This document shows positions 1 through 64,000 of a stretch of DNA of 64,000 nt, piece by piece. The stretch's first letter is position 1. Each line of letters begins with the position of its first letter. The stretch lies in NCBI RefSeq assembly GCF_018866325.1, contig NZ_CP076457.1:310001-374000 (forward strand). Direction: 5' to 3'. Source of the DNA: Streptomyces sp. YPW6. GTDB lineage: Bacteria; Actinomycetota; Actinomycetes; Streptomycetales; Streptomycetaceae. Both the position numbers and the translations under genes were made by a program. The notes under the pieces were generated by a model that worked only from the letters and a program-made list of their open reading frames with translations, was not told the origin of the DNA and did not search any database.

Positions 1-70
1 TGTCGGTGACCTCGCGCTGGGTGTGACGGTGTGGCGGCAGTGCCCCGTGCACCGCGGCGATGCGGGTCAT
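1..70 (-). CDS. Type III polyketide synthase-like protein (5' end only)
   Basis: Only the first 23 codons are in the window; the gene runs leftward off the edge. The start is chosen because the complement reads AGGAGG, four bases, then ATG at 70. The visible peptide begins MTRIAAVHGALPPHRHTQRE, which resembles the N-terminus of Streptomyces type III polyketide synthases of the chalcone/alkylresorcinol kind. Such enzymes condense acyl-CoA starters with malonyl-CoA. Divergent pairing with a UbiA prenyltransferase would suit a prenylated or quinone-like product. No catalytic residue is visible, so the call rests on the N-terminal match and context. Confidence 0.55.
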   Translation of the reverse strand, partial: MTRIAAVHGALPPHRHTQREVTD

Positions 71-188
71 CCTGCCTCCTGCTTCGGTGGCGTCATGCCC
101 CCATCCTGCCCACAATGCCGGTCGAATCGCCGCAAAAGACCCGCCCTGTCGCCTCATTGACGGGGTGCCATCCCCTTACGATCGCCCG

Positions 189-1235
189 ATGGACGCCACG
201 GAGAGGATGAGCCCGGCGGGGCCCCTTCCGGCGGATTCCCTTCCGGCGGGTTCCCTTCCGGCGGGTTCCCTTCCGGCGGGTGCGGATCCGGCTGACGCGA
301 GTCCGACCGGTCAGGATCCGGCCGAAGCGGACTGGGCCGACCAGGATCCGACCGACGCGGATCCGACCGACCGGGATCCGGCCGAAGCGGATCCGGCCGA
401 CGACGGGCGCCGGGGCGGCCGGCTCGTGGGGCTCGCGCTCGCAGGCCACCCCGGTCCCGCGCTCGCGGTGACCGCGCTGGCCTGCGCCCTCTCCTTCGGC
501 TCCGGGCTCGGCGGCCCCCGCTCCGCCCTGGTCACGGCGGCCGTGCTGACCGGCCAGCTCTCGGTGGGCTGGTGCAACGACGCATACGACGCGCGACGTG
601 ACGCCCGGGCCGGACGCCGGGGGAAGCCGGCCTCCGACGGCACGGTCGGGACGGGTGCGGTGTGGACGGCGGCGGCGACCGCGCTCGCCGGGTGCGTACC
701 GCTCTCGCTGGCCTGCGGCACTCTCGCCGGTACGGTGCACCTCGCCGCGGTCGCGGCCGCCTGGCTCTACAACCTGAGGCTCAAGGCGACCGCTCTGTCC
801 TGGCTGCCGTACGTGGCCGGCTTCGCCGCCCTGCCCGCCGTCGTCGCCCTCGCCCTGCCCGGCGGGCCGGCACCCCGGTGGTGGACGGTGGCGGCCGGGG
901 CGCTGCTCGGATTCGCGGCGCACCTGGCCGACACGCTGCCGGACATCGCGGCGGACCGGGCTGCCGGGATCCGGGGTCTTCCGCACCGGCTGGGCGACCG
1001 GGGGACCCGGCTGCTGCTGCCGCTGCCGCTCCTCGCCGCGACGGCGGTACTGGCGCTCGGCCCCCCGGAGCCGCTGGACGCCGGGGGTGCGGCGGCGCTG
1101 GCCTGGGCCGGAGCAGCGGCCCTCACGGGCCCGGCACTCGGCCGCCGGTGGCGCAAGGCCGCCCTGGCCGCCGCGGTGGCCGTCGCGGCGGTGGATCTGG
1201 CACTGCTGCTGGTCCGGGGCGTTGCGGCGGGCTGA
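189..1235 (+). CDS. UbiA-family prenyltransferase with tandem-repeat N-terminus
   Basis: Integral membrane prenyltransferase of 348 aa. Both aspartate-rich motifs of the UbiA superfamily are present: NDAYD at residues 130-134 and DTLPDIAAD at 248-256, the Mg-diphosphate ligands. Hydrophobic alanine/leucine-rich segments fill residues 80-345. Family members attach a polyprenyl chain to an aromatic or similar acceptor; the acceptor cannot be read from sequence. The ATG at 189 is preferred to an in-frame one at 60, because 60 lies inside the divergent gene and the conserved region starts much later; no strong ribosome site precedes either. Residues 13-72 are twelve pentapeptide repeats that look like a low-complexity cytoplasmic tail. 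The divergent neighbour looks like a type III PKS, which hints at a small aromatic-polyketide/prenyl locus. Confidence 0.8.
   Translation: MDATERMSPAGPLPADSLPAGSLPAGSLPAGADPADASPTGQDPAEADWADQDPTDADPTDRDPAEADPADDGRRGGRLVGLALAGHPGPALAVTALACALSFGSGLGGPRSALVTAAVLTGQLSVGWCNDAYDARRDARAGRRGKPASDGTVGTGAVWTAAATALAGCVPLSLACGTLAGTVHLAAVAAAWLYNLRLKATALSWLPYVAGFAALPAVVALALPGGPAPRWWTVAAGALLGFAAHLADTLPDIAADRAAGIRGLPHRLGDRGTRLLLPLPLLAATAVLALGPPEPLDAGGAAALAWAGAAALTGPALGRRWRKAALAAAVAVAAVDLALLLVRGVAAG
225..404 (+). repeat. 15-bp minisatellite, 12 units, inside the UbiA gene
   Basis: Four units of CTTCCGGCGGGTTCC (225-284, one base changes) encode LPAGS-type pentapeptides. They run directly into eight units based on GATCCGRCCGANGCG (285-404) encoding DPTDA, DPAEA, DPTDR and similar. 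The period is exactly 15 bp, so copy-number change keeps the frame. Confidence 0.9.
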
Positions 1236-1307
1236 GCAGGACCGCCCGGCATCCTCCTGACGCAGCGTCACATAGCACCCCAGGATGACATGACCATGCG
1301 AACACCG

Positions 1308-1336
1308 TTGACAAATTCGAAACAGCGCAGAAATCT
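1308..1336 (+). promoter_or_regulatory. Candidate promoter of the GH87 gene
   Basis: TTGACA at 1308-1313 is followed after 17 bases by AAATCT at 1331-1336. The -35 is a perfect match, the -10 is poor. The whole 1236-1398 intergenic stretch is unusually A+T-rich for this window, as expected for a regulated promoter. No terminator hairpin for the UbiA gene was seen. Confidence 0.3.
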
Positions 1337-1398
1337 GTGAACCTCTGGCCGCAAAAGATTGACTTGTGGACTCAAATATTGTGGAAGCAGAGGACATC

Positions 1399-4350
1399 AT
1401 GAGATGGAAGCGACTCACCGGACGGACGGTCGCCGGGCTGCTGACAGCCGGGCTGATCTCCGCCGGGCTCCTGCCCGTCACCGCGAGCGCGGCTGAGGCC
1501 ACGGACCTCGCACGGGGCAAGACCGTCACCGCCAGCGGATCGCACGGCCTGTACCCGGCGGCGAACGCCAACGACGGGCGGATCGACAGCTACTGGGAGT
1601 CCAACGGGCTCCCCGCCGACCTCACGGTGAAGCTCGGCGCGGACGCGGACCTGCAGTCCGTGGTGGTCAAGCTCAACCCCGACCCGATCTGGGCGAGGCG
1701 GACACAGGACATCCAGGTGCTCGGCCGGACGCAGGACGGAACCACGTTCTCATCGCTGCGGGCCCGCGCCGGCTATGTGTTCAACCCCGCCACCAACCAG
1801 AACACCGTGACCATCCCGGTGGACGGCCGGGTCGCCGACCTCCAGCTGAAGTTCTTCGCCAACACCGAGGCGCCCGGCGCGCAGATCGCCGAGATCCAGG
1901 TGCTCGGAACGGCCGCGCCCAACCCGGACCTGACGGTGAGCGCGCTGTCCTGGAGCCCCTCGTCACCGTCCGAGACGGACGACATCACCGTCGAGGGCAC
2001 CGTCCGCAACACCGGCTCGGCCGCCTCCCCCGCGACCACCGTCGACGTGAGTCTGGGCGGCGTGGTCGTGGGCAGCGCGCCGGTGGGCCCGCTGGCGGCG
2101 GGAGCGTCCGCCCCGGTCTCGGTGGAGGCCGGCCGGCGGCCGCAGGGGTCGTACACCGTCTCGGCCCTGGTGGACCCCACCGACACGGTCGTCGAGTCGG
2201 ACGACACCAACAACAGCCGGACCACCGCCTCCCCGCTGGTGGTCGGCCAGAGCCCCGGCCCCGACCTGGAGGTCCGCTCCATCTCCTCCGACCCGGCCAG
2301 CCCGGCCGTCGGCGCGACGGTCACCTTCACCGTCGCGGTGCACAACCGCGGCACCAGCGCGGTGGGCGCGGGCACGGTCACCCGGCTGACCGTCGGTTCC
2401 ACCACGCTCAACGGCACCGCCCCGGCCATCGCCGCGGGCGCGACCGCGAACGTCACCCTCGGCGGCAGCTGGAAGGCGACGAACGGCGGCGCGACCCTGA
2501 CCGCCACCGCCGACGCCACGAACCTGGTCGCGGAGACCAGCGAGACCAACAACACCTTCGCCCGGTCCATCGTGGTCGGACGCGGCGCGGCCGTCCCGTA
2601 CACCGAGCTGGAGGCGGAGAAGGCCGACTACCGGGGCACGCTCCTGCGGTCCGACGCCGAGCGCACCTTCGGCCACACGAACTTCGCCACCGAGTCCTCC
2701 GGCCGCGCGTCGGTGCGGCTCAACTCCACGGGTGAGTACGTGGAGTTCACCTCGACCGCCCCGGCGAACTCGATCGTCGTCCGCAACTCCATCCCGGACG
2801 CGCCCGGCGGCGGCGGCCGCGAGGCGACCATCAGCCTGTACGCCGACGGCGCGTTCGTCCGCAAGCTCGACCTCTCCTCGAAGCACAGCTGGCTGTACGG
2901 GAACACCGACAGCCCCGAGGGGCTCACCAACACACCGGGCGGCGACGCGCGACGGCTGTTCGACGAGTCCCACGCCCTGCTCACCGAGACCTACCCGGCG
3001 GGAACGAAGTTCCGTCTCCAGCGGGACGCGAGCGACGACGCCGCTTTCTACATCATCGACCTGATCGACCTGGAGCAGGTCGCGGCGCCCTCCTCGCAGC
3101 CGTCCGGCTGCGTCTCCATCACTACGTACGGCGCGGTGGCGAACGACGGGATCGACGACACGACGGCCATCCAGCGCGCGGTGACGGCCAACCAGAACGG
3201 CGAGATCGACTGCGTATGGATCCCGGCCGGCCAGTGGCGCCAGGAGCAGAAGATCCTCACCGACGACCCGCTCGACCGGGGCCAGTGGAACCAGGTCGGC
3301 ATCCGGGACGTCACGATCCGGGGCGCGGGCATGTGGCACTCCCAGCTCTACACCCTGACCCCGCCGCACGAGGCGGGCGGCATCAACCACCCGCACGAGG
3401 GCAACTTCGGCTTCGACATCGACGAGAACACGCACATCTCCGACATCGCCATCTTCGGCTCGGGCACGATCCGCGGCGGTGACGGCAACCACGAGGGCGG
3501 CGTCGCGCTCAACGGCCGGTTCGGCAAGGACACGAAGATCAGCAACGTCTGGATCGAGCACGCCAACGTGGGCGTCTGGGCCGGCCGCGACTTCGACAAC
3601 ATCCAGGAGCTGTGGAACCCGGGCGACGGCGTCGAGTTCACCGGTATGCGGATCCGCAACACGTACGCGGACGGCATCAACTTCGCCAACGGCACCCGGA
3701 ACTCCACGGTCTACAACTCGTCGTTCCGCAACACCGGCGACGACGCTCTCGCCGTCTGGTCCAGCAAGTACGTCAAGGACCAGTCCGTCGACATCGGCCA
3801 CGACAACAGCTTCCGCAACAACACCATCCAGCTCCCGTGGCGCGCCAACGGCATCGCGATCTACGGCGGGTACGACAACAGGATCGAGAACAACCTGATC
3901 TCCGACACCATGAACTACCCGGGCATCATGCTGGCGACCGACCACGACCCGCTGCCCTTCTCCGGGCAGACGCTGATCGCCAACAACGGCCTGCACCGCA
4001 CCGGCGGAGCCTTCTGGAACGAGGACCAGGAGTTCGGCGCGATCACCCTCTTCCCGCAGAACCTGCCGATCCCCGGGGTCACGATCCGCGACACGGACAT
4101 CGTCGACTCCACCTACGACGGCATCCAGTTCAAGACGGGCGGCGGCCTGATGCCGGACGTGAAGATCCAGAACGTGCGGATCGACCAGTCCAACCACGGC
4201 TCCGGCATCCTCGCGATGGGCGGCGCGCGCGGCAACGCGACGCTCACCGACGTGACGGTCACCGACTCGCGCGACGGCCACGTGCTGATCGAGCCGGGTT
4301 CGCAGTTCACCATCTCCGGCACCCCGAACGGCGCCCGCGCCAAACGCTGA
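1399..4350 (+). CDS. Secreted multidomain GH87-type alpha-1,3-glucanase
   Basis: Secreted protein of 983 aa predicted to cleave alpha-1,3-glucan (mutan/nigeran-like fungal wall polymer). Order: Sec signal peptide (about 1-32, ending ASA), discoidin-like domain (about 33-170), two CARDB domains (about 178-280 and 290-390), a CBM6/35-like sugar-binding domain (about 400-565), and a right-handed beta-helix catalytic domain to the end. The GH87 catalytic aspartates are recognisable: D758 in YADGIN and D781-D782 in TGDDA. The spacing (23 residues) equals that reported for the Paenibacillus AglFH1 triad (D1067, D1090, D1091). ATG at 1399 is chosen because the signal peptide begins there and AGAGGA precedes it; an in-frame ATG at 1366 would add 11 residues. 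It could instead be called a pectate-lyase-fold protein, but domain order and triad favour GH87. Confidence 0.82.
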   Translation: MRWKRLTGRTVAGLLTAGLISAGLLPVTASAAEATDLARGKTVTASGSHGLYPAANANDGRIDSYWESNGLPADLTVKLGADADLQSVVVKLNPDPIWARRTQDIQVLGRTQDGTTFSSLRARAGYVFNPATNQNTVTIPVDGRVADLQLKFFANTEAPGAQIAEIQVLGTAAPNPDLTVSALSWSPSSPSETDDITVEGTVRNTGSAASPATTVDVSLGGVVVGSAPVGPLAAGASAPVSVEAGRRPQGSYTVSALVDPTDTVVESDDTNNSRTTASPLVVGQSPGPDLEVRSISSDPASPAVGATVTFTVAVHNRGTSAVGAGTVTRLTVGSTTLNGTAPAIAAGATANVTLGGSWKATNGGATLTATADATNLVAETSETNNTFARSIVVGRGAAVPYTELEAEKADYRGTLLRSDAERTFGHTNFATESSGRASVRLNSTGEYVEFTSTAPANSIVVRNSIPDAPGGGGREATISLYADGAFVRKLDLSSKHSWLYGNTDSPEGLTNTPGGDARRLFDESHALLTETYPAGTKFRLQRDASDDAAFYIIDLIDLEQVAAPSSQPSGCVSITTYGAVANDGIDDTTAIQRAVTANQNGEIDCVWIPAGQWRQEQKILTDDPLDRGQWNQVGIRDVTIRGAGMWHSQLYTLTPPHEAGGINHPHEGNFGFDIDENTHISDIAIFGSGTIRGGDGNHEGGVALNGRFGKDTKISNVWIEHANVGVWAGRDFDNIQELWNPGDGVEFTGMRIRNTYADGINFANGTRNSTVYNSSFRNTGDDALAVWSSKYVKDQSVDIGHDNSFRNNTIQLPWRANGIAIYGGYDNRIENNLISDTMNYPGIMLATDHDPLPFSGQTLIANNGLHRTGGAFWNEDQEFGAITLFPQNLPIPGVTIRDTDIVDSTYDGIQFKTGGGLMPDVKIQNVRIDQSNHGSGILAMGGARGNATLTDVTVTDSRDGHVLIEPGSQFTISGTPNGARAKR

Positions 4351-4365
4351 TCGCACGGAACGGGT

Positions 4366-4397
4366 CCCGGGCCGGCGGAGAAGTCCGCCGGCCCGGG
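4366..4397. terminator. Hairpin terminator after the GH87 gene
   Basis: Perfect 14-bp inverted repeat (CCCGGGCCGGCGGA / loop GAAG / complement), 15 bases past the stop codon, without a T-run, as usual in Streptomyces. Confidence 0.8.
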
Positions 4398-4472
4398 TAC
4401 AGCCCTTTCCCGCACGGATCTGATGCCGTCACGACTCTGGGAAGTACACGGACCCGGAGCTACCCTCCGCGC

Positions 4473-5552
4473 ATGATTCCCACGGTTGTCTGGGGTACCG
4501 GCAACGTCGGCCGCGCGGCGATCCGCGCCGTCGACGCCCATCCGGCACTGGCACTCGCCGCCGTCCTCGTGCACGATCCCGCCAAGGCCGGCCGCGACGC
4601 GGGCGAACTCGGCGGCCTCGGACGCACGCTCGGGGTCGCGGCCACCGAGGACATCGCCGCCGTTCTGGCCGCCCGCCCCCGCGCGGTGGTCTACGCGGCG
4701 TCCGGCGACATCCGTCCCGATGACGCGCTGGCCGACATCGGCCGGGCGGTCCGGGCCGGCGCGGTGGTCGTGACGCCCTCCCTCTATCCGCTCTACGACC
4801 AGCGCAACGCCCCGCCCGAGCTGCGGGAGCCGGTCCTGGCCGCCGTCGCCGAGGGGGGCGGCTCCCTCTTCGTCTCCGGTGTCGACCCCGGCTGGGGCAA
4901 CGACGTCCTGCCGCTCCTGATCAGCGGCCTCGGGACCGAGGTGGACGTCATCCGCTGCCAGGAGATCTTCGACTACTCCACGTACGAGCAGGAGGACGCG
5001 GTACGGCATCTGATCGGGATGGGCCACCCGATGGACTACCAGCCGCTGATGCTGGCGGAGGGCGTTCCGACGATGGTGTGGGGCGGCCAGATCCGGCTGA
5101 TGGCACGGGCCCTGGGCGTCGAACTGGACGAGATCCGCGAGACCCTGGACCGCCGGGCGCTGGAGGCGGCGGTGACCACGCGCACGATGGGCGCGTTCGC
5201 GGCGGGCACCCAGGGCGCGGTCCGCTTCGAGGTCCAGGGCGTCGTGGCCGGCGAGCCCCGGCTCGTCATCGAGCACGTCACCCGGATCCACGCCTCGTGC
5301 GCGCCGGACTGGCCGTCCCCGCCCGACGGGGTGGGCGCACACCGCGTGGTGATCGAGGGGCGGCCCCGGATCGAGGTGACGGTCGAGGCCTCCGACGAGG
5401 GCGAGAACCGGTCGGCGGGCGGGAACGCCACCGCGGTCGGACGGCTCGTCTCGGCGATCGACTTGCTGGTGGACGCGGAGCCGGGGCTGTACGACGCACT
5501 CGATGTCCCGCTGCGGCCTGCGGTGGGCAGGCTGGGAAGGAGACCGGCATGA
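4473..5552 (+). CDS. DapB-like NAD(P)-dependent dehydrogenase
   Basis: 359-aa oxidoreductase. The Rossmann motif GTGNVGRAA lies at about residues 7-15, followed by a dihydrodipicolinate-reductase-like N-terminal domain. The long C-terminal domain resembles the diaminopentanoate-dehydrogenase/DapB-related family rather than true lysine-pathway DapB (about 250 aa). The reaction cannot be stated; family members act on small amino or keto acids. The stop codon overlaps the start of the next gene (ATGA), so the AhpD/CMD-like protein is translationally coupled and probably works with it. Confidence 0.7.
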   Translation: MIPTVVWGTGNVGRAAIRAVDAHPALALAAVLVHDPAKAGRDAGELGGLGRTLGVAATEDIAAVLAARPRAVVYAASGDIRPDDALADIGRAVRAGAVVVTPSLYPLYDQRNAPPELREPVLAAVAEGGGSLFVSGVDPGWGNDVLPLLISGLGTEVDVIRCQEIFDYSTYEQEDAVRHLIGMGHPMDYQPLMLAEGVPTMVWGGQIRLMARALGVELDEIRETLDRRALEAAVTTRTMGAFAAGTQGAVRFEVQGVVAGEPRLVIEHVTRIHASCAPDWPSPPDGVGAHRVVIEGRPRIEVTVEASDEGENRSAGGNATAVGRLVSAIDLLVDAEPGLYDALDVPLRPAVGRLGRRPA

Positions 5553-6028
5553 TCATCGATGTTCCGGAGGGCCAGGAGCCCATCGGTTACGTGTGGGGGG
5601 AGATGGTCCCCGGCATCGGCGCGGCCGCCGCCGCGTTCTCGATGTCCGTCTACGAGCACACGACTCTGGGGCTGCGCGAGTTCGAGGCGGCCCGGCTGCG
5701 GGTGGCGCAGATCAACGGGTGCCTGTTCTGTCTGGACTGGCGGACCGAGCGGGACGGGACGAAGGTCGAGGAGGAGTTCGCGGCCGCGGTGACCGAGTGG
5801 CGTACGACCGGGGCCTTCGACGAGCGGACCCGGCTCGCGGCGGAGTACGCCGAGCGGTACACGCTCGACCATCACGGCCTGGACGACGCCTTCTGGCAGC
5901 GGATGACCGCGCACTACAGCCAGAGGGAGATCGTGGAGCTGACGATGAGCATCGGCTCGTGGCTGGCGTTCGGGCGGCTCAACCATGTGCTGGGCATCGA
6001 CGCGGTGTGCGTTCTGCCCGGTCACTGA
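5549..6028 (+). CDS. AhpD/carboxymuconolactone-decarboxylase-like protein
   Basis: 159-aa helical protein of the CMD/AhpD superfamily. It carries the redox pair C58-x-x-C61 (NGCLFC), the AhpD-type thiol motif, so peroxidase/disulphide reductase or decarboxylase-type chemistry is possible. GGAAGGAGA precedes the ATG, which overlaps the upstream TGA as ATGA. Its partner is the DapB-like dehydrogenase. The facing gene is a cholesterol oxidase, a peroxide producer, so a protective role is imaginable but is only inference. Confidence 0.75.
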   Translation: MIIDVPEGQEPIGYVWGEMVPGIGAAAAAFSMSVYEHTTLGLREFEAARLRVAQINGCLFCLDWRTERDGTKVEEEFAAAVTEWRTTGAFDERTRLAAEYAERYTLDHHGLDDAFWQRMTAHYSQREIVELTMSIGSWLAFGRLNHVLGIDAVCVLPGH

Positions 6029-6100
6029 CGGAGTCCGGGGCCGCCGGGTTGGCACTCCCGGCCCCGGGCTCTTCGCGGGCTCCCGACGGCGACGGCTCGC

Positions 6101-7780
<1,680 letters not shown>

Positions 7781-7852
7781 CTACTGCCGTTCGCGTGGTA
7801 AGTCACGGGAAACTTGGGGGTAACTTCCCGGCGACACCCCCCGTACGACACA

Positions 7853-7882
7853 GGAGCCCCGGACCGTGCGGTCCGGGGCTCC
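7853..7882. terminator. Hairpin terminator after the LysM hydrolase gene
   Basis: Perfect 13-bp stem (GGAGCCCCGGACC / GTGC / complement), 22 bases beyond the stop codon of the leftward gene at 7904. The rest of 7745-7903 should hold the cholesterol oxidase promoter, in which I recognise no consensus. Confidence 0.8.
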
Positions 7883-7903
7883 ATGTGCTGCTCGGTCGCG
7901 CGA

Positions 7904-8719
7904 TCAGTAGGCGCCGAAGACGTTGTCGATCGAGCCGTAGCGGTCCGCGGCGTAGTTGCACGCGGCGGTGATGTTGGCGACCGGGTCGTAGCTGTCGGTC
8001 GAGGTGCCGGGCACGTGGTAGGCCTGGAAGGTCGGGTCGATGACCTGGAGCAGACCCTTGGACGGAGTGCCCTTGGCCGCGTTGGAGTCCCAGTTGTTGA
8101 TGGCGGCCGGGTTGCCGGAGGACTCGCGCATGATGTTGCGGTGGATGCCCTCGTAGGTGCCGGGGATGCCGTGCTCGGCCATGACCGCCAGCGACTCCCG
8201 GATCCAGCCGTCGAGGTCGTTCGTGTACGTGACGGCCTTCTGCTCGGCGGCCTGCGCGACGGGGGCGGCGTTGATGCGCTCGGAACGGTCGGCGCGGTCC
8301 GTCGAAGTACCGCGCTCGGCGGACGGGGAAGCCTTGGCCGCCTTGTCGTCCGACGAGGCGGCGATGACCAGCTTGATGCCCGGGTGAATGAGGTCGGGAT
8401 TCGATCCGACGATCTTCCGGTTGCCTTCGTACAGCTTCTTCCAGCCGCCACTGACGGAATACTCGCGGGCGATCTTGGAAAGGGTCTCACCCGCCACCAC
8501 GGAATGCTTGGCGGGGGCGGCCTTCGCAACGGAATTCACCGGTGCGGCCACCGCGGCGGGAGCCACGGCCTGCGGCGCGGCGGCAGCGGCGGGAGCAGCG
8601 AACGCGCTGGTGGCGCCGATCACCGGAAGGGCGAGAACGGCCCCTCCGGCGGTCACGGCGGCGAGGGTGCGGCCGAGCGAGGTGGACGGGGAACGGCGGT
8701 GCTTACCCTGTGCGGGCAT
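7904..8719 (-). CDS. Secreted LysM plus lysozyme-fold (transglycosylase) cell-wall hydrolase
   Basis: 271-aa secreted protein. A long alanine-rich signal peptide ends around residue 42. A LysM peptidoglycan-binding domain spans about 72-119 (HSVVAGETLSKIAREYSV...). A charged Ser/Asp linker leads to a C-terminal lytic-transglycosylase/lysozyme-like fold from about 165, with the expected glutamate in RNIMRESSGNP. The family includes resuscitation-promoting-factor-like and SLT-like enzymes that trim peptidoglycan during growth or germination. A c-di-AMP riboswitch lies in its leader (8738-8915), so expression should fall when c-di-AMP is high, as in other Streptomyces wall-hydrolase genes. Confidence 0.88.
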   Translation of the reverse strand: MPAQGKHRRSPSTSLGRTLAAVTAGGAVLALPVIGATSAFAAPAAAAAPQAVAPAAVAAPVNSVAKAAPAKHSVVAGETLSKIAREYSVSGGWKKLYEGNRKIVGSNPDLIHPGIKLVIAASSDDKAAKASPSAERGTSTDRADRSERINAAPVAQAAEQKAVTYTNDLDGWIRESLAVMAEHGIPGTYEGIHRNIMRESSGNPAAINNWDSNAAKGTPSKGLLQVIDPTFQAYHVPGTSTDSYDPVANITAACNYAADRYGSIDNVFGAY

Positions 8720-8737
8720 GGGGGATTTCCTCTCCGG

Positions 8738-8915
8738 CGCCTGCGAGGTGAGCTGTCGGGTTCAGACGGGAGATGTCTGGCCGCATCGATGTGCGACTTC
8801 ACCCCAAGCCGTTCCGGTTACGGATCGGCGACTTACCTGGGTCCCCCGCTCCTGCCGTACGTGAGTGGGTTTCGGATTCCCGGACGGCGGCAGGATTCGG
8901 CGTTCCATCCGGATT
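8738..8915 (-). promoter_or_regulatory. ydaO/yuaA c-di-AMP riboswitch
   Basis: On the minus strand the leader shows the conserved segments of the class in order: CGCCGAATCC at 8902-8893, the AGCGGGGGACCCAGGTAA block, GGCTTGGGGTGAAGTCGC near 8810-8793, then CATCTCCCGTCTGAACCCGACAGCT ahead of the start codon (quoted in parts: CATCTCCC, GAACCCGACAGCT). The element sits directly between promoter and LysM hydrolase gene, its usual Streptomyces location. By family knowledge, c-di-AMP binding turns expression off. Confidence 0.9.
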
Positions 8916-8922
8916 GACGGTG

Positions 8923-8952
8923 ACCGTAGGCGAGAAACACCGGACGGAACAA
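8923..8952 (-). promoter_or_regulatory. Candidate promoter of the riboswitch RNA
   Basis: On the minus strand TTGTTC (8952-8947) is separated by 18 bases from TACGGT (8928-8923). This would start transcription close to 8916, just where the conserved riboswitch begins. Confidence 0.4.
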
Positions 8953-9293
8953 GCCCCGCATTCCGGATTCCCTTTTCCCCGCATGATCGAATAGCGGAAT
9001 TCCCGCATCGGGCCGCGCCGTCGCGGCGTCAACTTTCTTCGCACAGAAGGGAACCGATGCGTCCACTTCGGCGTCCGCCCCCGCGGACGTGACGCTCACC
9101 ACTCCCTCGCGCCGATGGCGAAATCGAGACTGAGCAAAAGTCTCAGAATCCCCGATAAGCCCTTTATGGACCAGGAGACGTATAGAGGTCAAAACGGTCA
9201 TAGCGGGATAATGAATCGGGTTAATCGGGCACCCTGGCCGGGGGTGACCGAAGGGCTCGCGCGGCGATCGCTTACGGTGTGGGGTGGAGACTA
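8953..9293. other. Intergenic region between the riboswitch and fprA
   Basis: No credible gene. It is richer in A+T than its surroundings. A small hairpin, GAGACT / 7 bases / AGTCTC, lies at 9126-9144. The part near 9190-9240 should contain fprA promoter sequence, but I find no clear -35/-10 pair. Confidence 0.5.
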
Positions 9294-9309
9294 GTAAGCC
9301 AAGCCTTAC
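9294..9309. promoter_or_regulatory. Inverted repeat upstream of fprA, iron-box-like
   Basis: GTAAG-CCAAGC-CTTAC is a perfect 5-bp inverted repeat 55 bases before the ATG. It matches the DtxR/DmdR iron-box consensus (TTAGGTTAGGCTAACCTAA) at only about 11-12 of 19 positions, so iron control is a suggestion only. Confidence 0.3.
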
Positions 9310-9364
9310 CTCCGACGTACGCTGTACCTGCCCGCGTTCGCCCGCCCCGAAGGATCACCACGCC

Positions 9365-10726
9365 ATGACACGCCCCGTCCGCGTCGCCATTGTCGGAGCC
9401 GGCCCCGCCGGTATCTACGCTGCGGACGCGCTGCTCAAATCCGAGGTCTGCCAGGACCCGGGGGTCTCCATCGACCTCTTCGAGCGCATGCCCGCGCCCT
9501 TCGGCCTCATCCGCTACGGCGTGGCACCCGACCACCCTCGGATCAAGGGCATCGTCAAGGCTCTGCACCAGGTGCTGGACAAGCCCCAGATCCGGCTCTT
9601 CGGGAACGTCAGCTACCCGCACGACATCGGCCTGGACGACCTGCGGTCGTTCTACGACGCGGTGATCTTCTCGACGGGCGCCGAGGCCGACCGCGCGCTG
9701 GACATCCCCGGCATCGAGCTGGACGGCTCCTACGGCGCGGCCGAGTTCGTCTCCTGGTACGACGGGCACCCCGAGGTCCCGCGCACCTGGCCGCTCACCG
9801 CGGAGAAGGTCGCCGTGCTCGGCGTCGGAAACGTGGCCCTGGACGTGGCCCGGGTCCTGGCCAAGACGGCCGACGAACTGCTGCCCACCGAGATCCCGGA
9901 CAACGTCTACCAGGGCCTCCGGCAGAACAAGGCTCTGGAGGTGCACGTGTTCGGCCGGCGTGGCCCGGCACAGGCCAAGTTCAGCCCGATGGAACTGCGA
10001 GAGCTGGACCACTCCCCCAACATCGAGGTCATCGTCAACCCCGAGGACATCGACTACGACGAGGGCTCCATCGCGACCCGCCGCGAGAACAAGCAGGCCA
10101 ACATGGTCGCGCAGACCCTCGAGAACTGGGCGATCCGCGACGTCGGCGACCGCCCGCACAAGCTGTTCCTGCACTTCTTCGAGTCCCCGGTCGAGATCCT
10201 CGGCGAGGACGGCAAGGTCACCGCGCTGCGCACCGAGCGCACCGAGCTGGACGGCACCGGCAACGTCCGGGGCACCGGCCGGTTCACCGACTGGGACATG
10301 CAGAGCGTCTACCGTGCCGTCGGCTACTACTCCGAGGAGCTGCCCAAGCTCCCCTTCGACGTCACCTCCGGCACCGTCCCGCACGAGGCGGGCCGTGTCA
10401 TCGCCGGGGACGAGCACATGACCTCGGTCTACGTCACCGGCTGGATCAAGCGCGGCCCGATCGGCCTGATCGGGCACACCAAGGGCGACGCCAACGAGAC
10501 GGTCGCCTGCGTCCTGGAGGACCGCGCCGCCGGCCGACTGCCCGAGCCGGCCACGCCCGCGCCGGAGGCGGTCGAGGCGTTCCTGGACGACCGGGGCGTC
10601 CGCTACACGACCTGGGAGGGCTGGCACAAGCTGGACGCCCACGAGCAGGCGCTGGGAGAGGCCCAGGGCCGTGAGCGGATCAAGGTCGTCGAGCGCGAGG
10701 GCATGCTGGACGCCTCCGGCGCCTGA
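9365..10726 (+). CDS. fprA: NADPH-ferredoxin reductase, FprA/adrenodoxin-reductase type
   Basis: 453-aa cytoplasmic flavoprotein passing electrons from NADPH to ferredoxins, which feed P450s and other acceptors. FAD motif GAGPAGIYAADAL lies at about 12-24 and NADPH motif GVGNVALDVARVL near 158-170. The C-terminal ITGW-type segment (YVTGWIKRGPIGLIGHTKGDA) is typical of the mitochondrial-type reductases. ATG at 9365 is chosen because the conserved N-terminus starts there and GAAGGATC precedes it. It stands alone; a P450 lies about 50 kb away in the window, but no ferredoxin gene is seen. Confidence 0.93.
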   Translation: MTRPVRVAIVGAGPAGIYAADALLKSEVCQDPGVSIDLFERMPAPFGLIRYGVAPDHPRIKGIVKALHQVLDKPQIRLFGNVSYPHDIGLDDLRSFYDAVIFSTGAEADRALDIPGIELDGSYGAAEFVSWYDGHPEVPRTWPLTAEKVAVLGVGNVALDVARVLAKTADELLPTEIPDNVYQGLRQNKALEVHVFGRRGPAQAKFSPMELRELDHSPNIEVIVNPEDIDYDEGSIATRRENKQANMVAQTLENWAIRDVGDRPHKLFLHFFESPVEILGEDGKVTALRTERTELDGTGNVRGTGRFTDWDMQSVYRAVGYYSEELPKLPFDVTSGTVPHEAGRVIAGDEHMTSVYVTGWIKRGPIGLIGHTKGDANETVACVLEDRAAGRLPEPATPAPEAVEAFLDDRGVRYTTWEGWHKLDAHEQALGEAQGRERIKVVEREGMLDASGA

Positions 10727-10752
10727 TCGGCAGGACGCTTTCCGGCCACCGT

Positions 10753-13401
10753 CTAGGAGGCCGGATCCGGGGCGCCCGTCGTACGCCCCGGGTCCGGTCT
10801 CCTGAACGTGCGCCACAGATCGGGCCCCGGCTCCCGCGCCGTCCGGGCCCGTCGGCTGCGAGGGGCGTCGGCCCAGCGGGCGGCGAGCAGGAGCGCGATG
10901 TCGTCGGGGCGGTCGGTGGCCGCCCTGGCCTCTCCGATGACCTGGTCGGCCGTGTCGGCCAGCGGGACGGCGCCGATGCGTTCGACGGTGGCGCGCAACC
11001 GCTCGATGCCCTCGTCGATGTCCGTCCCCGGGCGCTCGATCAGCCCGTCCGTGAACAGGGCCAGCATCGCCCCCGGTTCGAGCCGTATCTCCGTGACCGG
11101 GTAGACCGCGTCCCCGTCGATCCCGAGCACGATGCCGCCGGGCAGGTCCAGCACCTCCGTCCGGCCGTCGGGCCGCCGCAGCACGGGCTGCGGATGCCCC
11201 GCCCGTACGGCACGGGCCACGCCGGTCGCCGGGTCGAGGGCGATGTAGCAGCAACTGGCGAACTGCCCCGGGTCCAGATCGATGAGCAGCCGGTTCGTGC
11301 CGCTCACCACCTCCTGGGGATCGTGCTTGCTCAGCGCGAAGGCCCGCACCGCACTGCGCAGTTGGCCCATGGTCGCGGCCGCGGCGACGCCGTGTCCCTG
11401 CACGTCCCCGATGACCAGCGCGAGTTCGTGGCCGGTCTCGATGACGTCGTACCAGTCACCGCCCACGTCCATGCCCTGGGTGCCGGAGAGATAGCGCCCC
11501 AGCGTGTCCACCCCGTCCGCCTCGGGCAACCGGTGGGGCAGCAGGGCGTCCTGGAGACCGCGGGCGAGGGCCGACTCGCTGTCGTAGCGCTGGGCGCGCT
11601 GCAGGGCCTGCGCGATCAGCCCGGCCAGGGCCGTCAGGACCGTACGCTCCTCCGGGCTGAAGCCGCGCGGCCGGTCGAAGCCGAGGATGCAGGAACCGAC
11701 GGGCCGTCCCGAGGCGATCAGCGGGAGGAACGCCCGCGCCCCGACGTCCGCGTCGATCGGGATGCCCGGATAGGCCTCGGCCAGGTGCTGCATGGACTCG
11801 AAGAAGATCGGGCGGCCCGTGGTGAGGGTCTCCACCCCGGGAATGCTCACGTCGAGCCCGACCCCGTCGAAGCGGTCGAGGAAGCCCTTGGGGAACCCCG
11901 TCTCCCAGGCGAGATGGAGATGGCGCTCGTTCAGCAGGTAGATCGCGAGCTGACGGCCGCCGAACGCGGGCAGCAGCTCGTCCGTGACCACCGAGGAGAC
12001 CTGACGTGCCGTCACCGCCTCGGTCAGGGCGATGGCGAGGGCCACCGGTCGGTACAGCGCGGAGGAACGGTCGGCGGTCGAGCCGATGCCCAGCCCCGGC
12101 GCGGTGACGGAGCCGGGGGCGTAGGCGGGCTGATCGGTCGCCTGGAGGACGACGCTCAGCCCGTCGTGGCCGGGGTACAGCGACACCGACAGCCAGAGTG
12201 CGGGCGGGCGCCGGGCGAGGAAGTGGACGGGCTCGTCCGCGATCAGGGCCGCCCGGTAGTGGTCCTCGTAGGCCCCGTGCCCGAACCACGGCAGGGCCTG
12301 CCACACCGGTTGGCCCACGAGCTCGGTGCGGGGGTGGCCCAGCAGTTCCTCGGCGAGGCCGTTGGCGTACGTGATCCGGCCCAGCCGGTCCAGGGAGAGG
12401 ATTCCCCGGGGCAGCCGGTCGGCGGCCTCCGGGACGACGGGCCCGGCACCCAGGTCGACCAGGAAGCCGGTCAGATGGCTGGCGGAGACGTCGCCGTCCG
12501 GGTGCGTCCAGCGGCCGGACAGCTCCAGCAGATGGGACCGGCCGTCCGGGCCGCGCAGCCGCATCCGGCGGACGACCGGTTCGGCGGACTCCACCGTCTG
12601 CCGGGCCAGCGCCCACAGCCCGTACACGTCCTCGGGGACCAGCCGTTCGGCGAGCGCGTCGACGGTGCCCGGGAAGGCGGCGGGCTCGAAGCCGAGAATC
12701 GCGCAGAGCTCGTCGTCGGCGGCGACCTGCCCGGAATGCAGATCCCAGTCGAAACGGCCCACCCGCACCGGGGGCGTGGTGGCGGCGGGCAGTTGCACGG
12801 GGACCGGCTCGCTCTCCCAGACGCAGTCGACGCCCCGTCGCTCCAGATCGGTGAGCGCGGCGCCGAGCCGGCGGCCCAGGCGGTGGAGACGTTCCCCGTC
12901 GGCGCGGGCGACGGGCTCCCCCGGTGTGGAGGCCCGCAGGACCGCCAGCACACCCATGCTTCCCCGGGGCCCGGTGATCGGCACCCACAGGGAACCGAAG
13001 GGGAACGGCAGCCCGGCCATCAGCTGCGGGAAGCGGCGCATGGCCTCCTCCGCGTCGGAGAGCAGCACGGGCCGCCCCGAGCGGTAGGCCTCGGACACCG
13101 GGAACGGGCGGTTCACATGCATCCGCCACCAGGGCCGGAACAGCGGGCCCGGCAGTCCGGCGAGCACCGCGAGCCGGAGCAGTCCCGGCGTCCGGCTGCG
13201 CAGGTAGACGCCGCCCGCGTACCCGTCGCTCGACTCGACGGCGCTGACGAGGGCCTGGGCGAGGACGAGGGACAGTTCGTCGGGCACCCGGCCAGCGTCG
13301 GCCGCCCCGGCGACGGTCCCGTGTCCGGCGGGCGGGGAAGACCGGGGCGTATCGTGCCGGGTCACACAGCCAGCATGCTCCCGATGCGGGGTGCCCCGCA
13401 C
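10753..13401 (-). CDS. PAS/GAF sensor with SpoIIE-type PP2C phosphatase
   Basis: Up to 882 aa, cytoplasmic. Layout: a GAF-like region (about 40-200), PAS-like domains around 215-320 and 335-430, a second GAF (about 455-620), then a SpoIIE/RsbU-type phosphatase with metal-binding VGGDWYDV and the IGDVQGHG motif. Such proteins dephosphorylate anti-anti-sigma factors and switch on stress or developmental sigma factors. No transmembrane segment and no HATPase domain. The start is uncertain: GTG at 13401 would have its ribosome site inside a hairpin (13405-13438); GTG at 13365 is an alternative. The last codons overlap the fprA terminator hairpin. Confidence 0.88.
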   Translation of the reverse strand: MRGTPHREHAGCVTRHDTPRSSPPAGHGTVAGAADAGRVPDELSLVLAQALVSAVESSDGYAGGVYLRSRTPGLLRLAVLAGLPGPLFRPWWRMHVNRPFPVSEAYRSGRPVLLSDAEEAMRRFPQLMAGLPFPFGSLWVPITGPRGSMGVLAVLRASTPGEPVARADGERLHRLGRRLGAALTDLERRGVDCVWESEPVPVQLPAATTPPVRVGRFDWDLHSGQVAADDELCAILGFEPAAFPGTVDALAERLVPEDVYGLWALARQTVESAEPVVRRMRLRGPDGRSHLLELSGRWTHPDGDVSASHLTGFLVDLGAGPVVPEAADRLPRGILSLDRLGRITYANGLAEELLGHPRTELVGQPVWQALPWFGHGAYEDHYRAALIADEPVHFLARRPPALWLSVSLYPGHDGLSVVLQATDQPAYAPGSVTAPGLGIGSTADRSSALYRPVALAIALTEAVTARQVSSVVTDELLPAFGGRQLAIYLLNERHLHLAWETGFPKGFLDRFDGVGLDVSIPGVETLTTGRPIFFESMQHLAEAYPGIPIDADVGARAFLPLIASGRPVGSCILGFDRPRGFSPEERTVLTALAGLIAQALQRAQRYDSESALARGLQDALLPHRLPEADGVDTLGRYLSGTQGMDVGGDWYDVIETGHELALVIGDVQGHGVAAAATMGQLRSAVRAFALSKHDPQEVVSGTNRLLIDLDPGQFASCCYIALDPATGVARAVRAGHPQPVLRRPDGRTEVLDLPGGIVLGIDGDAVYPVTEIRLEPGAMLALFTDGLIERPGTDIDEGIERLRATVERIGAVPLADTADQVIGEARAATDRPDDIALLLAARWADAPRSRRARTAREPGPDLWRTFRRPDPGRTTGAPDPAS
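10761..10797. terminator. Terminator between fprA and the convergent phosphatase gene
   Basis: A 14-bp stem with one wobble (CCGGATCCGGGGCG / 9-base loop / CGCCCCGGGTCCGG) lies 35 bases after the fprA stop. It sits inside the 3' end of the opposing coding sequence. Confidence 0.6.
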
Positions 13402-13404
13402 CTC

Positions 13405-13438
13405 CGGCGACCGGCCGCCCCCCGTCGGCCGGTCGCCG
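13405..13438. terminator. Hairpin after the 13448 gene
   Basis: Perfect 13-bp stem (CGGCGACCGGCCG / 8-base loop / complement) immediately past the stop at 13448 on the minus strand. Confidence 0.65.
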
Positions 13439-13447
13439 TCCGCCGGG

Positions 13448-14065
13448 TCAGTACAGCTTCGCGACGGCGGTGCGGGTGGTCTTCCGGAACCCCTTGAGCG
13501 GAGCGTCGTCCAGCTCTCCCATCTGCCCCCACTCGACGACGGTGACGGTCCGGCCGTCGCGGCCCACGGAGAACAGCCCGATGTCGGTGGCGCCGACCTC
13601 CGGGTAGGACGTGTCGATGCTGTAGAGGTGCGCGCCTTCCTCGACGTCGATCCGGCCGTGGTAGAGCGCCTCCCCCTCCAGGCCGGGGTCCTGCTCCTTC
13701 AGCCGGTCGAGGCAGGTCTCCAGGGAGCTCCGCAGCTCGGCGGCGAGCTTCTTGGCCCGGGCGGTGGTGGGGGCGACGGTGATGGTCTGGCGGGCGTTGG
13801 TGTCCAGCTCGGTGCGGAAGTCACGGTGGCGGCTGCCGGCCGCCGGAGCGATCCCGGTGGTGCACACGGATCCTTCCGCGGGCACTCCCTCGCGTACCGG
13901 ACCGGCCGTCCAGGGAGTGTGGGAGGCGGGCAGCTGGTCCGCGCTGAGGAACTTCGGCCGGGCGGGCTCGGAGGCCGGGGCCGCGGCGGCGGGCACCTGG
14001 GCCAGGGCGGTGACGGCGAGGCCCGTGGCCATGAGGGTCAGCAGGGCGGAGCGGAGGTTGCGCAT
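13448..14065 (-). CDS. Secreted protein of unknown function
   Basis: 205 aa. It begins MRNLRSALLTLMATGLAVTA with a typical Sec signal peptide ending near residue 28 (AAAA). The mature part has two cysteines (SVCTTG and LETCLDRL) that could form one disulphide, and ends in a compact beta-rich region. I do not recognise a catalytic motif; it resembles the small sensor-type extracellular domains common in actinomycetes. Start chosen by the signal peptide; the ribosome site is weak. The divergent Xre-family membrane protein at 14344 could be functionally linked. Confidence 0.75.
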   Translation of the reverse strand: MRNLRSALLTLMATGLAVTALAQVPAAAAPASEPARPKFLSADQLPASHTPWTAGPVREGVPAEGSVCTTGIAPAAGSRHRDFRTELDTNARQTITVAPTTARAKKLAAELRSSLETCLDRLKEQDPGLEGEALYHGRIDVEEGAHLYSIDTSYPEVGATDIGLFSVGRDGRTVTVVEWGQMGELDDAPLKGFRKTTRTAVAKLY

Positions 14066-14343
14066 GGTGAGGTTTCCCCGATTCGGATGGTGCGGTCGGA
14101 TGATGCGTGCCGTGCGGCCGTACGTACGGCGTCGCGCCGAGGCGTACGAAGCCGGGTGGCGCTGTACGAAGCCCGATGGCGCTGTACGGCGGCGGTACGG
14201 AACGGGCACCAGAGTGGGCCGACGCTCCGGATCCGGACAAGCGCGAGGGGACTTCCCGCCGGGCTGGAACCGTCCCACCCCTGGTGACGTGGGTGTTCTC
14301 CGGGGGCTGGAACGCCCTGGAACGGCGGAAGGGGAGGTCGAGC

Positions 14344-15948
14344 GTGTCGGGTGACGCCGAGGGCGCCGCGCGGACGGTGCTGGCGGAGCGGCTGAGCGCG
14401 CTGCGGGAGGGGTCGGGCCGGACGTACGCGTCGCTGGCCCGCCGCATCGGGGTCAGCGGCTCGACGCTGCACCGGTACTGCACGGGCCGGACGGTGCCGG
14501 TGGAGTTCGCCCCGGTGGAGCGGCTGGCCCGGCTGTGCGGCGCACCGGCCGACGAGCGGGAGGCGCTGCACCGCCTGTGGCTCCTGGCGGACGACGAACG
14601 CCTCGACCGGCAGGGAGCGACGGAAGGGCAGGAGCACGTGGGGGCGCGGAAGGGCGGGGCGCCACCGAAGGGCGCCGCGGCCTCGCCGCCCGCGCCAGGG
14701 GCCCTGTCCGGGTCCGCCGGACGGCCCGGCGAAGAGGCGTCCGAAGCGGTGGGATCTCCCGCCTCCACCCCAACCTCCGGCACCGACTCAGGCTCAGACT
14801 CCGACTCAGGCTCAGACTCCGGCCCCGGCCCCGGCCCCGGCCCCGGCCCCGGCCCCGGCCCCGGCCCCGGCCCCGGCCCCGGCCCCGGCCCCGGCTCCGG
14901 CTCCGGCTCCGGGCAGTCCGGCACGATCGGGGGACGCCCGTCACGGACATCGGCACGCCGGCCGCGTCGCATCCACCGCTACGGGCAGGGGCTCGGCGTC
15001 CTCGCCGCGGCGGTCCTCGTCCTCGCTCTGGTCGCGGCCTTCGGACGGCCGTGGTCGTCGGGGCCCGACGGCCCCTCGCCGGCGGCCCACACGCCGGGCG
15101 GGCCTGCGGTGAACACTCCGGAGTCCCCCTCCCCCGGCTCCCCGCGCCCCGAGAAGCCGCGGGGCACGGCGAGCGGGTCCGCGCGGAGCACGCCGTCCGG
15201 CAGCCCCACGCCGGCCGAGCCACCCGGTGCCGGGCAACGGAGCGGGAGCGTCCCTGAGTCCTCCGCTTCCCCGTCCGGCCCGGAAGCCGGGCGGGTGCCC
15301 TTCACCTGGACCGGCGACGACCATGTCTGGAAGAACGGCTGCGACCACGCCTACCTCCTCGACCGGGCGCCCGACGCCGTCCCGCCCCCGCCCGCGGAGG
15401 CCGACGCGGCGTCCTGGGCGGGGGCGCTGGGCGCGGTGCACGCGGGCGAGACCGGTGTCCGGATCACCTTGCAGGGGCGGGACGAGCGGGCCGTGCTCCT
15501 GGAGTCCCTGCGCGTCCGGGTCGTCGAGCGCCGCTCACCGGACCCGGGCCGGGTGTACCGGATGAGTTCCGGCTGCGGCGGGTCCCTCACCCCGAGGATG
15601 TTCGACGTGGACCTCGACGCCCCCCGCCCCGTGGCCCGCCCGCTCGCGGGAAACGACTCCGGCGAACGCATCGAGGCGGTCGCCTTCCCGTACCGCGTCT
15701 CGGTCACCGACCCCGAGGTCTTCCTGATCACCGGCCGCACGGTCGGCTGCGACTGCTCCTGGGTCGCGGAGCTCACCTGGAGCAGCGGCGGCCGGTCGGG
15801 CACGGTGCGCATCGACGACGGCGGGCGGCCGTTCCGTACGAACGGGGTACGGGGGCGCCCCGTACTCGACTACGACACGTCCGCCGGCCGCTGGGTGCCC
15901 GTGGCGGACGCCGCCGAGTCCGGTGAGACGGCCGGGGCCGCGTCCTGA
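14344..15948 (+). CDS. Xre-family HTH protein with transmembrane anchor and extracellular domain
   Basis: 534 aa. GTG start preceded by GGGGAGG. An Xre-type HTH occupies about 1-75 (TYASLARRIGVSGSTLHRYC). A very long low-complexity linker follows (Ser-Asp, then twelve Gly-Pro pairs), with one membrane helix near 215-240 (GLGVLAAAVLVLALVAAF), a second Pro/Ser-rich stretch, and an extracellular C-terminal domain (about 315-520). That domain carries paired cysteines (GCDHAY, SSGCGG, TVGCDCSW). The topology suggests a DNA-binding domain tethered to an outside sensor; this Streptomyces family has no assigned function that I know of. Confidence 0.82.
   Translation: MSGDAEGAARTVLAERLSALREGSGRTYASLARRIGVSGSTLHRYCTGRTVPVEFAPVERLARLCGAPADEREALHRLWLLADDERLDRQGATEGQEHVGARKGGAPPKGAAASPPAPGALSGSAGRPGEEASEAVGSPASTPTSGTDSGSDSDSGSDSGPGPGPGPGPGPGPGPGPGPGPGPGSGSGSGQSGTIGGRPSRTSARRPRRIHRYGQGLGVLAAAVLVLALVAAFGRPWSSGPDGPSPAAHTPGGPAVNTPESPSPGSPRPEKPRGTASGSARSTPSGSPTPAEPPGAGQRSGSVPESSASPSGPEAGRVPFTWTGDDHVWKNGCDHAYLLDRAPDAVPPPPAEADAASWAGALGAVHAGETGVRITLQGRDERAVLLESLRVRVVERRSPDPGRVYRMSSGCGGSLTPRMFDVDLDAPRPVARPLAGNDSGERIEAVAFPYRVSVTDPEVFLITGRTVGCDCSWVAELTWSSGGRSGTVRIDDGGRPFRTNGVRGRPVLDYDTSAGRWVPVADAAESGETAGAAS
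14821..14910 (+). repeat. (GGCCCC)12 hexanucleotide tract followed by (GGCTCC)3
   Basis: Twelve perfect GGCCCC units (14821-14892) run into three GGCTCC units (14893-14910), coding Gly-Pro then Gly-Ser pairs. The opposite strand is (GGGGCC)12, a sequence able to form G-quadruplexes. An irregular GACTCAGGCTCA run precedes it. Confidence 0.95.
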
Positions 15949-16053
15949 GCCGATGACCGCCGCGCGGAGGCGTGCGGGGCCGGGGGCGCTCATGCTGGTG
16001 GGGCGTGCCCGGCGGACCGGCGTCGGCAGCGGAGGCTTCCGGTGGAGGTGCCG

Positions 16054-17061
16054 ATGGACCCCGTCACCGCCCTGCGGCGGATCGCGTTCCTGCTGGAACG
16101 CTCGCAGGCCGACACCTACCGGGTGAAGGCCTTCCGTACGGCCGCCGCCGCCGTGGACGCCATGCCCGCCGGGGAGGCGGCCGAGCGGGTCGCCGCGACG
16201 TCCTTGGAGCGGGTCCCCGGCATCGGGCCGCGGACGGCCGAGGTGATCCGTGAGGCCGTGGCCGGGCGGACGCCCGGGTATCTGGATCGGCTGGAGCGGG
16301 AGGTGGCGGCGGAGCCGCCCGCCGAGGCGGGTCAGGACCTCTTCGCGCGGCTGACGGGCGACTGCCACACGCACTCGGACTGGTCGGACGGGGGCAGCCC
16401 GATCGAGGAGATGGGCCGGACCGCCGCGGAGCTGGGCCACGCGTGGGCCGTTCTCACCGACCACTCGCCCCGGCTGAAGGTGGCGCGCGGTCTGTCCCCG
16501 GAACGGCTGCGGGAGCAGCTGGAGGTGGTGGCACGGCTCAACGGAACGTGGGCCCCGTTCCGGCTGCTGACGGGGATCGAGTGCGACATCCTGCCGGACG
16601 GCTCCCTCGACCAGGAGGACGAGCTGCTGGAGCGGCTCGACGTGGTGGTGGTCTCCGTCCACTCCGAGCTGCGGATGGATCCGGCTCCGATGACACGGCG
16701 GCTGGAGGCGGCCGTGCGCCATCCGCGGGCCCATGTGCTCGGCCACTGCACAGGACGCCTGCTCGGCGGGCGCGGCCGCCCCGAGTCGCGGTTCGACGCG
16801 GACCGGGTCTTCGCCGCGTGCGCCGAGGCCGGGACGGCGGTGGAGATCAACTGCCGGCCGGAGCGGCAGGACCCGCCCCTGCGGCTGCTGCGCAGCGCCG
16901 TCGCGGCGGGGACGCTGTTCGCGATCGACACGGACGCGCACGCCCCGGGCCAGCTCGACTGGCAGCGGCCGGGGTGTGCCCGTGCCGAGGAGTGCGGGGT
17001 GCCTGCGGACCGGGTGGTGACTACCTGGAGCGCCGAACGGCTCCTGGAGTGGGCCGCCTGA
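16054..17061 (+). CDS. PHP-domain phosphoesterase with HhH N-terminus (PolX-like without polymerase)
   Basis: 335 aa; GGAGG five bases before the ATG. Residues 1-95 correspond to the small helix-hairpin-helix region of PolX (RVPGIGPRTAEVI). The rest is a complete PHP domain with its metal ligands: CHTHSD, LTDHS, GIECDI, SVHSEL, GHCTG and DTDAHA. The polymerase palm of PolX (about 570 aa) is missing, so this is probably a nuclease or phosphatase acting alone. A HhH glycosylase-like gene lies 2 kb downstream, but no operon links them. Confidence 0.85.
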   Translation: MDPVTALRRIAFLLERSQADTYRVKAFRTAAAAVDAMPAGEAAERVAATSLERVPGIGPRTAEVIREAVAGRTPGYLDRLEREVAAEPPAEAGQDLFARLTGDCHTHSDWSDGGSPIEEMGRTAAELGHAWAVLTDHSPRLKVARGLSPERLREQLEVVARLNGTWAPFRLLTGIECDILPDGSLDQEDELLERLDVVVVSVHSELRMDPAPMTRRLEAAVRHPRAHVLGHCTGRLLGGRGRPESRFDADRVFAACAEAGTAVEINCRPERQDPPLRLLRSAVAAGTLFAIDTDAHAPGQLDWQRPGCARAEECGVPADRVVTTWSAERLLEWAA

Positions 17062-17103
17062 CCCCGCACCCCCGCCCGGAGCTGACCGCCCCCTCGGGAC
17101 GAA

Positions 17104-17153
17104 CACGCGCCCGCCGCCGCAGGTCACACAGGACCTGCGGCGGCGGGCGCGTG
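17104..17153. terminator. Bidirectional hairpin terminator, 22-bp perfect stem
   Basis: Perfect 22-bp arms at 17104-17125 and 17132-17153 around a 6-base loop (ACACAG), between two convergent genes, so it can stop both transcripts. Confidence 0.92.
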
Positions 17154-17164
17154 CGCCGGCGGGG

Positions 17165-17356
17165 CTACTTCTGCGGGTAGATGTCCCCGGCCTCCATGGC
17201 GCTCTGCTGTTCGCTCCGGTCCCGGATCGTCCGGGACTTCCTCTCCAGCCGCTCACGTTCCTGCGGGTCGCTCGCGCGCTCCGCGGCCTCGTGGAGCTGC
17301 TGGGCCTTGTCACGCATCTGCCGAGCCAGGTCGGCCGGTTCGTCCGAACCGCTCAT
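17165..17356 (-). CDS. Small DUF6381-like helical protein
   Basis: 63 aa; AAGGAG precedes the ATG. Highly charged and helical (LARQMRDKAQQLHEAAERAS...), coiled-coil-like. It matches a family of small Streptomyces proteins of unknown function. No signal peptide or membrane segment. Confidence 0.75.
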   Translation of the reverse strand: MSGSDEPADLARQMRDKAQQLHEAAERASDPQERERLERKSRTIRDRSEQQSAMEAGDIYPQK

Positions 17357-17417
17357 CACCACTCCTTGGACGCCGGGTACGGGATCTCTGCCCCCAGCGA
17401 ACCAGCGACCGGCCGCC

Positions 17418-17472
17418 TCCGCATCCCGCGCGGCCCGGCCCCGGCCTGCTCCGCATCCCGCGCGGCCCGGCC
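17418..17472 (+). repeat. 23-bp direct repeat, two copies
   Basis: The identical 23-mer beginning TCCGCATCCCGCGCGGCCCG occurs at 17418-17440 and 17450-17472 (9-base spacer). It lies between two leftward genes and is non-coding. Confidence 0.85.
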
Positions 17473-17506
17473 GCCGGGAGCGGCGGTGCCGCCGCGTCAC
17501 GGGCGG

Positions 17507-18712
17507 TCAGGCGGGCTGCCGGCCGAGACGCCGCAGGAGCACGCGCAGCCGGGGGTGGCGCGCGTGTGCCTCCTCCGAGCGGCGGTTCAGCTCCTCGCCG
17601 AGCCGTCGGGTGCGCTCCTCGGTGTCGAGTTCGGCCAGCACCCGGTCGATCTCGGCGAGCAGGGCGCCGTGCAGCTGCCACTGGCGCGGGTGCTCCTGGA
17701 CGTCCTCCAGCAGCAGGTCGGCCACCCGGTCGCGGGTGGCGCGGCTGCGGACGAGCGCCTCGGCGAGCCGCTCCTCGGCCGCCTCCGCGTCGGCCGCGAG
17801 CTGCGTGGTGACCAGGACGGCGAAGCTCTCGATCGCCTCGGCGATGCGGCCGAACAGTTCCTGGAGCAGCTCCGACACATCGGACGGGAAGAGCGACTCC
17901 TCGGTACGGGCCTTCGCCAGGTCGGTGAGGGTACGGGAGAGGACACGCAGGACGACGGCGCAGATCTCCAGGGTGTCGAGCCCGGTCCGCAGGACGACCC
18001 GGTGCAGCAGCCCCTGCCTCACCCTGGGGTTGAGGGTGAGACTCTCCTCCGCCTGGCGCAGCGAGGCGTCGACCTCCACGATGTCGTGGTCGAGCCTGCG
18101 GGCCTCGTGCAGCCGGGCGGCGGCCCGGGGTACGGGGTTGTTCCCCACCACCTCCTCGCCCATGCTGCGCAGCATCGTGCCCATGCGGGCGGCGAGGGAC
18201 TCGATGGACGAACCGGCCGAGGCGACCCAGACGGGCGGGGCGAGGAGCAGATTGAACAGGAGGCCGACCACGGCGCCGATCAGCGTCTCCCACACCCGGT
18301 CCCAGGCGGTGTCGGCGACCCGGGAGACGCCGAGGACGAGCATGGCGCTGATCGCCACCTCGGGCACGAACTCGTTGACCCGCACCAGCCGTCCGATCAG
18401 CAGCGAGGTGAAGATGGTGAGGCCGAGGCTCCACCAGCTCAGCCCCACCAGAGAGCTGAAGCCGATGGCGATGAGGACGCCGACGACGACCGAGTTCACC
18501 CGGCGGATGCCGGTGGTGAGCGTCGAGTAGAGGGTGACCTGGACGACCAGGAGCGCGGTGAGGGGAGCGGTGAGCGGGGCCGGTTCGGGCAGCAGCCAGA
18601 CGGCCACGGAGTAGGCGATGACAGCGGCGGCCGTCGAGCGCAGCGTCTGCACCCCGGCGGGTTCGGTGGTGCGCTGCACGAGCTTGACGACGGGGGCGGA
18701 GACTCGGGGCAT
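17507..18712 (-). CDS. FUSC/aromatic acid exporter-type membrane protein
   Basis: 401 aa. Six hydrophobic segments in residues 15-180, including WLLPEPAPLTAPLTALLVVQ and GLTIFTSLLIGRLVRV, are followed by a long cytoplasmic helical region of about 220 residues. This is the ArAE_1/FUSC layout of proton-driven aromatic acid or toxin exporters. Substrate unknown. ATG at 18712 (MPRVSAPVVKL) is taken because the family N-terminus starts there; a longer frame reaching 18979 would add 89 proline/arginine-rich residues with no conservation signal. The ribosome site is weak. Confidence 0.82.
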   Translation of the reverse strand: MPRVSAPVVKLVQRTTEPAGVQTLRSTAAAVIAYSVAVWLLPEPAPLTAPLTALLVVQVTLYSTLTTGIRRVNSVVVGVLIAIGFSSLVGLSWWSLGLTIFTSLLIGRLVRVNEFVPEVAISAMLVLGVSRVADTAWDRVWETLIGAVVGLLFNLLLAPPVWVASAGSSIESLAARMGTMLRSMGEEVVGNNPVPRAAARLHEARRLDHDIVEVDASLRQAEESLTLNPRVRQGLLHRVVLRTGLDTLEICAVVLRVLSRTLTDLAKARTEESLFPSDVSELLQELFGRIAEAIESFAVLVTTQLAADAEAAEERLAEALVRSRATRDRVADLLLEDVQEHPRQWQLHGALLAEIDRVLAELDTEERTRRLGEELNRRSEEAHARHPRLRVLLRRLGRQPA

Positions 18713-18839
18713 CTCTTGACGGTGCCCGGATTCGTCCCGCCGCAGCGCTCCCCGGGGCAGGGCTCCGCCGTACGGCCGCGTATCGGGACGGAAACCCGCA
18801 CGGCGTGCGCGGAGCCGCGGCCGGAGAGACCCTGGAGGC

Positions 18840-19022
18840 ATGGCTGTACTAGTGAATCCCCCAGGAGAGACACCCCCGGCCGAGGGTTCCATCGGCGAGG
18901 CCCATGAGGAACGCGCCGACGGCGGGCTGTGGGAGCACCCGGGTGCCTGGACCGCCCTGATCGTGCTGGGGGCGCTCATGGTCGCCGGGTTCTTCCTCGC
19001 CCGGATCTTCGGTTACGGGTGA
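18840..19022 (+). CDS. Small DUF6480-like membrane protein
   Basis: 60 aa with an acidic N-terminal half and one C-terminal membrane helix (TALIVLGALMVAGFFLARIF). GGAGG sits close to the ATG and GGAGAG further up. The stop overlaps the next start as GTGA, so it is coupled to the HhH protein. Function unknown. Confidence 0.72.
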   Translation: MAVLVNPPGETPPAEGSIGEAHEERADGGLWEHPGAWTALIVLGALMVAGFFLARIFGYG

Positions 19023-19690
19023 CCGGCGGGACGTCCCCGTCGGCGCGCCGGATCACCGACGTGCTCCTCGAGGAGTACGGACGGACCTACGCGGCGGAGG
19101 CGGGGATCAGGCTGGGCAACACCCCGCAGCCGCTCTACCAGCTCCTCGTGCTGAGTGACCTGCTGAGCGCCCGGATCCGCGCCCCGGTCGCGGTGGCCGC
19201 GGCGCGGGCGTTGTTCGGGCACGGTTTGCGCACCCCACGCCGGATGGCGGACGCGACCTGGCAGCAGCGCGTGGACGCGTTGGGCGAGGGCGGCTACCGC
19301 CGCTACGACGAGCGGACCTCCACCCAGCTCGGAGAAGGCGCCCGCCTCGTTCTCGACGTCTGGAAGGGCGACCTGCGCCGACTGCGCGCGGAAGCGGACG
19401 GCGACACGGAGGCGTTGCGGGCGGGTCTCCGGCGCGTCCCGGGGATCGGCCCGGCGGGTGCCGACATCTTCGTACGCGAGGTCCAGGCCGTATGGCCCGA
19501 GACCGGGTTCTGGGTCGGTGCGAAGGGGATCCAGGGGGCCGAACGGCTCGGCCTACCGGCTTCTACCGGCCGGCTGTCCCGGCTGGCGCGCGATGAGGAC
19601 CGCGCCGCTTTCGCCGCGGCGCTGGTCAGGGCGGCTCTCGACCGGAAGACCGCCGAGGCGGTCCGGGAGACGGCCCTCGCACGGAAGTGA
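19019..19690 (+). CDS. HhH DNA-glycosylase/endonuclease III-like protein
   Basis: 223 aa with an endonuclease III-type helical fold and a helix-hairpin-helix motif (RVPGIGPAGADIF, about 141-153). It lacks the Lys of the classical hairpin (GVGRKTA) and the C-terminal four-cysteine iron-sulphur loop; indeed it has no cysteine at all. It is therefore either a reduced glycosylase or a DNA-binding relative. Start GTG overlaps the TGA of the preceding small membrane protein gene. Confidence 0.7.
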   Translation: MTGGTSPSARRITDVLLEEYGRTYAAEAGIRLGNTPQPLYQLLVLSDLLSARIRAPVAVAAARALFGHGLRTPRRMADATWQQRVDALGEGGYRRYDERTSTQLGEGARLVLDVWKGDLRRLRAEADGDTEALRAGLRRVPGIGPAGADIFVREVQAVWPETGFWVGAKGIQGAERLGLPASTGRLSRLARDEDRAAFAAALVRAALDRKTAEAVRETALARK

Positions 19691-19937
19691 GCCCGGCCCG
19701 GTCGTGCGGTTCCGGGCGGGGGCTCTGGAGACCCGGCGCGGGCCACGGGGGCCCATGGACCGGGCCCCGCGTGGGCACATCAGTCGAGCCACGTAAGCCG
19801 ACGCACGTCGGCAAAGGCGCGGCGGCCCAGACATACCAGCGCAGGCGCATCGGCGAAGGCACGTCGGCGCAGGGCCGCCGGCACAACGGCGAAGGCGCCC
19901 GGACCGTACGGTGACGGCTCGGGCGCCTCGCTCCCCC
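19691..19937. other. Intergenic stretch with degenerate short repeats
   Basis: No gene. Between 19796 and 19900 the motif ACGTCGGC / GGCGAAGGC recurs imperfectly several times. An imperfect terminator-like hairpin with 9-bp arms (AGGCGCCCG at 19893-19901 and its complement at 19920-19928) serves the two convergent genes. Confidence 0.45.
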
Positions 19938-20117
19938 TCAGCGGTCGGCGGCGGACCGCGACGCGCGTGCCAGGGCCTCCTCGTGGCGGGCCTCGGACTG
20001 TTCCCTCCTGCCCTCGGCCTTCAGCCGCTCGTTCCCGAGGGCGATGCCGTCCGACTCCTTGATCATGCCTCTGAGCCGCCGCGCCTTGGCGCGGGCTATC
20101 CCGGTGCTCTTGCCCAC
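19938..20117 (-). CDS. CsbD-like small stress protein
   Basis: 59 aa, charged helical (GKSTGIARAKARRLRGMIKESDGIALGNERLKAEG). The pattern resembles the CsbD stress-protein family, general stress proteins of unknown mechanism. GTG start chosen because CGGAGG lies six bases ahead; an upstream ATG at 20162 would add a non-helical leader. Confidence 0.65.
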   Translation of the reverse strand: MGKSTGIARAKARRLRGMIKESDGIALGNERLKAEGRREQSEARHEEALARASRSAADR

Positions 20118-20192
20118 AGCTGCCTCCGTGCCGCGAGGGAGATACGCGCTTCCTCCCTCCACTATGCCTACCCGCGCGGTGAGACGCCGGGT

Positions 20193-20579
20193 CTACAGCA
20201 GCGGTTCGTCGTCGTCCGGTCCGCCGCCCTCGACCCGCAGCGCCAGGTCCTGGAGGACGTCGGCCGACGACACGTCGGTCTGCCCGGAGTCGTGGACCTG
20301 GGCGAGCATCGTGAAGGCGAGGGTGAAGGCGCTCACGAGCTGTTCGACCGCACCGCCGACCTCGCGCCCCACGACGGCCACCACCTCCTCGACGGAGAAG
20401 TCGTCGGGGATGGCGATGTGCGGCATCGTCTCGTTCAGCAGGGCGGTGACGGCACCCGCTCCCGCGTCCAGATCTTCCCGTTCGAGGTCCGCCTCCAGCA
20501 GACGCTGCATTTCGCGCGCCTCTGTGAGGATGCCGATCACGCGCTTCACGACTTCCCGTTGCTCCATGGGCGCGAGCAT
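20193..20579 (-). CDS. Hypothetical acidic helical protein
   Basis: 128 aa, not recognised. Mostly helical with a hydrophobic centre (VEQLVSAFTLAFTMLAQVHD) and an acidic C-terminus. Cytoplasmic by appearance. An alternative ATG four codons in (20567) is equally possible; neither has a clear ribosome site. Codon usage and third-position GC fit a real gene. Confidence 0.6.
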   Translation of the reverse strand: MLAPMEQREVVKRVIGILTEAREMQRLLEADLEREDLDAGAGAVTALLNETMPHIAIPDDFSVEEVVAVVGREVGGAVEQLVSAFTLAFTMLAQVHDSGQTDVSSADVLQDLALRVEGGGPDDDEPLL

Positions 20580-20666
20580 AGGGTGTGCAACCCGGTCGCA
20601 ACGTCCGGTCGAGTTGACTCGCGTCCGGTTGTCGCGGCGCCGCCACGGCCGGAAAGGGGCAGGTCC

Positions 20667-21032
20667 ATGGAGTGTGACCCGGTATCACCCGCCGTCGAGC
20701 TGACCCCCGCCGCGGCCGTTCTGCTGCGGCGGCTGCGGGCGGACCACGGCCCGTTGATGTTCCATCAGTCCGGCGGCTGCTGCGACGGCAGCGCGCCGAT
20801 GTGCTATCCGGCGGGTGAGTTCCGCACCGGGGACGCCGATGTGCTGCTGGCGGAACTCGCCGTCGAAGGAATGTCCGAAAGCGTGCCTTTCTGGATGTCA
20901 CGGAGCCAGTACGCGGTGTGGGCCCACACCCGGCTGATCGTGGATGTGGTGGAGGGCCGGGGCAGCGGCTTCTCGCTGGAGGCCCCGGAAGGGGTGCGCT
21001 TCCTCATCCGTTCGCGGCTGGCGGGCGGATGA
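20667..21032 (+). CDS. DUF779 family protein
   Basis: 121 aa. Carries the DUF779 signature HQSGGCCDGSAPMCYP with three closely spaced cysteines, and MSRSQYAVW. In many bacteria DUF779 genes sit beside an acetaldehyde/aldehyde dehydrogenase; here no such gene is adjacent. The Cys cluster suggests a metal or thiol role. Ribosome site GGAAAGGGG. Confidence 0.8.
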   Translation: MECDPVSPAVELTPAAAVLLRRLRADHGPLMFHQSGGCCDGSAPMCYPAGEFRTGDADVLLAELAVEGMSESVPFWMSRSQYAVWAHTRLIVDVVEGRGSGFSLEAPEGVRFLIRSRLAGG

Positions 21033-21174
21033 GGCGACGCACGGCCCTGCCGTCGACACCGCCCGCCGGTCGACGCCACGCACGGCGAGGCCGTCGCGGC
21101 GGATGATCTCCCCCTCCGTGGAGCAGCGTCGCGGCAGCTCGCCCACCACTCCGTCGCGGCAGCCCCGGGTCCGC

Positions 21175-21915
21175 TCAGGGCTGGGGGCGCTTCGGGCGGG
21201 AGCGGTTCTCCCGCATGGCCCGGCGGATCTCCGCGGCGGTGGTGCGTGCGTGCTCCGTGGTCGCCGTGTGGTCGGCGACCGAGGTGACGAAGCGGTGCAG
21301 CGGCTGCCGGCAGTGGGCGCAGGGGGCGTCGGTCATGAGGTGGTGGCCGTCCTCGCAGAGCGGGTCGGTGCAGGAGCCGGGGCGCAGGAGCTGCTCGGCG
21401 ATGTCCTGGGCGCTCCACCGGCGGCGGCCGTCCTCGTCCAGCTCGCCCAGCGCGTGGCCCCACCGCAGGTTCCAGCGCCGCTCGATGCGCTCGCGGAGCT
21501 GGGCGGCGCTGCGGACGGCGATCTCCTGGTGGATGAGGTCGTGGACGGTGCTGGGCACCCTGCCTCCGAGGGCCTGGAGGAGCTGGTGCGGCAGGGCCTG
21601 GAGGACATAGCCGCGGGGGTTGCTCCGGGCGTTCTCCCGCCAGCGGTCGCAGGAACAGGAACCGTCGGGACGCCGGGGGGTGTGGCAGCGGCCGCACAGC
21701 CCGCGGCACTCGGCGCACAGCCCGCCGTCGAGCCCGTCCAGATGGGGCGCGGGGGCACGGCCGCACTCGTGGCAGCAGGCCGCGCACGGACCGCAGAGCC
21801 GTTCACTGCCCGCCTTGGTCGTCCAGGTCCGCATCTGGCACCGGCAGCACAGGGCGGTGTTGCAGTACTCGTGGTGGGCGGCGCCCGAGTGCCGGCCGGA
21901 GGGCGGAAGAGACAT
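21175..21915 (-). CDS. Cysteine-rich zinc-ribbon-like protein of unknown function
   Basis: 246 aa. The N-terminal 95 residues hold many CxxC pairs (CCRC, CGPCAACCHEC, CAECRGLCGRC, CSC), and a further cluster near 190-215 (CTDPLCEDGHHL, CAHC). This suggests four or more zinc sites flanking an arginine-rich helical middle (LRERIERRWNLRWGHALGE). No catalytic motif seen. It may bind nucleic acid or act as a scaffold. No operon partner. Confidence 0.7.
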   Translation of the reverse strand: MSLPPSGRHSGAAHHEYCNTALCCRCQMRTWTTKAGSERLCGPCAACCHECGRAPAPHLDGLDGGLCAECRGLCGRCHTPRRPDGSCSCDRWRENARSNPRGYVLQALPHQLLQALGGRVPSTVHDLIHQEIAVRSAAQLRERIERRWNLRWGHALGELDEDGRRRWSAQDIAEQLLRPGSCTDPLCEDGHHLMTDAPCAHCRQPLHRFVTSVADHTATTEHARTTAAEIRRAMRENRSRPKRPQP

Positions 21916-22021
21916 CTGCCCATTGTGCGCGATGCCCGGCGCGGATGCGGACGGTCCCCCGCGCCCTGACTCGTACGGGATCAGCGGTGGAGCCGTACGG
22001 GACCCGGCGGCGGGGAGCCTG

Positions 22022-22216
22022 TCAGGGGTGCAGGCTGCTGACCAGGTCGGCGGTGGCCCCGACGCCGTCGTGGATGGTGGGCGCCATGCTCGTACCCGCC
22101 AGGAAGAAGCCCAGCAGGAGGCAGACCAGGGCGTGCGAGATCTTCAGTCCGCCGTTGCGCAGAAAGATCACCGCCAGGATCACCAGGAGCAGCACCAGTG
22201 AGATCGAGATGGCCAT
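22022..22216 (-). CDS. Small two-helix membrane protein
   Basis: 64 aa with two membrane helices (ISLVLLLVILAVIFL and LVCLLLGFFLAGTSM) and a short outside tail. GGAGGAGG precedes the ATG. Resembles small membrane proteins common in Streptomyces genomes; function unknown. Confidence 0.7.
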   Translation of the reverse strand: MAISISLVLLLVILAVIFLRNGGLKISHALVCLLLGFFLAGTSMAPTIHDGVGATADLVSSLHP

Positions 22217-22334
22217 GCCCTACCTCCTCCGCCGCGCCCGATGTGCGGCTTTTCGGCCGCCAGTGTGGCGCAGCGGAGGCGCCGTTCGGCGCACTGGCGT
22301 GTCCGCCGAACGGGTACTTCCGGAAGGCCGCGCG

Positions 22335-23204
22335 TTACGGCGTCGAGGAGGCATCCCGCCGGGCCCGCAGGAACCGTTCGAGCCCCGCCAGGTCGTCGGT
22401 GTTGAGGTGGTCGACCCCGGCGGCGAGCAGTTCCGCCCAGACCGCATCGCGTTCGGGGCCCGCCGCGTCCGGGGTGGCCCAGAAGCGGATGCGGCGGCCC
22501 TCGCGATGGGCGGTGGCGACGAGGGCGCGGAGCCGGTCGCGCTCGGCCCGGGGGAAGGGGCCCGCGCCGAGCCAGCTGAAGCTCTGGGTCCAGTTGGCGC
22601 TGACGAGCGGGGCGAAGGAGGCGGGGGCCGGAGTGCCGAGGTCGTCGAGGCGGCCGTCGTAGAAGGCGAGGCGGGTGCGCTGCGCCTCCATGGGGGCGCG
22701 GGCGGCACGGTCGCCGGAGATGACGGCGGTGACGGCCTTGGGGACGACGCGGCCGTGCTGGTGGCGGGTGAGCATGCGGTGGTGTCGGCGCAGTTGCCGG
22801 TCCAGCTCGTGGTAGGCGGCGACGCCGTCGGCCTTGATGTCGATGAGGAGTTGCAGCGGTTCCCGGTGGTACGGGTGGACGCTGCCGTGCCCGGCGCGGA
22901 CCAGGGCGGCGAGCGGGTCGAGGTAGAGCGCGGCGAGCGTGCGGGTGGGGTCGAGAGTGGCGGGCTCGTGGGCGACGAGCAGTTCCCCGTCGACGAGGAA
23001 CACGTCCGCCTCCACGCTGGTGAACCCGTGGGCGAGCGCGTCGTGCAGCGGGCGCGGGTGCAGGTAGTCGTTGTGCGCGTGCGCGTGGCGTAACGGGCGC
23101 GGGCGGACGGGTGCGGCGACCGCGGTCGCGGTGGGGACGGCGACGCCCGCGGCGGCGGTGGCGAGGGCGACGGTGAGCGCGCGGCGACGGGTGAGGTGGG
23201 CCAT
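22335..23204 (-). CDS. Secreted PI-PLC/glycerophosphodiester phosphodiesterase-like protein
   Basis: 289 aa with a Tat-like signal (LTRRRALTVALATAAAG). It has a TIM-barrel phosphodiesterase signature: HAHNDYLHPRPLHDALAHG and SVEADVFLV, including the H-N and E-D pairs used for catalysis and Ca binding. The end motif VDHLNTDDLAGLERFL is typical. It probably cleaves phosphodiesters of glycerophospholipid headgroups outside the cell. AGGGAG precedes the ATG at 23204; the frame extends further upstream but the signal peptide fixes the start. Confidence 0.82.
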   Translation of the reverse strand: MAHLTRRRALTVALATAAAGVAVPTATAVAAPVRPRPLRHAHAHNDYLHPRPLHDALAHGFTSVEADVFLVDGELLVAHEPATLDPTRTLAALYLDPLAALVRAGHGSVHPYHREPLQLLIDIKADGVAAYHELDRQLRRHHRMLTRHQHGRVVPKAVTAVISGDRAARAPMEAQRTRLAFYDGRLDDLGTPAPASFAPLVSANWTQSFSWLGAGPFPRAERDRLRALVATAHREGRRIRFWATPDAAGPERDAVWAELLAAGVDHLNTDDLAGLERFLRARRDASSTP

Positions 23205-23325
23205 GGGGACTCCCTGAGCGGCGGACGGGGTCGCGTCGAGTATGGGGGCGCGAGAACCAGTTCCGTCAGGTACCTGACAGGTGTTCGGCGATGTTTCACG
23301 CCGTGGCCACCTCAGCGGTCCCCCG

Positions 23326-23347
23326 CCCGCCGGACGCGGCCGGCGGG
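23326..23347. terminator. Short hairpin terminator after the blaB-like gene
   Basis: 8-bp perfect stem CCCGCCGG / ACGCGG / CCGGCGGG, 25 bases past the stop of the leftward gene. Confidence 0.5.
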
Positions 23348-23371
23348 AGGCCCCTGAAGCCGTCCGGACTC

Positions 23372-24274
23372 CTACAGCTGTCTCAGGTGGTCGCGCAGGC
23401 GCCGGGCGGCTTCGGCCATCAGCCCGTCGACGCCCGGCTGCGCGCCCGCCGGGACCGACGATTCGGTCAGCACGGCGACGGCGAAGGTCTGTCCGTCGGC
23501 GTGCTCCACGACACCGATCTCGTGTCTCAGGTTCAGCAGGGTGCCCGTCTTGGCGGACCACCGGCTCGCGTCGGAGCTGAAGTCCGGGGTCAGCCGGTGG
23601 CGCAGCACGTTGTGGGCCATGAGGTCGCGGAGCCGTTCGGCCACGTCCGGATGGATCTTCGACGGGGTCCACAGGGCCTGGAGGAGGTCGACGAAGGAGC
23701 GGGCGCTGCCGGTGTTGGCGCGGGTCGTGTCGAGCTGCGGCACCCGGTGGCCGCGGCCGCTGGTGCCCGCGTCGATGGCCAGCGCGTGGGCGAGGTGCAC
23801 CTGGTCGGCGTCGAAACGCTCCACGGGCGTGTCGAACAGCTCCTCCGTGCGGTGCCGGACCGTGATGCCGCGCAGGTCGGCCTCCCGCAGGAGACCGGCG
23901 ACCCGCGCGGGCGGCGTGAGGTCGAACAGCGCGTCGGCGGCCGTCCCGTCGCTCAGGCAGGTGCTGAGGTACAGCAGGTCGTCGACGGCGATCCTGGCGG
24001 GGTGCCGGAAGCGGCTGAGGCCGGTGGGGCCCGGCGTGGTCACGCGGCCGGGCGCCACGTCCAGCAGGGCCGCGCCGTCCAGCTCACCGCGCCGGATGCG
24101 TTCGAGCGTGGCGAGCGCGAGCGGGACCTTGACCAGGGAGGCCGACGGCAGGTGCGTGTCCGGATCGATGCCCAGCTCCTCCCCCGTGTCCAGGTCCCGT
24201 ACCAGCAGGCACGCGCGCAGACCGCCCTCGGACAGCCGGGTACGCACGTCCCGCACCAGGGCCTCGGTGTTCAT
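23372..24274 (-). CDS. blaB: Cytoplasmic beta-lactamase-like regulator (BlaB-like)
   Basis: 300 aa with the class A penicillin-recognising fold: S46-L-V-K49, S108-D-G110 and K242-T-G. There is no signal peptide, and the EPEL(N) Glu166 segment of true class A enzymes is missing. In Streptomyces cacaoi a similar cytoplasmic protein, BlaB, is needed with the LysR protein BlaA for induction of the secreted lactamase BlaL. The gene order here (blaB-like behind blaA-like, divergent from blaL-like) is the same. Its ATG overlaps the end of the LysR gene (ATGA). GGAAGG precedes the start. A weak serine hydrolase with another role is the alternative. Confidence 0.82.
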   Translation of the reverse strand: MNTEALVRDVRTRLSEGGLRACLLVRDLDTGEELGIDPDTHLPSASLVKVPLALATLERIRRGELDGAALLDVAPGRVTTPGPTGLSRFRHPARIAVDDLLYLSTCLSDGTAADALFDLTPPARVAGLLREADLRGITVRHRTEELFDTPVERFDADQVHLAHALAIDAGTSGRGHRVPQLDTTRANTGSARSFVDLLQALWTPSKIHPDVAERLRDLMAHNVLRHRLTPDFSSDASRWSAKTGTLLNLRHEIGVVEHADGQTFAVAVLTESSVPAGAQPGVDGLMAEAARRLRDHLRQL

Positions 24275-25173
24275 GCCGCCTTCCCTTCCCCGGCGCCGGC
24301 CGGGTCGTCCCCGCCCAGGCAGCGGGCGACGGCCTCGCCCAGCCGTGCTTCCACGGGCAGGGGGCTGCCGTCCGCCGCGACCGTGAGGGCGTAGCCCCGG
24401 CGCGGGGTCGTCTCCCCGATGGGTCGCCAGACCAGGGCGAGTTCCGCGGCCTGGGCCCGGGAGCACAGCAGCAGGTCGTCGGAGCAGAGGACCTCGGCCG
24501 CGGCGGCCGTCAGGTCCGGTGCGACGAGGACCTGCGCGGGTCGCAGGCCCACCGCGTCCCGCAGCCGCGTCAGAGGATCACGGACATGCGGTACGTCGTC
24601 CTCCGGCTGGATCCAGACACGGCGGGCCGGCCCCGGCTCGCCCCGCCCGAGGCGCAGCGTCTCGACGTAGATCCGCCGCACCCCCTCGTCGCGTGCCCCG
24701 GCCAGCCCCAGGGGCACGGACCAGGACGCCCCCTCCGCGGGTACGGCGAGCAGCGCGGCACGCACCTGCCGGGCCTGGAGCAGCTCCCTGCGCAGCGCCG
24801 GTCCGGCGGCCCGGAGGTCCAGCCGGACGCCGTGGCCCCGTGCCTCGGCGACCAGACGTGCCAGGGCGGACGCGGGGCAGACGGCGGGAACGGCCAGTCG
24901 CCAGGGCTTGTGCTTGACGGCTTCGGCCTCCTCCAGCAGGACGTCGGCGGCCCGGACGAGTCGCCGGGCGGCGGCCAGCATGTCGCGCCCGAACGGGGTG
25001 AGCACCGCCCGCCGCGACGTCCGCTCGAACAACTGCCCGCCGAAACGCTCCTCCAGGGCCGCGACCCGTCGGCTCGCCACCGACTGGGACATCCCCGCGG
25101 CGGCCGCCCCGTCGGTGAAGCCCCCGTACTCACCGACGCTCACGAACGCCCGACACGCTCCGACCAGATCCAC
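24271..25173 (-). CDS. blaA: LysR-family regulator of the beta-lactamase (BlaA-like)
   Basis: 300 aa. Winged HTH at about 1-62 (FTDGAAAAGMSQSVASRRVAALEERFGGQLFERTSR), followed by an effector-binding region. GTG start at 25173 with no real ribosome site; the GC-rich run GGGGT abuts it, so the mRNA leader may be very short. Divergent from the class A lactamase across 165 bp containing two palindromes, and coupled to the BlaB-like gene. By analogy with S. cacaoi it should activate the lactamase gene. Confidence 0.85.
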   Translation of the reverse strand: MDLVGACRAFVSVGEYGGFTDGAAAAGMSQSVASRRVAALEERFGGQLFERTSRRAVLTPFGRDMLAAARRLVRAADVLLEEAEAVKHKPWRLAVPAVCPASALARLVAEARGHGVRLDLRAAGPALRRELLQARQVRAALLAVPAEGASWSVPLGLAGARDEGVRRIYVETLRLGRGEPGPARRVWIQPEDDVPHVRDPLTRLRDAVGLRPAQVLVAPDLTAAAAEVLCSDDLLLCSRAQAAELALVWRPIGETTPRRGYALTVAADGSPLPVEARLGEAVARCLGGDDPAGAGEGKAA

Positions 25174-25184
25174 ACCCCGAGCCT

Positions 25185-25212
25185 ATGCGGTTTCGGCATG
25201 GAAACCCCCATG
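25185..25212. promoter_or_regulatory. Tandem palindromes, likely LysR (BlaA) operator
   Basis: ATGCGGTTTCGGCAT (25185-25199) is an inverted repeat with the T-N11-A spacing of LysR boxes. It overlaps CATGG-N6-CCATG (25197-25212). The pair lies in the divergent lactamase/LysR promoter region. Confidence 0.65.
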
Positions 25213-25338
25213 AGCGTATTGGACCGCATGACGGGACGGGGACGAAAGTGACTCCGGCAGGCATGATCACGCAGCGGGCCGGGCCGTGCGGCCCCGTCCC
25301 CGATGCGCTCCGGACCGGAGCGCCAGGAGGTTTCGCCG

Positions 25339-26274
25339 ATGCATCACCCCCGCGTCAGGACCGCGGTCGCCGGTCTGGTCGCCGCGCTGTCGCTCGTACC
25401 GCTGGCGGCCTGCGGGCAGGGCGGCTCCACCGCGCCGCCCTCCTCCGCCGGGCCCGCCGCGAGCGCGTCGGCCTCCACCGCCGCGAAGCCGTACACCGGC
25501 GACTTCGAGGAGCTGGAGCGGACGTTCGACGCGCGGCTGGGCGTATACGCCGTCGACACCGGCACCGGGCGCGAGGTGACCCACAACGACCGGGCGCGCT
25601 TCGCCTACAACTCGACCTTCAAGGCGCTCCAGGCCGCCGTCGTGCTCCAGACCTACTCGCTGGACGGACTGGACAAGCGGGTGACGTACACCCGCGAGGA
25701 CCTGGTCGCCAACTCTCCGGTGACGGAGAAGCACGTGGACACGGGCATGACGCTGAAGGAGTTGTGCGACGCCTCCGTGCGCTACAGCGACAACGCCGCG
25801 GCCAACCTGCTCTTCGACCACGTCGGCGGTCCCGAGGGCCTGGACGCATCGCTGGAGAAGCTCGGCGACGACGTCACGCGGATGGACCGGGAGGAGCCGG
25901 AGCTGAGCCGCTGGGTCCCCGGTGAACAGCGGGACACCTCCACGCCCCGGGCGCTGGCCGGGGATCTGCGCGCGTTCGTCCTGGGCAAGGCCCTGCGCGC
26001 ACCCGAGCGGGCGCAGCTGACGACGTGGCTGCGGACCAACACCACGGGTGACGCGGTGATCAGGGCGGGTGTGCCCGAGGGATGGGTCGTGGGTGACAAG
26101 ACCGGGACCGGCAGCTACTACGGGGCGCGCAACGACATCGCCGTGGTGTGGCCGCCGGACTCGGCACCCATCGTGATCGCCATCCTGTCGCACCGCGGCA
26201 CGAAGGACGCGGAGCCGGAGGACCGGCTGATCGCCGAAGCGGCCTCCGTGGTCGTCGACACGCTGTCCTCCTGA
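25339..26274 (+). CDS. blaL: Class A beta-lactamase, lipoprotein form
   Basis: 311 aa. Exported with a lipobox (LAAC, Cys25). All class A motifs are present: S92-T-F-K95, S150-D-N152, E186-P-E-L and K254-T-G. It hydrolyses penicillins/cephalosporins; spectrum not predictable. AGGAGG lies eight bases before the ATG; an earlier in-frame start at 25303 lacks a ribosome site. Lipid anchoring agrees with several Streptomyces lactamases found both cell-bound and released. Regulation by the divergent LysR gene is likely. Confidence 0.93.
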
Positions 26275-26331
26275 AGAGGCGTACGGCGTGCCGGTGCCCC
26301 CGGACGCCGCTCGCGCTCCCGGCGACGCGGC

Positions 26332-27522
26332 CTACGGATGCCGGGGAGCGGGAGTGCCCGGCACCGTACGGCGGACGGCGAGCAGGGTGGCGTCGTCCCT
26401 GAGATGGCCCGCCGTGTGGCCGGCCAGAGCCTGCATCAACGCGTTGAGCAGCGTGTCCGGTTTCGCGCTCCGGCCTCCGCCGGTACCGAGGAAGGACTGG
26501 GCCCAGGGGACGAGGGGGAAGAAGGCGCCGCTCCGGTCGCGGGCTTCGGTGACTCCGTCGGTGACCAGGAGCACGGTCTCCTCCGGGTCCAGTGGCACGC
26601 GGTTGATCTGCGTCCGCCGCGCGCCGGTGAGTTCGGCCAGGCCGAGCGGGGGGTTCTGTTCCTCGGGCAGGCGGCGGACCCCCCGAGGGCCGAGGACGAG
26701 GGGTCCTTCGTGGCCGAAGTTGACGAAGTCGACGTGTGTGCCGTCGGCGCGGAAGGCGATGACGACCGCCGTCGCCAGGCGCGGCTCGTGCCCGGGATCG
26801 GCGGCGGCCAGCAGAGCGTTGTGGCGGCGGAGCCCGTCCTCCATCCGAGCCGCCACGACGGCCATGTCCTGCTCGTGGTACCCGGCTTCCCGGAACGCAC
26901 CCACCACGGCGCCGGCCGTCGACAGCGCGGCCAGCCCCTTGCCCTGTACGTCGCCCAGGGTCACGCGCGCCCCGTACGGGGTGGACAGCACGTCGAAGAA
27001 GTCGCCGCCCATCCGGGATCCGGCGTCGGCGGGCACATAGGCCGCCGAGGAGTCCACCCCGCCCCATCCGGGCGGAATGGGCCGGACCACCACCTCCCGG
27101 GCCGTGAGCAGTGCGTTCTGCAGACGCGCCAGGTCGGACAGGTTCCTCGATCGCAGGAAGGAGACCACCACCGCCAGGAGAATCACACTGACCCCCAGAG
27201 CGAGTCTCTCCAGCCGCAGGTTCGGCCCCGGCTCCGCCATGATGAAGAGCCGGCTCGCCACCAGGGCGAGGCCGCCGAAGACCGCTGTCGCCCAGGGCGA
27301 ACACAGCGCCGCCGCCAACAGCGGAACCATCAGCAGCCAGTCCTCACCGCTGCCCGGCACGTCCCTCCAGTACCGCACAGCCACCACCACCACGAGAAAG
27401 ACGGTGGGGACCAGCCATCCCCACCGGTCCCCCCGCAGCAGACGGAGCCTCGACGCGTGACGGCCGGTCAGCCAGCGGAAGGCACTCCGTTCGCCCGGGG
27501 CACCCGCAGAAGATCCACTCAT
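26332..27522 (-). CDS. Membrane-bound SpoIIE-type PP2C phosphatase
   Basis: 396 aa. Three to four N-terminal membrane helices (WLVPTVFLVVVVAVRYW; WLLMVPLLAAALCSPWATAVFGGLALVAS; LALGVSVILLAVVVSFL) lead through a short coil to a PP2C/SpoIIE domain (about 155-390). The metal-ligand motifs are RMGGDFFDV, LGDVQGKG, NFGHEGPLV and DGVTEARD. There is no separate sensor domain, so the membrane part may sense. ATG at 27522 (MSGSSAGAPG) is preferred; the upstream extension is low-complexity. It ends convergently to the lactamase gene. Confidence 0.85.
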   Translation of the reverse strand: MSGSSAGAPGERSAFRWLTGRHASRLRLLRGDRWGWLVPTVFLVVVVAVRYWRDVPGSGEDWLLMVPLLAAALCSPWATAVFGGLALVASRLFIMAEPGPNLRLERLALGVSVILLAVVVSFLRSRNLSDLARLQNALLTAREVVVRPIPPGWGGVDSSAAYVPADAGSRMGGDFFDVLSTPYGARVTLGDVQGKGLAALSTAGAVVGAFREAGYHEQDMAVVAARMEDGLRRHNALLAAADPGHEPRLATAVVIAFRADGTHVDFVNFGHEGPLVLGPRGVRRLPEEQNPPLGLAELTGARRTQINRVPLDPEETVLLVTDGVTEARDRSGAFFPLVPWAQSFLGTGGGRSAKPDTLLNALMQALAGHTAGHLRDDATLLAVRRTVPGTPAPRHP

Positions 27523-27714
27523 GGCGCCCAGTCTCGCCACCGGCGGGCCGCGCACCGTGCCGCCGCGCCCTGCCCGGGTCAGCCGTACCGGGATGCCCGG
27601 CTCGCTGCACCCCTCTCTCACTTCACCCCGGAGAGCCGACGCCTCGCGTCAGGAGTCCCCGGCGGCCGCGTCCGGCGTGGCTGCCGGGGACGGGCCCGGC
27701 CCGGCGGCACCGCA

Positions 27715-27758
27715 CCATCTCCCCTCCATCAATCGCTTGATTGATGGAGGGGAGATGG
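27715..27758. promoter_or_regulatory. 44-bp palindrome over the RBS and start codon of the TetR gene
   Basis: Two perfect 20-bp arms (27715-27734 and 27739-27758) flank GCTT. The inner core is TCAATCGCTTGATTGA, a TetR-type operator shape. The right arm contains GGAGGGG and the ATG at 27755. As DNA it should bind the TetR dimer; as RNA it would hide the ribosome site and start codon. Confidence 0.85.
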
Positions 27759-28402
27759 CTAGCCTCCCCGCCATGTCCCCATCACCACCCGCCTCGCAAG
27801 CCGCCGAAGCCAGCCGGGAACGCATCATCGCCGTGGCCACGGAACTCTTCGCCGACCACGGATACGACGGCACCTCCACCCGGCGCATCGCCGCCGGGGC
27901 CGGACTGAACATGGCGACCGTCGCCTACCACGTCGGCGGCAAGCCGGACCTGTACCGCGAGGTCATGCTCCGTGCCCACCTCGCCGAGCGGCGTCTCCTG
28001 GAGGACGCGCTGTCGGTCTTCCGCACGCAGTCGTCCGGGGATCCGGTCGCGGCGGTCACCGGACTCGTCGACCGCTACCTCGACTTCTGCCTCGAACAGC
28101 CGCACGTACCCGCCCTGTGGATGCGCCGGTGGCTCGACGACGCCGCGGAGTTCGGGGATCTGGAGGCGTCCTACACCCGTCCCCTCGTCAACGCGGTCCG
28201 CGACACCGTGGGCGAGGCGCTCGCCGGACCGCCCGACCGGGCCGACGTCGAGATGGCGGTGTGGACCGTGCTCTGGAGCACGCACGGCTTCTGCCGCTCC
28301 CCCGTCCGCACCGAGGTGCCCCGCTTCCGGGCCCACCTGCGCGGCCTCGCCCTGCGCGAACTCGGACTCGACAGCGCGACGGGCCGCCGGGAAGCCGGAT
28401 GA
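27755..28402 (+). CDS. TetR-family repressor of the MFS/lyase operon
   Basis: 215 aa. N-terminal TetR HTH at about 20-65 (IIAVATELFADHGYDGTSTRRIAAGAGLNMATVAYHVGGKPDLYREVM) and a C-terminal all-helical ligand domain with a WMRRWLDD segment. First gene of a three-gene operon, coupled to the MFS gene through ATGA. Start ATG 27755 is chosen because GGAGG lies four bases ahead; ATG 27773 has none. Autoregulation through the 44-bp palindrome that covers its own start is very likely. The ligand may be the transporter or lyase substrate. Confidence 0.9.
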   Translation: MASLPAMSPSPPASQAAEASRERIIAVATELFADHGYDGTSTRRIAAGAGLNMATVAYHVGGKPDLYREVMLRAHLAERRLLEDALSVFRTQSSGDPVAAVTGLVDRYLDFCLEQPHVPALWMRRWLDDAAEFGDLEASYTRPLVNAVRDTVGEALAGPPDRADVEMAVWTVLWSTHGFCRSPVRTEVPRFRAHLRGLALRELGLDSATGRREAG

Positions 28403-29766
28403 CGACCGCGGCGCGCCCGGCGGACCTCACCGACGAGGTCTCGCGCAGCCGCCTTGTGGTCTACGGACTCGGATCGGTGGGCACCGGCCTGTTCTCCACC
28501 GTTCCCGGACTCCTGCTGCTGTATTTCATGACCGACGCGCTCGGCGTTCCCGCCGGGGTCGCCGGCCTGGTCGTCACCCTGCCCAAGGCGTGGGACGTGC
28601 TCGTCAATCCCTGGGTCGGCGCCGCCAGCGACCGGGAGGCCGTCCGCACCGGCGGACGTACCCGGCTGCTCGTCGCCGGAGCCCTCGCCCTGCCCGCGGC
28701 GTTCGCGGCCATGTTCCTGTCACCCATGACCGGTACGGGCGCGGCGATCTGGGTGGCCGTCACCTTCGTGCTGGCGGCCGGCGCCTACTCCCTCTTCCAG
28801 GTCCCCTACGTGGCCCTGCCCACGGAGATGTCCGGTGACCCCGCGGTCCGCACCTGCATCACGGTGTGGCGGATCGTCTTCCTGACGCTGGGCATCCTGG
28901 TCGCGGGCGGTGTCGCTCCCGCCCTGGTCGGCGCCGCGGGGAACGGCCGGACCGGTTACGCGGTGATGGCGGTGACCGTGGGGGCGGTCATCGCGGTCGT
29001 CCTGCTCGTACCGGCGCTCGGCACCCGCTGGGTGCGCTCGCGCCCGGGACCGGAGCCTCTCGGTCTCGTACCGGCGTTCCGCACCGCGCGCGGCAACCGC
29101 CCCTTCTTCGCTCTCCTGGCGTCGTTCGTCCTGCAGGCCGCGGCCGTCGCGATCATGCTCGCCGCCGCACCGTACGTCGCCACCCACCGGCTCGGCGACT
29201 ACAGCCTCACCTCGGTGCTCTTCCTCTGTCTGGTCGCGCCGAGCGCGTTCGCCGTCCCCCTGTGGGCCAGGGGTGCGGCACGCTGGGGACGGCTGCGCTG
29301 CCTCACGTTCGCGACGTGCGGCTACGCCCTCGGCGCGGCGGCCCTCCTCCCGGCCGCCGGCATCACGAGCGGCACCGCGTCCGTCGTGGCCACGCTCGCC
29401 CTGTGCGCGCTGCTCGGCGTCTGCTTCGCGGCCCTTCAGGTCCTGCCGCTCGCCCTGCTTCCGGACACCGTGCACGAGGACAGTGCCCGGACCGGACGGA
29501 TCCAGTCCGGCGCGTTCACCGGACTCTGGACGGCCGGTGAGACCTTCGGCCTGGCGGCCGGCCCCGGCGCGTACGCCCTCGCCCTGGCCGCGACCGGTTT
29601 CACTTCCTCGACCCCGGGCCACCCGGTCGCCCAGACCGCCACCGCGCAGACCGGCATCCTGCTCGGCTTCAGCGTGGTCCCCGCCCTGCTCATGCTGCTC
29701 TCCCTGCCGGCCCTGCACGTCTACGGCCGCCGCCGCGCCCCGCAAGAAACGGAGTCTCCTCGATGA
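28399..29766 (+). CDS. GPH-type MFS transporter
   Basis: 455 aa with about 12 membrane helices. The N-terminus (YGLGSVGTGLFSTVPGLLLLYFMTD), KAWDVLVNPWVGAASDR loop and QVPYVALPTEMSGD are characteristic of the glycoside-pentoside-hexuronide:cation symporter branch. That branch also contains animal MFSD2 lipid carriers. Substrate unknown. Coupled on both sides by ATGA overlaps to a TetR regulator and to a sphingosine-1-phosphate-lyase-like enzyme, so it probably moves the enzyme's substrate or product. Confidence 0.88.
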   Translation: MTTAARPADLTDEVSRSRLVVYGLGSVGTGLFSTVPGLLLLYFMTDALGVPAGVAGLVVTLPKAWDVLVNPWVGAASDREAVRTGGRTRLLVAGALALPAAFAAMFLSPMTGTGAAIWVAVTFVLAAGAYSLFQVPYVALPTEMSGDPAVRTCITVWRIVFLTLGILVAGGVAPALVGAAGNGRTGYAVMAVTVGAVIAVVLLVPALGTRWVRSRPGPEPLGLVPAFRTARGNRPFFALLASFVLQAAAVAIMLAAAPYVATHRLGDYSLTSVLFLCLVAPSAFAVPLWARGAARWGRLRCLTFATCGYALGAAALLPAAGITSGTASVVATLALCALLGVCFAALQVLPLALLPDTVHEDSARTGRIQSGAFTGLWTAGETFGLAAGPGAYALALAATGFTSSTPGHPVAQTATAQTGILLGFSVVPALLMLLSLPALHVYGRRRAPQETESPR

Positions 29767-31265
29767 CGAGCCACCAGCAAGCCGCCGCCGCTCCGCCCGT
29801 GCACCACCCGGGTCTGCCCGAAAGGGGCCGCGCCGGTGTCGGCCTCCTCGGCGAACTCGCGGCTCACACCGACGCCGACCTGCCGACCCGGGGCGGCCGG
29901 ACCACCGCGTACGTCTACGACAGCGGCCGAGCCGACGTACGGGACACCACCGAACGGGCCTACGTCGCGATGATGGAGGTCAACGGGCTCGACCCGACGG
30001 CGTTCCCGAGCATCGTCACCCTGGAGCGCCAGGTGGTCGGCGCGACGGCCACCCGGCTCGGCGGCGACGACACCACACCGGGAATCTTCACCAGCGGCGG
30101 CACCGAGTCCATCATGCTCGCGGTGAAGGCGGCCCGGGACGCCCGCCCCGACGTCCTCGCGCCGGAGATCGTCGTCCCCGTCACGGCCCACGCGGCCTTC
30201 CACAAGGCGGGCGCCTATCTGCGGGTCACCGTGCGCAGCGCACCCGTCGACCCGACGTCCTACCGCGCCGATCCCGCCGCGGTCGCCGACCTGTGCAACG
30301 AGAACACCGTCCTCGTCGTCGCCTCCGCCCCCTCCTACGCCCACGGTGTCGTCGACCCGGTCACGGAGATGGCCGCCGATGCCGCGGCCCGGGGCATCCC
30401 CTGTCATGTCGACGCCTGCGTCGGCGGCTGGCTGCTGCCCTGGCTCGCCGACGCCGGGGCGCCCGTACCCGCCTTCGACCTGTCCGTTCCCGGCGTCACC
30501 TCGCTCTCGTGCGACCTGCACAAGTTCGGCTACGCGCCGAAGGGCGCCTCGGTGCTGCTCTTCCGGGACGAGGCCATGCGGCTGCGCGCCTACTACGCCT
30601 GTGCCGCCTGGCCCGGGTACATCGTCGTCAACTCCACCGTGCAGAGCAGCAAAGGGGCCGGGCCGCTCGCCGGAGCCTGGGCCACGCTGCAGGCACTCGG
30701 CGCCGACGGTTACCGGGAACTGGGGCGCGCCGCCCTGTCCGCGACCCGTCGCCTGATGTCCGGAGTCGAGGCCATCGACGGCCTCGTCGTCCTCGGCGAG
30801 CCGGATTCCACCCTCGTGGCCATCGGCGCCGATCCCGCCGCCGCACGCCCGCTCGACCTGTTCGCCCTCGCCGACGAGGCCCGCGCCAAAGGCTACTTCC
30901 TCCAGCCCCAGCTCAGCCTCGACAGCATCCCGGCCAGCCTGCACCTGACGCTCACCGGCGTCAGCGGTTCGGGCGTCGACGGCCTCCTCGCCGTGCTGCG
31001 CGAGTGCGTCGAAGCGGTCCGTCCGCTTGGCCCTCCGACGCCGCCCGCCGACGTCGTCGAGCTGCTGCGTCAGGTGGACCTGTCCGAGCTGGACAACGCC
31101 TCCTTCGCCGCGCTCCTGCCCGCTGCGGGCATCGACCTCACCCCGGGCGACGACGTGACGACGGCCCCGGTCAACCGTCTGCTGGACGCCCTCGCACCGA
31201 GCACCCGGGAGGCCGTCGCGGCCCGCTTCCTGTCCGCGCTCTACAGCCCCTGCCTGGGCGGGTGA
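29763..31265 (+). CDS. PLP-dependent sphingosine-1-phosphate-lyase-like enzyme
   Basis: 500 aa, cytoplasmic (no membrane anchor, unlike the eukaryotic enzyme). Group II PLP decarboxylase fold. Signatures shared with S1P lyases: YVYDSGRADVRD, IFTSGGTESIMLAVKAARD, HVDACVGGWLLPW (D217 binding the PLP ring N), and SLSCDLHKFGYAPKGASVLL with Schiff-base K254. A C-terminal extension of about 70 residues beyond the fold is not seen in short homologues. Expected reaction: retro-aldol cleavage of a phosphorylated long-chain base or analogous amino alcohol; aspartate/tyrosine-type decarboxylation is an alternative. Last gene of the TetR-MFS operon. Confidence 0.85.
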   Translation: MTSHQQAAAAPPVHHPGLPERGRAGVGLLGELAAHTDADLPTRGGRTTAYVYDSGRADVRDTTERAYVAMMEVNGLDPTAFPSIVTLERQVVGATATRLGGDDTTPGIFTSGGTESIMLAVKAARDARPDVLAPEIVVPVTAHAAFHKAGAYLRVTVRSAPVDPTSYRADPAAVADLCNENTVLVVASAPSYAHGVVDPVTEMAADAAARGIPCHVDACVGGWLLPWLADAGAPVPAFDLSVPGVTSLSCDLHKFGYAPKGASVLLFRDEAMRLRAYYACAAWPGYIVVNSTVQSSKGAGPLAGAWATLQALGADGYRELGRAALSATRRLMSGVEAIDGLVVLGEPDSTLVAIGADPAAARPLDLFALADEARAKGYFLQPQLSLDSIPASLHLTLTGVSGSGVDGLLAVLRECVEAVRPLGPPTPPADVVELLRQVDLSELDNASFAALLPAAGIDLTPGDDVTTAPVNRLLDALAPSTREAVAARFLSALYSPCLGG

Positions 31266-31379
31266 ACGCCGCTGGGAGACCGCCTCAGCACCCGCTCGGC
31301 CGCCACGGGCCGCGGCCGGAACCGTGCCCTGAAGCGGTACGGCAGGCGCGGTGAGGCACGGCGGGTCGGTGGACGGTGA

Positions 31380-32054
31380 TCACGCGGCCGGCGCCTCGGC
31401 GGTGCCGCGCTCCTCCCAGCGGACCGTACGGTCGCACCAGCGCTCCAGCAGCACCCGGTCGTGGCCGACGGCCAGCAGGGCCGCCCCGGACTCCGCGCGG
31501 TAGCGCTCGACGACGGCGACCAGGGCGGCCGTGGTGGACGCGTCGAGCATCGCGGTCATCTCGTCGCAGATCAGCAGCCGGGGCCGCAGCACCAGGGCGC
31601 GGGCCAGGCAGGCCCGCTGGAGCTGCCCGTCGCTCACCGCGTGCGGCCGGCGCTCCAGCAGCTCGTCGGAGAGGCCGACCAGCGGGGCCAGTTCCGCCAC
31701 CCGCTCGGGGACGTCCCGGCGGCGGCCGGTGGACCGCAGCGGCTGGGCGATCAGTTCGCGCAGGCTGAGCCGGGGGTCGGCGGAGAGCCGGGGCTGCTGG
31801 AAGACGACGCCGACGGCGGTGCGCCGCTCACGCGGGGCGCGGTGCCGCCAGCCGCGTACCACCGTGCCGTCGAGGGTCATGGTTCCACCGTCGGGGCGGT
31901 GCAGGAGGGCGGCGACCTTGGCCAGGGTGGACTTGCCGCAGCCGCTGGGGCCCAGCAGCCCGACCGCCTCGCCCGCTCCGACGCGCAGGGACACGTCGCG
32001 GACGACGGGGTCGCGGCGGTCGTACCCCGCGGTGATCCGGGTCAGCTCAAGCAC
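31380..32054 (-). CDS. ABC importer ATPase, second (short)
   Basis: 224 aa. Walker A GPSGCGKST (about 34-42), Walker B LLICDEM, and a variant signature VSDGQLQRACLARAL in place of LSGGQ. It lacks the C-terminal oligopeptide-binding extension with cysteines of OppF/DppF, so it resembles NikE-type partners. GTG start overlaps the preceding ATPase by 8 bases. Last gene of a five-gene importer operon. Confidence 0.87.
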   Translation of the reverse strand: MLELTRITAGYDRRDPVVRDVSLRVGAGEAVGLLGPSGCGKSTLAKVAALLHRPDGGTMTLDGTVVRGWRHRAPRERRTAVGVVFQQPRLSADPRLSLRELIAQPLRSTGRRRDVPERVAELAPLVGLSDELLERRPHAVSDGQLQRACLARALVLRPRLLICDEMTAMLDASTTAALVAVVERYRAESGAALLAVGHDRVLLERWCDRTVRWEERGTAEAPAA

Positions 32055-33060
32055 CGGCGGACTCCTTCGTCGGGGAGGACGCCCGGCCGGTGGGCCCGTG
32101 GTGGCAGGCCAGCCCCGCCGTGAAGAGCGGGCGCTCGCCGGTGCAGCGGGCGTCGGCGTAGGCGCAGCGGTCGGCGAAGGCGCAGCCCTCGGGCAGTGCG
32201 CCCAGCTCCGGCGGCATCCCGGGGATCGGGGTGAATGCCCGCTCCGGCAGTGCGTCCAGCAGGCCCCTGGCGTACGGGTGGCGGGGGCCGGGGGCGCCGA
32301 AGAAGGTCCCGGCGTCCGCGATCTCCACGATGCGGCCCGCGTACATGACGGCGACCCGGTCGGCGATGCGTTCGGCGGCGGCCAGGTCGTGGGTGATGAT
32401 CAGGAGCGCCCGGCCCTCGTCGGTGTGGCGGCGCAGTTCGTCCACGGTCCGCTCGACGAGGTCCCGGTCGAGTCCGGTGGTTGGTTCGTCGGCGAGCAGC
32501 AGCGGGGCGTCGCCGATGAGGGCGAGGGCGGTCGCGGCGCGCTGGGCGAGACCGCCGGAGAGCTCGTGCGGGTAGCGGTCGAGATGGCCCTCGGGGAACG
32601 AGGCGCGGGCGGCTGCCGCCACGACGGCCTTCGGCAGTTCACCGCCCCGCGCCCCGGTCAGCTCGCGCAGGCTCTCCTCCAGCTGCGCCCGGACGGTGCG
32701 CACGGGGGTCAGATGGGCGGCGGGGCTCTGCGGTACGAGGCCGATGCGCCGCCCCCGTACGGTGCGGGCGAGGGTGCGCTCGCCGGCGGTGAGCAGGTCC
32801 GTGTCGCCGCCGAGCACCGCGCTGCCGGTGGTCCGCGCGTTGGCGGGGAGCAGCCCGAGCAGGGCGGAGGCCAGCACGGACTTGCCGCAGCCGCTCTCGC
32901 CGACCAGGGCGAGGCACTCCCCCGGCGCGACGGCGAAGCGGGCACCGGTCACGGCGGCGATGTCCCGGCCGCCGCGCATACGGAAGCGGACGGAGAGGTC
33001 GCGGACGTCCAGGACGGGAACGTCACGGCCTGCCGAGGCGGTGTGCTGGTCGGCGGTCAC
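32047..33060 (-). CDS. ABC importer ATPase, first (OppD/DppD-like)
   Basis: 337 aa. Walker A GESGCGKS, signature LSGGLAQRAATALAL, Walker B LLLADEPT. The usual oligopeptide/nickel ATPase C-terminal extension carries four spaced cysteines (CAFADRCAYADARC...C), which bind an Fe-S or Zn in this family. GTG start overlaps the stop of the permease (GTGA). Powers uptake with the second ATPase. Confidence 0.9.
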   Translation of the reverse strand: MTADQHTASAGRDVPVLDVRDLSVRFRMRGGRDIAAVTGARFAVAPGECLALVGESGCGKSVLASALLGLLPANARTTGSAVLGGDTDLLTAGERTLARTVRGRRIGLVPQSPAAHLTPVRTVRAQLEESLRELTGARGGELPKAVVAAAARASFPEGHLDRYPHELSGGLAQRAATALALIGDAPLLLADEPTTGLDRDLVERTVDELRRHTDEGRALLIITHDLAAAERIADRVAVMYAGRIVEIADAGTFFGAPGPRHPYARGLLDALPERAFTPIPGMPPELGALPEGCAFADRCAYADARCTGERPLFTAGLACHHGPTGRASSPTKESAGA

Positions 33061-33914
33061 AGCATCAGCTCCGATTTCCGGCGCGGGTTGATCCGGTCGC
33101 GCCAGGCTCCGGCGAGTCCCGCGAGCGCGAGGGTCGGGATGATCAGGAAGAGGCCCGGGAAGAGGGTGGGCCACCAGTCCCCCGCGAGCAGCGAGCCGCG
33201 CGCGGACTGGACGAGGTTGCCGAGGCTCGCCTGGTGGGACGGGAGGCCCAGCCCGAGGAAGGACAGCGCGGACTCGTGCCACATGGCGTGCGGCACCATC
33301 AGCACGGCCGCGAGGCCCGCCTGCGGCAGCACGCCGGGCAGCAGGTGGCGCACGATGACCCGGGTGCGGGACGCGCCGCCGGAGACGGCCGCGTCGATGA
33401 AGGGGCGCGAGCGCAGCGAGAGCACCTCGGAGCGGACGATCCGGGCGGTGGAGATCCAGTGCGTCAGGGCGACCGAGACGATCACCGGCCAGACGCCGGG
33501 CCGGAACATCGCGACGATGAAGATGCCGAGCAGCAGGTGCGGGATGGAGGACAGGGCGTCCACGACGCGCATCACGACCCGGTCGGTCCAGCCGCCGAAC
33601 GCCCCGGCGAGCGCACCGATCGCGGTGCCGATGACGGTGGCGGTGAGGGCGGCGACCAGGCCGACGAGCAGGGAGACGCGCAGCCCATAGACGCAGCGCA
33701 GCAGGAGGTCGCGGCCGACGTCGTCGGTGCCGAAGGGGTGGGCGAGGGACGGCGCCACGAGCTTGTTGGCCAGGTCGACGGCCTGCTGGTCGAGCTGGGC
33801 CAGCGGCGGGACGACGAGGACGGCGAGCGCGACGGAGATGACGATCACCGCCGAGGTGACGACCCGGACGCGGCGGGTGGTGCGTCCGGGCCGGGCGAGT
33901 GCGGTCTCAGCCAT
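33057..33914 (-). CDS. ABC importer permease, DppC/NikC-like
   Basis: 285 aa, six membrane helices. The family motif AHPFGTDDVGRDLLLRCVYGLRVSL and the EAA loop (DAAVSGGASRTRVIVRHLLPGVLP) are clear. Overlaps the upstream permease gene by 8 bases. Confidence 0.92.
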   Translation of the reverse strand: MAETALARPGRTTRRVRVVTSAVIVISVALAVLVVPPLAQLDQQAVDLANKLVAPSLAHPFGTDDVGRDLLLRCVYGLRVSLLVGLVAALTATVIGTAIGALAGAFGGWTDRVVMRVVDALSSIPHLLLGIFIVAMFRPGVWPVIVSVALTHWISTARIVRSEVLSLRSRPFIDAAVSGGASRTRVIVRHLLPGVLPQAGLAAVLMVPHAMWHESALSFLGLGLPSHQASLGNLVQSARGSLLAGDWWPTLFPGLFLIIPTLALAGLAGAWRDRINPRRKSELML

Positions 33915-34899
33915 CGAAGGCCACCCGGGGGTCGGCGAGTCCGTAGAGGAGGTCGGAGAGGAGGTTGCCGAGCAGGACGGCCGCGGTGGCGAGCACGGTG
34001 AGCGCGGCGAGCAGGGAGAAGTCCACCGAGGTGGCGGCCTGGACGGTGGCGGCGGCGATGCCCGGCCAGCTGAAGACCGTCTCGACGAGCAGGGCGCCGG
34101 TGATGAGTTCGGGGACGCGGGAGCCGATCAGGGTGAGCATGGGCAGCATCCCGGAGCGCAGGGCGTGGCCGAGGAGGACGGTGCGCTCGCTCAGTCCCCG
34201 GGCGCGGGCGCCGCGGACGGGGTCCTCGTCCAGCGCGTCGGCGACCCCTTGGCGGACGTACAGGAAGAACCACGGCAGCTGGGAGATGCCGAGGACCGCC
34301 GCGGGCAGCACCAGGTGGGTGGCGACCTGGCCGAAGGTGACGACGTCGCTGGCGGCGTCGGTGAGCCCGCCGGCGGGGAGGACGTCGAGCTTCAGGGCGA
34401 AGAACCAGATGGCCAGCAGCCCGAGCCAGAAGGCGGGGGCGGCTTCCAGGGTGTACGCGACGGAGCTGACGCACCGGTCGAGCCAGCCTCCGGGCCTGCG
34501 GGCGGCGAGGACGCCGAGGCCGGTGCCGAGCAGGATCGCGACGAGGAAGGCGGTGGCGGCGAGCAGGACGGACCAGCCCATGCGTTCGGCGATGACGTCG
34601 GCGACGGGCCGGCGCATCACGCTGGAGTCGCCGAGGTCGCCCCGGAGGGCGGAGGTCAGCCAGTCCCACCAGCGGGCCACCAGCGGCTGGTCGACGCCGA
34701 GGTTGGCCCGCAGCTGGTCGAGGTTCTCCTGCGATGCGGTGAGCCCGGCCGTGCCCGCGTAGGCCTTGACCGGGTCGAAGGGGGACGCGGCCGCGACGGC
34801 GAAGACGCCGAAGGTGACGACGCCGAGGACGGGGACGGCGAACAGGGCCCGCCGTCCCGCCATCCGTGCCATCGGCCCCCAGGGGAGGCGACGGCTCAC
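33907..34899 (-). CDS. ABC importer permease, DppB/NikB-like
   Basis: 330 aa, six membrane helices, with the typical long periplasmic-side segment after helix 1 (SQENLDQLRANLGVDQPLVARWWDWL). The EAA-type loop is VRGARARGLSERTVLLGHALRSGMLP. GTG start at 34899 overlaps the stop of the binding-protein gene (GTGA), which decides the start over upstream candidates. Confidence 0.92.
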   Translation of the reverse strand: MSRRLPWGPMARMAGRRALFAVPVLGVVTFGVFAVAAASPFDPVKAYAGTAGLTASQENLDQLRANLGVDQPLVARWWDWLTSALRGDLGDSSVMRRPVADVIAERMGWSVLLAATAFLVAILLGTGLGVLAARRPGGWLDRCVSSVAYTLEAAPAFWLGLLAIWFFALKLDVLPAGGLTDAASDVVTFGQVATHLVLPAAVLGISQLPWFFLYVRQGVADALDEDPVRGARARGLSERTVLLGHALRSGMLPMLTLIGSRVPELITGALLVETVFSWPGIAAATVQAATSVDFSLLAALTVLATAAVLLGNLLSDLLYGLADPRVAFDG

Positions 34900-36512
34900 T
34901 TCTCCGAGCCCCCGGTGCTCTTGGCGGACCACTTCTCGACGTTCCACCAGGGGCCGGAGGCCAGCCCGTGGTCGTGCGGCTCGACCTGGGTGGTGAGGGG
35001 GCCGAAGCGGTCGTCGACGACGTAGAGGTGGTCGATGTGGGTGAGGAAGGTGTAGCCCGGGTTCTTCACCAGCTCGCGCTGGACGGTGTCGTAGGCCTTC
35101 TTCCGCTCGGCCTTGTCCCCGCTCCTGCGCCCGGCCTCGATCGCGGCGTCGACGGCCTTGTTGTCGTACCAGGCCATGTTGTTGAAGCCGTCGCCCGCGA
35201 GGGACGACTTGAGCAGGGTGTACTGGTCGAAGTCGGGGTCGGCCGGGGAGCCGCCGCCCGCGAGCACGGCGTCGTGCTTCATGCGGGGCTCGATGACCTC
35301 CCAGGTGCCGGCCTCTGTGCGGATGTCGATGCCCGCCTTCTTGGCGTCGGAGGCGTAGGCCAGCGCGTGCTCCTGGCGGAGCTTGTCACCGCTGAGGTAC
35401 CAGAGGGGGAAGGTGGCGCGCACGCCGTCCTTGACGCGGACGCCGTCCTCGCCGGGCTTCCATCCGGCCTCGTCCAGGATCTTCTTCGCGGCGGCGAGGT
35501 CGTGCTCGCGCTCGGTGCCCTTCGTGAACCACTCGCTGTCGGTGGGGACGGGGCCGTAGGCGGGCTTGCCGCTGCCGTTGAGGATGGCGTCGACCATCGC
35601 CTGCCGGTCGACCGCCACGTCCAGGGCGCGGCGCACGGCGGTGTCGCCCGCGACCTTGTTGTTGGTGGGGAGCGTCACCGTGCGGTAGTCGTAGCTGTTC
35701 GCCGCGTAGGTCTTCTTGCCCTGGTCGTCGGCGAAGCCCTTGGCGAGGTTGGGCGGCAGGATCGCGCCGTCGAGGTCGCCGGAGCGCAGCCGGGTGGCGC
35801 GCACGTCGTCGTCCTTGATGACCGCCATGGTGAACTTCTTCACCTCGGGTGCGCCGCCCCAGTAGTCGGGGTTGGCGGTGAAGCTGAGCTTCTCGCCCTT
35901 GGACCACTTGGTGAGGACGTAGGGCCCGGTGCCGATCGGCTTGGTGGTGAAGGCCCCGGTGTTGACGTCCTGCTTGCCCGCGACGTGCTCGGGGGCGATG
36001 GGCAGGACGGTCCGCTGGGCGAACGGCGCGTAGGGGTACTTGAGCGTGAAGACGACCGTGTCCTCGCCCTTCGCCGTGACGTCCTTGACGGCGTCCAGCT
36101 CGGTGCGGGAGGGGTTGTTGGTCTTCTCGTCGAGGATGGTGCGGTAGGTGAAGACGACGTCCTCGGCGCCGAACGCCTTGCCGTCGCTGAACTTCACGCC
36201 CTGGCGCAGCTTGTACGTGTACGTCAGGCCGTCGGCGCTGATCTCGGGGAGTTCCACGGCGAGGGCGGGGCGGAGCTTCATGTCCGCGTCCAGGGCGAGC
36301 AGCCCGTCGAAGATCTTGGAGTTGCCGTCCTTGCCGTAGCCGAGCAGCGGGCTCAGGCTGTCGGGCTCGTAGGCGATGCCGACGACGGCCGAGGTGGAGC
36401 CGGACCCGGATTCGTTCGTGGGGCTGTCCGGGTTCGAGCAGGCCGCCGCGGTCAGGGACAGGGCGGTCGCCAGTGTGGCGGCGACCGCCACCCGTATCGA
36501 TCGGGCCGTCAT
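34896..36512 (-). CDS. ABC importer solute-binding lipoprotein (SBP family 5)
   Basis: 538 aa. Signal peptide with lipobox (LTAAAC, about residue 25) then the family 5 binding fold: PDSLSPLLGYGKDG, ISADGLTYTYKLRQGVKFSDGKAF, YAPFAQRTVLPIAPEHV. The family binds oligopeptides, nickel chelates or other small ligands; the ligand cannot be told here. First gene of the five-gene operon. The start is uncertain by a few codons (ATG 36512 preferred over 36524 and 36563). TTGC-N9-GCAA in the promoter region may be a control site. Confidence 0.9.
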   Translation of the reverse strand: MTARSIRVAVAATLATALSLTAAACSNPDSPTNESGSGSTSAVVGIAYEPDSLSPLLGYGKDGNSKIFDGLLALDADMKLRPALAVELPEISADGLTYTYKLRQGVKFSDGKAFGAEDVVFTYRTILDEKTNNPSRTELDAVKDVTAKGEDTVVFTLKYPYAPFAQRTVLPIAPEHVAGKQDVNTGAFTTKPIGTGPYVLTKWSKGEKLSFTANPDYWGGAPEVKKFTMAVIKDDDVRATRLRSGDLDGAILPPNLAKGFADDQGKKTYAANSYDYRTVTLPTNNKVAGDTAVRRALDVAVDRQAMVDAILNGSGKPAYGPVPTDSEWFTKGTEREHDLAAAKKILDEAGWKPGEDGVRVKDGVRATFPLWYLSGDKLRQEHALAYASDAKKAGIDIRTEAGTWEVIEPRMKHDAVLAGGGSPADPDFDQYTLLKSSLAGDGFNNMAWYDNKAVDAAIEAGRRSGDKAERKKAYDTVQRELVKNPGYTFLTHIDHLYVVDDRFGPLTTQVEPHDHGLASGPWWNVEKWSAKSTGGSEK

Positions 36513-36546
36513 ATCGGTGCACATCCCTGTTGAAGATCGGCTGCTA

Positions 36547-36563
36547 TTGCGAACAGCATGCAA
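36547..36563. promoter_or_regulatory. Inverted repeat in the ABC operon promoter region
   Basis: TTGC-GAACAGCAT-GCAA, in a short A+T-rich island (36545-36570) just upstream of the binding-protein gene. Candidate operator only. Confidence 0.35.
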
Positions 36564-36580
36564 TTAAACAGCACGCGAAA

Positions 36581-36630
36581 GGCCCTGGTACACCCCGCCT
36601 CGACAGGGCGGGACGGGGTGTACCAGGGCC
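36581..36630. terminator. Hairpin terminator after the acyl-CoA dehydrogenase operon
   Basis: Perfect 17-bp arms (GGCCCTGGTACACCCCG and complement) with a 16-base loop, 20 bases past the stop of the leftward gene at 36650 and upstream of the ABC operon promoter. Confidence 0.78.
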
Positions 36631-36649
36631 GATGCACCGGAAGGCCTTC

Positions 36650-37768
36650 TCAGGGCGCCGGAAGCTCCGCCAGCTCCGCGACGGACCGACGGTGGCTGCC
36701 CGCGGTGCCGTGGGCGAGGGAGTCCGCCTTGGCGCGCTTGAGGTAGAGGTGCGCGGGGTGCTCCCAGGTCATGCCGATCCCGCCGTGCAGCTGGACGCAC
36801 TCCTCGGCGGCGTGCACGGCGACGCCCGAGCAGTACGCCTGGGCCACCGCGACGGCCAGCGGGGCGTCGGGGCTGCCGGTGGCCAGCGCGTCGGCTGCGT
36901 TGCGGGCGGCGGCGCGGGCCGAGACGACCTCCAGCCAGAGCTGCGCCATCCGGTGCTTGAGCGCCTGGAACGATCCGACCGGCCGGTCGAACTGGTGGCG
37001 TTCGCGGGTGTGGCGGACGGTCTCGGTCAGACACCACTCGGCGATCCCGAGCTGCTCGGAGGCGAGCAGTCCGGCCCCGGCGAGCAGTCCGCGTCGCACG
37101 GCGGTGGCGCCGGTGTCCGCGTCGGCGAGCCGGATCCCGGTCGCCCCGGCCAGGGTGACGGCGGCCAGCGGGCGGGTCAGGTCGAGCGGGACGAGCGCCT
37201 CGACGGCGACGCCCGGGCCCGCCGTGTCGACGGCGTACAGCCCCTCGGCGGTCGGGACCAGCAGGACGTCGGCGGCGGCCGCGTCCGCGATGCCCCGGAC
37301 CGTGCCGTCGAGCGCGGCGAGGACCGGACCCGCCGCGGCGGGCGCGGTCGCGAAGGGCACGGCGAGCACGGCCGTACGGGCGCCGGAGGCCAGTTCACCG
37401 AGGAGCACCGCGGCCGGTCCGTCCGCGCCGGCCAGCGCGAGCAGGGTCTCGGTGGCCACGACGGAGCTGGTCAGGAAGGGGGCGGGGGCGACACTGCGGC
37501 CCAGTTCCTCCAGGACCACGGCGGCCTCCCGGTGGGACGCGCCCTGGCCGCCGAGCTCCTCGGGGACGAGGAGTCCGGCCGCGCCGATGTCGCCGGCCAG
37601 CGAGGACCACAGCAGGGGGTCGTACGGCGTGTCGGACTCGGTGGCGGCGATCACCGTCGGCGCGTCGGCCCGGTCGGCGAGGAGGGCGCGCACGGCGGAG
37701 CGGAGGTCCTCCTCGTCCTGCGAGTAGAGCAGGTCGGGGGTGGCGGGGGGCTGGGTGGGCGCGGTCAT
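36650..37768 (-). CDS. Acyl-CoA dehydrogenase, small/non-canonical subunit-like
   Basis: 372 aa, ACAD fold (EELGGQGASHREAAVVLEELGRS; RHQFDRPVGSFQALKHRMAQLW; LHGGIGMTWEHPAHLYLKRAK). The C-terminus reads SLAHGTAGSHRRSVAEL, so the usual catalytic Glu of the Y/I-EGT motif is absent. The adjacent ACAD has it. This matches the alpha2-beta2 heteromeric ACADs described for actinobacterial sterol and acyl chain catabolism. ATGA overlap with the upstream gene supports co-translation. Confidence 0.87.
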   Translation of the reverse strand: MTAPTQPPATPDLLYSQDEEDLRSAVRALLADRADAPTVIAATESDTPYDPLLWSSLAGDIGAAGLLVPEELGGQGASHREAAVVLEELGRSVAPAPFLTSSVVATETLLALAGADGPAAVLLGELASGARTAVLAVPFATAPAAAGPVLAALDGTVRGIADAAAADVLLVPTAEGLYAVDTAGPGVAVEALVPLDLTRPLAAVTLAGATGIRLADADTGATAVRRGLLAGAGLLASEQLGIAEWCLTETVRHTRERHQFDRPVGSFQALKHRMAQLWLEVVSARAAARNAADALATGSPDAPLAVAVAQAYCSGVAVHAAEECVQLHGGIGMTWEHPAHLYLKRAKADSLAHGTAGSHRRSVAELAELPAP

Positions 37769-38958
37769 CGGCTCAGGTCCTTCCAGGCGACGTCCTTGTC
37801 GTTGCGGGGCTCGGCGGGCAGCCCGAGGACGCGTTCGGCCACGATGTTCAGCAGGACCTCGCTGGTGCCGCCCTCGATGGAGTTGCCCTTCGAGCGCAGG
37901 TAGCGGTAGCCGGCGTCCCGTCCGGTGAAGTCGACCAGCTCCGGGCGGACCATGGTCCAGTCGCCGTACAGCAGGCCCTCGTCACCGAGGAGTTCGACCT
38001 CCAGGCCGCTGATCTGCTGGTTGAGGCGGGCGAAGGCGAGCTTCATGCCCGAGCCCTCGGGTCCGGGCTGTCCCGCGACGAGTTGCTGGCGGAGCCGCTC
38101 GCCGGTGAGCCGGGCGACCTCGGCCTCGACCCAGAGGGTCAGCAGCCGCTGGTGGGTGTCGGGGGTGCGCAGCTCGGGGCGTTCGCGCCAGGTCCTCGCG
38201 ACCGGGCCGATCATGCCGCCCTCGCGGGGGATGCGGGAGCCGCCGATGGAGACGCGCTCGTTCATCAGGGTGGTCCGGGCGACCTTCCACCCGTCGCCGA
38301 CCGGACCGAGCCGGTGGCTGTCGGGGATGCGTACGCCGGTGAGGAAGACCTCGTTGAACTCGGCCTCGCCGGTGATCTGGCGCAGCGGCCTGACCTCGAC
38401 GCCGGGGTCGGTCATGTCGCAGATGAAGTAGCTGATGCCCCGGTGCTTGGGGACGTCCGGGTCGGTGCGGGCGATGAGGATGGCCCAGCGGGCGAGGTGG
38501 GCGCTGGACGTCCAGACCTTCTGGCCGTCGACGATCCAGTCGCCGGTCTCGTCCCGCACGGCCCGGGTCGCCAGGGCGGCGAGGTCCGATCCGGCGCCCG
38601 GCTCGCTGAACAGCTGGCACCAGACCTCCTCACCGACCCACAGCGGGCGCAGGAAGCGGCGCTTCTGCTCGTCGGTGCCGAAGCCGAGGAGGGTGGGCGC
38701 GGCCATGCCGAGGCCGATGCCGATGCGGCGCGGGTCGTTGTCGGGCGCGTCGGCGGCGGCGAGTTCGGCGTCGGCGACCTGCTGGAGGGAGCGGGGCGCG
38801 TCGAGCCCGCCCAGGCCCACCGGGTAGTGGACCCAGGCGAGTCCTGCGTCGAAGCGGGCCTTCAGGAAGTCGGTGCGGCCGGTGGTGGCCGGCGGGTGCG
38901 CGGCGAGCAGCTCGCGGGTGCGGCGGCGGACGTCCGCGGCGTCCACGGCGGGGCTCAT
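37765..38958 (-). CDS. Acyl-CoA dehydrogenase, catalytic-Glu-bearing partner
   Basis: 397 aa. ACAD motifs CQLFSEPGAGSDLA and VWTSSAHLARWAILIARTD, and the C-terminal SIEGGTSEVLLN that supplies the catalytic Glu. It should form FAD-dependent 2,3-dehydrogenation of an acyl-CoA, perhaps as a heteromer with the downstream ACAD. ATGA overlaps on both sides bind it to the quinone oxidoreductase and the other ACAD. Confidence 0.88.
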   Translation of the reverse strand: MSPAVDAADVRRRTRELLAAHPPATTGRTDFLKARFDAGLAWVHYPVGLGGLDAPRSLQQVADAELAAADAPDNDPRRIGIGLGMAAPTLLGFGTDEQKRRFLRPLWVGEEVWCQLFSEPGAGSDLAALATRAVRDETGDWIVDGQKVWTSSAHLARWAILIARTDPDVPKHRGISYFICDMTDPGVEVRPLRQITGEAEFNEVFLTGVRIPDSHRLGPVGDGWKVARTTLMNERVSIGGSRIPREGGMIGPVARTWRERPELRTPDTHQRLLTLWVEAEVARLTGERLRQQLVAGQPGPEGSGMKLAFARLNQQISGLEVELLGDEGLLYGDWTMVRPELVDFTGRDAGYRYLRSKGNSIEGGTSEVLLNIVAERVLGLPAEPRNDKDVAWKDLSR

Positions 38959-39920
38959 CGGGCGCCTCCGGGCAGGACGACGATGCGGCCGGTGCTGGTG
39001 CCGTCGGCGACGCGCTGGACGGCTTCGGCGGCGTCGGCCATCGCGACACGCTCACTGACCAGGGGTTTCACGATGCCCTGCGCGGCGAGCTCGGTCAGTT
39101 CCTCGTGGCAGGTGCGGACCGCGGCCGGGTCCTTGGTGGTGTAGAGGCCCCAGTGCAGTCCGACGACCGAGTAGTTCTTCACCAGGGCGTGGTTGAGAGC
39201 CGGGGTGGGGATGACGCCGCTGGCGAAGCCGACGACGAGGATCCGCCCCTCGAAGGCGACGCACTTGGTGGACTTGGCGTACGCGTCACCGCCGACCGGG
39301 TCGTAGACGACGTCCGCGCCGCGCCCGCCGGTGGCCTCCTTCACGGCGGCGACGATGTCCTCGCTCCGCCGGTCGATGACCAGGTCGCAGCCGAGCGCGC
39401 GGGCGACGGCCGCCTTGTCGGGGCCGCCGACGACGCCGATGACCTTGGCGCCCGCGGCCCTGCCCAGCTGGACGGCGGCGCTGCCGACGCCGCCGGCCGC
39501 CGCGTGGACGAGGAGGGTCTCGCCGGGCTGGAGGCGGGCGCGGCGGTGCAGGCCGAACCAGCCGGTCTGGTAGCCGATGTGCAGGGCGGCCGCTTCGGCG
39601 TCGTCCAGGGCGTCGGGGGCGGGCAGCAGGGCCGCCTCGTCCGCGACCACGTGGCCGGCGAAGCCTCCGTGGGGCAGGGCCGGGGTGGCGAGGACCCGCC
39701 GCCCGTCCTCGGTGGTGCCGCAGACCTCGACGCCCGGGGTGAACGGCAGCGGCGGCCGCACCTGGTACTGCCCCCGGCAGAGCAGGGCGTCGGGGAAGTT
39801 GACGTTCGCCGCGCGGACCTCGACGAGCACCTGCCCGTCGCCGGGCGTGGGCCGGTCCGTCTCCTCCAGCCGCATCACCTCGCCCGGCTCGCCGTTCCGG
39901 TGCACTCGCCATGCCTGCAT
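38955..39920 (-). CDS. Zinc-independent quinone oxidoreductase (MDR family)
   Basis: 321 aa. MDR superfamily: NVNFPDALLCRGQYQ, PGVEVCGTT, NADPH motif HAAAGGVGSAAVQLGRAAGA, and TGGRGADVVYDPVGG. No zinc ligands. Probably reduces quinones or enoyl substrates and could re-oxidise or protect the ACAD pathway. ATG at 39920 with GGAGG six bases ahead. First gene of the three-gene leftward operon. Confidence 0.9.
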   Translation of the reverse strand: MQAWRVHRNGEPGEVMRLEETDRPTPGDGQVLVEVRAANVNFPDALLCRGQYQVRPPLPFTPGVEVCGTTEDGRRVLATPALPHGGFAGHVVADEAALLPAPDALDDAEAAALHIGYQTGWFGLHRRARLQPGETLLVHAAAGGVGSAAVQLGRAAGAKVIGVVGGPDKAAVARALGCDLVIDRRSEDIVAAVKEATGGRGADVVYDPVGGDAYAKSTKCVAFEGRILVVGFASGVIPTPALNHALVKNYSVVGLHWGLYTTKDPAAVRTCHEELTELAAQGIVKPLVSERVAMADAAEAVQRVADGTSTGRIVVLPGGAR

Positions 39921-39946
39921 GAGGGGCCTCCACAACACTGTCGGCT

Positions 39947-40009
39947 CCAACCGCCCGAGCGGTCGGCATTACCACTGCCGCGCCGCATACTAAGCGGTCG
40001 CTTGCCGAT
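39947..40009. promoter_or_regulatory. Promoter/operator of the acyl-CoA operon
   Basis: On the minus strand TAGTAT (39992-39987) is a good -10. It abuts the perfect palindrome AAGCGGTCGCTT (39992-40003), which runs into CGCTTGCCGAT (39999-40009). That 11-mer is repeated in the Xre-cupin gene promoter. A second near-palindrome, CCAACCGC-CCGA-GCGGTCGG (39947-39966), lies in the predicted leader. Confidence 0.55.
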
Positions 40010-40049
40010 CTGGGAACACCCCGTCCCGGCCCCCGGGGACGCCGCGTGC

Positions 40050-40649
40050 TCAGCCGCGCCTGGGCTTCGCCCGTACGTGCATGCGCTCGCCCTGCGGACC
40101 GAAGAGGCTGAGAAACTCCACCCGCTCGTCCCCGGCCGCCCCGAACCAGTGCGGCAGCCGGGTGTCGAACTCGGCCGCCTCCCCCGGCTCCAGCACCAGA
40201 TCGTGTTCGGCCAGCAGCAGCCGCAGCTTCCCGGAGAGCACGAACAGCCACTCGTAGCCCTCGTGGGTGCGCTGCTCCGGCGGCCCGCCGCTGCCCGGCT
40301 CCTGGATCAGCTTGTACGCCTGGAGGCCGCCCGGCCGGGCGGTCAGCGGCAGCATGGTCCGGCCGTGCTGCACGATCGGCTTCGCCCGCACCCGGGGGTC
40401 GCCGACCGGCGTCGCACCCACGAGGTCGTCGAGCGGCACCTCGTGGGCACGGGCGATCGGCAGCATCAGTTCGAGGCTGGGGCGACGGCCGCCGGACTCC
40501 AGCCTGGAGAGGGTGGAGACGGAGATGCCGGTGGCGGCCGACAGGGCGGCGAGGGTGACTCCGCGGTCCTTGCGCAGTCGGCGCAGTCGGGGGCCGACGC
40601 CGGAGAGGACGGACTCCAGTTCCGGATCGTCCCGGTCGTGTTCCTTCAT
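40050..40649 (-). CDS. Xre-cupin transcription regulator
   Basis: 199 aa. Xre HTH at about 20-77 (VTLAALSAATGISVSTLSRLESGGRRPSLELMLPIARA) and a C-terminal cupin barrel (HEGYEWLFVLSGKLRLLLAEHDLVLEPGEAAEFDTRLPHWFGA), the common metabolite-sensing architecture. Its promoter holds a box shared with the acyl-CoA operon promoter, suggesting it controls both. TTGACA-N17-TGCAAT places the transcription start at about the ATG, so the message may be leaderless. Confidence 0.9.
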   Translation of the reverse strand: MKEHDRDDPELESVLSGVGPRLRRLRKDRGVTLAALSAATGISVSTLSRLESGGRRPSLELMLPIARAHEVPLDDLVGATPVGDPRVRAKPIVQHGRTMLPLTARPGGLQAYKLIQEPGSGGPPEQRTHEGYEWLFVLSGKLRLLLAEHDLVLEPGEAAEFDTRLPHWFGAAGDERVEFLSLFGPQGERMHVRAKPRRG

Positions 40650-40655
40650 CGGCCC

Positions 40656-40684
40656 ATTGCAGAATCGGCAAGCGGCTTTGTCAA
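40656..40684 (-). promoter_or_regulatory. Promoter of the Xre-cupin gene with internal operator-like box
   Basis: On the minus strand: TTGACA (40684-40679), 17 bases, TGCAAT (40661-40656). The spacer contains CGCTTGCCGAT (40674-40664), identical to the box at 39999-40009, within AAGCCGCTT. Confidence 0.6.
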
Positions 40685-40765
40685 CCGGTCAACTCCGGAC
40701 AGCCGAGCCACGCCTCTCCCGCCCGGCCCGTCCTCGCCCGTCGGGTGACAGCTCGACGTCAGGTC

Positions 40766-41500
40766 CTAGCGGGCGAAGACCTCGAAGGCGACCGCGGGCC
40801 GGCCGCCGAAGTGCTCGGCGGCGGCCTCGGCCATGCCCGTGAGGAAGGTCCGGCAGTACCGCTCCGGGTCCTCCCGGGTCAGCGCCTCGATGTACGTACG
40901 GTGTTCCAGGAGCGACCGGACCGAACGTTCGAGGCCGGCGGTCGCGTCGACCGCGTGGGTGGGCCGGTCGCTGCCCGCCACGGCGGTCCAGCGCACCCCG
41001 TCCCACGGCTGGAGCCCCTGTTCGCCGAGTTCCGGGAAGATCCACCGGTTGCCCGCGTCGGCGACGGCGTCCAGGGTGGCCCGCCCGACCGCGCGGTGGT
41101 CGGGGGTGTTCCAAGCGGTGCCGCCCCAGGTGTCCCGGTGGTTGAGGGTGACGACCAGTTCAGGGCGGTGGCGGCGGATGGCCGCCGCGATGTCGCGGCG
41201 CAGTCCGGTGCCGTACTCGATGACGCCGTCACGGTGGTCGAGGAACTCCACGGTGCGGACGCCGACGACGGCCGCGCTCGCCCGCTGCTCCCGCTCGCGC
41301 ACCGGTGCGCACTCCTCGGGCGGCAGGGTGTCGATCCCGGCCTCGCCGCGGCTGGCGAGGAGGTAGACGACCTCGCGGCCGCCGTCGGTCCACTCGGCCA
41401 CGGCGGCGGCCGCCCCGTACTCCAGGTCGTCGGGGTGGGCGACCACGGCCAGGGCGCGCTGCCAGTCGCCGGGCATGGGTTCGATTCGCTGCGGCGTCAT
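40766..41500 (-). CDS. PIG-L/LmbE-type deacetylase
   Basis: 244 aa. Zinc ligand motif AHPDDLEYG near residues 21-29 and the second histidine in NTPDHRAVG. Family members remove N-acetyl groups from GlcNAc-containing small molecules (MshB, Mca, PIG-L) or antibiotics. The substrate is not predictable; no mycothiol or glycoside genes are adjacent. GGAGG lies upstream of the ATG. Confidence 0.9.
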   Translation of the reverse strand: MTPQRIEPMPGDWQRALAVVAHPDDLEYGAAAAVAEWTDGGREVVYLLASRGEAGIDTLPPEECAPVREREQRASAAVVGVRTVEFLDHRDGVIEYGTGLRRDIAAAIRRHRPELVVTLNHRDTWGGTAWNTPDHRAVGRATLDAVADAGNRWIFPELGEQGLQPWDGVRWTAVAGSDRPTHAVDATAGLERSVRSLLEHRTYIEALTREDPERYCRTFLTGMAEAAAEHFGGRPAVAFEVFAR

Positions 41501-41572
41501 AACGGCAGGCTACCTCCGGCTCCGGCGGCGGGCGTGCGAGGCTGGAGTCCGGCGAACGAAAGGACCTGCCTC

Positions 41573-42145
41573 GTGCCCACCCCCGCATCCCTCTCGCCCG
41601 CCCAGGCCGCGGCCCGTCTGGAGGAGTTCACCGTCATCGACGTACGGGCTCCGGGCGAGTACGCCGCCGGGCACGTGCCCGGCGCCCTGAACATCCCGCT
41701 CGACAAGCTGCCGGACACGCTGCCCGCGCTCAAATCCGCCTCCGCGCGCGGTTCGCTCCTGGTGGTGTGCGCCTCCGGGGTCCGGTCCACGCGGGCCTGC
41801 GAGATCCTCGCGGGCGCGGACATCGAGGCCGTGACGCTGAGCGGCGGCACGTCGGCCTGGGAAGGCGACGGGCGTGGCCTGGACCGCCCCGCGGGCGCGC
41901 GCACCCCGTGGGCCATGGAGCGCCAGGTGCGCCTCGCGGCGGGCTCGCTGGTGGTGGCGGGGCTGCTGGCGGGTATCCGCTACCCGGCGGCGCGGTGGCT
42001 CTCGGCGGGCGTCGGTGTGGGGCTGGTCTGTTCGGCACTGAGCGGCACCTGCGGAATGACCGCGGTCCTCGCCAAGCTGCCGCACAACCGGGCCCCCCGC
42101 TCCGCCGGCGACCTGGACGCCACGCTGGCGGAGCTCCAGCGCTGA
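41573..42145 (+). CDS. Rhodanese fused to a DUF2892 membrane domain
   Basis: 190 aa. Rhodanese domain (FTVIDVRAPGEYAAGHVPGALNIPL) with active-site Cys in VVCASGVRS. A C-terminal two-helix DUF2892-type segment follows (LAAGSLVVAGLLAGIRYPAARWLSAGVGVGLVCSAL... GTCGM). Sulphur transfer or cyanide/sulphide handling at the membrane face. GTG start with AAAGGA upstream. Confidence 0.88.
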   Translation: MPTPASLSPAQAAARLEEFTVIDVRAPGEYAAGHVPGALNIPLDKLPDTLPALKSASARGSLLVVCASGVRSTRACEILAGADIEAVTLSGGTSAWEGDGRGLDRPAGARTPWAMERQVRLAAGSLVVAGLLAGIRYPAARWLSAGVGVGLVCSALSGTCGMTAVLAKLPHNRAPRSAGDLDATLAELQR

Positions 42146-42150
42146 TCCGG

Positions 42151-42183
42151 CGGGGCCGGCCGGTCCGCGACCGGCCGGCCCCG
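42151..42183. terminator. Terminator between rhodanese and convergent peptidase genes
   Basis: Perfect 15-bp stem CGGGGCCGGCCGGTC / CGC / complement, five bases past the rhodanese stop. Confidence 0.85.
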
Positions 42184-42235
42184 GGGGCTGCGCCTCTCCA
42201 GCGGGACCACGAAGGACGGGACGCGGCGGGCCGGG

Positions 42236-43531
42236 TCAGGCCTCGTCGCGGACCAGGGACAGCAGCCGGTCCAGGACCCGGGGACCGCCCGCGCGGACCC
42301 CGTCGTGCTCGTACTCGTTCGTCACCCAGGTCCGCAGCCCCCGGATCGCCGCCGCCGTGCGCAGGGAGTCGGCCGTGTCGACGTACATGTCGTCGTGGTA
42401 GACGGCCGCCGCGACCGGGACCTCGTTGGCGGCGAGCCGCTCGGGGTCGTACAGCACCGGCCAGTCGGTGCGCCGGGCGAGGAGTTCGGCGGTCTCGCGC
42501 AGCGGACGCAGCGCGGGGTCGACGTCGAAGTGCCAGGGGTGGATGGTCTCGCCGGTGAAGAGGAGCGGCCCGTCGCCCTTCAGCGCGGTCGCCGCGTCGA
42601 ACTGCGGGAACTCCCCCCGCACGCGCTCGGCGGCCCAGCCCGTGGCGCGCTCGCCCTGCCCGTAGATGGCCTCGTGCAGCAGGGCGTAGAGCGGGTGCCC
42701 GGCGAAGGAGCCGGCGGTGCGCATCGCTTCCTGGAAGGTGTCGGAGAGTTCGGTGCCGTGCGGGGTGCGGACGAAGGCGTTCTCCAGCAGGTGGTGGAGC
42801 TGGTGGCTGCCGTTGCCGGAGCCCAGCATGATGCCGAGCGCCTGGAAGCCCTCGGGGGTCAGCCGGTGTCCGGCGCTCTCGGGCCGGTGCTCGGCGAGGT
42901 GGGCGGCGATGGCGCGGGCGCGTTCGACGTCCTGCGGGTAGCGGGCGTAGTGGGCGGCCACCTTCCGCTCGATGCGGGGGTACGCGGCCCGGTAGACGTC
43001 GTCGGCGTGCGCGTCCAGCGAGGGCAGCCCGCCGGTGATCAGGACCTCCTTCAGCCCTTCCGGGGCGGCGGAGAGATAGCGCACGGCGCAGAAGCCGCCG
43101 AAGGACTGGCCGAGGACGGTCCAGGGCGCTCCACCGGTGAGCTGCGGCCGGATCAGCTCGCAGTCGCGGACGATGGAGTCGGAGCGGAAGTGGGCGAGGT
43201 AGTCGGCCTGCTCGCGCGGGCCGCCGCGCAGCGGCAGGGTCTGCCGGTTGGCCGGGGTGGAGAGGCCGGTCCCCCGCTGGTCGAGGAGGAGCACCCGGAA
43301 CTCCCGCAGGGCACGGCCGAGCCATGCCTCCGTACCGACGAACCGCCGTGCGCCGAATCCGGGTCCCCCCTCCAGGTAGACGAGCCAGGGCAGTTCCTCG
43401 TCGGCCCGGGAGGCTGCGACCGCTTCCCGGCCGTAGACCTCGATCCGCTCCCCGCCGGGGTCGTCGTGGTCGAGGGGCACGGTGAAGCGGCGGTCCGTGA
43501 GGACGACGCCGGGCTGCCGGTAACTGCTCAC
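42236..43531 (-). CDS. Alpha/beta-hydrolase, proline iminopeptidase-like
   Basis: 431 aa. S33-type peptidase: oxyanion motif VYLEGGPGFG, DQRGTGLSTP, nucleophile elbow GQSFGG, and late His in NEYEHDGVRAGG. Matches the longer (about 430 aa) Streptomyces proline iminopeptidases releasing N-terminal proline. Cytoplasmic; no signal peptide. GTG at 43531 is selected because GGAG lies five bases upstream. Confidence 0.87.
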   Translation of the reverse strand: MSSYRQPGVVLTDRRFTVPLDHDDPGGERIEVYGREAVAASRADEELPWLVYLEGGPGFGARRFVGTEAWLGRALREFRVLLLDQRGTGLSTPANRQTLPLRGGPREQADYLAHFRSDSIVRDCELIRPQLTGGAPWTVLGQSFGGFCAVRYLSAAPEGLKEVLITGGLPSLDAHADDVYRAAYPRIERKVAAHYARYPQDVERARAIAAHLAEHRPESAGHRLTPEGFQALGIMLGSGNGSHQLHHLLENAFVRTPHGTELSDTFQEAMRTAGSFAGHPLYALLHEAIYGQGERATGWAAERVRGEFPQFDAATALKGDGPLLFTGETIHPWHFDVDPALRPLRETAELLARRTDWPVLYDPERLAANEVPVAAAVYHDDMYVDTADSLRTAAAIRGLRTWVTNEYEHDGVRAGGPRVLDRLLSLVRDEA

Positions 43532-44025
43532 GAGAACTCCTGAATCCGAGGTGCCGGCCGATCCGGGCGAAAGCGCCAGTCCAGCACATGGCCGCATCGG
43601 TCCGGCGCAGGGGCATGCCCGGAGAGCGGACGCCTGCCGGAACACCTGGCCCGGACCCTGCCCGCCTCTGTCCTGCCCGCCTCTGTCCTTCCCCCGCCGC
43701 GCGCCCGCCCCCGTGTTCCTCCGCTTCCGCGTTGACAGGGATGAGGGACTCGGGTTCTCATGCTTTCTGTGCGGCGTGACGTCGGCCAAGGAGATCTGGG
43801 CCGGCCGGCGATCAAGCAAGCACCTTCTTCCAGGGATGACGCCATGAGCTCCTTCATCGCCCCCTGCCTCTGAGCAGCAGCGCCTTGTCGCGCACCTCGC
43901 CCTGAGAGCTCCTGGGCGTGAGCGATCCCGTCGGTGAACGCTCCCGCCCCGGGCTCCTCGCGGCCGCACTCCGCCCCACCGGGCCTTCGGCTGCCCGCTT
44001 TTCCTCCGGGAGACCCAGAACCTCC
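43532..44025. other. 494-bp intergenic region between divergent genes
   Basis: No convincing gene. The phrase CTGCCCGCCTCTGTCC occurs twice in tandem at about 43658-43688. TTGACA at 43732-43737 with TTCTCA 17 bases on could be a promoter toward the F420/hemerythrin gene. The remainder shows only short frames without ribosome sites. Confidence 0.4.
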
Positions 44026-44943
44026 ATGCACCAGACCTTTCAGCAGTCCGTCATCGACGAGTTCCGCGCCAACGCGGGCACGGTCGGCGGCCCCTTCGAG
44101 GGCACCGACCTCATCCTCCTCACGACCACCGGCGCCCGCTCGGGGAAGCCGCACACCACGCCGCTCGGCTACGTCCGCGACGGCCGGCGGCTCCTCGTCG
44201 TGGCCTCCGGCCTCGGCGCGCCGCTCCATCCCGACTGGTACCGCAACCTCCTCGCCCACCCCGCCGTGCGCGTCGAGTTGGGCGGTGGGACGTACGACTG
44301 CCTCGCCGTACCCGCCGAAGGAGCCCGACGCGACGAGCTCTTCGCCCGGGTCGTCGCCGAAGCGCCCGGATACGCCGACCAACAGGAATCCACCGACCGG
44401 GTGCTGCCGGTCGTCGTGCTGGAACTCCCCGGTCCCGACCCGGCGGCTCCCCCGGTCCGCTCGCTCGCCGACAAGCTGGTGGAGGTGCACACCTGGCTGC
44501 GCGGCCAACTCCGCCACGTGCACGACGAGACCGAGGCGCACTTCGCGGCGCGGGCCGGCCGCACGGGCGGCGGCGGCGAACCGCCTTCCCCCGGCCTCGG
44601 GCTCCAGATCCGGCAGCGGTGTCTGGCGTTCTGCCAGGCGCTGGAGTTCCACCACACGGCCGAGGACGGGCACATGTTCCCCGCCATGGAGGACCACCAC
44701 CCCCACCTGCGGGACGTCTTCGACCGGCTGCGCCACGAGCACCGCGCCATCGGGGCCGTCCAGTCGGCCCTCGCCGCCCTGCTGGCCGACGCGGCCGTCG
44801 CGGAACCGGACCGGTTCCGCTCCGAACTGGCCCGGATGACCGACAAGCTGACCGCCCACCTCGACTACGAGGAGGAACATCTCCTGCCGCTCCTGGCCGA
44901 GGTTCCCTGGCCTCCTGCGGCGCCCGGCGCCAGGACCGCCTGA
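44026..44943 (+). CDS. F420-type (DUF385) domain fused to hemerythrin HHE domain
   Basis: 305 aa. Residues 1-140 are a deazaflavin (F420)-dependent nitroreductase-type barrel (ILLTTTGARSGKPHTTPLGYV; SGLGAPLHPDWYRNLLAHPAV), the Ddn family. Residues 150-300 are a hemerythrin-like four-helix bundle with the iron ligands: VEVHTWLRGQLRHVHDE, FHHTAEDGHMFPAME, LRHEHRAI and YEEEHLLPLL. The fusion joins a cofactor-dependent reductase to a diiron O2/NO-binding domain, suggesting O2-, NO- or redox-linked activity. It stands alone, with a strong terminator behind it. The ribosome site is weak. Confidence 0.88.
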   Translation: MHQTFQQSVIDEFRANAGTVGGPFEGTDLILLTTTGARSGKPHTTPLGYVRDGRRLLVVASGLGAPLHPDWYRNLLAHPAVRVELGGGTYDCLAVPAEGARRDELFARVVAEAPGYADQQESTDRVLPVVVLELPGPDPAAPPVRSLADKLVEVHTWLRGQLRHVHDETEAHFAARAGRTGGGGEPPSPGLGLQIRQRCLAFCQALEFHHTAEDGHMFPAMEDHHPHLRDVFDRLRHEHRAIGAVQSALAALLADAAVAEPDRFRSELARMTDKLTAHLDYEEEHLLPLLAEVPWPPAAPGARTA

Positions 44944-44956
44944 GCACGCCCCGTTC

Positions 44957-44986
44957 GAGGGGGGTGAGCGAGGGTTCACCCCCCTC
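44957..44986. terminator. Hairpin terminator after the F420/hemerythrin gene
   Basis: Perfect 11-bp stem GAGGGGGGTGA / 8-base loop / TCACCCCCCTC, 14 bases past the stop. Confidence 0.82.
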
Positions 44987-45255
44987 CGGCAGCGGTTCGG
45001 GCGACGAACGGGCGGCGGCGACCTGCCGGTACGGCGCCGCCAGCGGGTGGCCCGTCACCGCGACCGGGGCCGCGATGTGCGCAAGAAGGTGCACGGAGGG
45101 GCGTAACGGGACAGGGGCGAGGCGGCCCGGAACGGTCTGGGCCACCCGAGCAACCCTCCGCACCCGCCTGCCGTCTTGATCGACGACAGGACGGTACGCC
45201 GCTCATGAAGAGCGGCGCCCCACCCCCACACATCCGGGCCTGCACGACCGGCCGA
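44987..45255. other. Non-coding stretch before the TPR operon
   Basis: No gene or repeat recognised. The last part leads into the symmetric element and promoter of the TPR gene. Confidence 0.5.
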
Positions 45256-45287
45256 CTATACCTTCCGTGTATACGCAATGGGTATAG
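45256..45287. promoter_or_regulatory. Three-part symmetric element upstream of the TPR/prenyl synthase operon
   Basis: CTATACC (45256-45262), GTATAC (45269-45274) and GGTATAG (45281-45287) share one centre of symmetry with equal 6-base spacers. TATAGC (45283-45288) could also serve as a -10, starting transcription about 30 bases before the ATG. Confidence 0.65.
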
Positions 45288-45326
45288 CCGTCCGGCTCCG
45301 GGCCCGGCACCGCGCGGAAGGCACCC

Positions 45327-46514
45327 ATGCAGACCAAGGCACTGGCGCCCGAGTACCAGGGAGCTCTCACCAAGATGTCGGTGAACGCCTCTCTCACCGA
45401 CGTACTGGCCGAGGGCGTACGCCACTTGAGGCAGGCCGAGTCGTCCGGATCGCAGGAGGACGTGGCGCGCTCCGGCCTCGCCGTGGCCGAGGCGCACCGC
45501 AGGCTCGGCCAGGTCGCGGAGGCCGACCGGGCCTGGAAGGCCAGCTACCGGGCGGCGCGGTCGGCCGGGAACACCGGGGCCATGGCCTGGGCACTGTGGA
45601 GCGGCGGCACGCTGGCACGTCAACGCGGGGCGCTGCGCCTCGCGTTCCGGCTGCTCGGCCTCGCCGCGGAGCTGGGGAAGCGGGGCGGCGACGTGGTCGC
45701 CCGCGGCTACTCCCTGGCCGGGCTCGCCGAGACGGGGCGGATCCAGGGCGACTACGCGACCGTCGCCACGCTGCACGAACAGCTGCTGGCCGAGGCCCGC
45801 GCCCGGGGCGAGGCCCGGCACACCGTCTGGGCGCTGGAAGGCATCGCGCAGATCCACCGCAACACGGGTTCGCTGGACACCGCTCTGGAGATGTTCGAGG
45901 AGGCGGCGGCCCTGGCGGGCGACGCGGACGACCGCCGGGGCCGGGCCTGGGCGCTGCGCGGCATCGCCGACATCGTTTCCCTCCGGGACGGGGCGACCGG
46001 GCGGGCGCTGGACCTGCTCGCCGAGGGCGAGGTCACCTGCCGCGAGATGAACCTCTCCAGCGCCCTGGCCTACAACCACAAGATGCGGGCCAACGTACTG
46101 TTCCGCGCCGGGCGGTACGAGGAAGCGCGCACGGTGTACGAGCAGGCGCTCGGGGAGTTCCGCGCGATGGGCGAGCCGCGGGGCGAGGCACTGGCCTCCC
46201 TCGGCCTGGTGAAGGCACGGGCCAGGCTCGGCCGCGACCGCGACGCCACCGCCGCCGACCTGGACCGGCTGCGGGGCAGGCTGAGCCGGATCGGGCTGCT
46301 CAACGCCCGGGAGATGGTCGAGAAGGCGTACGCCGAGCTCGGCGTGGAGCCCCGCGTCGAGGGCGCGGAGGTCACGGGCACGGACGTCACAGGCACAGAC
46401 GTCACAGGCACGGACGTCACAGGCACGGACGTCACGAGCGCACCCGCGACGGGCTTCGACGTCACGGGCGGCGGAGAACCGCCGGCCACGGGCGGGCGGG
46501 ACGAGCGCCGATGA
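45327..46514 (+). CDS. TPR-repeat protein coupled to polyprenyl synthase
   Basis: 395 aa, cytoplasmic. Residues 20-345 are successive tetratricopeptide repeats (AWKASYRAARSAGNTGAMAWALWSGG, and ALEGIAQIHRNTGSLDTALEMFEEAAAL is representative). The C-terminal tail is four VTGTD repeats from a 15-bp array. No catalytic motif; likely a protein-binding scaffold or regulator. GGAAGG precedes the ATG. The stop overlaps the polyprenyl synthase start (ATGA), so the two are made together. Confidence 0.85.
   Translation: MQTKALAPEYQGALTKMSVNASLTDVLAEGVRHLRQAESSGSQEDVARSGLAVAEAHRRLGQVAEADRAWKASYRAARSAGNTGAMAWALWSGGTLARQRGALRLAFRLLGLAAELGKRGGDVVARGYSLAGLAETGRIQGDYATVATLHEQLLAEARARGEARHTVWALEGIAQIHRNTGSLDTALEMFEEAAALAGDADDRRGRAWALRGIADIVSLRDGATGRALDLLAEGEVTCREMNLSSALAYNHKMRANVLFRAGRYEEARTVYEQALGEFRAMGEPRGEALASLGLVKARARLGRDRDATAADLDRLRGRLSRIGLLNAREMVEKAYAELGVEPRVEGAEVTGTDVTGTDVTGTDVTGTDVTSAPATGFDVTGGGEPPATGGRDERR
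46371..46430 (+). repeat. 15-bp tandem repeat, four units, in the TPR gene
   Basis: GTCACRGGCACRGAC repeated four times in frame, coding VTGTD each time; a fifth degenerate unit follows. Confidence 0.9.
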
Positions 46515-47560
46515 CGCCCTCCACGACCCGCCGTGCGAGCGCGCCGCAGATACTGGACCGGTGCCGCGACCTGGTGCGCCCGGCCCTGGTCGAGTCGGTG
46601 GGACGGCTGCACCCCTGGCACGCGGAGACGGCGGCGTTCTCGCTCGGCTGGCGCGGCACCGGCGGCGAGCCGCTGCCCGGATCGCAGGGCAAGGGCGTGC
46701 GCCAGGCGCTCGCGGTGCTCGGCGCGGAGGCCGCGGGCGGCAGCGCGGCCGACGCGGTGCCGGGGGCGGTGGCCGTCGAGCTGATCCACACCTTCTCACT
46801 GATCCACGACGACATCATGGACGGCGACGAGACCCGCCGCCGCCGGCCGGCGCTGTGGAAGGCGTACGGGACGGGCCCGGCCGTCCTCGCGGGGGACGCC
46901 CTGTTCGCGCTCGCCGTGTCCACGCTGGCGGAGGCACCCGGGCCGGGCGGCCCCGCGGCGGTGCGGCAACTGGCGGGCGCGCTGGGCGACCTGGTGCACG
47001 GTCAGGCCCAGGACCTGCTCTTCGAGTCCCGGCCGTGGTCGGGTCCGGGGGCCGTCCTGCCGCACGAGTACCGGGCGATGGCCACCCACAAGACCGGATC
47101 CCTGCTCGGTTGCGCGGCGGCCTCGGGCGCGCTGCTGGCCGGTGCTCCCCCGTCGACCGCCGAGGCGCTGGACCGGGCCGGGCGGCATGTCGGGGTGGCG
47201 TTCCAGGCGGTGGACGACCTGCTCGGGATCTGGGGCGATCCGCAGGTCACGGGGAAGCCCGTGCACAGCGATCTGCGGCGGCTCAAGAAGACGTACCCGG
47301 TGCTGGCGGCGCTGTCCGCCGACCGTCCGGCGGCCGGCCGCCTCGACGCGCTGCTCACGTCCGCCGGGCCGCTCGACGACGTGGCGGCGCGGCGTGCGGC
47401 GGAGCTGACCGAGGAGGCGGGCGGGCGAGAGGCGACGATCACCGAGGCGCGCGAGCACCTGGCCGCCGCCCGCGCGTGCCTCGACCGGGTGCCGCTGGCC
47501 GAGGGGGCCCGAGGGGACCTGCTCACGCTGATCCCGTACCTGGCGGACCGCACCCGCTGA
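46511..47560 (+). CDS. Polyprenyl diphosphate synthase (trans-isoprenyl)
   Basis: 349 aa. All-helical prenyl synthase with first aspartate motif LIHDDIMDGD and second motif DDLLGIWGD, both needed for Mg and diphosphate binding; GKGVRQAL and HKTGSLL are also present. Short-chain (FPP/GGPP-class) product is likely; the residues before the first motif (VELIHTFSLIHDD) do not settle length. No terpene cyclase or phytoene synthase lies nearby. Coupled to the TPR protein. Confidence 0.9.
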   Translation: MTPSTTRRASAPQILDRCRDLVRPALVESVGRLHPWHAETAAFSLGWRGTGGEPLPGSQGKGVRQALAVLGAEAAGGSAADAVPGAVAVELIHTFSLIHDDIMDGDETRRRRPALWKAYGTGPAVLAGDALFALAVSTLAEAPGPGGPAAVRQLAGALGDLVHGQAQDLLFESRPWSGPGAVLPHEYRAMATHKTGSLLGCAAASGALLAGAPPSTAEALDRAGRHVGVAFQAVDDLLGIWGDPQVTGKPVHSDLRRLKKTYPVLAALSADRPAAGRLDALLTSAGPLDDVAARRAAELTEEAGGREATITEAREHLAAARACLDRVPLAEGARGDLLTLIPYLADRTR

Positions 47561-47598
47561 CACCCCTGCCTCCTCGGCCCGCTCCGGCCGCCCCGTCG

Positions 47599-47635
47599 CC
47601 CGGAGTGCCCCGGACCCCGTCCGGGGCACTCCGGG
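47599..47635. terminator. Terminator after the polyprenyl synthase gene
   Basis: Perfect 16-bp stem CCCGGAGTGCCCCGGA / CCCCG / complement, 38 bases past the stop. Confidence 0.88.
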
Positions 47636-47982
47636 CTTGTCGCCGGCGGCACGGGAACGGACATGCCGGACGGTGGATGGTGCCGCCATCCGATGCGGCG
47701 TTCGGCGGTGTGGGCTTTCCCGGAAAAGGATGACGGTATAACCGGCGGGCATCGCACCGAACACCCGGTCCGCCCCCGCGCCCCACGCCCCGAACGCCCT
47801 TCCGCCGCTTGCCCGCGAAGGCACCCGGGCCTGCGCCGGTCCGCCGCGCGGCCACTCCGACGGCCTACTCGGACGGGCAATCCCCATGTGGTCGTATGAG
47901 CGAGTCACGCGCACGATATCGCCACATATCTGCCAAAGTGCACCTCGGCTTTACTCACCGTATTGAGCGAAGAGAGCCGTGC
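47636..47982. other. Leader/promoter region of the polysaccharide operon
   Basis: About 350 bases with no gene. TATAAC at 47737-47742 follows a small palindrome TTTCCCGGAAA (47716-47726) and may be a promoter, giving a leader over 200 bases long. A+T-rich sequence at 47910-47970 may hold another. Neither has a good -35. Confidence 0.4.
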
Positions 47983-49158
47983 GTGCTGCACATGCGTCGT
48001 ACTGAAGAAAGACAACTGACGGTCCTTCATCTGGTTCAGCCCGTGGACGGCGGAGTAGCCCGGGTCGTCACCGATCTCGTCAGGGCCCAGGCCGGAGCCG
48101 GGCTGCGCCCGGTGGTGGCCTGTCCCCCCGGCAGCCCGCTGGCGCTCGGGGCGGCGGCAGCGGGTGCTGAGGTCCACGGCTGGTCCGCCACCCGTGCCCC
48201 CGGACCGCGGCTGGCCGGTGAGGTCACGGCCGCGCGCCGGATCGTCCGGGCGAGCCGCCCGCACGTGCTGCACGCCCACAGCGCCAAGGCGGGCCTCGCG
48301 GGCCGGATCGCCGTACGCGGCCGGATCCCCACGGTGTTCCAGCCGCACGCCTGGTCGTTCGAGGCCGTCGGCGGGCGCACCGCCGAGTTCGCGCTGGGCT
48401 GGGAACGGTTCGGCGCACGCTGGGCCGATCACATCCTGTGCGTCAGCGAGTCGGAGCGCCGCACCGGGCAGGAGGCGGGCATCGCCGCCCGCTGGTCGGT
48501 CATCCACAACGGCATCGACCTCGACCGGTTCCGCCCCGGCGACCACGCAATCCGGGCGCAGGCCCGCGCCGCCCTCCCCTGGCCGGAGGGCACGGACCGG
48601 GAGGCTCCGCTGGTCGTCTGCGTCGGCCGCCTGACCCGGCAGAAGGGCCAGGACATCCTGCTGCGGGCCTGGAGCCGGATGGCGGTGCCGGAGGCGCGGC
48701 TGGCCCTGGTGGGCGACGGACCCGACCGGGGCGCTCTGGAGTCGTCGGCCCCGCCGGGCGTGCTGTTCACCGGGGCCTGCGAGGACGTACGGCCCTGGAT
48801 CCACGCGGCGGACGTCCTCGTCCTGCCCTCCCGCTGGGAGGGCATGGCCCTGGCCCCGCTGGAGGCGATGGCCTGCGGACGCGCCGTCGTGCTCACCGAT
48901 GTGAACGGCGCGCGGGAGAGCCTGCCGCCCGGTGGTGAGGACCACTGTCTCGTACCACCGGAGGATCCGGCGGCGCTGGCCGCGGCGCTCACCGCCCTGC
49001 TCACCGACCCGGACCTGCGCGCGGCGGTCTCCCGCCGGGCCCTGCGCCACACCCGGAGGACGTTCGACGTCCGGCGGACCGCGGGCGCGGTCGCCGGTCT
49101 CTACCAGGAACTTGTCGGCATGTCCGGCACCACGACGAGGAAGCGCACCGAGCGATGA
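47983..49158 (+). CDS. GT4 glycosyltransferase (first gene of the EPS operon)
   Basis: 391 aa. GT-B fold: VQPVDGGVARVVTDLVRAQ at the N-terminus, HAHSAKAGLAGRIA, NGIDLDRFRPG, VGRLTRQKGQDILL, and the EX7E-type region SRWEGMALAPLEAMACGRAVV. Transfers a sugar from a nucleotide donor to a lipid-linked acceptor. GTG 47983 is preferred with GAAGAGAG upstream; ATG 47992 is nearly as good. ATGA overlap with the initiating transferase gene. Confidence 0.86.
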   Translation: MLHMRRTEERQLTVLHLVQPVDGGVARVVTDLVRAQAGAGLRPVVACPPGSPLALGAAAAGAEVHGWSATRAPGPRLAGEVTAARRIVRASRPHVLHAHSAKAGLAGRIAVRGRIPTVFQPHAWSFEAVGGRTAEFALGWERFGARWADHILCVSESERRTGQEAGIAARWSVIHNGIDLDRFRPGDHAIRAQARAALPWPEGTDREAPLVVCVGRLTRQKGQDILLRAWSRMAVPEARLALVGDGPDRGALESSAPPGVLFTGACEDVRPWIHAADVLVLPSRWEGMALAPLEAMACGRAVVLTDVNGARESLPPGGEDHCLVPPEDPAALAAALTALLTDPDLRAAVSRRALRHTRRTFDVRRTAGAVAGLYQELVGMSGTTTRKRTER

Positions 49159-50636
49159 CGATGGAGAGTGCACCGGTTCCCGGAGCCGGCCAGGCAACAG
49201 CCGTGCAGGCTCACACGGTTCATCCGCCACGAAGAAGCGGCGGTGGTGCGCAGGCGCGGCCGGGTGAGCGCCGGGCCGTACGGTACGGCCGTCCCCTTCC
49301 GCTCCTGTGCGTGGACGCCCTCGCTCCGGCCGTGACGTTCGCCCTCGTGGTCCCGGTCGCGTGGCCCTGGCTGCTGGTGGCCGTCCAGCCGGTGGCGCAG
49401 GTGCTGCTCTTCGCCTGGCGCGGCCTGTACCGGATGCGGTTGTCCCCCTCGGTCCTCACCGATCTGCCCGCGCTCCTCGGCCTCACCCTCCTCCAGTGGT
49501 ACGCGACCATGGAGGTACTGGACGCCTGGGACCCGCAGCAGGGGTTCGGCTGGACGGTGCTGGCGTACGGGGCCGGTACGCAGACCGCGCTGACCTGTGC
49601 CGGACGTGCGGCGGTCCACCGGGCGCGGCGGCGGGCCGCCGTCCGCCGCCCGCAGTCCACGCTCGTCGTGGGCCAGGGGCCGTCGGCCCGTCAGGTGACG
49701 GCCGCGCTGTACGACCACCCCGCGTACGGCCTGCGGCCGGTCGGTCTGGTGGCAGCCCCGGCGGCCGGGGACGAGCAGCGGGAGACAGGGGCCGACGCCG
49801 CGCCGCTGCCGGTCCTGGCCTCACCCCAGGAGGTGGGGCGGGCCGTGGTCCAGAACAGCGTGCGGCACGCGGTGTTCACCGCCCCGCCCGAGGCCGTCCC
49901 GGACGGGGACGCTCTCCTCGCGCTGCTCGCCGGACAGGGGTGCCGGGTGTGGCTGATCACCGGCCCCGGCACCGTCGCGGGGGCTCCGGCGGGCGGGCGG
50001 CCCGACCATCTGTGGGGATTCACCGCCCGGCCGCTGCGCGACGGGACGGACCGCCCGCTCGGCCACGCGGTGAAGCGGGCCGTGGACGCCGCCCTGGCCG
50101 CGGCCGGGCTGGTGCTGGCGGCCCCGGTCATGGCGGCCTGCGCCCTGGCCGTGCGGCTGTCCGACGGACCGGGTGTGATCTTCCGGCAGGAGCGCGTCGG
50201 CCGGCACGGACGCCCCTTCGTCCTGCTGAAGTTCCGCACCCTGCGCCCCGCCGACGTCCAGGAGTCTGCGACCCGCTGGAACGTCGCGTCCGACGGGCGG
50301 CTGAGCCGGGTCGGCCGGCTGCTGCGCCGGACGTCTCTCGACGAGCTGCCGCAGCTGTGGAACGTCCTGCGCGGCGACATGAGCATGGTCGGCCCCCGCC
50401 CCGAGCGCCCCTTCTTCGTGGCGCAGTTCAGCCGCGCCCACCCCGGCTACCAGGCCCGCCACAGGATGCCCGTGGGCATCACGGGACTGGCCCAGGTGAA
50501 CGGGCTGCGCGGCGACACCTCCATCGAGGAGCGGGCCCGCTTCGACAACCACTACATCGAGACCTGGTCGCTGTGGCAGGACGCCTGCGTGCTGGCGCGG
50601 ACGGCGGGTTCGGTGTTCCGGCTCGGAGGCAGCTGA
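49155..50636 (+). CDS. Initiating phosphoglycosyltransferase (WcaJ/CpsE-like)
   Basis: 493 aa, membrane protein. Several N-terminal helices and a central soluble region lead to the bacterial sugar-transferase domain: KRAVDAALAAAGLVLAAPVM, RQERVGRHGRPFVLLKFRTL, RLLRRTSLDELPQLWNVLRGDMSMVGPRPE. It loads the first sugar-phosphate on undecaprenyl phosphate. Starts the lipid-linked repeat unit of the operon. Confidence 0.92.
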   Translation: MTMESAPVPGAGQATAVQAHTVHPPRRSGGGAQARPGERRAVRYGRPLPLLCVDALAPAVTFALVVPVAWPWLLVAVQPVAQVLLFAWRGLYRMRLSPSVLTDLPALLGLTLLQWYATMEVLDAWDPQQGFGWTVLAYGAGTQTALTCAGRAAVHRARRRAAVRRPQSTLVVGQGPSARQVTAALYDHPAYGLRPVGLVAAPAAGDEQRETGADAAPLPVLASPQEVGRAVVQNSVRHAVFTAPPEAVPDGDALLALLAGQGCRVWLITGPGTVAGAPAGGRPDHLWGFTARPLRDGTDRPLGHAVKRAVDAALAAAGLVLAAPVMAACALAVRLSDGPGVIFRQERVGRHGRPFVLLKFRTLRPADVQESATRWNVASDGRLSRVGRLLRRTSLDELPQLWNVLRGDMSMVGPRPERPFFVAQFSRAHPGYQARHRMPVGITGLAQVNGLRGDTSIEERARFDNHYIETWSLWQDACVLARTAGSVFRLGGS

Positions 50637-50638
50637 CC

Positions 50639-51997
50639 ATGACCGCTGTCCTGACCCCGCCCGCGCCGTCACCGGCGGCCGAGGCGCGGGCCGTCCCCCG
50701 CTCCCCGTGGGGCGGCCTGCGGTGGCGCTGGCCGCTGCTGCCCCTCGTCGCGACCGTCCTGCTGCCCGCCCTCCCGTACGGGACCTCCGGCGGGGGCGGC
50801 CCGGCCGACGTGGCCTCGGGGATCGCCGTACTCGTGTGCGTGGGGCGGGTGCTGTACCTGCGGCAGCGGCCGCTGAGCGCCACCGCCGCGCTGGTCCTGG
50901 GGCTGCCCGCGGTGGCCTTCGCGGTGGCCACGGTCACGGCGGCGGACCCGGCGGCGGCCCTGCCGGGGCTCGTGCGCTACCTCCAGGTCTTCGTCCTCGT
51001 GCCGGCCGCGGTGTTCCTTCTGCTCAGGGACGCGTACGGGTTCCGGGTGGTGGCCGGTTCGCTGGTCCTCCTGGCCGTCGTCCAGGGCGTCACGGGCGTC
51101 CATCAGTACGTCACCGGGACCGGGGCGTCCTACATGGGCGAGGACATCCGGGCGGTCGGCACCTTCGGGCCCAGCGACATCATGGGCATGGCGACCGTGG
51201 TCGCCTACGGGCTGCTCGCGGCGGCGGCCTGCGCCCTGCGCACGCCCCGGAGCGCCCCGGCCTGGCTCCGGCCGTGCGCCGCCGTTCTCGCCGTCGCGCT
51301 GATCGTGCCCCTGACGCTGTCGTTCAGCCGGGGTGTGTGGATCGCCACGGCCGCCGCGGCGCTCGTCGCCCTGGCGCTCAGCGGGCGGCGGCAGGCGCTG
51401 ACGTCGCTGGCCGTGCTGGGCGCGGCGGGCGTGGTGCTGGTCGGCGGGTTCGGCATCGGCTCCGAGATGATCGCGGACCGGGCCGCCAGCGTGACCCGGG
51501 TGACCAGCACCCCGGACCGGTCCGTCAGCGACCGCTACGCGATGTGGAGCGCGGCGGGCGCGATGTGGAGCGAGCAGCCGGTCACCGGGGTCGGTCTCAA
51601 GGGCTTCCCCGACCACCGCGACGCGCACGCCTCGATCGGGCTCTCGTCGGGCAGCGACACCGCCGGGGCGGGCCAGGACTTCCGCCGGCAGGCCCTCCTG
51701 TCCCCGCACAACATGTATCTCCTCGTCCTCGGCGAGCAGGGCCTCGTCGGACTGACCGCGCTCGTCGGCAGCTGGGCGGCGATCCTGGCCGGCGCGGTCC
51801 GGCGGCTGTGGCTCGCCCGCTCGCGCGGCGACGCGGCCCTGGACTGCGGTCTGGTGGCGGTCGCCCTGATGACCTGGCAGAGCGTCAACTTCCTGTACGC
51901 GGACATCGGCGGGCCCACCACGGTGCTCAGCGGCGTCGTGCTGGGGCTGGCGGCCTGGTGGGCGCTGGCCGAGCCGGACCGGGTGAGGGCCGCATGA
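50639..51997 (+). CDS. O-antigen ligase/polymerase-like (Wzy) membrane protein
   Basis: 452 aa with about ten membrane helices and the large extracytoplasmic loop typical of the Wzy_C/O-antigen ligase family (GVGLKGFPDHRDAHASIGLSSGS... LLSPHNMYLLVLGEQGLVGL). Should polymerise or ligate the flipped repeat units. GGAGG is near the start; its stop overlaps the flippase gene start (ATGA). Confidence 0.87.
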   Translation: MTAVLTPPAPSPAAEARAVPRSPWGGLRWRWPLLPLVATVLLPALPYGTSGGGGPADVASGIAVLVCVGRVLYLRQRPLSATAALVLGLPAVAFAVATVTAADPAAALPGLVRYLQVFVLVPAAVFLLLRDAYGFRVVAGSLVLLAVVQGVTGVHQYVTGTGASYMGEDIRAVGTFGPSDIMGMATVVAYGLLAAAACALRTPRSAPAWLRPCAAVLAVALIVPLTLSFSRGVWIATAAAALVALALSGRRQALTSLAVLGAAGVVLVGGFGIGSEMIADRAASVTRVTSTPDRSVSDRYAMWSAAGAMWSEQPVTGVGLKGFPDHRDAHASIGLSSGSDTAGAGQDFRRQALLSPHNMYLLVLGEQGLVGLTALVGSWAAILAGAVRRLWLARSRGDAALDCGLVAVALMTWQSVNFLYADIGGPTTVLSGVVLGLAAWWALAEPDRVRAA

Positions 51998-53706
51998 GCG
52001 AGTCCGGTACGGGCACGGAGGCCGGAGCGCGGCCGGCGGACGCGGCGGCGAACCCGGCTCCGCCGCTCCTCCCGGCGCCGGGGGCGGGTCCGGAGGGGAC
52101 CGGCGCGGCGGAGAGGGAGAGCGGCGAGGCGCCCCGGCTGGGGGCCTTCCTCGCGCGGGCGGCGGCGGGCACGGCGGTGCTGACCGTGCTGGGGGCCGTC
52201 CTGGGTCTGGTGCGGGACCAGGCCATCGCCCGGTACTTCGGGGCGAGTGACGCGAGTGACGCGTTCCTGATCGCCTGGACGGTGCCCGAGATGGCGGCGA
52301 CGCTGCTGATCGAGGACGGGATGGCGCTCCTCCTCGTCCCGGCGTTCAGTCTCGCCCTCACCCGTCGCGCCCGCGGCGGGGCGGAGGAGGGAGCCGACCC
52401 CGTACGGGACCTGGTGGCGGCCACGCTCCCCCGGCTGTTCCTGCTGCTCTCCGGGGGCGCGGCGCTGCTCATCGCCGGAGCGCCGTGGGTCGTGGGCGTG
52501 CTCGCCCCGGGGCTCGCCGATCCCCGGCTCGCGGTGGACTGCACCCGGCTGACCGCGGTCACCGTGCTGACCTTCGGGATCACCGGCTACTTCAGCGCCG
52601 CGCTGCGCGCGCACCGCAGCTTCCTGCCGCCCGCCGGGGTCTACGTCGCGTACAACCTCGGCATCATCGGGATGACGCTGGCCCTGCACGCGGCCTGGGG
52701 GGTGCGGGCGGCCGCCGCGGGTGTCGCGGTGGGCAGTGCGCTCATGATCCTCACCCAGCTCCCCGTGTTCCTGCGGCTGGTACCGCTCGCCCGGCCGCGG
52801 CTGCCACGCCGGGGACGGCCGAGGCGGCGGGCGGTGCGCGGCGCTCCGCTGCTGGGTTTCGCGGTGCTGGCCCCGGTGGTCCTGTTCGTGGTGAGCCGTC
52901 AGTCCCAGGTGCTGGTGGAGCGGTTCCTGGCCTCCACCCTGCCCGCCGGGGCGATCTCGCATCTGAACTACGCGCAGAAGGTCGCGCAGATGCCGATGGT
53001 GCTGTCGCTGATGATCTGCACGGTCACCTTTCCGGTCGTCGCCCAGGCCATGGCCGCCGGGGAGCACGAGAAGGCCCGGCGGCGGGTCGAACGGGACCTC
53101 GGTCTCGCCGGACTGGTGGTGCTGCTCGGCACGGCGGTCGTGCTCGGCTACGCGCCCCAGATCATCGACGTGCTCTTCCAGCGCGGCGCGTTCGACGCCG
53201 CGGACACCGCGTCGACCGCCCAGGTCATGCGGGTCTACGCACTGGGCCTGCTCGGGCACTGCCTGGTCGGCGCGCTGAGCCGGCCGTTCTTCTCGTCCGG
53301 GCGGCCCACCTGGTTCCCGGCGTTCGCGATGGGGACCGGACTGCTGGTCACGATGGGGGCCGGCTACGCGCTGACGTACCGCTTCGGCGTGGACGGCATC
53401 GCGACCGCCAACGCGCTGGGGATCAGCGCCACGGCCCTGCTGCTCCTGATGGGCCTCGGCACCCGCGTGGTGCCGATCAGGGCCCGGGACGTGACGCTCT
53501 CGCTGAGCCGGCTCGCCGGGGCGTCGCTGGCGGCGGGCGCGGCGGGCTGGGCGTGCGCCCCGCTCGTGTCCGAGCCGGTGCTGAGCCTGGCCGCCGGCTG
53601 TCTCCTCGTCCCCGCCGTGTTCTTCCTGACCGGCCTCGCCCTGCGCTCGCCCGAGGTCGTCTCCCTGCTGGCACTCACCCGACGGAGGTTCCTCGATGGC
53701 CGCTGA
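51994..53706 (+). CDS. MurJ/MviN-type lipid-linked oligosaccharide flippase
   Basis: 570 aa with about 14 membrane helices of the MOP exporter superfamily, MurJ branch: AVLGLVRDQAIARYFGASDASDAFLIAW, AGAISHLNYAQKVAQMPMVLSLMICTVTFPVVAQ, IIDVLFQRGAFDAADTASTAQVMRVYALGLLGHC. In this operon it most likely flips the lipid-linked repeat unit rather than lipid II. A cytosolic 55-residue disordered N-terminus is unusual. Confidence 0.9.
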   Translation: MSESGTGTEAGARPADAAANPAPPLLPAPGAGPEGTGAAERESGEAPRLGAFLARAAAGTAVLTVLGAVLGLVRDQAIARYFGASDASDAFLIAWTVPEMAATLLIEDGMALLLVPAFSLALTRRARGGAEEGADPVRDLVAATLPRLFLLLSGGAALLIAGAPWVVGVLAPGLADPRLAVDCTRLTAVTVLTFGITGYFSAALRAHRSFLPPAGVYVAYNLGIIGMTLALHAAWGVRAAAAGVAVGSALMILTQLPVFLRLVPLARPRLPRRGRPRRRAVRGAPLLGFAVLAPVVLFVVSRQSQVLVERFLASTLPAGAISHLNYAQKVAQMPMVLSLMICTVTFPVVAQAMAAGEHEKARRRVERDLGLAGLVVLLGTAVVLGYAPQIIDVLFQRGAFDAADTASTAQVMRVYALGLLGHCLVGALSRPFFSSGRPTWFPAFAMGTGLLVTMGAGYALTYRFGVDGIATANALGISATALLLLMGLGTRVVPIRARDVTLSLSRLAGASLAAGAAGWACAPLVSEPVLSLAAGCLLVPAVFFLTGLALRSPEVVSLLALTRRRFLDGR

Positions 53707-54508
53707 GTCCTCGGCACACCGCGCCGACGCCCCCTCGTCCCGGCTCCGCCCGCACACCCGCCGTCCGCCGTGGATCCTCACCTACCACTCGGTGACGGAC
53801 CCGAGCGACGATCCGTACGGCATCACGGTCTCCCCCCAGCGCCTCGACGAGCAGTTGTCCTGGCTGCGCAGCAGGCGGCTGACGGGGGTGGGCGTGTCGG
53901 AGCTGCTGCGCGCGGGGGCGGCGGGGCGGCGCGGCCTGGTGGGCCTGACCTTCGACGACGGGTACGCGGACTTCCTCGACGAGGCGCTGCCCGTGCTGCG
54001 CAAGCACGGCTGCCGGGCGACGGTCTTCGTCCTGCCGGGCCGGCCCGGCGGGGTCAACGAGTGGGACCCGCTCGGCCCGCGCAAGCCGCTGCTCACCCAC
54101 GACGACGTCCGGCGGGTCGCCGCCGCGGGCATGGAGGTCGGCTCGCACGGGCTGTACCACCAGGACCTGACGGAGCTCTGCGACGAGGAACTGCGGCGCG
54201 AGACCGCTCGGAGCAGGGAGCTGATCGGCGAGCTCACCGGCACGCTCCCGGAAGGCTTCTGCTACCCGTACGGCTTCCTCGACCGCCGGGTCACGGACGC
54301 CGCGCGCCGGGCGGGCTACGGCTACGCGTGTGCGCTGACCCCCGGTCCGCTGCTCAGCCGGTTCGCCCTGCCCCGGACCCACATCAGCCAGGCGGACCGG
54401 GGGGTGCGGCTGTGGGCGAAGGACCTGCGGCACGGACTGCGGCAGGTGGCGGTGCCGGGCACGGGCGCGCGGACCGCCGGGCCGGCGCGGGCGGGCGGTC
54501 CCCGGTGA
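53696..54508 (+). CDS. Polysaccharide deacetylase (NodB-like)
   Basis: 270 aa. CE4 motifs: LTYHSV, catalytic FDDGYADF, metal-site SHGLYHQDLTEL (HxxxH) and CYPYGFLDRRV. No signal peptide, so it acts in the cytoplasm or at the membrane face. Overlaps the flippase end by 11 bases, with GGAGG ahead of the ATG. Predicted to deacetylate an N-acetyl sugar of the repeat unit. Confidence 0.9.
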   Translation: MAAESSAHRADAPSSRLRPHTRRPPWILTYHSVTDPSDDPYGITVSPQRLDEQLSWLRSRRLTGVGVSELLRAGAAGRRGLVGLTFDDGYADFLDEALPVLRKHGCRATVFVLPGRPGGVNEWDPLGPRKPLLTHDDVRRVAAAGMEVGSHGLYHQDLTELCDEELRRETARSRELIGELTGTLPEGFCYPYGFLDRRVTDAARRAGYGYACALTPGPLLSRFALPRTHISQADRGVRLWAKDLRHGLRQVAVPGTGARTAGPARAGGPR

Positions 54509-55641
54509 GGGCGCTGCACGTCATCACCGGTCTCGGGGTCGGCGGCGCCGAGCGGCAGTTGCGCCTGCTGCTGCGCCATCTGCCCGTGGAGTGCGATGTG
54601 GTGACGCTCACCAACCCGGGGGCGGTCGCGGCGGAGCTGCGGTCCGACGGGATCCGGGTGGCGCACCTCGGGATGCGCGGGAACCGGGACCTGTCGGCCG
54701 TCGGACGCCTCGCCCGGCTCATCCGGGACGGCCGCTACGACCTGGTCCACACGCATCTCTACCGGGCCTGTGTGTACGGCAGGATCGCGGCCCGCCTGGC
54801 CGGGACGCGGGCCGCCGTGGCGACCGAGCACTCCTTGGGGCGGGCCGAGATCGAGGGCCGGCCGCTCACCCGGTCCATCCGCGCCCTCTACCTCTCCACC
54901 GAGCGGCTCGGCGCGGCGACGGTCGCCGTCTCCTCCACCGTGGCCGGCCGACTGCGGGACTGGGGGGTGCCCGCCGACCGGATCCGGCTGGTGCCCAACG
55001 GCATCGACGCGGACCGGTTCCGCTTCGACGCGCGGCGGCGGGCGGAGGTCCGGGGCGCGCTGGACCTCCCCGAGGACGCGTTCGTGGTCGGCGGGGTGGG
55101 GCGGCTGGTGCCGGGCAAGCGGTTCGACGTGCTGATCCGCGCGGTCGCCGCCCTGCCGGAGGCCCGGCTGCTGCTGGCCGGGGACGGGCCCGAGGCCGGT
55201 GCGCTGCGGTCACTGGCCCTGCGTCTGGGAGCGGTGGACCGGATCCGGTTCCTCGGGGAGTGCGACGAGGACGGGACGGGGCCGGTACCGGGGGTTCCGG
55301 CCCTGCTGAGCGCTCTGGACGCCTTCGTCTCGACGTCCCGCGAGGAGTCCTTCGGGCTGGCCGCGGTGGAGGCCCTCGCCGCCGGACTGCCCGTCCTCCA
55401 CGACGCCTGCCCGGCCATCGACGACCTGCCCGCCGCCCACGCCCCGGGCGCGACCCGGATCGCCGGGAGCCCCGAGGAACTGACGGCCCGGCTGCGGCAG
55501 CTGATACAGGCCGCACCGGACCGCCGGCCGCCGCCCCGGGCCGTCGGCCACTACGACATCCGGCGCAGCAGCGAGCGCCTGATGGACGTGTACGCGTACG
55601 CCCTCGACACCGCCCCACCGAACCGGAGAGCCCTCTCATGA
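54505..55641 (+). CDS. GT4 glycosyltransferase (second)
   Basis: 378 aa. ITGLGVGGAERQLRLLLRHL, HTHLYRACVYGRIAARL, VPNGIDADRF, GGVGRLVPGKRFDVLI, and STSREESFGLAAVEALAAGLPV define the EX7E retaining GT-B type. GTG start overlapping the deacetylase stop (GTGA). Extends the lipid-linked unit. Confidence 0.9.
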   Translation: MRALHVITGLGVGGAERQLRLLLRHLPVECDVVTLTNPGAVAAELRSDGIRVAHLGMRGNRDLSAVGRLARLIRDGRYDLVHTHLYRACVYGRIAARLAGTRAAVATEHSLGRAEIEGRPLTRSIRALYLSTERLGAATVAVSSTVAGRLRDWGVPADRIRLVPNGIDADRFRFDARRRAEVRGALDLPEDAFVVGGVGRLVPGKRFDVLIRAVAALPEARLLLAGDGPEAGALRSLALRLGAVDRIRFLGECDEDGTGPVPGVPALLSALDAFVSTSREESFGLAAVEALAAGLPVLHDACPAIDDLPAAHAPGATRIAGSPEELTARLRQLIQAAPDRRPPPRAVGHYDIRRSSERLMDVYAYALDTAPPNRRALS

Positions 55642-56315
55642 CCGACTCACCCGAGCCGCAGCGACACGTCGTCGTCGTCCGTCGGCTGCGTACCGCCCTC
55701 ACCCGGCTGCCGCACTGGTGGCCGCTGCCCGTCAGCGTGCTGATCGGCACCGCGTCCGGGCTCGCGTACGGCGCTCTCGCCACTCCGCAGTACGAGGCCA
55801 CCAGCTATGCGATGGCGGTCGCGGAGGGCGAGACGGACCCCTCGGCAGCGCTGGGATACGCCCAGTCGTACGGGCGGCTGACGACGAGCGACGCGACCCT
55901 CTCGTACGCGCAGGGCGCGGCGGGCGAGACGGTGCGCGAACTGCGGTCCCACGTGACGTCGGAGACCTCCCCCGACTCGCCGATGATCTCCGTGACGGGC
56001 ACGTCCTCGGACCGTCACAAGGCGGCCGACATCGCCAACGCGGTGATCGAGGCCGTCATCGTGAGCAGCGGTCATGTCTCCAAGGACACCGGGGTGAAGC
56101 TGATCAAGTTCACCCATGCGATGACGCCGGACCGGCCCGTCTCGCCGTCGGTGCCGCTGGGCGCCGCGGTGGGAGCGGCGGCGGGCGGCCTGCTGGGCGG
56201 TCTCGTCCTGCTGGTGCGGCCCCGCCGGGAGGGCTGGAGCGTCGCGGCCCAGGTGCCCGGTCCGGCGGCCGGGGAAGCCGGCGCCGACCAGGACGAGCGG
56301 GAGCTCGTCCGATGA
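55638..56315 (+). CDS. Wzz-like chain-length/export-associated membrane protein
   Basis: 225 aa. Two membrane helices (LPVSVLIGTASGLAYGALA and AAVGAAAGGLLGGLVLLV) enclose a periplasmic-side segment of about 120 residues, with the TPDRPVSPSV motif before helix 2. This is the Wzz/polysaccharide co-polymerase layout. It has no BY-kinase domain. ATGA couples it to the preceding GT. Confidence 0.85.
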   Translation: MTDSPEPQRHVVVVRRLRTALTRLPHWWPLPVSVLIGTASGLAYGALATPQYEATSYAMAVAEGETDPSAALGYAQSYGRLTTSDATLSYAQGAAGETVRELRSHVTSETSPDSPMISVTGTSSDRHKAADIANAVIEAVIVSSGHVSKDTGVKLIKFTHAMTPDRPVSPSVPLGAAVGAAAGGLLGGLVLLVRPRREGWSVAAQVPGPAAGEAGADQDERELVR

Positions 56316-57460
56316 CGGCGCGACGGGCGGGCAGCCTGACCGTGACGCTGTGCCGGGACTTCCGGGAGTTCGGCGCGCTCGCCGGCGAGTGGGACGCGCT
56401 GCACCGCCGCTGCGCCACGCCCACCCCGTTCCAGAGCCACGCCTGGCTGCACTCGTGGTGGATGTCCTACGGCCAGGAGGGCCGGCTGCGGGTGCTGCTG
56501 GTCCGCCGGGCGGGGCGGCTGATCGGGGCGGCGCCGCTGATGCTGGTGCACCGTCCGATGCCGCTGCTCGTCCCGATGGGCGGAGCCGTCTCCGACTTCT
56601 TCGACATCCTCCTCGACCAGGAGGAGGCCGGGTACGCCGTGGGGGCCCTGGGGCGCGGTCTGGACCGGGCGGCCCGGCACACCGTGGTGGATCTGCGGGA
56701 GGTCCGGCCGGACGCGTCGGCGCAACTGCTGTTCGGACGGTGGCCGGGGGCCCGCAGCCGGCTCACGGACTCGACGTGCATGGAGCTGCCCGCCGAGCCG
56801 CTGGACGACCGCGTGGCGCGGCTGACGGGCTCGCGGGGCCAGCGGCTGCGCTCCAAGCTGCGCAAGGTCGACGCCCTGGGCATCGAGGCGCATCGCGTTC
56901 CGCGGGACGCGGTGCCCGCCGCGATCGGCACACTGCTGCGGCTGCACGAGCGTCAGTGGGAGGGCCGGACGGTCAACCCCGAACACCTCCGGGCGCGGTT
57001 CTCGGACCATCTGATCCGGTCGGTGGGACGGATGGTGGGGGACGGCACGGCGGCCCTGACCGAGTTCCGGCTGGAGGGCGAGGTGGTGGCGTCCAACCTG
57101 TCGTTGCAGTCGGGGCCGCTGACGGGCGGCTATCTGTACGGTGCGGATCCGGTGCTGCGCGCGCGGAAGGTCGACGTGTCGACGATGCTGCTGCGCGAGG
57201 TCTCCCAGCAGGCTGCGGACGGCGGGCGTACGGTGCTGAGCCTGCTGCGCGGTGCGGAGAGCTACAAGAACCACTGGGGGCCGGTGCCGGTGGTCAATCA
57301 GCGGCTGCTGCTGGCCCGGCCCGGTCTGGAGCCGCTGCTGCGGCTGCGCGAGTCGCAGGTGGCGGTGCGGGAGCGGGCGGCGGAGACCGTCAAGGCCAGG
57401 TTCCCCGCGGCGCGGGACTGGCACGAGCGGCTGTCGGGACTGCCCCTGGTCGGACGGTGA
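56312..57460 (+). CDS. GNAT/FemAB-like acyltransferase (CelD/BcsL-type)
   Basis: 382 aa. FQSHAWLHSWW near the N-terminus, RSKLRKVDALG at about 188, and a C-terminal acyltransferase domain (HERQWEGR, EVVASNLSLQSGPLTGGYLYGADP, LSLLRGAESYKNHWGP) match the PF13480-type family linked to exopolysaccharide clusters. It may acylate or aminoacylate sugars of the repeat unit. Last gene of the operon (ATGA coupling). Confidence 0.86.
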   Translation: MTARRAGSLTVTLCRDFREFGALAGEWDALHRRCATPTPFQSHAWLHSWWMSYGQEGRLRVLLVRRAGRLIGAAPLMLVHRPMPLLVPMGGAVSDFFDILLDQEEAGYAVGALGRGLDRAARHTVVDLREVRPDASAQLLFGRWPGARSRLTDSTCMELPAEPLDDRVARLTGSRGQRLRSKLRKVDALGIEAHRVPRDAVPAAIGTLLRLHERQWEGRTVNPEHLRARFSDHLIRSVGRMVGDGTAALTEFRLEGEVVASNLSLQSGPLTGGYLYGADPVLRARKVDVSTMLLREVSQQAADGGRTVLSLLRGAESYKNHWGPVPVVNQRLLLARPGLEPLLRLRESQVAVRERAAETVKARFPAARDWHERLSGLPLVGR

Positions 57461-57549
57461 CACGCGGGGTGTACGCCGGACGGCGGCGTCGGAGGTACCA
57501 CCTGTGAGCAGATCCGTTACCGACCGGCGTCTTCCGCGTTGTCAGGGGG

Positions 57550-57568
57550 TGCGGACCTCGTGTCCGCA
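57550..57568 (+). promoter_or_regulatory. Leader hairpin ahead of the chaplin gene
   Basis: TGCGGAC-CTCGT-GTCCGCA, enclosed by GGGGG (57545-57549) and CCCCC (57575-57579), ends 20 bases before the chaplin ribosome site AAGGAG. Could be a regulatory leader or an mRNA stabiliser. The rest of 57461-57599 shows no other feature. Confidence 0.5.
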
Positions 57569-57599
57569 GCACAACCCCCTTCTTTACAAGGAGTTCTCC

Positions 57600-57884
57600 A
57601 TGTCTCGTATGACGAAGGTCGCCGCTGTCATGGCCGGCACCGGCGCCCTCATCGCCGGCGGCGCCGGCATGGCGTCCGCGGACGCCGGTGCGCAGGCCCT
57701 CGCCGCCGGCTCCCCCGGGGTCGGTTCGGGCAACGCCGTCCAGGTTCCCGTGCACGTCCCGGTGAACGTCTGCGGCAACACGATCAACGTGATCGGTCTG
57801 CTGAACCCGACCTTCGGAAACACCTGCGCCAACGTCTCCGAGGGCCACCACGACACCGGCGGCGACTACGGCTACGGCCGCTGA
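57600..57884 (+). CDS. Short chaplin (surface amyloid protein)
   Basis: 94 aa. Signal peptide (about 1-28, ASA), then one chaplin domain: AGSPGVGSGNAVQVPVHVPVNVCGNTINVIGLLNPTFGNTCANVS with two cysteines for the disulphide. Self-assembles at the air-water interface of aerial hyphae and spores. A His/Gly/Tyr-rich tail (EGHHDTGGDYGYGR) extends past the usual end. AAGGAG precedes the ATG. No LPXTG, so a short chaplin, not covalently anchored. Confidence 0.93.
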   Translation: MSRMTKVAAVMAGTGALIAGGAGMASADAGAQALAAGSPGVGSGNAVQVPVHVPVNVCGNTINVIGLLNPTFGNTCANVSEGHHDTGGDYGYGR

Positions 57885-57900
57885 TCTCCCTGCGGTTACC

Positions 57901-57940
57901 GAACGGCCGGCTCCCTCCGTGCGGAGGGAGCCGGCCGTTC
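57901..57940. terminator. Bidirectional terminator between chaplin and tyrosinase genes
   Basis: Perfect 18-bp stem (GAACGGCCGGCTCCCTCC / GTGC / complement). Confidence 0.9.
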
Positions 57941-57952
57941 CGTCGTCCGGTC

Positions 57953-58816
57953 TCAGGCGTAGCGGTAGATCTTGCCGTGGTCGAGGAGCTTCCTCGGGGT
58001 CACGCCCCACGGGGGCATCGCCTCGTCGAGGCCGAAGACGTAGTCCCGCTCGGGGCCGGGTGAGGCGGGTTTGCGGCCCGGGAGATAGGCGGACCGGGGG
58101 TGCGCCGTGCGCCAGCGGTCCCAGAGCAGGTCGATGAAGGAGTGGTGGAGCCAGAACACCGGGTCCTCGGGGGAGGCCGCGCCCGCCATCGGCCCGCCGA
58201 CCCACTGGTGGACCCGGTTGTGGAGGCCCACCGCGCGCACGCCCCGGATGCCCCATCCCTCGACCCGGTTGCGGAAGCCCTCGGTGCTGACGCTGTTCCA
58301 GGGCTCGGTGTCGTAGACGGGGTCCTTCAGTGCCCGTGCCACGTCGTCCCCGGTGGGCAGGGAGACCGGGTCCCTTCCGGGCCTGCCGAAGTTGCGGGTG
58401 AGGTAGTGCTCGTCGGTGACGCCCCTGCCGACGCTCCAGTTGCCCGTCGCGTAGGCGAAGGGACCGGTGGTGACCCGGCGGTCGCCCGGCCTCCCGTCGC
58501 CGCCGAGGAAGTCCTCCGCCCAGAGCGACGAGGTCGGTTCGTTGTCCTGGGTCCAGTCCCAGTAGGGGACGCTCACGCCCGCGTCGACGCGCTGGAGGGC
58601 CTTCTCGAACTCCAGCAGGTACTGGCGGTGCCAGGGGAAGAACGAGGAGGTCATGTGCGCCGGGCGCGGCCGGTGTTCGGTGTCCATGACGTAGTACTCC
58701 CGGTGCATGACGACGAAGTCGTCGTAGCGGCCCGAGCGCTTCAGTTTCAGGATCGCGTCGATGAGCCGGCGCTTCTCGGTGCGCGTGAGGTCGCGCTGGT
58801 TCTTGCGGGTGTACAC
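57953..58816 (-). CDS. melC2: Tyrosinase (MelC2)
   Basis: 287 aa type 3 copper monooxygenase turning tyrosine into dopaquinone for melanin. Copper A ligands H38, H54 and H63 (AHMTSSFFPWHR) keep the canonical Streptomyces numbering; copper B ligands H199, H203 (GLHNRVHQW) and H225 (FWLHHSF). No signal peptide of its own; exported with MelC1. GTG start with GGAGG upstream. Gene order melC1-melC2 as usual. Confidence 0.95.
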   Translation of the reverse strand: MYTRKNQRDLTRTEKRRLIDAILKLKRSGRYDDFVVMHREYYVMDTEHRPRPAHMTSSFFPWHRQYLLEFEKALQRVDAGVSVPYWDWTQDNEPTSSLWAEDFLGGDGRPGDRRVTTGPFAYATGNWSVGRGVTDEHYLTRNFGRPGRDPVSLPTGDDVARALKDPVYDTEPWNSVSTEGFRNRVEGWGIRGVRAVGLHNRVHQWVGGPMAGAASPEDPVFWLHHSFIDLLWDRWRTAHPRSAYLPGRKPASPGPERDYVFGLDEAMPPWGVTPRKLLDHGKIYRYA

Positions 58817-58835
58817 CGGTGCTGGTCCTCCTGGT

Positions 58836-59312
58836 TCACATGTGGTGCGCGGCGGGCGGTGCGAGCCGGGCGGAGCCGAGTTCGTCGACGGCGGCGCGGG
58901 CCGTCTCCAGCAGCGTCGGATACGACTCGTAGTGCCGGACGTCGCTCAGATAGGTGCCGTCCGCCCGCCTCATGACGTGCAGCGGCCTGCCGTCGATACG
59001 GATCTCGGCGACCGGCTCGGCGGCGCCCGCGATCCGGTCGCCGCCCGGGGCCTCCGCGGGGAGGACGGCGGTCGCCGTCCCCCGGATCTCCCGGCCCCGG
59101 TACATCTCGGTGAACTCCTCCGTGGTGGCCCGGGAGCCGGATCCGGCGCCGGGTCCGGGCGCGGGCCGGGCGGCGCCGGCCGGTTCGTGGCGGAGCAGCG
59201 GGTACAGGGCGCCGGCGGTACCCGTGACGACGGCGGCGGTGAAGGCTCCGCGCAGGACGGTCCGGCGGGAGGGGATGGGGGCGCCGCCCGGTTTCGCGGG
59301 GGTGGGGCTCAT
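58836..59312 (-). CDS. melC1: Tyrosinase cofactor/copper chaperone (MelC1)
   Basis: 158 aa. Twin-arginine signal (PSRRTVLRGAFTAAVVTG) and the conserved core with EFTEMYRGREIRG and DGTYLSDVRHYESYPTLLETARAAVDEL. Carries the tyrosinase through the Tat system and loads copper. First gene of the operon, 19 bases before melC2. Confidence 0.93.
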   Translation of the reverse strand: MSPTPAKPGGAPIPSRRTVLRGAFTAAVVTGTAGALYPLLRHEPAGAARPAPGPGAGSGSRATTEEFTEMYRGREIRGTATAVLPAEAPGGDRIAGAAEPVAEIRIDGRPLHVMRRADGTYLSDVRHYESYPTLLETARAAVDELGSARLAPPAAHHM

Positions 59313-59545
59313 GAGGTGACTGCCTGCCTCTCGTTAACTCGTCCGAGGTGCTTCTGATGGCGATGTTGACAACGAGGCGGTGGCGAAACAGTTCTCGTGC
59401 GTGCGGCGTACGGGCGCACCGGCGGCGGCCTCGTTCCGGCAAACGCGTGAGGGTGCGGGGCGTTCGGCGGTGACGGGCCGCGTCGTGGGAGCTGCGGTGG
59501 CCGGCCGGCCGGACCATGGCTTGGCGAATCGTGGAGGTGGTGGGC

Positions 59546-60835
59546 ATGACCGTTCCGTACCAGTCGTCCGGGGATCCCGTGCTGCGCGCGGCGGACGTCG
59601 ATCTGGCCGACCCGGCGTTCTGGCGGCTGCCGCGCCCCCAGCGGCTCCGGGCCTTCGCCCTGCTGCGGGAGCTGGACGCGCCGGTGCTGTTCACGCCCCG
59701 GCCCGGTACGGCGCGTACCGCCGGGAAGCCGTTCCACGCGTTGGTGCGCCATGCCGACGTGCGGACGGCGAGCCGTACGCCCGGGGTGTTCGCCAGCGCG
59801 CCCGGGGTGACCACCCCGGAGCCGGCCGGCTGGGCGAAGGCGCTGTTCGGGAACTCGATGGTGAACATGGACGGGCAGGAGCACGCGGCGCTGCGCCGGA
59901 TCGTCTCCCGGCGGTTCACCCCGCGCCTGCTGGCGGGCGTCGAGGAGAACGTCGGGCGGCTCGCGGAGCGGCTGGTGGACGAGCTGATCGCCGAGCGGCC
60001 GCGGGACTTCGTGCTGTCGGCGGCCTCGCGGCTGCCCCTGGAGGTGATCTGCGACCTGATGGGCATCCCGCGGGCCCACCGGGCGCGGATCGCCGAGCAG
60101 ATCGACCACGCCTCGGAGCATGTCGGCGTGGAGCGGCGAGGGCGGGCCCGGATCCGGATCCCGGGGCGCGGGCTGGCCTCCCTGGCCCGGATGCAGTGGG
60201 TGATGGGGAGGCTCGCCGCACAGCGCCGCCGTCACCCCGGGGACGACCTCGTCTCGGCGCTCGTGTGTGCGGACATCGACGGCGAGGCGCTGTCGGGGCG
60301 GCAGTTGGGCGCCTTCTTCTCGCTGCTGCTGGTGGCCGGGGTGGAGACCACCCGCAACGCCATCGCGCACGGGCTGTTCCTGCTCGACCGGCATCCGGAG
60401 CAGCGGGAGCTGCTGCGGTCCGACTTCGACCGGTACATCGGCGGGGCCGTCGACGAGATCGTGCGGCATTCGACTCCGATCATCCAGTTCCGCAGGACGG
60501 TCACCGCCGAATTCGCCCTGGGCGGTCGCACATTCCTGCCGGGCGAGAAAGTCGCACTCATCCACGCGTCCGCCAACCGCGATGAGGCTGTTTTCACCCA
60601 TCCGGATCGCTTCGACATCACCCGCTCGCCCAATCCTCATCTGGGATATGGCGGCGGGGGTCCGCACCACTGCCTGGGTGCGCATCTGGCCCGCCTCGAA
60701 ATGACCGCGCTGTTCCGGGAACTGATCGACCGACGCCCCGTCATGGGCGGTCTGGGCGACCCGGGACTGGTCGATTCGAATTTCGACAACCGGGTCGGCT
60801 CGTTACCGTTCACCTTCGGCCCAACATTCACCTGA
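59546..60835 (+). CDS. Cytochrome P450
   Basis: 429 aa, soluble. I-helix AGVETTRNAIAHG, K-helix EIVR (ExxR), and heme loop GYGGGGPHHCLGAHLAR. Sequence features (NMDGQEHAALRRIVSRRFTPR, GGGGPHHCLG) are close to the CYP124/125/142-like group acting on lipid or sterol chains. Substrate not proven. Divergent from melC1; no ferredoxin gene beside it. GGAGG eight bases before ATG. Confidence 0.92.
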   Translation: MTVPYQSSGDPVLRAADVDLADPAFWRLPRPQRLRAFALLRELDAPVLFTPRPGTARTAGKPFHALVRHADVRTASRTPGVFASAPGVTTPEPAGWAKALFGNSMVNMDGQEHAALRRIVSRRFTPRLLAGVEENVGRLAERLVDELIAERPRDFVLSAASRLPLEVICDLMGIPRAHRARIAEQIDHASEHVGVERRGRARIRIPGRGLASLARMQWVMGRLAAQRRRHPGDDLVSALVCADIDGEALSGRQLGAFFSLLLVAGVETTRNAIAHGLFLLDRHPEQRELLRSDFDRYIGGAVDEIVRHSTPIIQFRRTVTAEFALGGRTFLPGEKVALIHASANRDEAVFTHPDRFDITRSPNPHLGYGGGGPHHCLGAHLARLEMTALFRELIDRRPVMGGLGDPGLVDSNFDNRVGSLPFTFGPTFT

Positions 60836-60958
60836 ACGGCACGTCCGCAACGCCGAATACGATAAATGGACTCCCCCCGCATGCCTCCGGGGCATGATGA
60901 TGAAACGCTCTCCCCACCGGGCCGAACGGACCGGAATTCATCACAGCCAGGAGGAGCA

Positions 60959-62227
<1,269 letters not shown>

Positions 62228-62242
62228 CCCCGGGCAGGAGAG

Positions 62243-62275
62243 CGGCTCCGGTCCTCCCGTCGGAGGCCGGAGCCG
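62243..62275. terminator. Hairpin terminator after the GH26-like gene
   Basis: 15-base arm CGGCTCCGGTCCTCC pairs with GGAGGCCGGAGCCG (one bulge), 16 bases past the stop. A second hairpin, CCGGACCGCGC / 12-base loop / GCGCGGTCCGG (62356-62389), lies before the next gene. Confidence 0.65.
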
Positions 62276-62433
62276 ACCACCCGCACGGGTCCAGCGGGGG
62301 ACGAGCCCCCAGGCGGCCATGTCCCGCCCGTCACGCCGCCGAACGGGAACCGCGCCCGGACCGCGCACGCGGCACCGGGCGCGGTCCGGGGCGACGCGCG
62401 ACCATGGAAACCTACAGAGGGTGGTGAGGTGCA

Positions 62434-64000
62434 ATGGCATCCGCCGATGAGGGCTTCCCGGCGGAGCCCGGCCCGCTGCCCTCCGGGGACGGCCGGGGAC
62501 CGGCGCGGAGGGCCGACGACGCGGCCGCCGTGATCGCCGGGGACGGCACGGTCATCGGCTGGACCCGCGGGGCCGAGGCCCTGCTCGGGTATCCGGCGGC
62601 CGAGGTGGTCGGCCGGTCCGCCGCCCTCCTGCTGACCGGCTCGCCGGACCCCCTCCGGACGGCCGCGGTGGCCGCGCGCTGCCGCGCCGGTTCGGCGTGG
62701 AGCGGGCTCGTCGCCCTGCGGGGCGGGGACGGCCGGTCCCTGGACGTCGACGTGCGGGTCACCGCCTCCTTCCGGATCGCCGGGCAGGAGGTCTTCCTGG
62801 TGTCCGGGCGGGAGCTGACCCCGCACTGGACGATGAGCGGGTCCGTGCTGGACGACTTCATGGCCCGGTCCCCGGTCGGGATGGCCGTGCTCGACCCCGG
62901 CCTGCGCTATCTCTGGCTCAACGACACCCTGGAGCGGTTCGGCGGCGTACCGCGCGAGCAGCGTCTGGGGCGCAGGCCCGGCGATGTTCTGCCCGCGGCC
63001 CTGGCGGCCCCCATCGAGCGGTTGATGCGGCAGGTCCTGTCGACCGGGGAGGCGGTCACGGACTACGAGTACCTGGGCTGGAGCTGGGCCGATCCGCACC
63101 GCCGACGGGCGTACGCGAGCTCGTTCTTCCCGCTGGCCGACGCGCAGGACCGGCGGATCGGCATCGGCTACATGGTCCGTGACGTCACCGACCGGTGGAA
63201 CGCGCGTCGGCTGCTCGCGCTGGTCAACGAGGCCGGGGCGAGCATCGGCTCGACCCTGGACGTCCAGCGTACGGCGCAGGAACTCGCCGACTTCGCGGTG
63301 CCCCGGTTCGCGGACTTCGTCTTCGTGGACCTGCTGGAGAACCCGTTCGGCGGGGAGCGGCCCGGGTCGGCCACACCCGCCGAGGGCGAGCGGCCCGCCA
63401 TGCGCCGGGCGGGCATGAGCTCGGTGCGCGAGGGCTGTCCGGAGGCGGTCGTCCGGATCGGGGAGGCCGTCGACTTCGTGCCGCCGCCGCACGACGCGCA
63501 CTTCCTGCTGGCGGGCGCCCCGGTGCTGCTGCCGGCGCTCGACCCGGACAGCCACGGGTGGGCGCAGGAGCACCCGGCGCGGGCCGCCCGCATCCGGGAG
63601 TTCGGGCTGCATTCGCTGATCTGCGTCCCCATGCGGGCCCGCGACACCGTGCTGGGGCTGACCACCTTCATGCGTTCGCAGAACCCGGTGCCGTTCGACG
63701 AGGACGACGTGGCGCCCGCCCGGGAGCTGGTGGCACGGGCCGCCGTGTGCGTGGACAACGCCCGCCGCTACACCCGGGAGCACACCGCGGCCCTGGTCCT
63801 CCAGCGGAGCCTGTTGCCGCAGACGCTCCGCGGCGGGACGGCGCTGGACGTGGCGTGGTCCTACCTCCCGGCGGACGCGAAGGACGGGGTCGGCGGCGAC
63901 TGGTTCGACGTGATCCCGCTGTCCGGGGCCCGGGTGGGCCTGGTCATCGGCGATGTCGTCGGGCACGGCATCGGGGCGGCCGCGACCATGGGGCGGCTGC
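62434..64000 (+). CDS. PAS-PAS-GAF SpoIIE-type phosphatase (3' end off window)
   Basis: 522 residues visible. PAS at about 25-125 (ADDAAAVIAGDGTVIGWTRGAEALLGYP), second PAS at 140-250 (FMARSPVGMAVLDPGLRYLWLNDTLERFGG), GAF at about 265-445, then the SpoIIE phosphatase begins (LVLQRSLLPQTLRG... GVGGDWFDVIPL... IGDVVGHGIGAAATMGRL) where the window stops. A C-terminal HATPase may follow, as is common, but is not visible. GAGG lies before the ATG. Confidence 0.88.
   Translation, partial: MASADEGFPAEPGPLPSGDGRGPARRADDAAAVIAGDGTVIGWTRGAEALLGYPAAEVVGRSAALLLTGSPDPLRTAAVAARCRAGSAWSGLVALRGGDGRSLDVDVRVTASFRIAGQEVFLVSGRELTPHWTMSGSVLDDFMARSPVGMAVLDPGLRYLWLNDTLERFGGVPREQRLGRRPGDVLPAALAAPIERLMRQVLSTGEAVTDYEYLGWSWADPHRRRAYASSFFPLADAQDRRIGIGYMVRDVTDRWNARRLLALVNEAGASIGSTLDVQRTAQELADFAVPRFADFVFVDLLENPFGGERPGSATPAEGERPAMRRAGMSSVREGCPEAVVRIGEAVDFVPPPHDAHFLLAGAPVLLPALDPDSHGWAQEHPARAARIREFGLHSLICVPMRARDTVLGLTTFMRSQNPVPFDEDDVAPARELVARAAVCVDNARRYTREHTAALVLQRSLLPQTLRGGTALDVAWSYLPADAKDGVGGDWFDVIPLSGARVGLVIGDVVGHGIGAAATMGRL

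Follow-up and report, generated by a model that had tools for sequence, protein, structure and literature searches.

A paired MFS_2 transporter and S1P-lyase-like enzyme with an altered substrate pocket in Streptomyces sp. YPW6 and other actinomycetes

The window, a 64,000-nucleotide stretch of Streptomyces sp. YPW6 DNA (contig NZ_CP076457.1, positions 310,001 to 374,000), contains a string of three genes coding for a TetR-family repressor, an MFS_2 transporter and a PLP enzyme, all from known families but in a variant form. The strongest result is the pairing of the last two: across actinomycetes they are retained side by side or, where unlinked, both present, and no such pair is described in the literature surveyed. 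The reading we favor, and to which we give about an even chance, is that of a substrate-induced transport-and-cleavage module that uses the S1P-lyase fold and acts on an unphosphorylated amino compound; we infer both the substrate and the direction of transport.

All three genes are forward-strand open reading frames, and both junctions are 4-base ATGA overlaps, in agreement with the coupled arrangement described in the initial annotation. The predicted gene types also hold up in Pfam searches. The repressor gene (27755..28402) encodes a TetR_N domain (PF00440; 42.9 bits, cut-off 24, 4e-11), the GPH/MFSD2-type transporter gene (28399..29766) matches MFS_2 (PF13347; 240.9 bits, cut-off 27), and the enzyme gene (29763..31265) matches Pyridoxal_deC (51.7 bits, cut-off 27). 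The initial annotation proposed a search for the same set in other actinomycetes, and many of them have the same genes in the same order, so the arrangement is not a chance one. Downstream on the other strand lie an oligopeptide-type ABC operon (31380-36491) and acyl-CoA dehydrogenase genes (36650-38958), none of which lies next to the two genes in L004-L007, which are close orthologues.

A perfect 20-bp inverted repeat with a 4-bp spacer (27715..27758, no strand; arms 27715-27734 and 27739-27758, core TCAATC-GCTT-GATTGA) is present at the start of the repressor gene and is probably a TetR operator, which predicts autoregulation. The ATG at 27755 falls inside this repeat, and the real start may therefore be the in-frame ATG at 27773. 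The palindrome has one perfect place in the 7.70 Mb genome, the next best having 3 mismatches, and among the 13 orthologues whose TetR is 60% or more identical, nine have a TCAATC-N(0-8)-GATTGA-like motif near the TetR start. Of the 58 loci with adjacent enzyme and transporter genes, 29 also have a TetR homologue, counted when it scores 90 bits or more and lies on the same strand within the flanking sequence examined. Two genes plus a repressor with a single site in the genome make a system that is easy to test, and the TetR protein could be used for an inducer screen, its inducer likely being the substrate or something close to it.

Among 296 genomes of the class searched, 59 have a full-length enzyme (a match reaching profile position 485 or beyond), the transporter is present in 57 of these, and the enzyme gene is directly behind the transporter gene in 46; Asp77, discussed below, was checked in part of the 59 enzyme genes. 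Twelve of the 69 genomes with the transporter have no detected full-length enzyme in a first look that scored five candidates per genome, and the Fisher test on co-occurrence ignores relatedness. In a second comparison, the transporter is directly upstream at 58 of 118 loci of enzymes with Asp at this position (Asp-type), compared with none of 31 loci of other homologues; L085-L088, which duplicate L027, L005, L006 and L004, are left out of the 118. Most of the 60 Asp-type loci without an adjoining transporter (52) are from Streptosporangiaceae. The named loci represent a top slice, the search having been limited to the 80 best-scoring of 541 confirmed relatives.

The enzyme groups with S1P lyases and not with amino-acid decarboxylases in both sequence and fold. 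The motifs HVDACVGG and DLHKFGYAPKG, taken in the initial annotation as S1P-lyase signatures, are present, their aligned counterparts in the Symbiobacterium S1P lyase being HVDACLGG and DTHKYGYGAKG. In phmmer comparisons StSPL scores 264 bits (2.7e-77) and the archaeal tyrosine/aspartate decarboxylase MfnA 74 bits (1e-19), and a predicted model of the enzyme (pLDDT 93.9) matches S1P lyase with a Z of 53 across 435 residues, the C-terminal domain among them, versus 45 for MfnA. Across StSPL, human SGPL1 and yeast Dpl1p the values are 50-53; MfnA is just below most S1P lyases, although the Legionella S1P lyase (4w8i, 347 residues aligned) reaches only 39.2, below MfnA. The MfnA match, at 24% identity, stops before the C-terminal extension of the window enzyme.

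Within the family the enzyme nonetheless belongs to a separate clade. Forty rows carry Asp at the position of StSPL His129, and in a tree built with the motif columns removed and no outgroup they form exactly one side of one branch (support 100/98), with StSPL and human SPL on the other side; in a tree with L002 and L003 as outgroup, the branches of these two are too long for rooting. The group printed as NxLD in the latter tree has 41 rows because it includes the glutamate decarboxylase L002_out, and the clade proper has 40.

The cofactor residues of StSPL are kept, with K254 (the PLP Lys311), H143 (His201) and H253 (His310), as are D217 (Asp274), C219 (Cys276) and S296 (Ser353), the residue roles being those in Table 3 of PMC6148460. 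Of the five residues that contact the substrate phosphate, three are kept (Tyr105, Asn126 and Lys317 are Y52, N74 and K260) and two are replaced non-conservatively, His129 by Asp (D77) and Ala103 by Tyr (Y50). All clade rows have the first replacement, and of the 41 rows printed as NxLD, 39 have the second. The substrate-entry residue Tyr482 appears, by eye, to be N471. PMC6148460 (Table 3) gives Gln at the His129 position and Thr at Ala103 for the Burkholderia S1P lyase, and the same source gives Thr at Ala103 for the human enzyme, so His129 is not strictly required in an S1P lyase.

Vertebrate MFSD2B is an S1P carrier, and the initial annotation assigned the transporter to the MFSD2 branch. 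This stands insofar as the lysolipid symporter MFSD2A is its best match among solved MFS_2 proteins, both by profile (141 bits versus 96 for MelB) and by fold (Z 41 versus 36.5), albeit at 19% identity. In the fold comparison MelB does no better than the unrelated MFS carriers SotB (37.9) and SPNS2 (37.1), so this ranking also reflects conformation. The tree sets the transporter apart from the sugar symporters MelB, UidB, YicJ, YihO and YihP (99/96, on long branches); as long branches meet in it, a root shared with MFSD2A is no more than possible.

The charged residues agree with MFSD2A in part. The first Asp of the helix II pair (MelB D55, D59), that of the WD motif in MFSD2A, is kept as D66, but N70 replaces the second, which MFSD2A has in common with MelB, and E381-T382 stands where MelB has V376-K377. 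All 12 sugar symporters compared have the TM11 Lys, as does MFSD2A, whereas 36 of the 39 clade rows have Thr, and Glu at the E381 position beside it is invariant (39 of 39); these rows include L241, with no adjoining enzyme, and L233, which is cut by a contig end. MelB R149 aligns with I159, and the invariant R158 next to it may be its counterpart. MelB Asp19, Asp124 and Trp128 are not kept; the galactoside residues of MelB are kept in MelB orthologues only, according to PMC8329300, and their absence thus says little.

Asp and Tyr in place of His and Ala in the pocket, together with the loss of the central Lys and an adjacent Glu in the transporter, suggest that the substrate is probably not phosphorylated. 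With the Burkholderia Gln at the His129 position and K260, Y52 and N74 kept, phosphate could still be bound, and an acidic substrate would be compatible with D77; our guess is a head group that is neutral-polar or amine-bearing. In the favored scheme a small amino compound would enter via the transporter and release TetR, and the enzyme would bind the amine of this compound as an external aldimine and break the adjoining bond. This may be a retro-aldol C-C cleavage as in S1P lyase, giving an aldehyde and a small amine, or alternatively a decarboxylation, and the transporter could instead serve efflux of the substrate or product.

Three other explanations need to be weighed against such an unphosphorylated amino compound. 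The initial annotation suggested a long-chain base phosphate as substrate, with MFSD2-like uptake and cleavage to fatty aldehyde and phosphoethanolamine. That the closest solved relatives of the enzyme are S1P lyases, that MFSD2A, not MelB, is the closer match of the transporter and that three of the five phosphate residues are kept all agree with a true S1P module, but the Asp and Tyr replacements, the apparent Asn at the entry position, the separation of the clade from StSPL and human SPL and the absence of the TM11 Lys and of one helix II Asp from the transporter leave this substrate unsupported and the module quite unlikely. An acidic-amino-acid decarboxylase or lyase, with the transporter importing the amino acid or exchanging it for the product, is somewhat easier to entertain, though still unlikely. 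GadB has the PLP fold, its N83 and D86 align with N74 and D77 (MAFFT and hhalign), and Asp86, from the neighboring subunit, binds the gamma-carboxylate according to PMC12961736; D77 could then act likewise on a distal carboxylate. Amino-acid ABC transporter genes also lie within about 6 kb at all four alphaproteobacterial homologues examined (33-38% identity), but three of these carry Gly and one His at position 129. Moreover, identity to GadB is about 21% (hhalign), the enzyme falls below the curated cut-offs for MfnA (TIGR03812, 166.3 of 299.4 bits) and glutamate decarboxylase (TIGR01788, 90 of 380.4 bits), and its C-terminal extension is of the S1P-lyase type. The strand at 390-399 has no Arg near GadB R422, which we take to be the arginine for the alpha-carboxylate, in an alignment of uncertain register.

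A sugar-related module, in which the MFS_2 protein would carry amino sugars or amino polyols and the lyase would cleave them, seems to us the most improbable of these explanations. In its favor, the characterized bacterial MFS_2 members compared transport sugars or sugar acids, L251 and L254 have genes for a PfkB kinase and a class II aldolase next to the pair on the opposite strand, and FGGY kinases neighbor sister enzymes. The transporter, however, lacks the TM11 Lys common to sugar symporters, is parted from them in the tree and scores below the GPH cut-off (TIGR00792, 144.5 versus 231.35 bits).

Returning to the unphosphorylated amino compound, a broader proposal, which we put forward tentatively and with less confidence than the module itself, is that the NxLD enzymes represent a third branch, functionally distinct, within the S1P-lyase/group II decarboxylase family, with a dedicated Lys-less, Glu-bearing MFS_2 carrier. 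The binding-site charges of both proteins would have changed in step, and the amine- or hydroxyl-bearing amino compound would be taken up, or detoxified, by retro-aldol cleavage. Several bacterial S1P-lyase homologues carry the S1P name, and given the different pocket this name should not pass to this large, often transporter-coupled clade. The window enzyme also differs from the known S1P lyases in that its gene belongs to a string shared with a transporter gene and a TetR gene.

The pair sits in unrelated chromosomal contexts across lineages, with neighbors such as pepN (L126), efp, nusB and bldD (L135) and an OtsA-like gene (L251). The flanking genes are mostly unrelated from lineage to lineage, so the context names no pathway, and identification of the substrate from neighboring genes was rejected. 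Two kinds of neighbor do bear on the substrate. Where the homologue has His or Gln at position 129, an FGGY kinase adjoins six of the nine loci (L205, with His by alignment, is pattern-unclassified and outside the nine), and a member of this kinase cluster is near only one Asp-type locus (L035), where it is not adjacent; this fits phosphorylated substrates for the His/Gln homologues and not for the Asp-type enzymes, although the PfkB genes of L251 and L254 show that a kinase is not always absent near the pair. The other is an aldehyde dehydrogenase gene, which runs divergently from the pair at two loci of one genus (L170, L172), a single-genus clue that fits an aldehyde product.

The three genes at 27755–31265 on the forward strand encode a TetR regulator (215 aa), an MFS_2 transporter (455 aa) and a PLP-dependent enzyme (500 aa), and are joined by two 4-base ATGA overlaps. 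Reading frames, Pfam and NCBIfam bear out this arrangement as described in the initial annotation, with Pfam and NCBIfam backing the family-level assignment of all three genes; its more specific calls for the enzyme and the transporter are largely correct by sequence, fold and profile comparisons. Directly upstream, on the other strand, is a SpoIIE-type phosphatase gene (26332–27621), and beyond it are a forward-strand beta-lactamase gene (Pfam Beta-lactamase2; 25303–26274) and an adjoining LysR-type regulator gene on the other strand (24271–25143). An oligopeptide/dipeptide-type ABC operon (31380–36491, reverse strand) encoding two ATPases, two permeases and SBP_bac_5 lies downstream, followed by two acyl-CoA dehydrogenase genes (36650–38958). 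Within the single 7,695,589-base contig of the YPW6 genome (E 0.001), a search with the enzyme finds, besides itself, two distant matches (30% and 33% identity), and one with the transporter finds no other. Among the best 80 of 541 enzyme relatives, the nearest named ones are from Streptomyces (82–85% identity).

The solved proteins closest to the enzyme in sequence are S1P lyases (StSPL of Symbiobacterium, 2.7e-77; human, 1.5e-67), with MfnA at 1e-19. The AlphaFold2 model (pLDDT 93.9) matches StSPL with Z 53 over 435 residues and human S1P lyase with Z 52, and MfnA (Z 45) and glutamate decarboxylases (Z up to 43.5) follow; the match to Legionella S1P lyase is lower (Z 39.2 over 347 residues). 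With residue roles as given in Table 3 of PMC6148460, the window enzyme retains K254, H143, D217, C219, H253, S296, Y52, N74 and K260 (StSPL K311, H201, D274, C276, H310, S353, Y105, N126 and K317). H129, one of the substrate-phosphate residues of StSPL, is replaced by D77, and A103 by Y50; the C-terminal motif of StSPL Y482 reads APVN, apparently with N471 in place of the tyrosine when compared by eye. In a 73-row tree built after removal of the motif columns, the 40 rows with Asp at StSPL position 129 form one side of a branch (support 100/98), and the remaining 31 rows (types His, Asn, Gln and others) fall on the opposite side together with StSPL and human S1P lyase. D77 and N74 align with E. 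coli glutamate decarboxylase Asp86 and Asn83 by both MAFFT and hhalign, and because Asp86, supplied by the neighbouring subunit, is described in PMC12961736 as binding the gamma-carboxylate of glutamate, position 129 seems to be a determinant of specificity in this fold, with the caveat that PMC6148460 reports Gln there in Burkholderia S1P lyase.

A profile built from 41 transporter relatives matches MFSD2A with 141 bits and MelB with 96, and the transporter model (pLDDT 90) gives Z 41 and 36.5 respectively, with other MFS carriers such as SotB (Z 37.9) falling between them in fold match. In a 60-row tree, a branch (99/96) separates MelB, UidB, YicJ, YihO, YihP and seven relatives from the window clade with MFSD2A, the branches being long. 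The site itself, judged by aligned residues, resembles neither that of the sugar symporters nor that of MFSD2A. The TM11 lysine found in 12 of 12 sugar symporters and in MFSD2A is T382 here (T in 36 and K in 3 of 39 clade rows), and the adjoining E381 is Glu in all 39 clade rows and in 7/7 unpaired relatives. MelB D59 is replaced by N70 (N in 32 and D in six of the 39), and the MelB sugar residues D19, D124 and W128 (roles as described in PMC8329300) by G30, Q134 and V138.

In both the carrier and the enzyme a basic residue has been lost, and an acidic one occupies its position or the adjacent one; this is an argument, not proof, against a phosphate on the substrate. S1P, a long-chain base phosphate of the kind suggested as substrate in the initial annotation and the substrate of the lyases closest to the enzyme, is improbable given the H129 and A103 replacements, the separate clade and the loss of the TM11 lysine. 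We give about an even chance to the reading that we consider most likely, that an unphosphorylated amino compound is taken up and then cleaved in a PLP-dependent reaction, in which we infer uptake rather than efflux. Among the papers listed for S1P lyase together with actinobacteria, Streptomyces or an operon that includes a transporter, no description of the pair was seen.

Neighbouring genes offer several clues to the chemistry. An aldehyde dehydrogenase gene divergent from the transporter–enzyme pair at two loci of one genus (L170, L172) would suit an aldehyde product. Alphaproteobacterial plasmids account for eight of 11 matches in all; four of these eight homologues were looked at (33–38% identity), and each has genes for amino-acid ABC transporters no more than about 6 kb away, a point in favour of amino-acid-like substrates across the wider family. 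The neighbours of the pair at L251 and L254 point elsewhere: on the opposite strand they include a PfkB-family kinase, a class II (fuculose-phosphate type) aldolase and a TetR gene. Homologues with His or Gln at position 129 directly adjoin an FGGY carbohydrate kinase gene at six of nine loci, all six actinobacterial (L193–L195, L197, L200, L201), and not at L191, L198 or L199; this linkage would fit substrates that carry a phosphate in those branches, and such a kinase and lyase may act in turn, the one phosphorylating an amino polyol or a similar compound and the other then cleaving it. The remaining neighbours looked up indicated no pathway. At L181, a gene (4967–6328) with a Peptidase_M19 match (1.4e-08) precedes the pair on the same strand, separated from it by 32 bases.

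Among 149 enzyme-homologue loci, an MFS_2 gene is directly upstream on the same strand at 58 of the 118 with Asp at position 129 and at none of the 31 others; 29 of these 58 also have a same-strand TetR homologue of at least 90 bits, and Streptosporangiaceae account for 52 of the 60 Asp-type loci that have no adjacent transporter. A separate survey of 296 genomes of the class found the transporter in 69 and a full-length enzyme (reaching at least profile position 485) in 59, with both in 57, the transporter only in 12 and the enzyme only in two (Fisher p = 2e-46, ignoring relatedness of the genomes). The two genes adjoin in 46 of the 59 and are present but apart in 11 more, and none of 33 shorter homologues is adjacent to a transporter. 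Starting from the transporter, ten of 20 loci with flanks have an adjoining Asp-type enzyme gene, nine lack one and one ends at a contig edge. Within the genus, 30 of 295 genomes have a homologue at E 1e-60 or better. The pair is found in unrelated chromosomal places, beside pepN (L126), between nusB and bldD (L135) and near an OtsA-like gene (L251), and therefore behaves as a unit. The nusB–bldD position, a core chromosomal region, is that of one Streptomyces subgroup (gene names checked in L135), with the pair in L131, L134 and L135 and the enzyme without the transporter in L132 and L133. In part of family f89 (loci L262–L264, L266, L268; genomes G693, G725, G752, G784, G791, G798, G806, G895, G911) each genome carries both genes but far apart, the transporter next to unrelated genes, and this split pair is useful for testing the transporter–enzyme link.

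An inverted repeat with perfect 20-bp arms, 4 bp apart (27715–27758), overlaps the proposed TetR start and is a putative operator. Its core, CCATCAATCNNNNGATTGATGG, has a single copy in the whole genome, the next best place having three mismatches, and TetR probably acts locally, repressing this operon, its own gene included, and no other. A TCAATC...GATTGA motif is close to the TetR start in nine of 13 orthologues with TetR identity of at least 60%, with 16 occurrences, orthologue sites included, in the 2.55 Mb of DNA scanned, and its spacing differs between orthologues.
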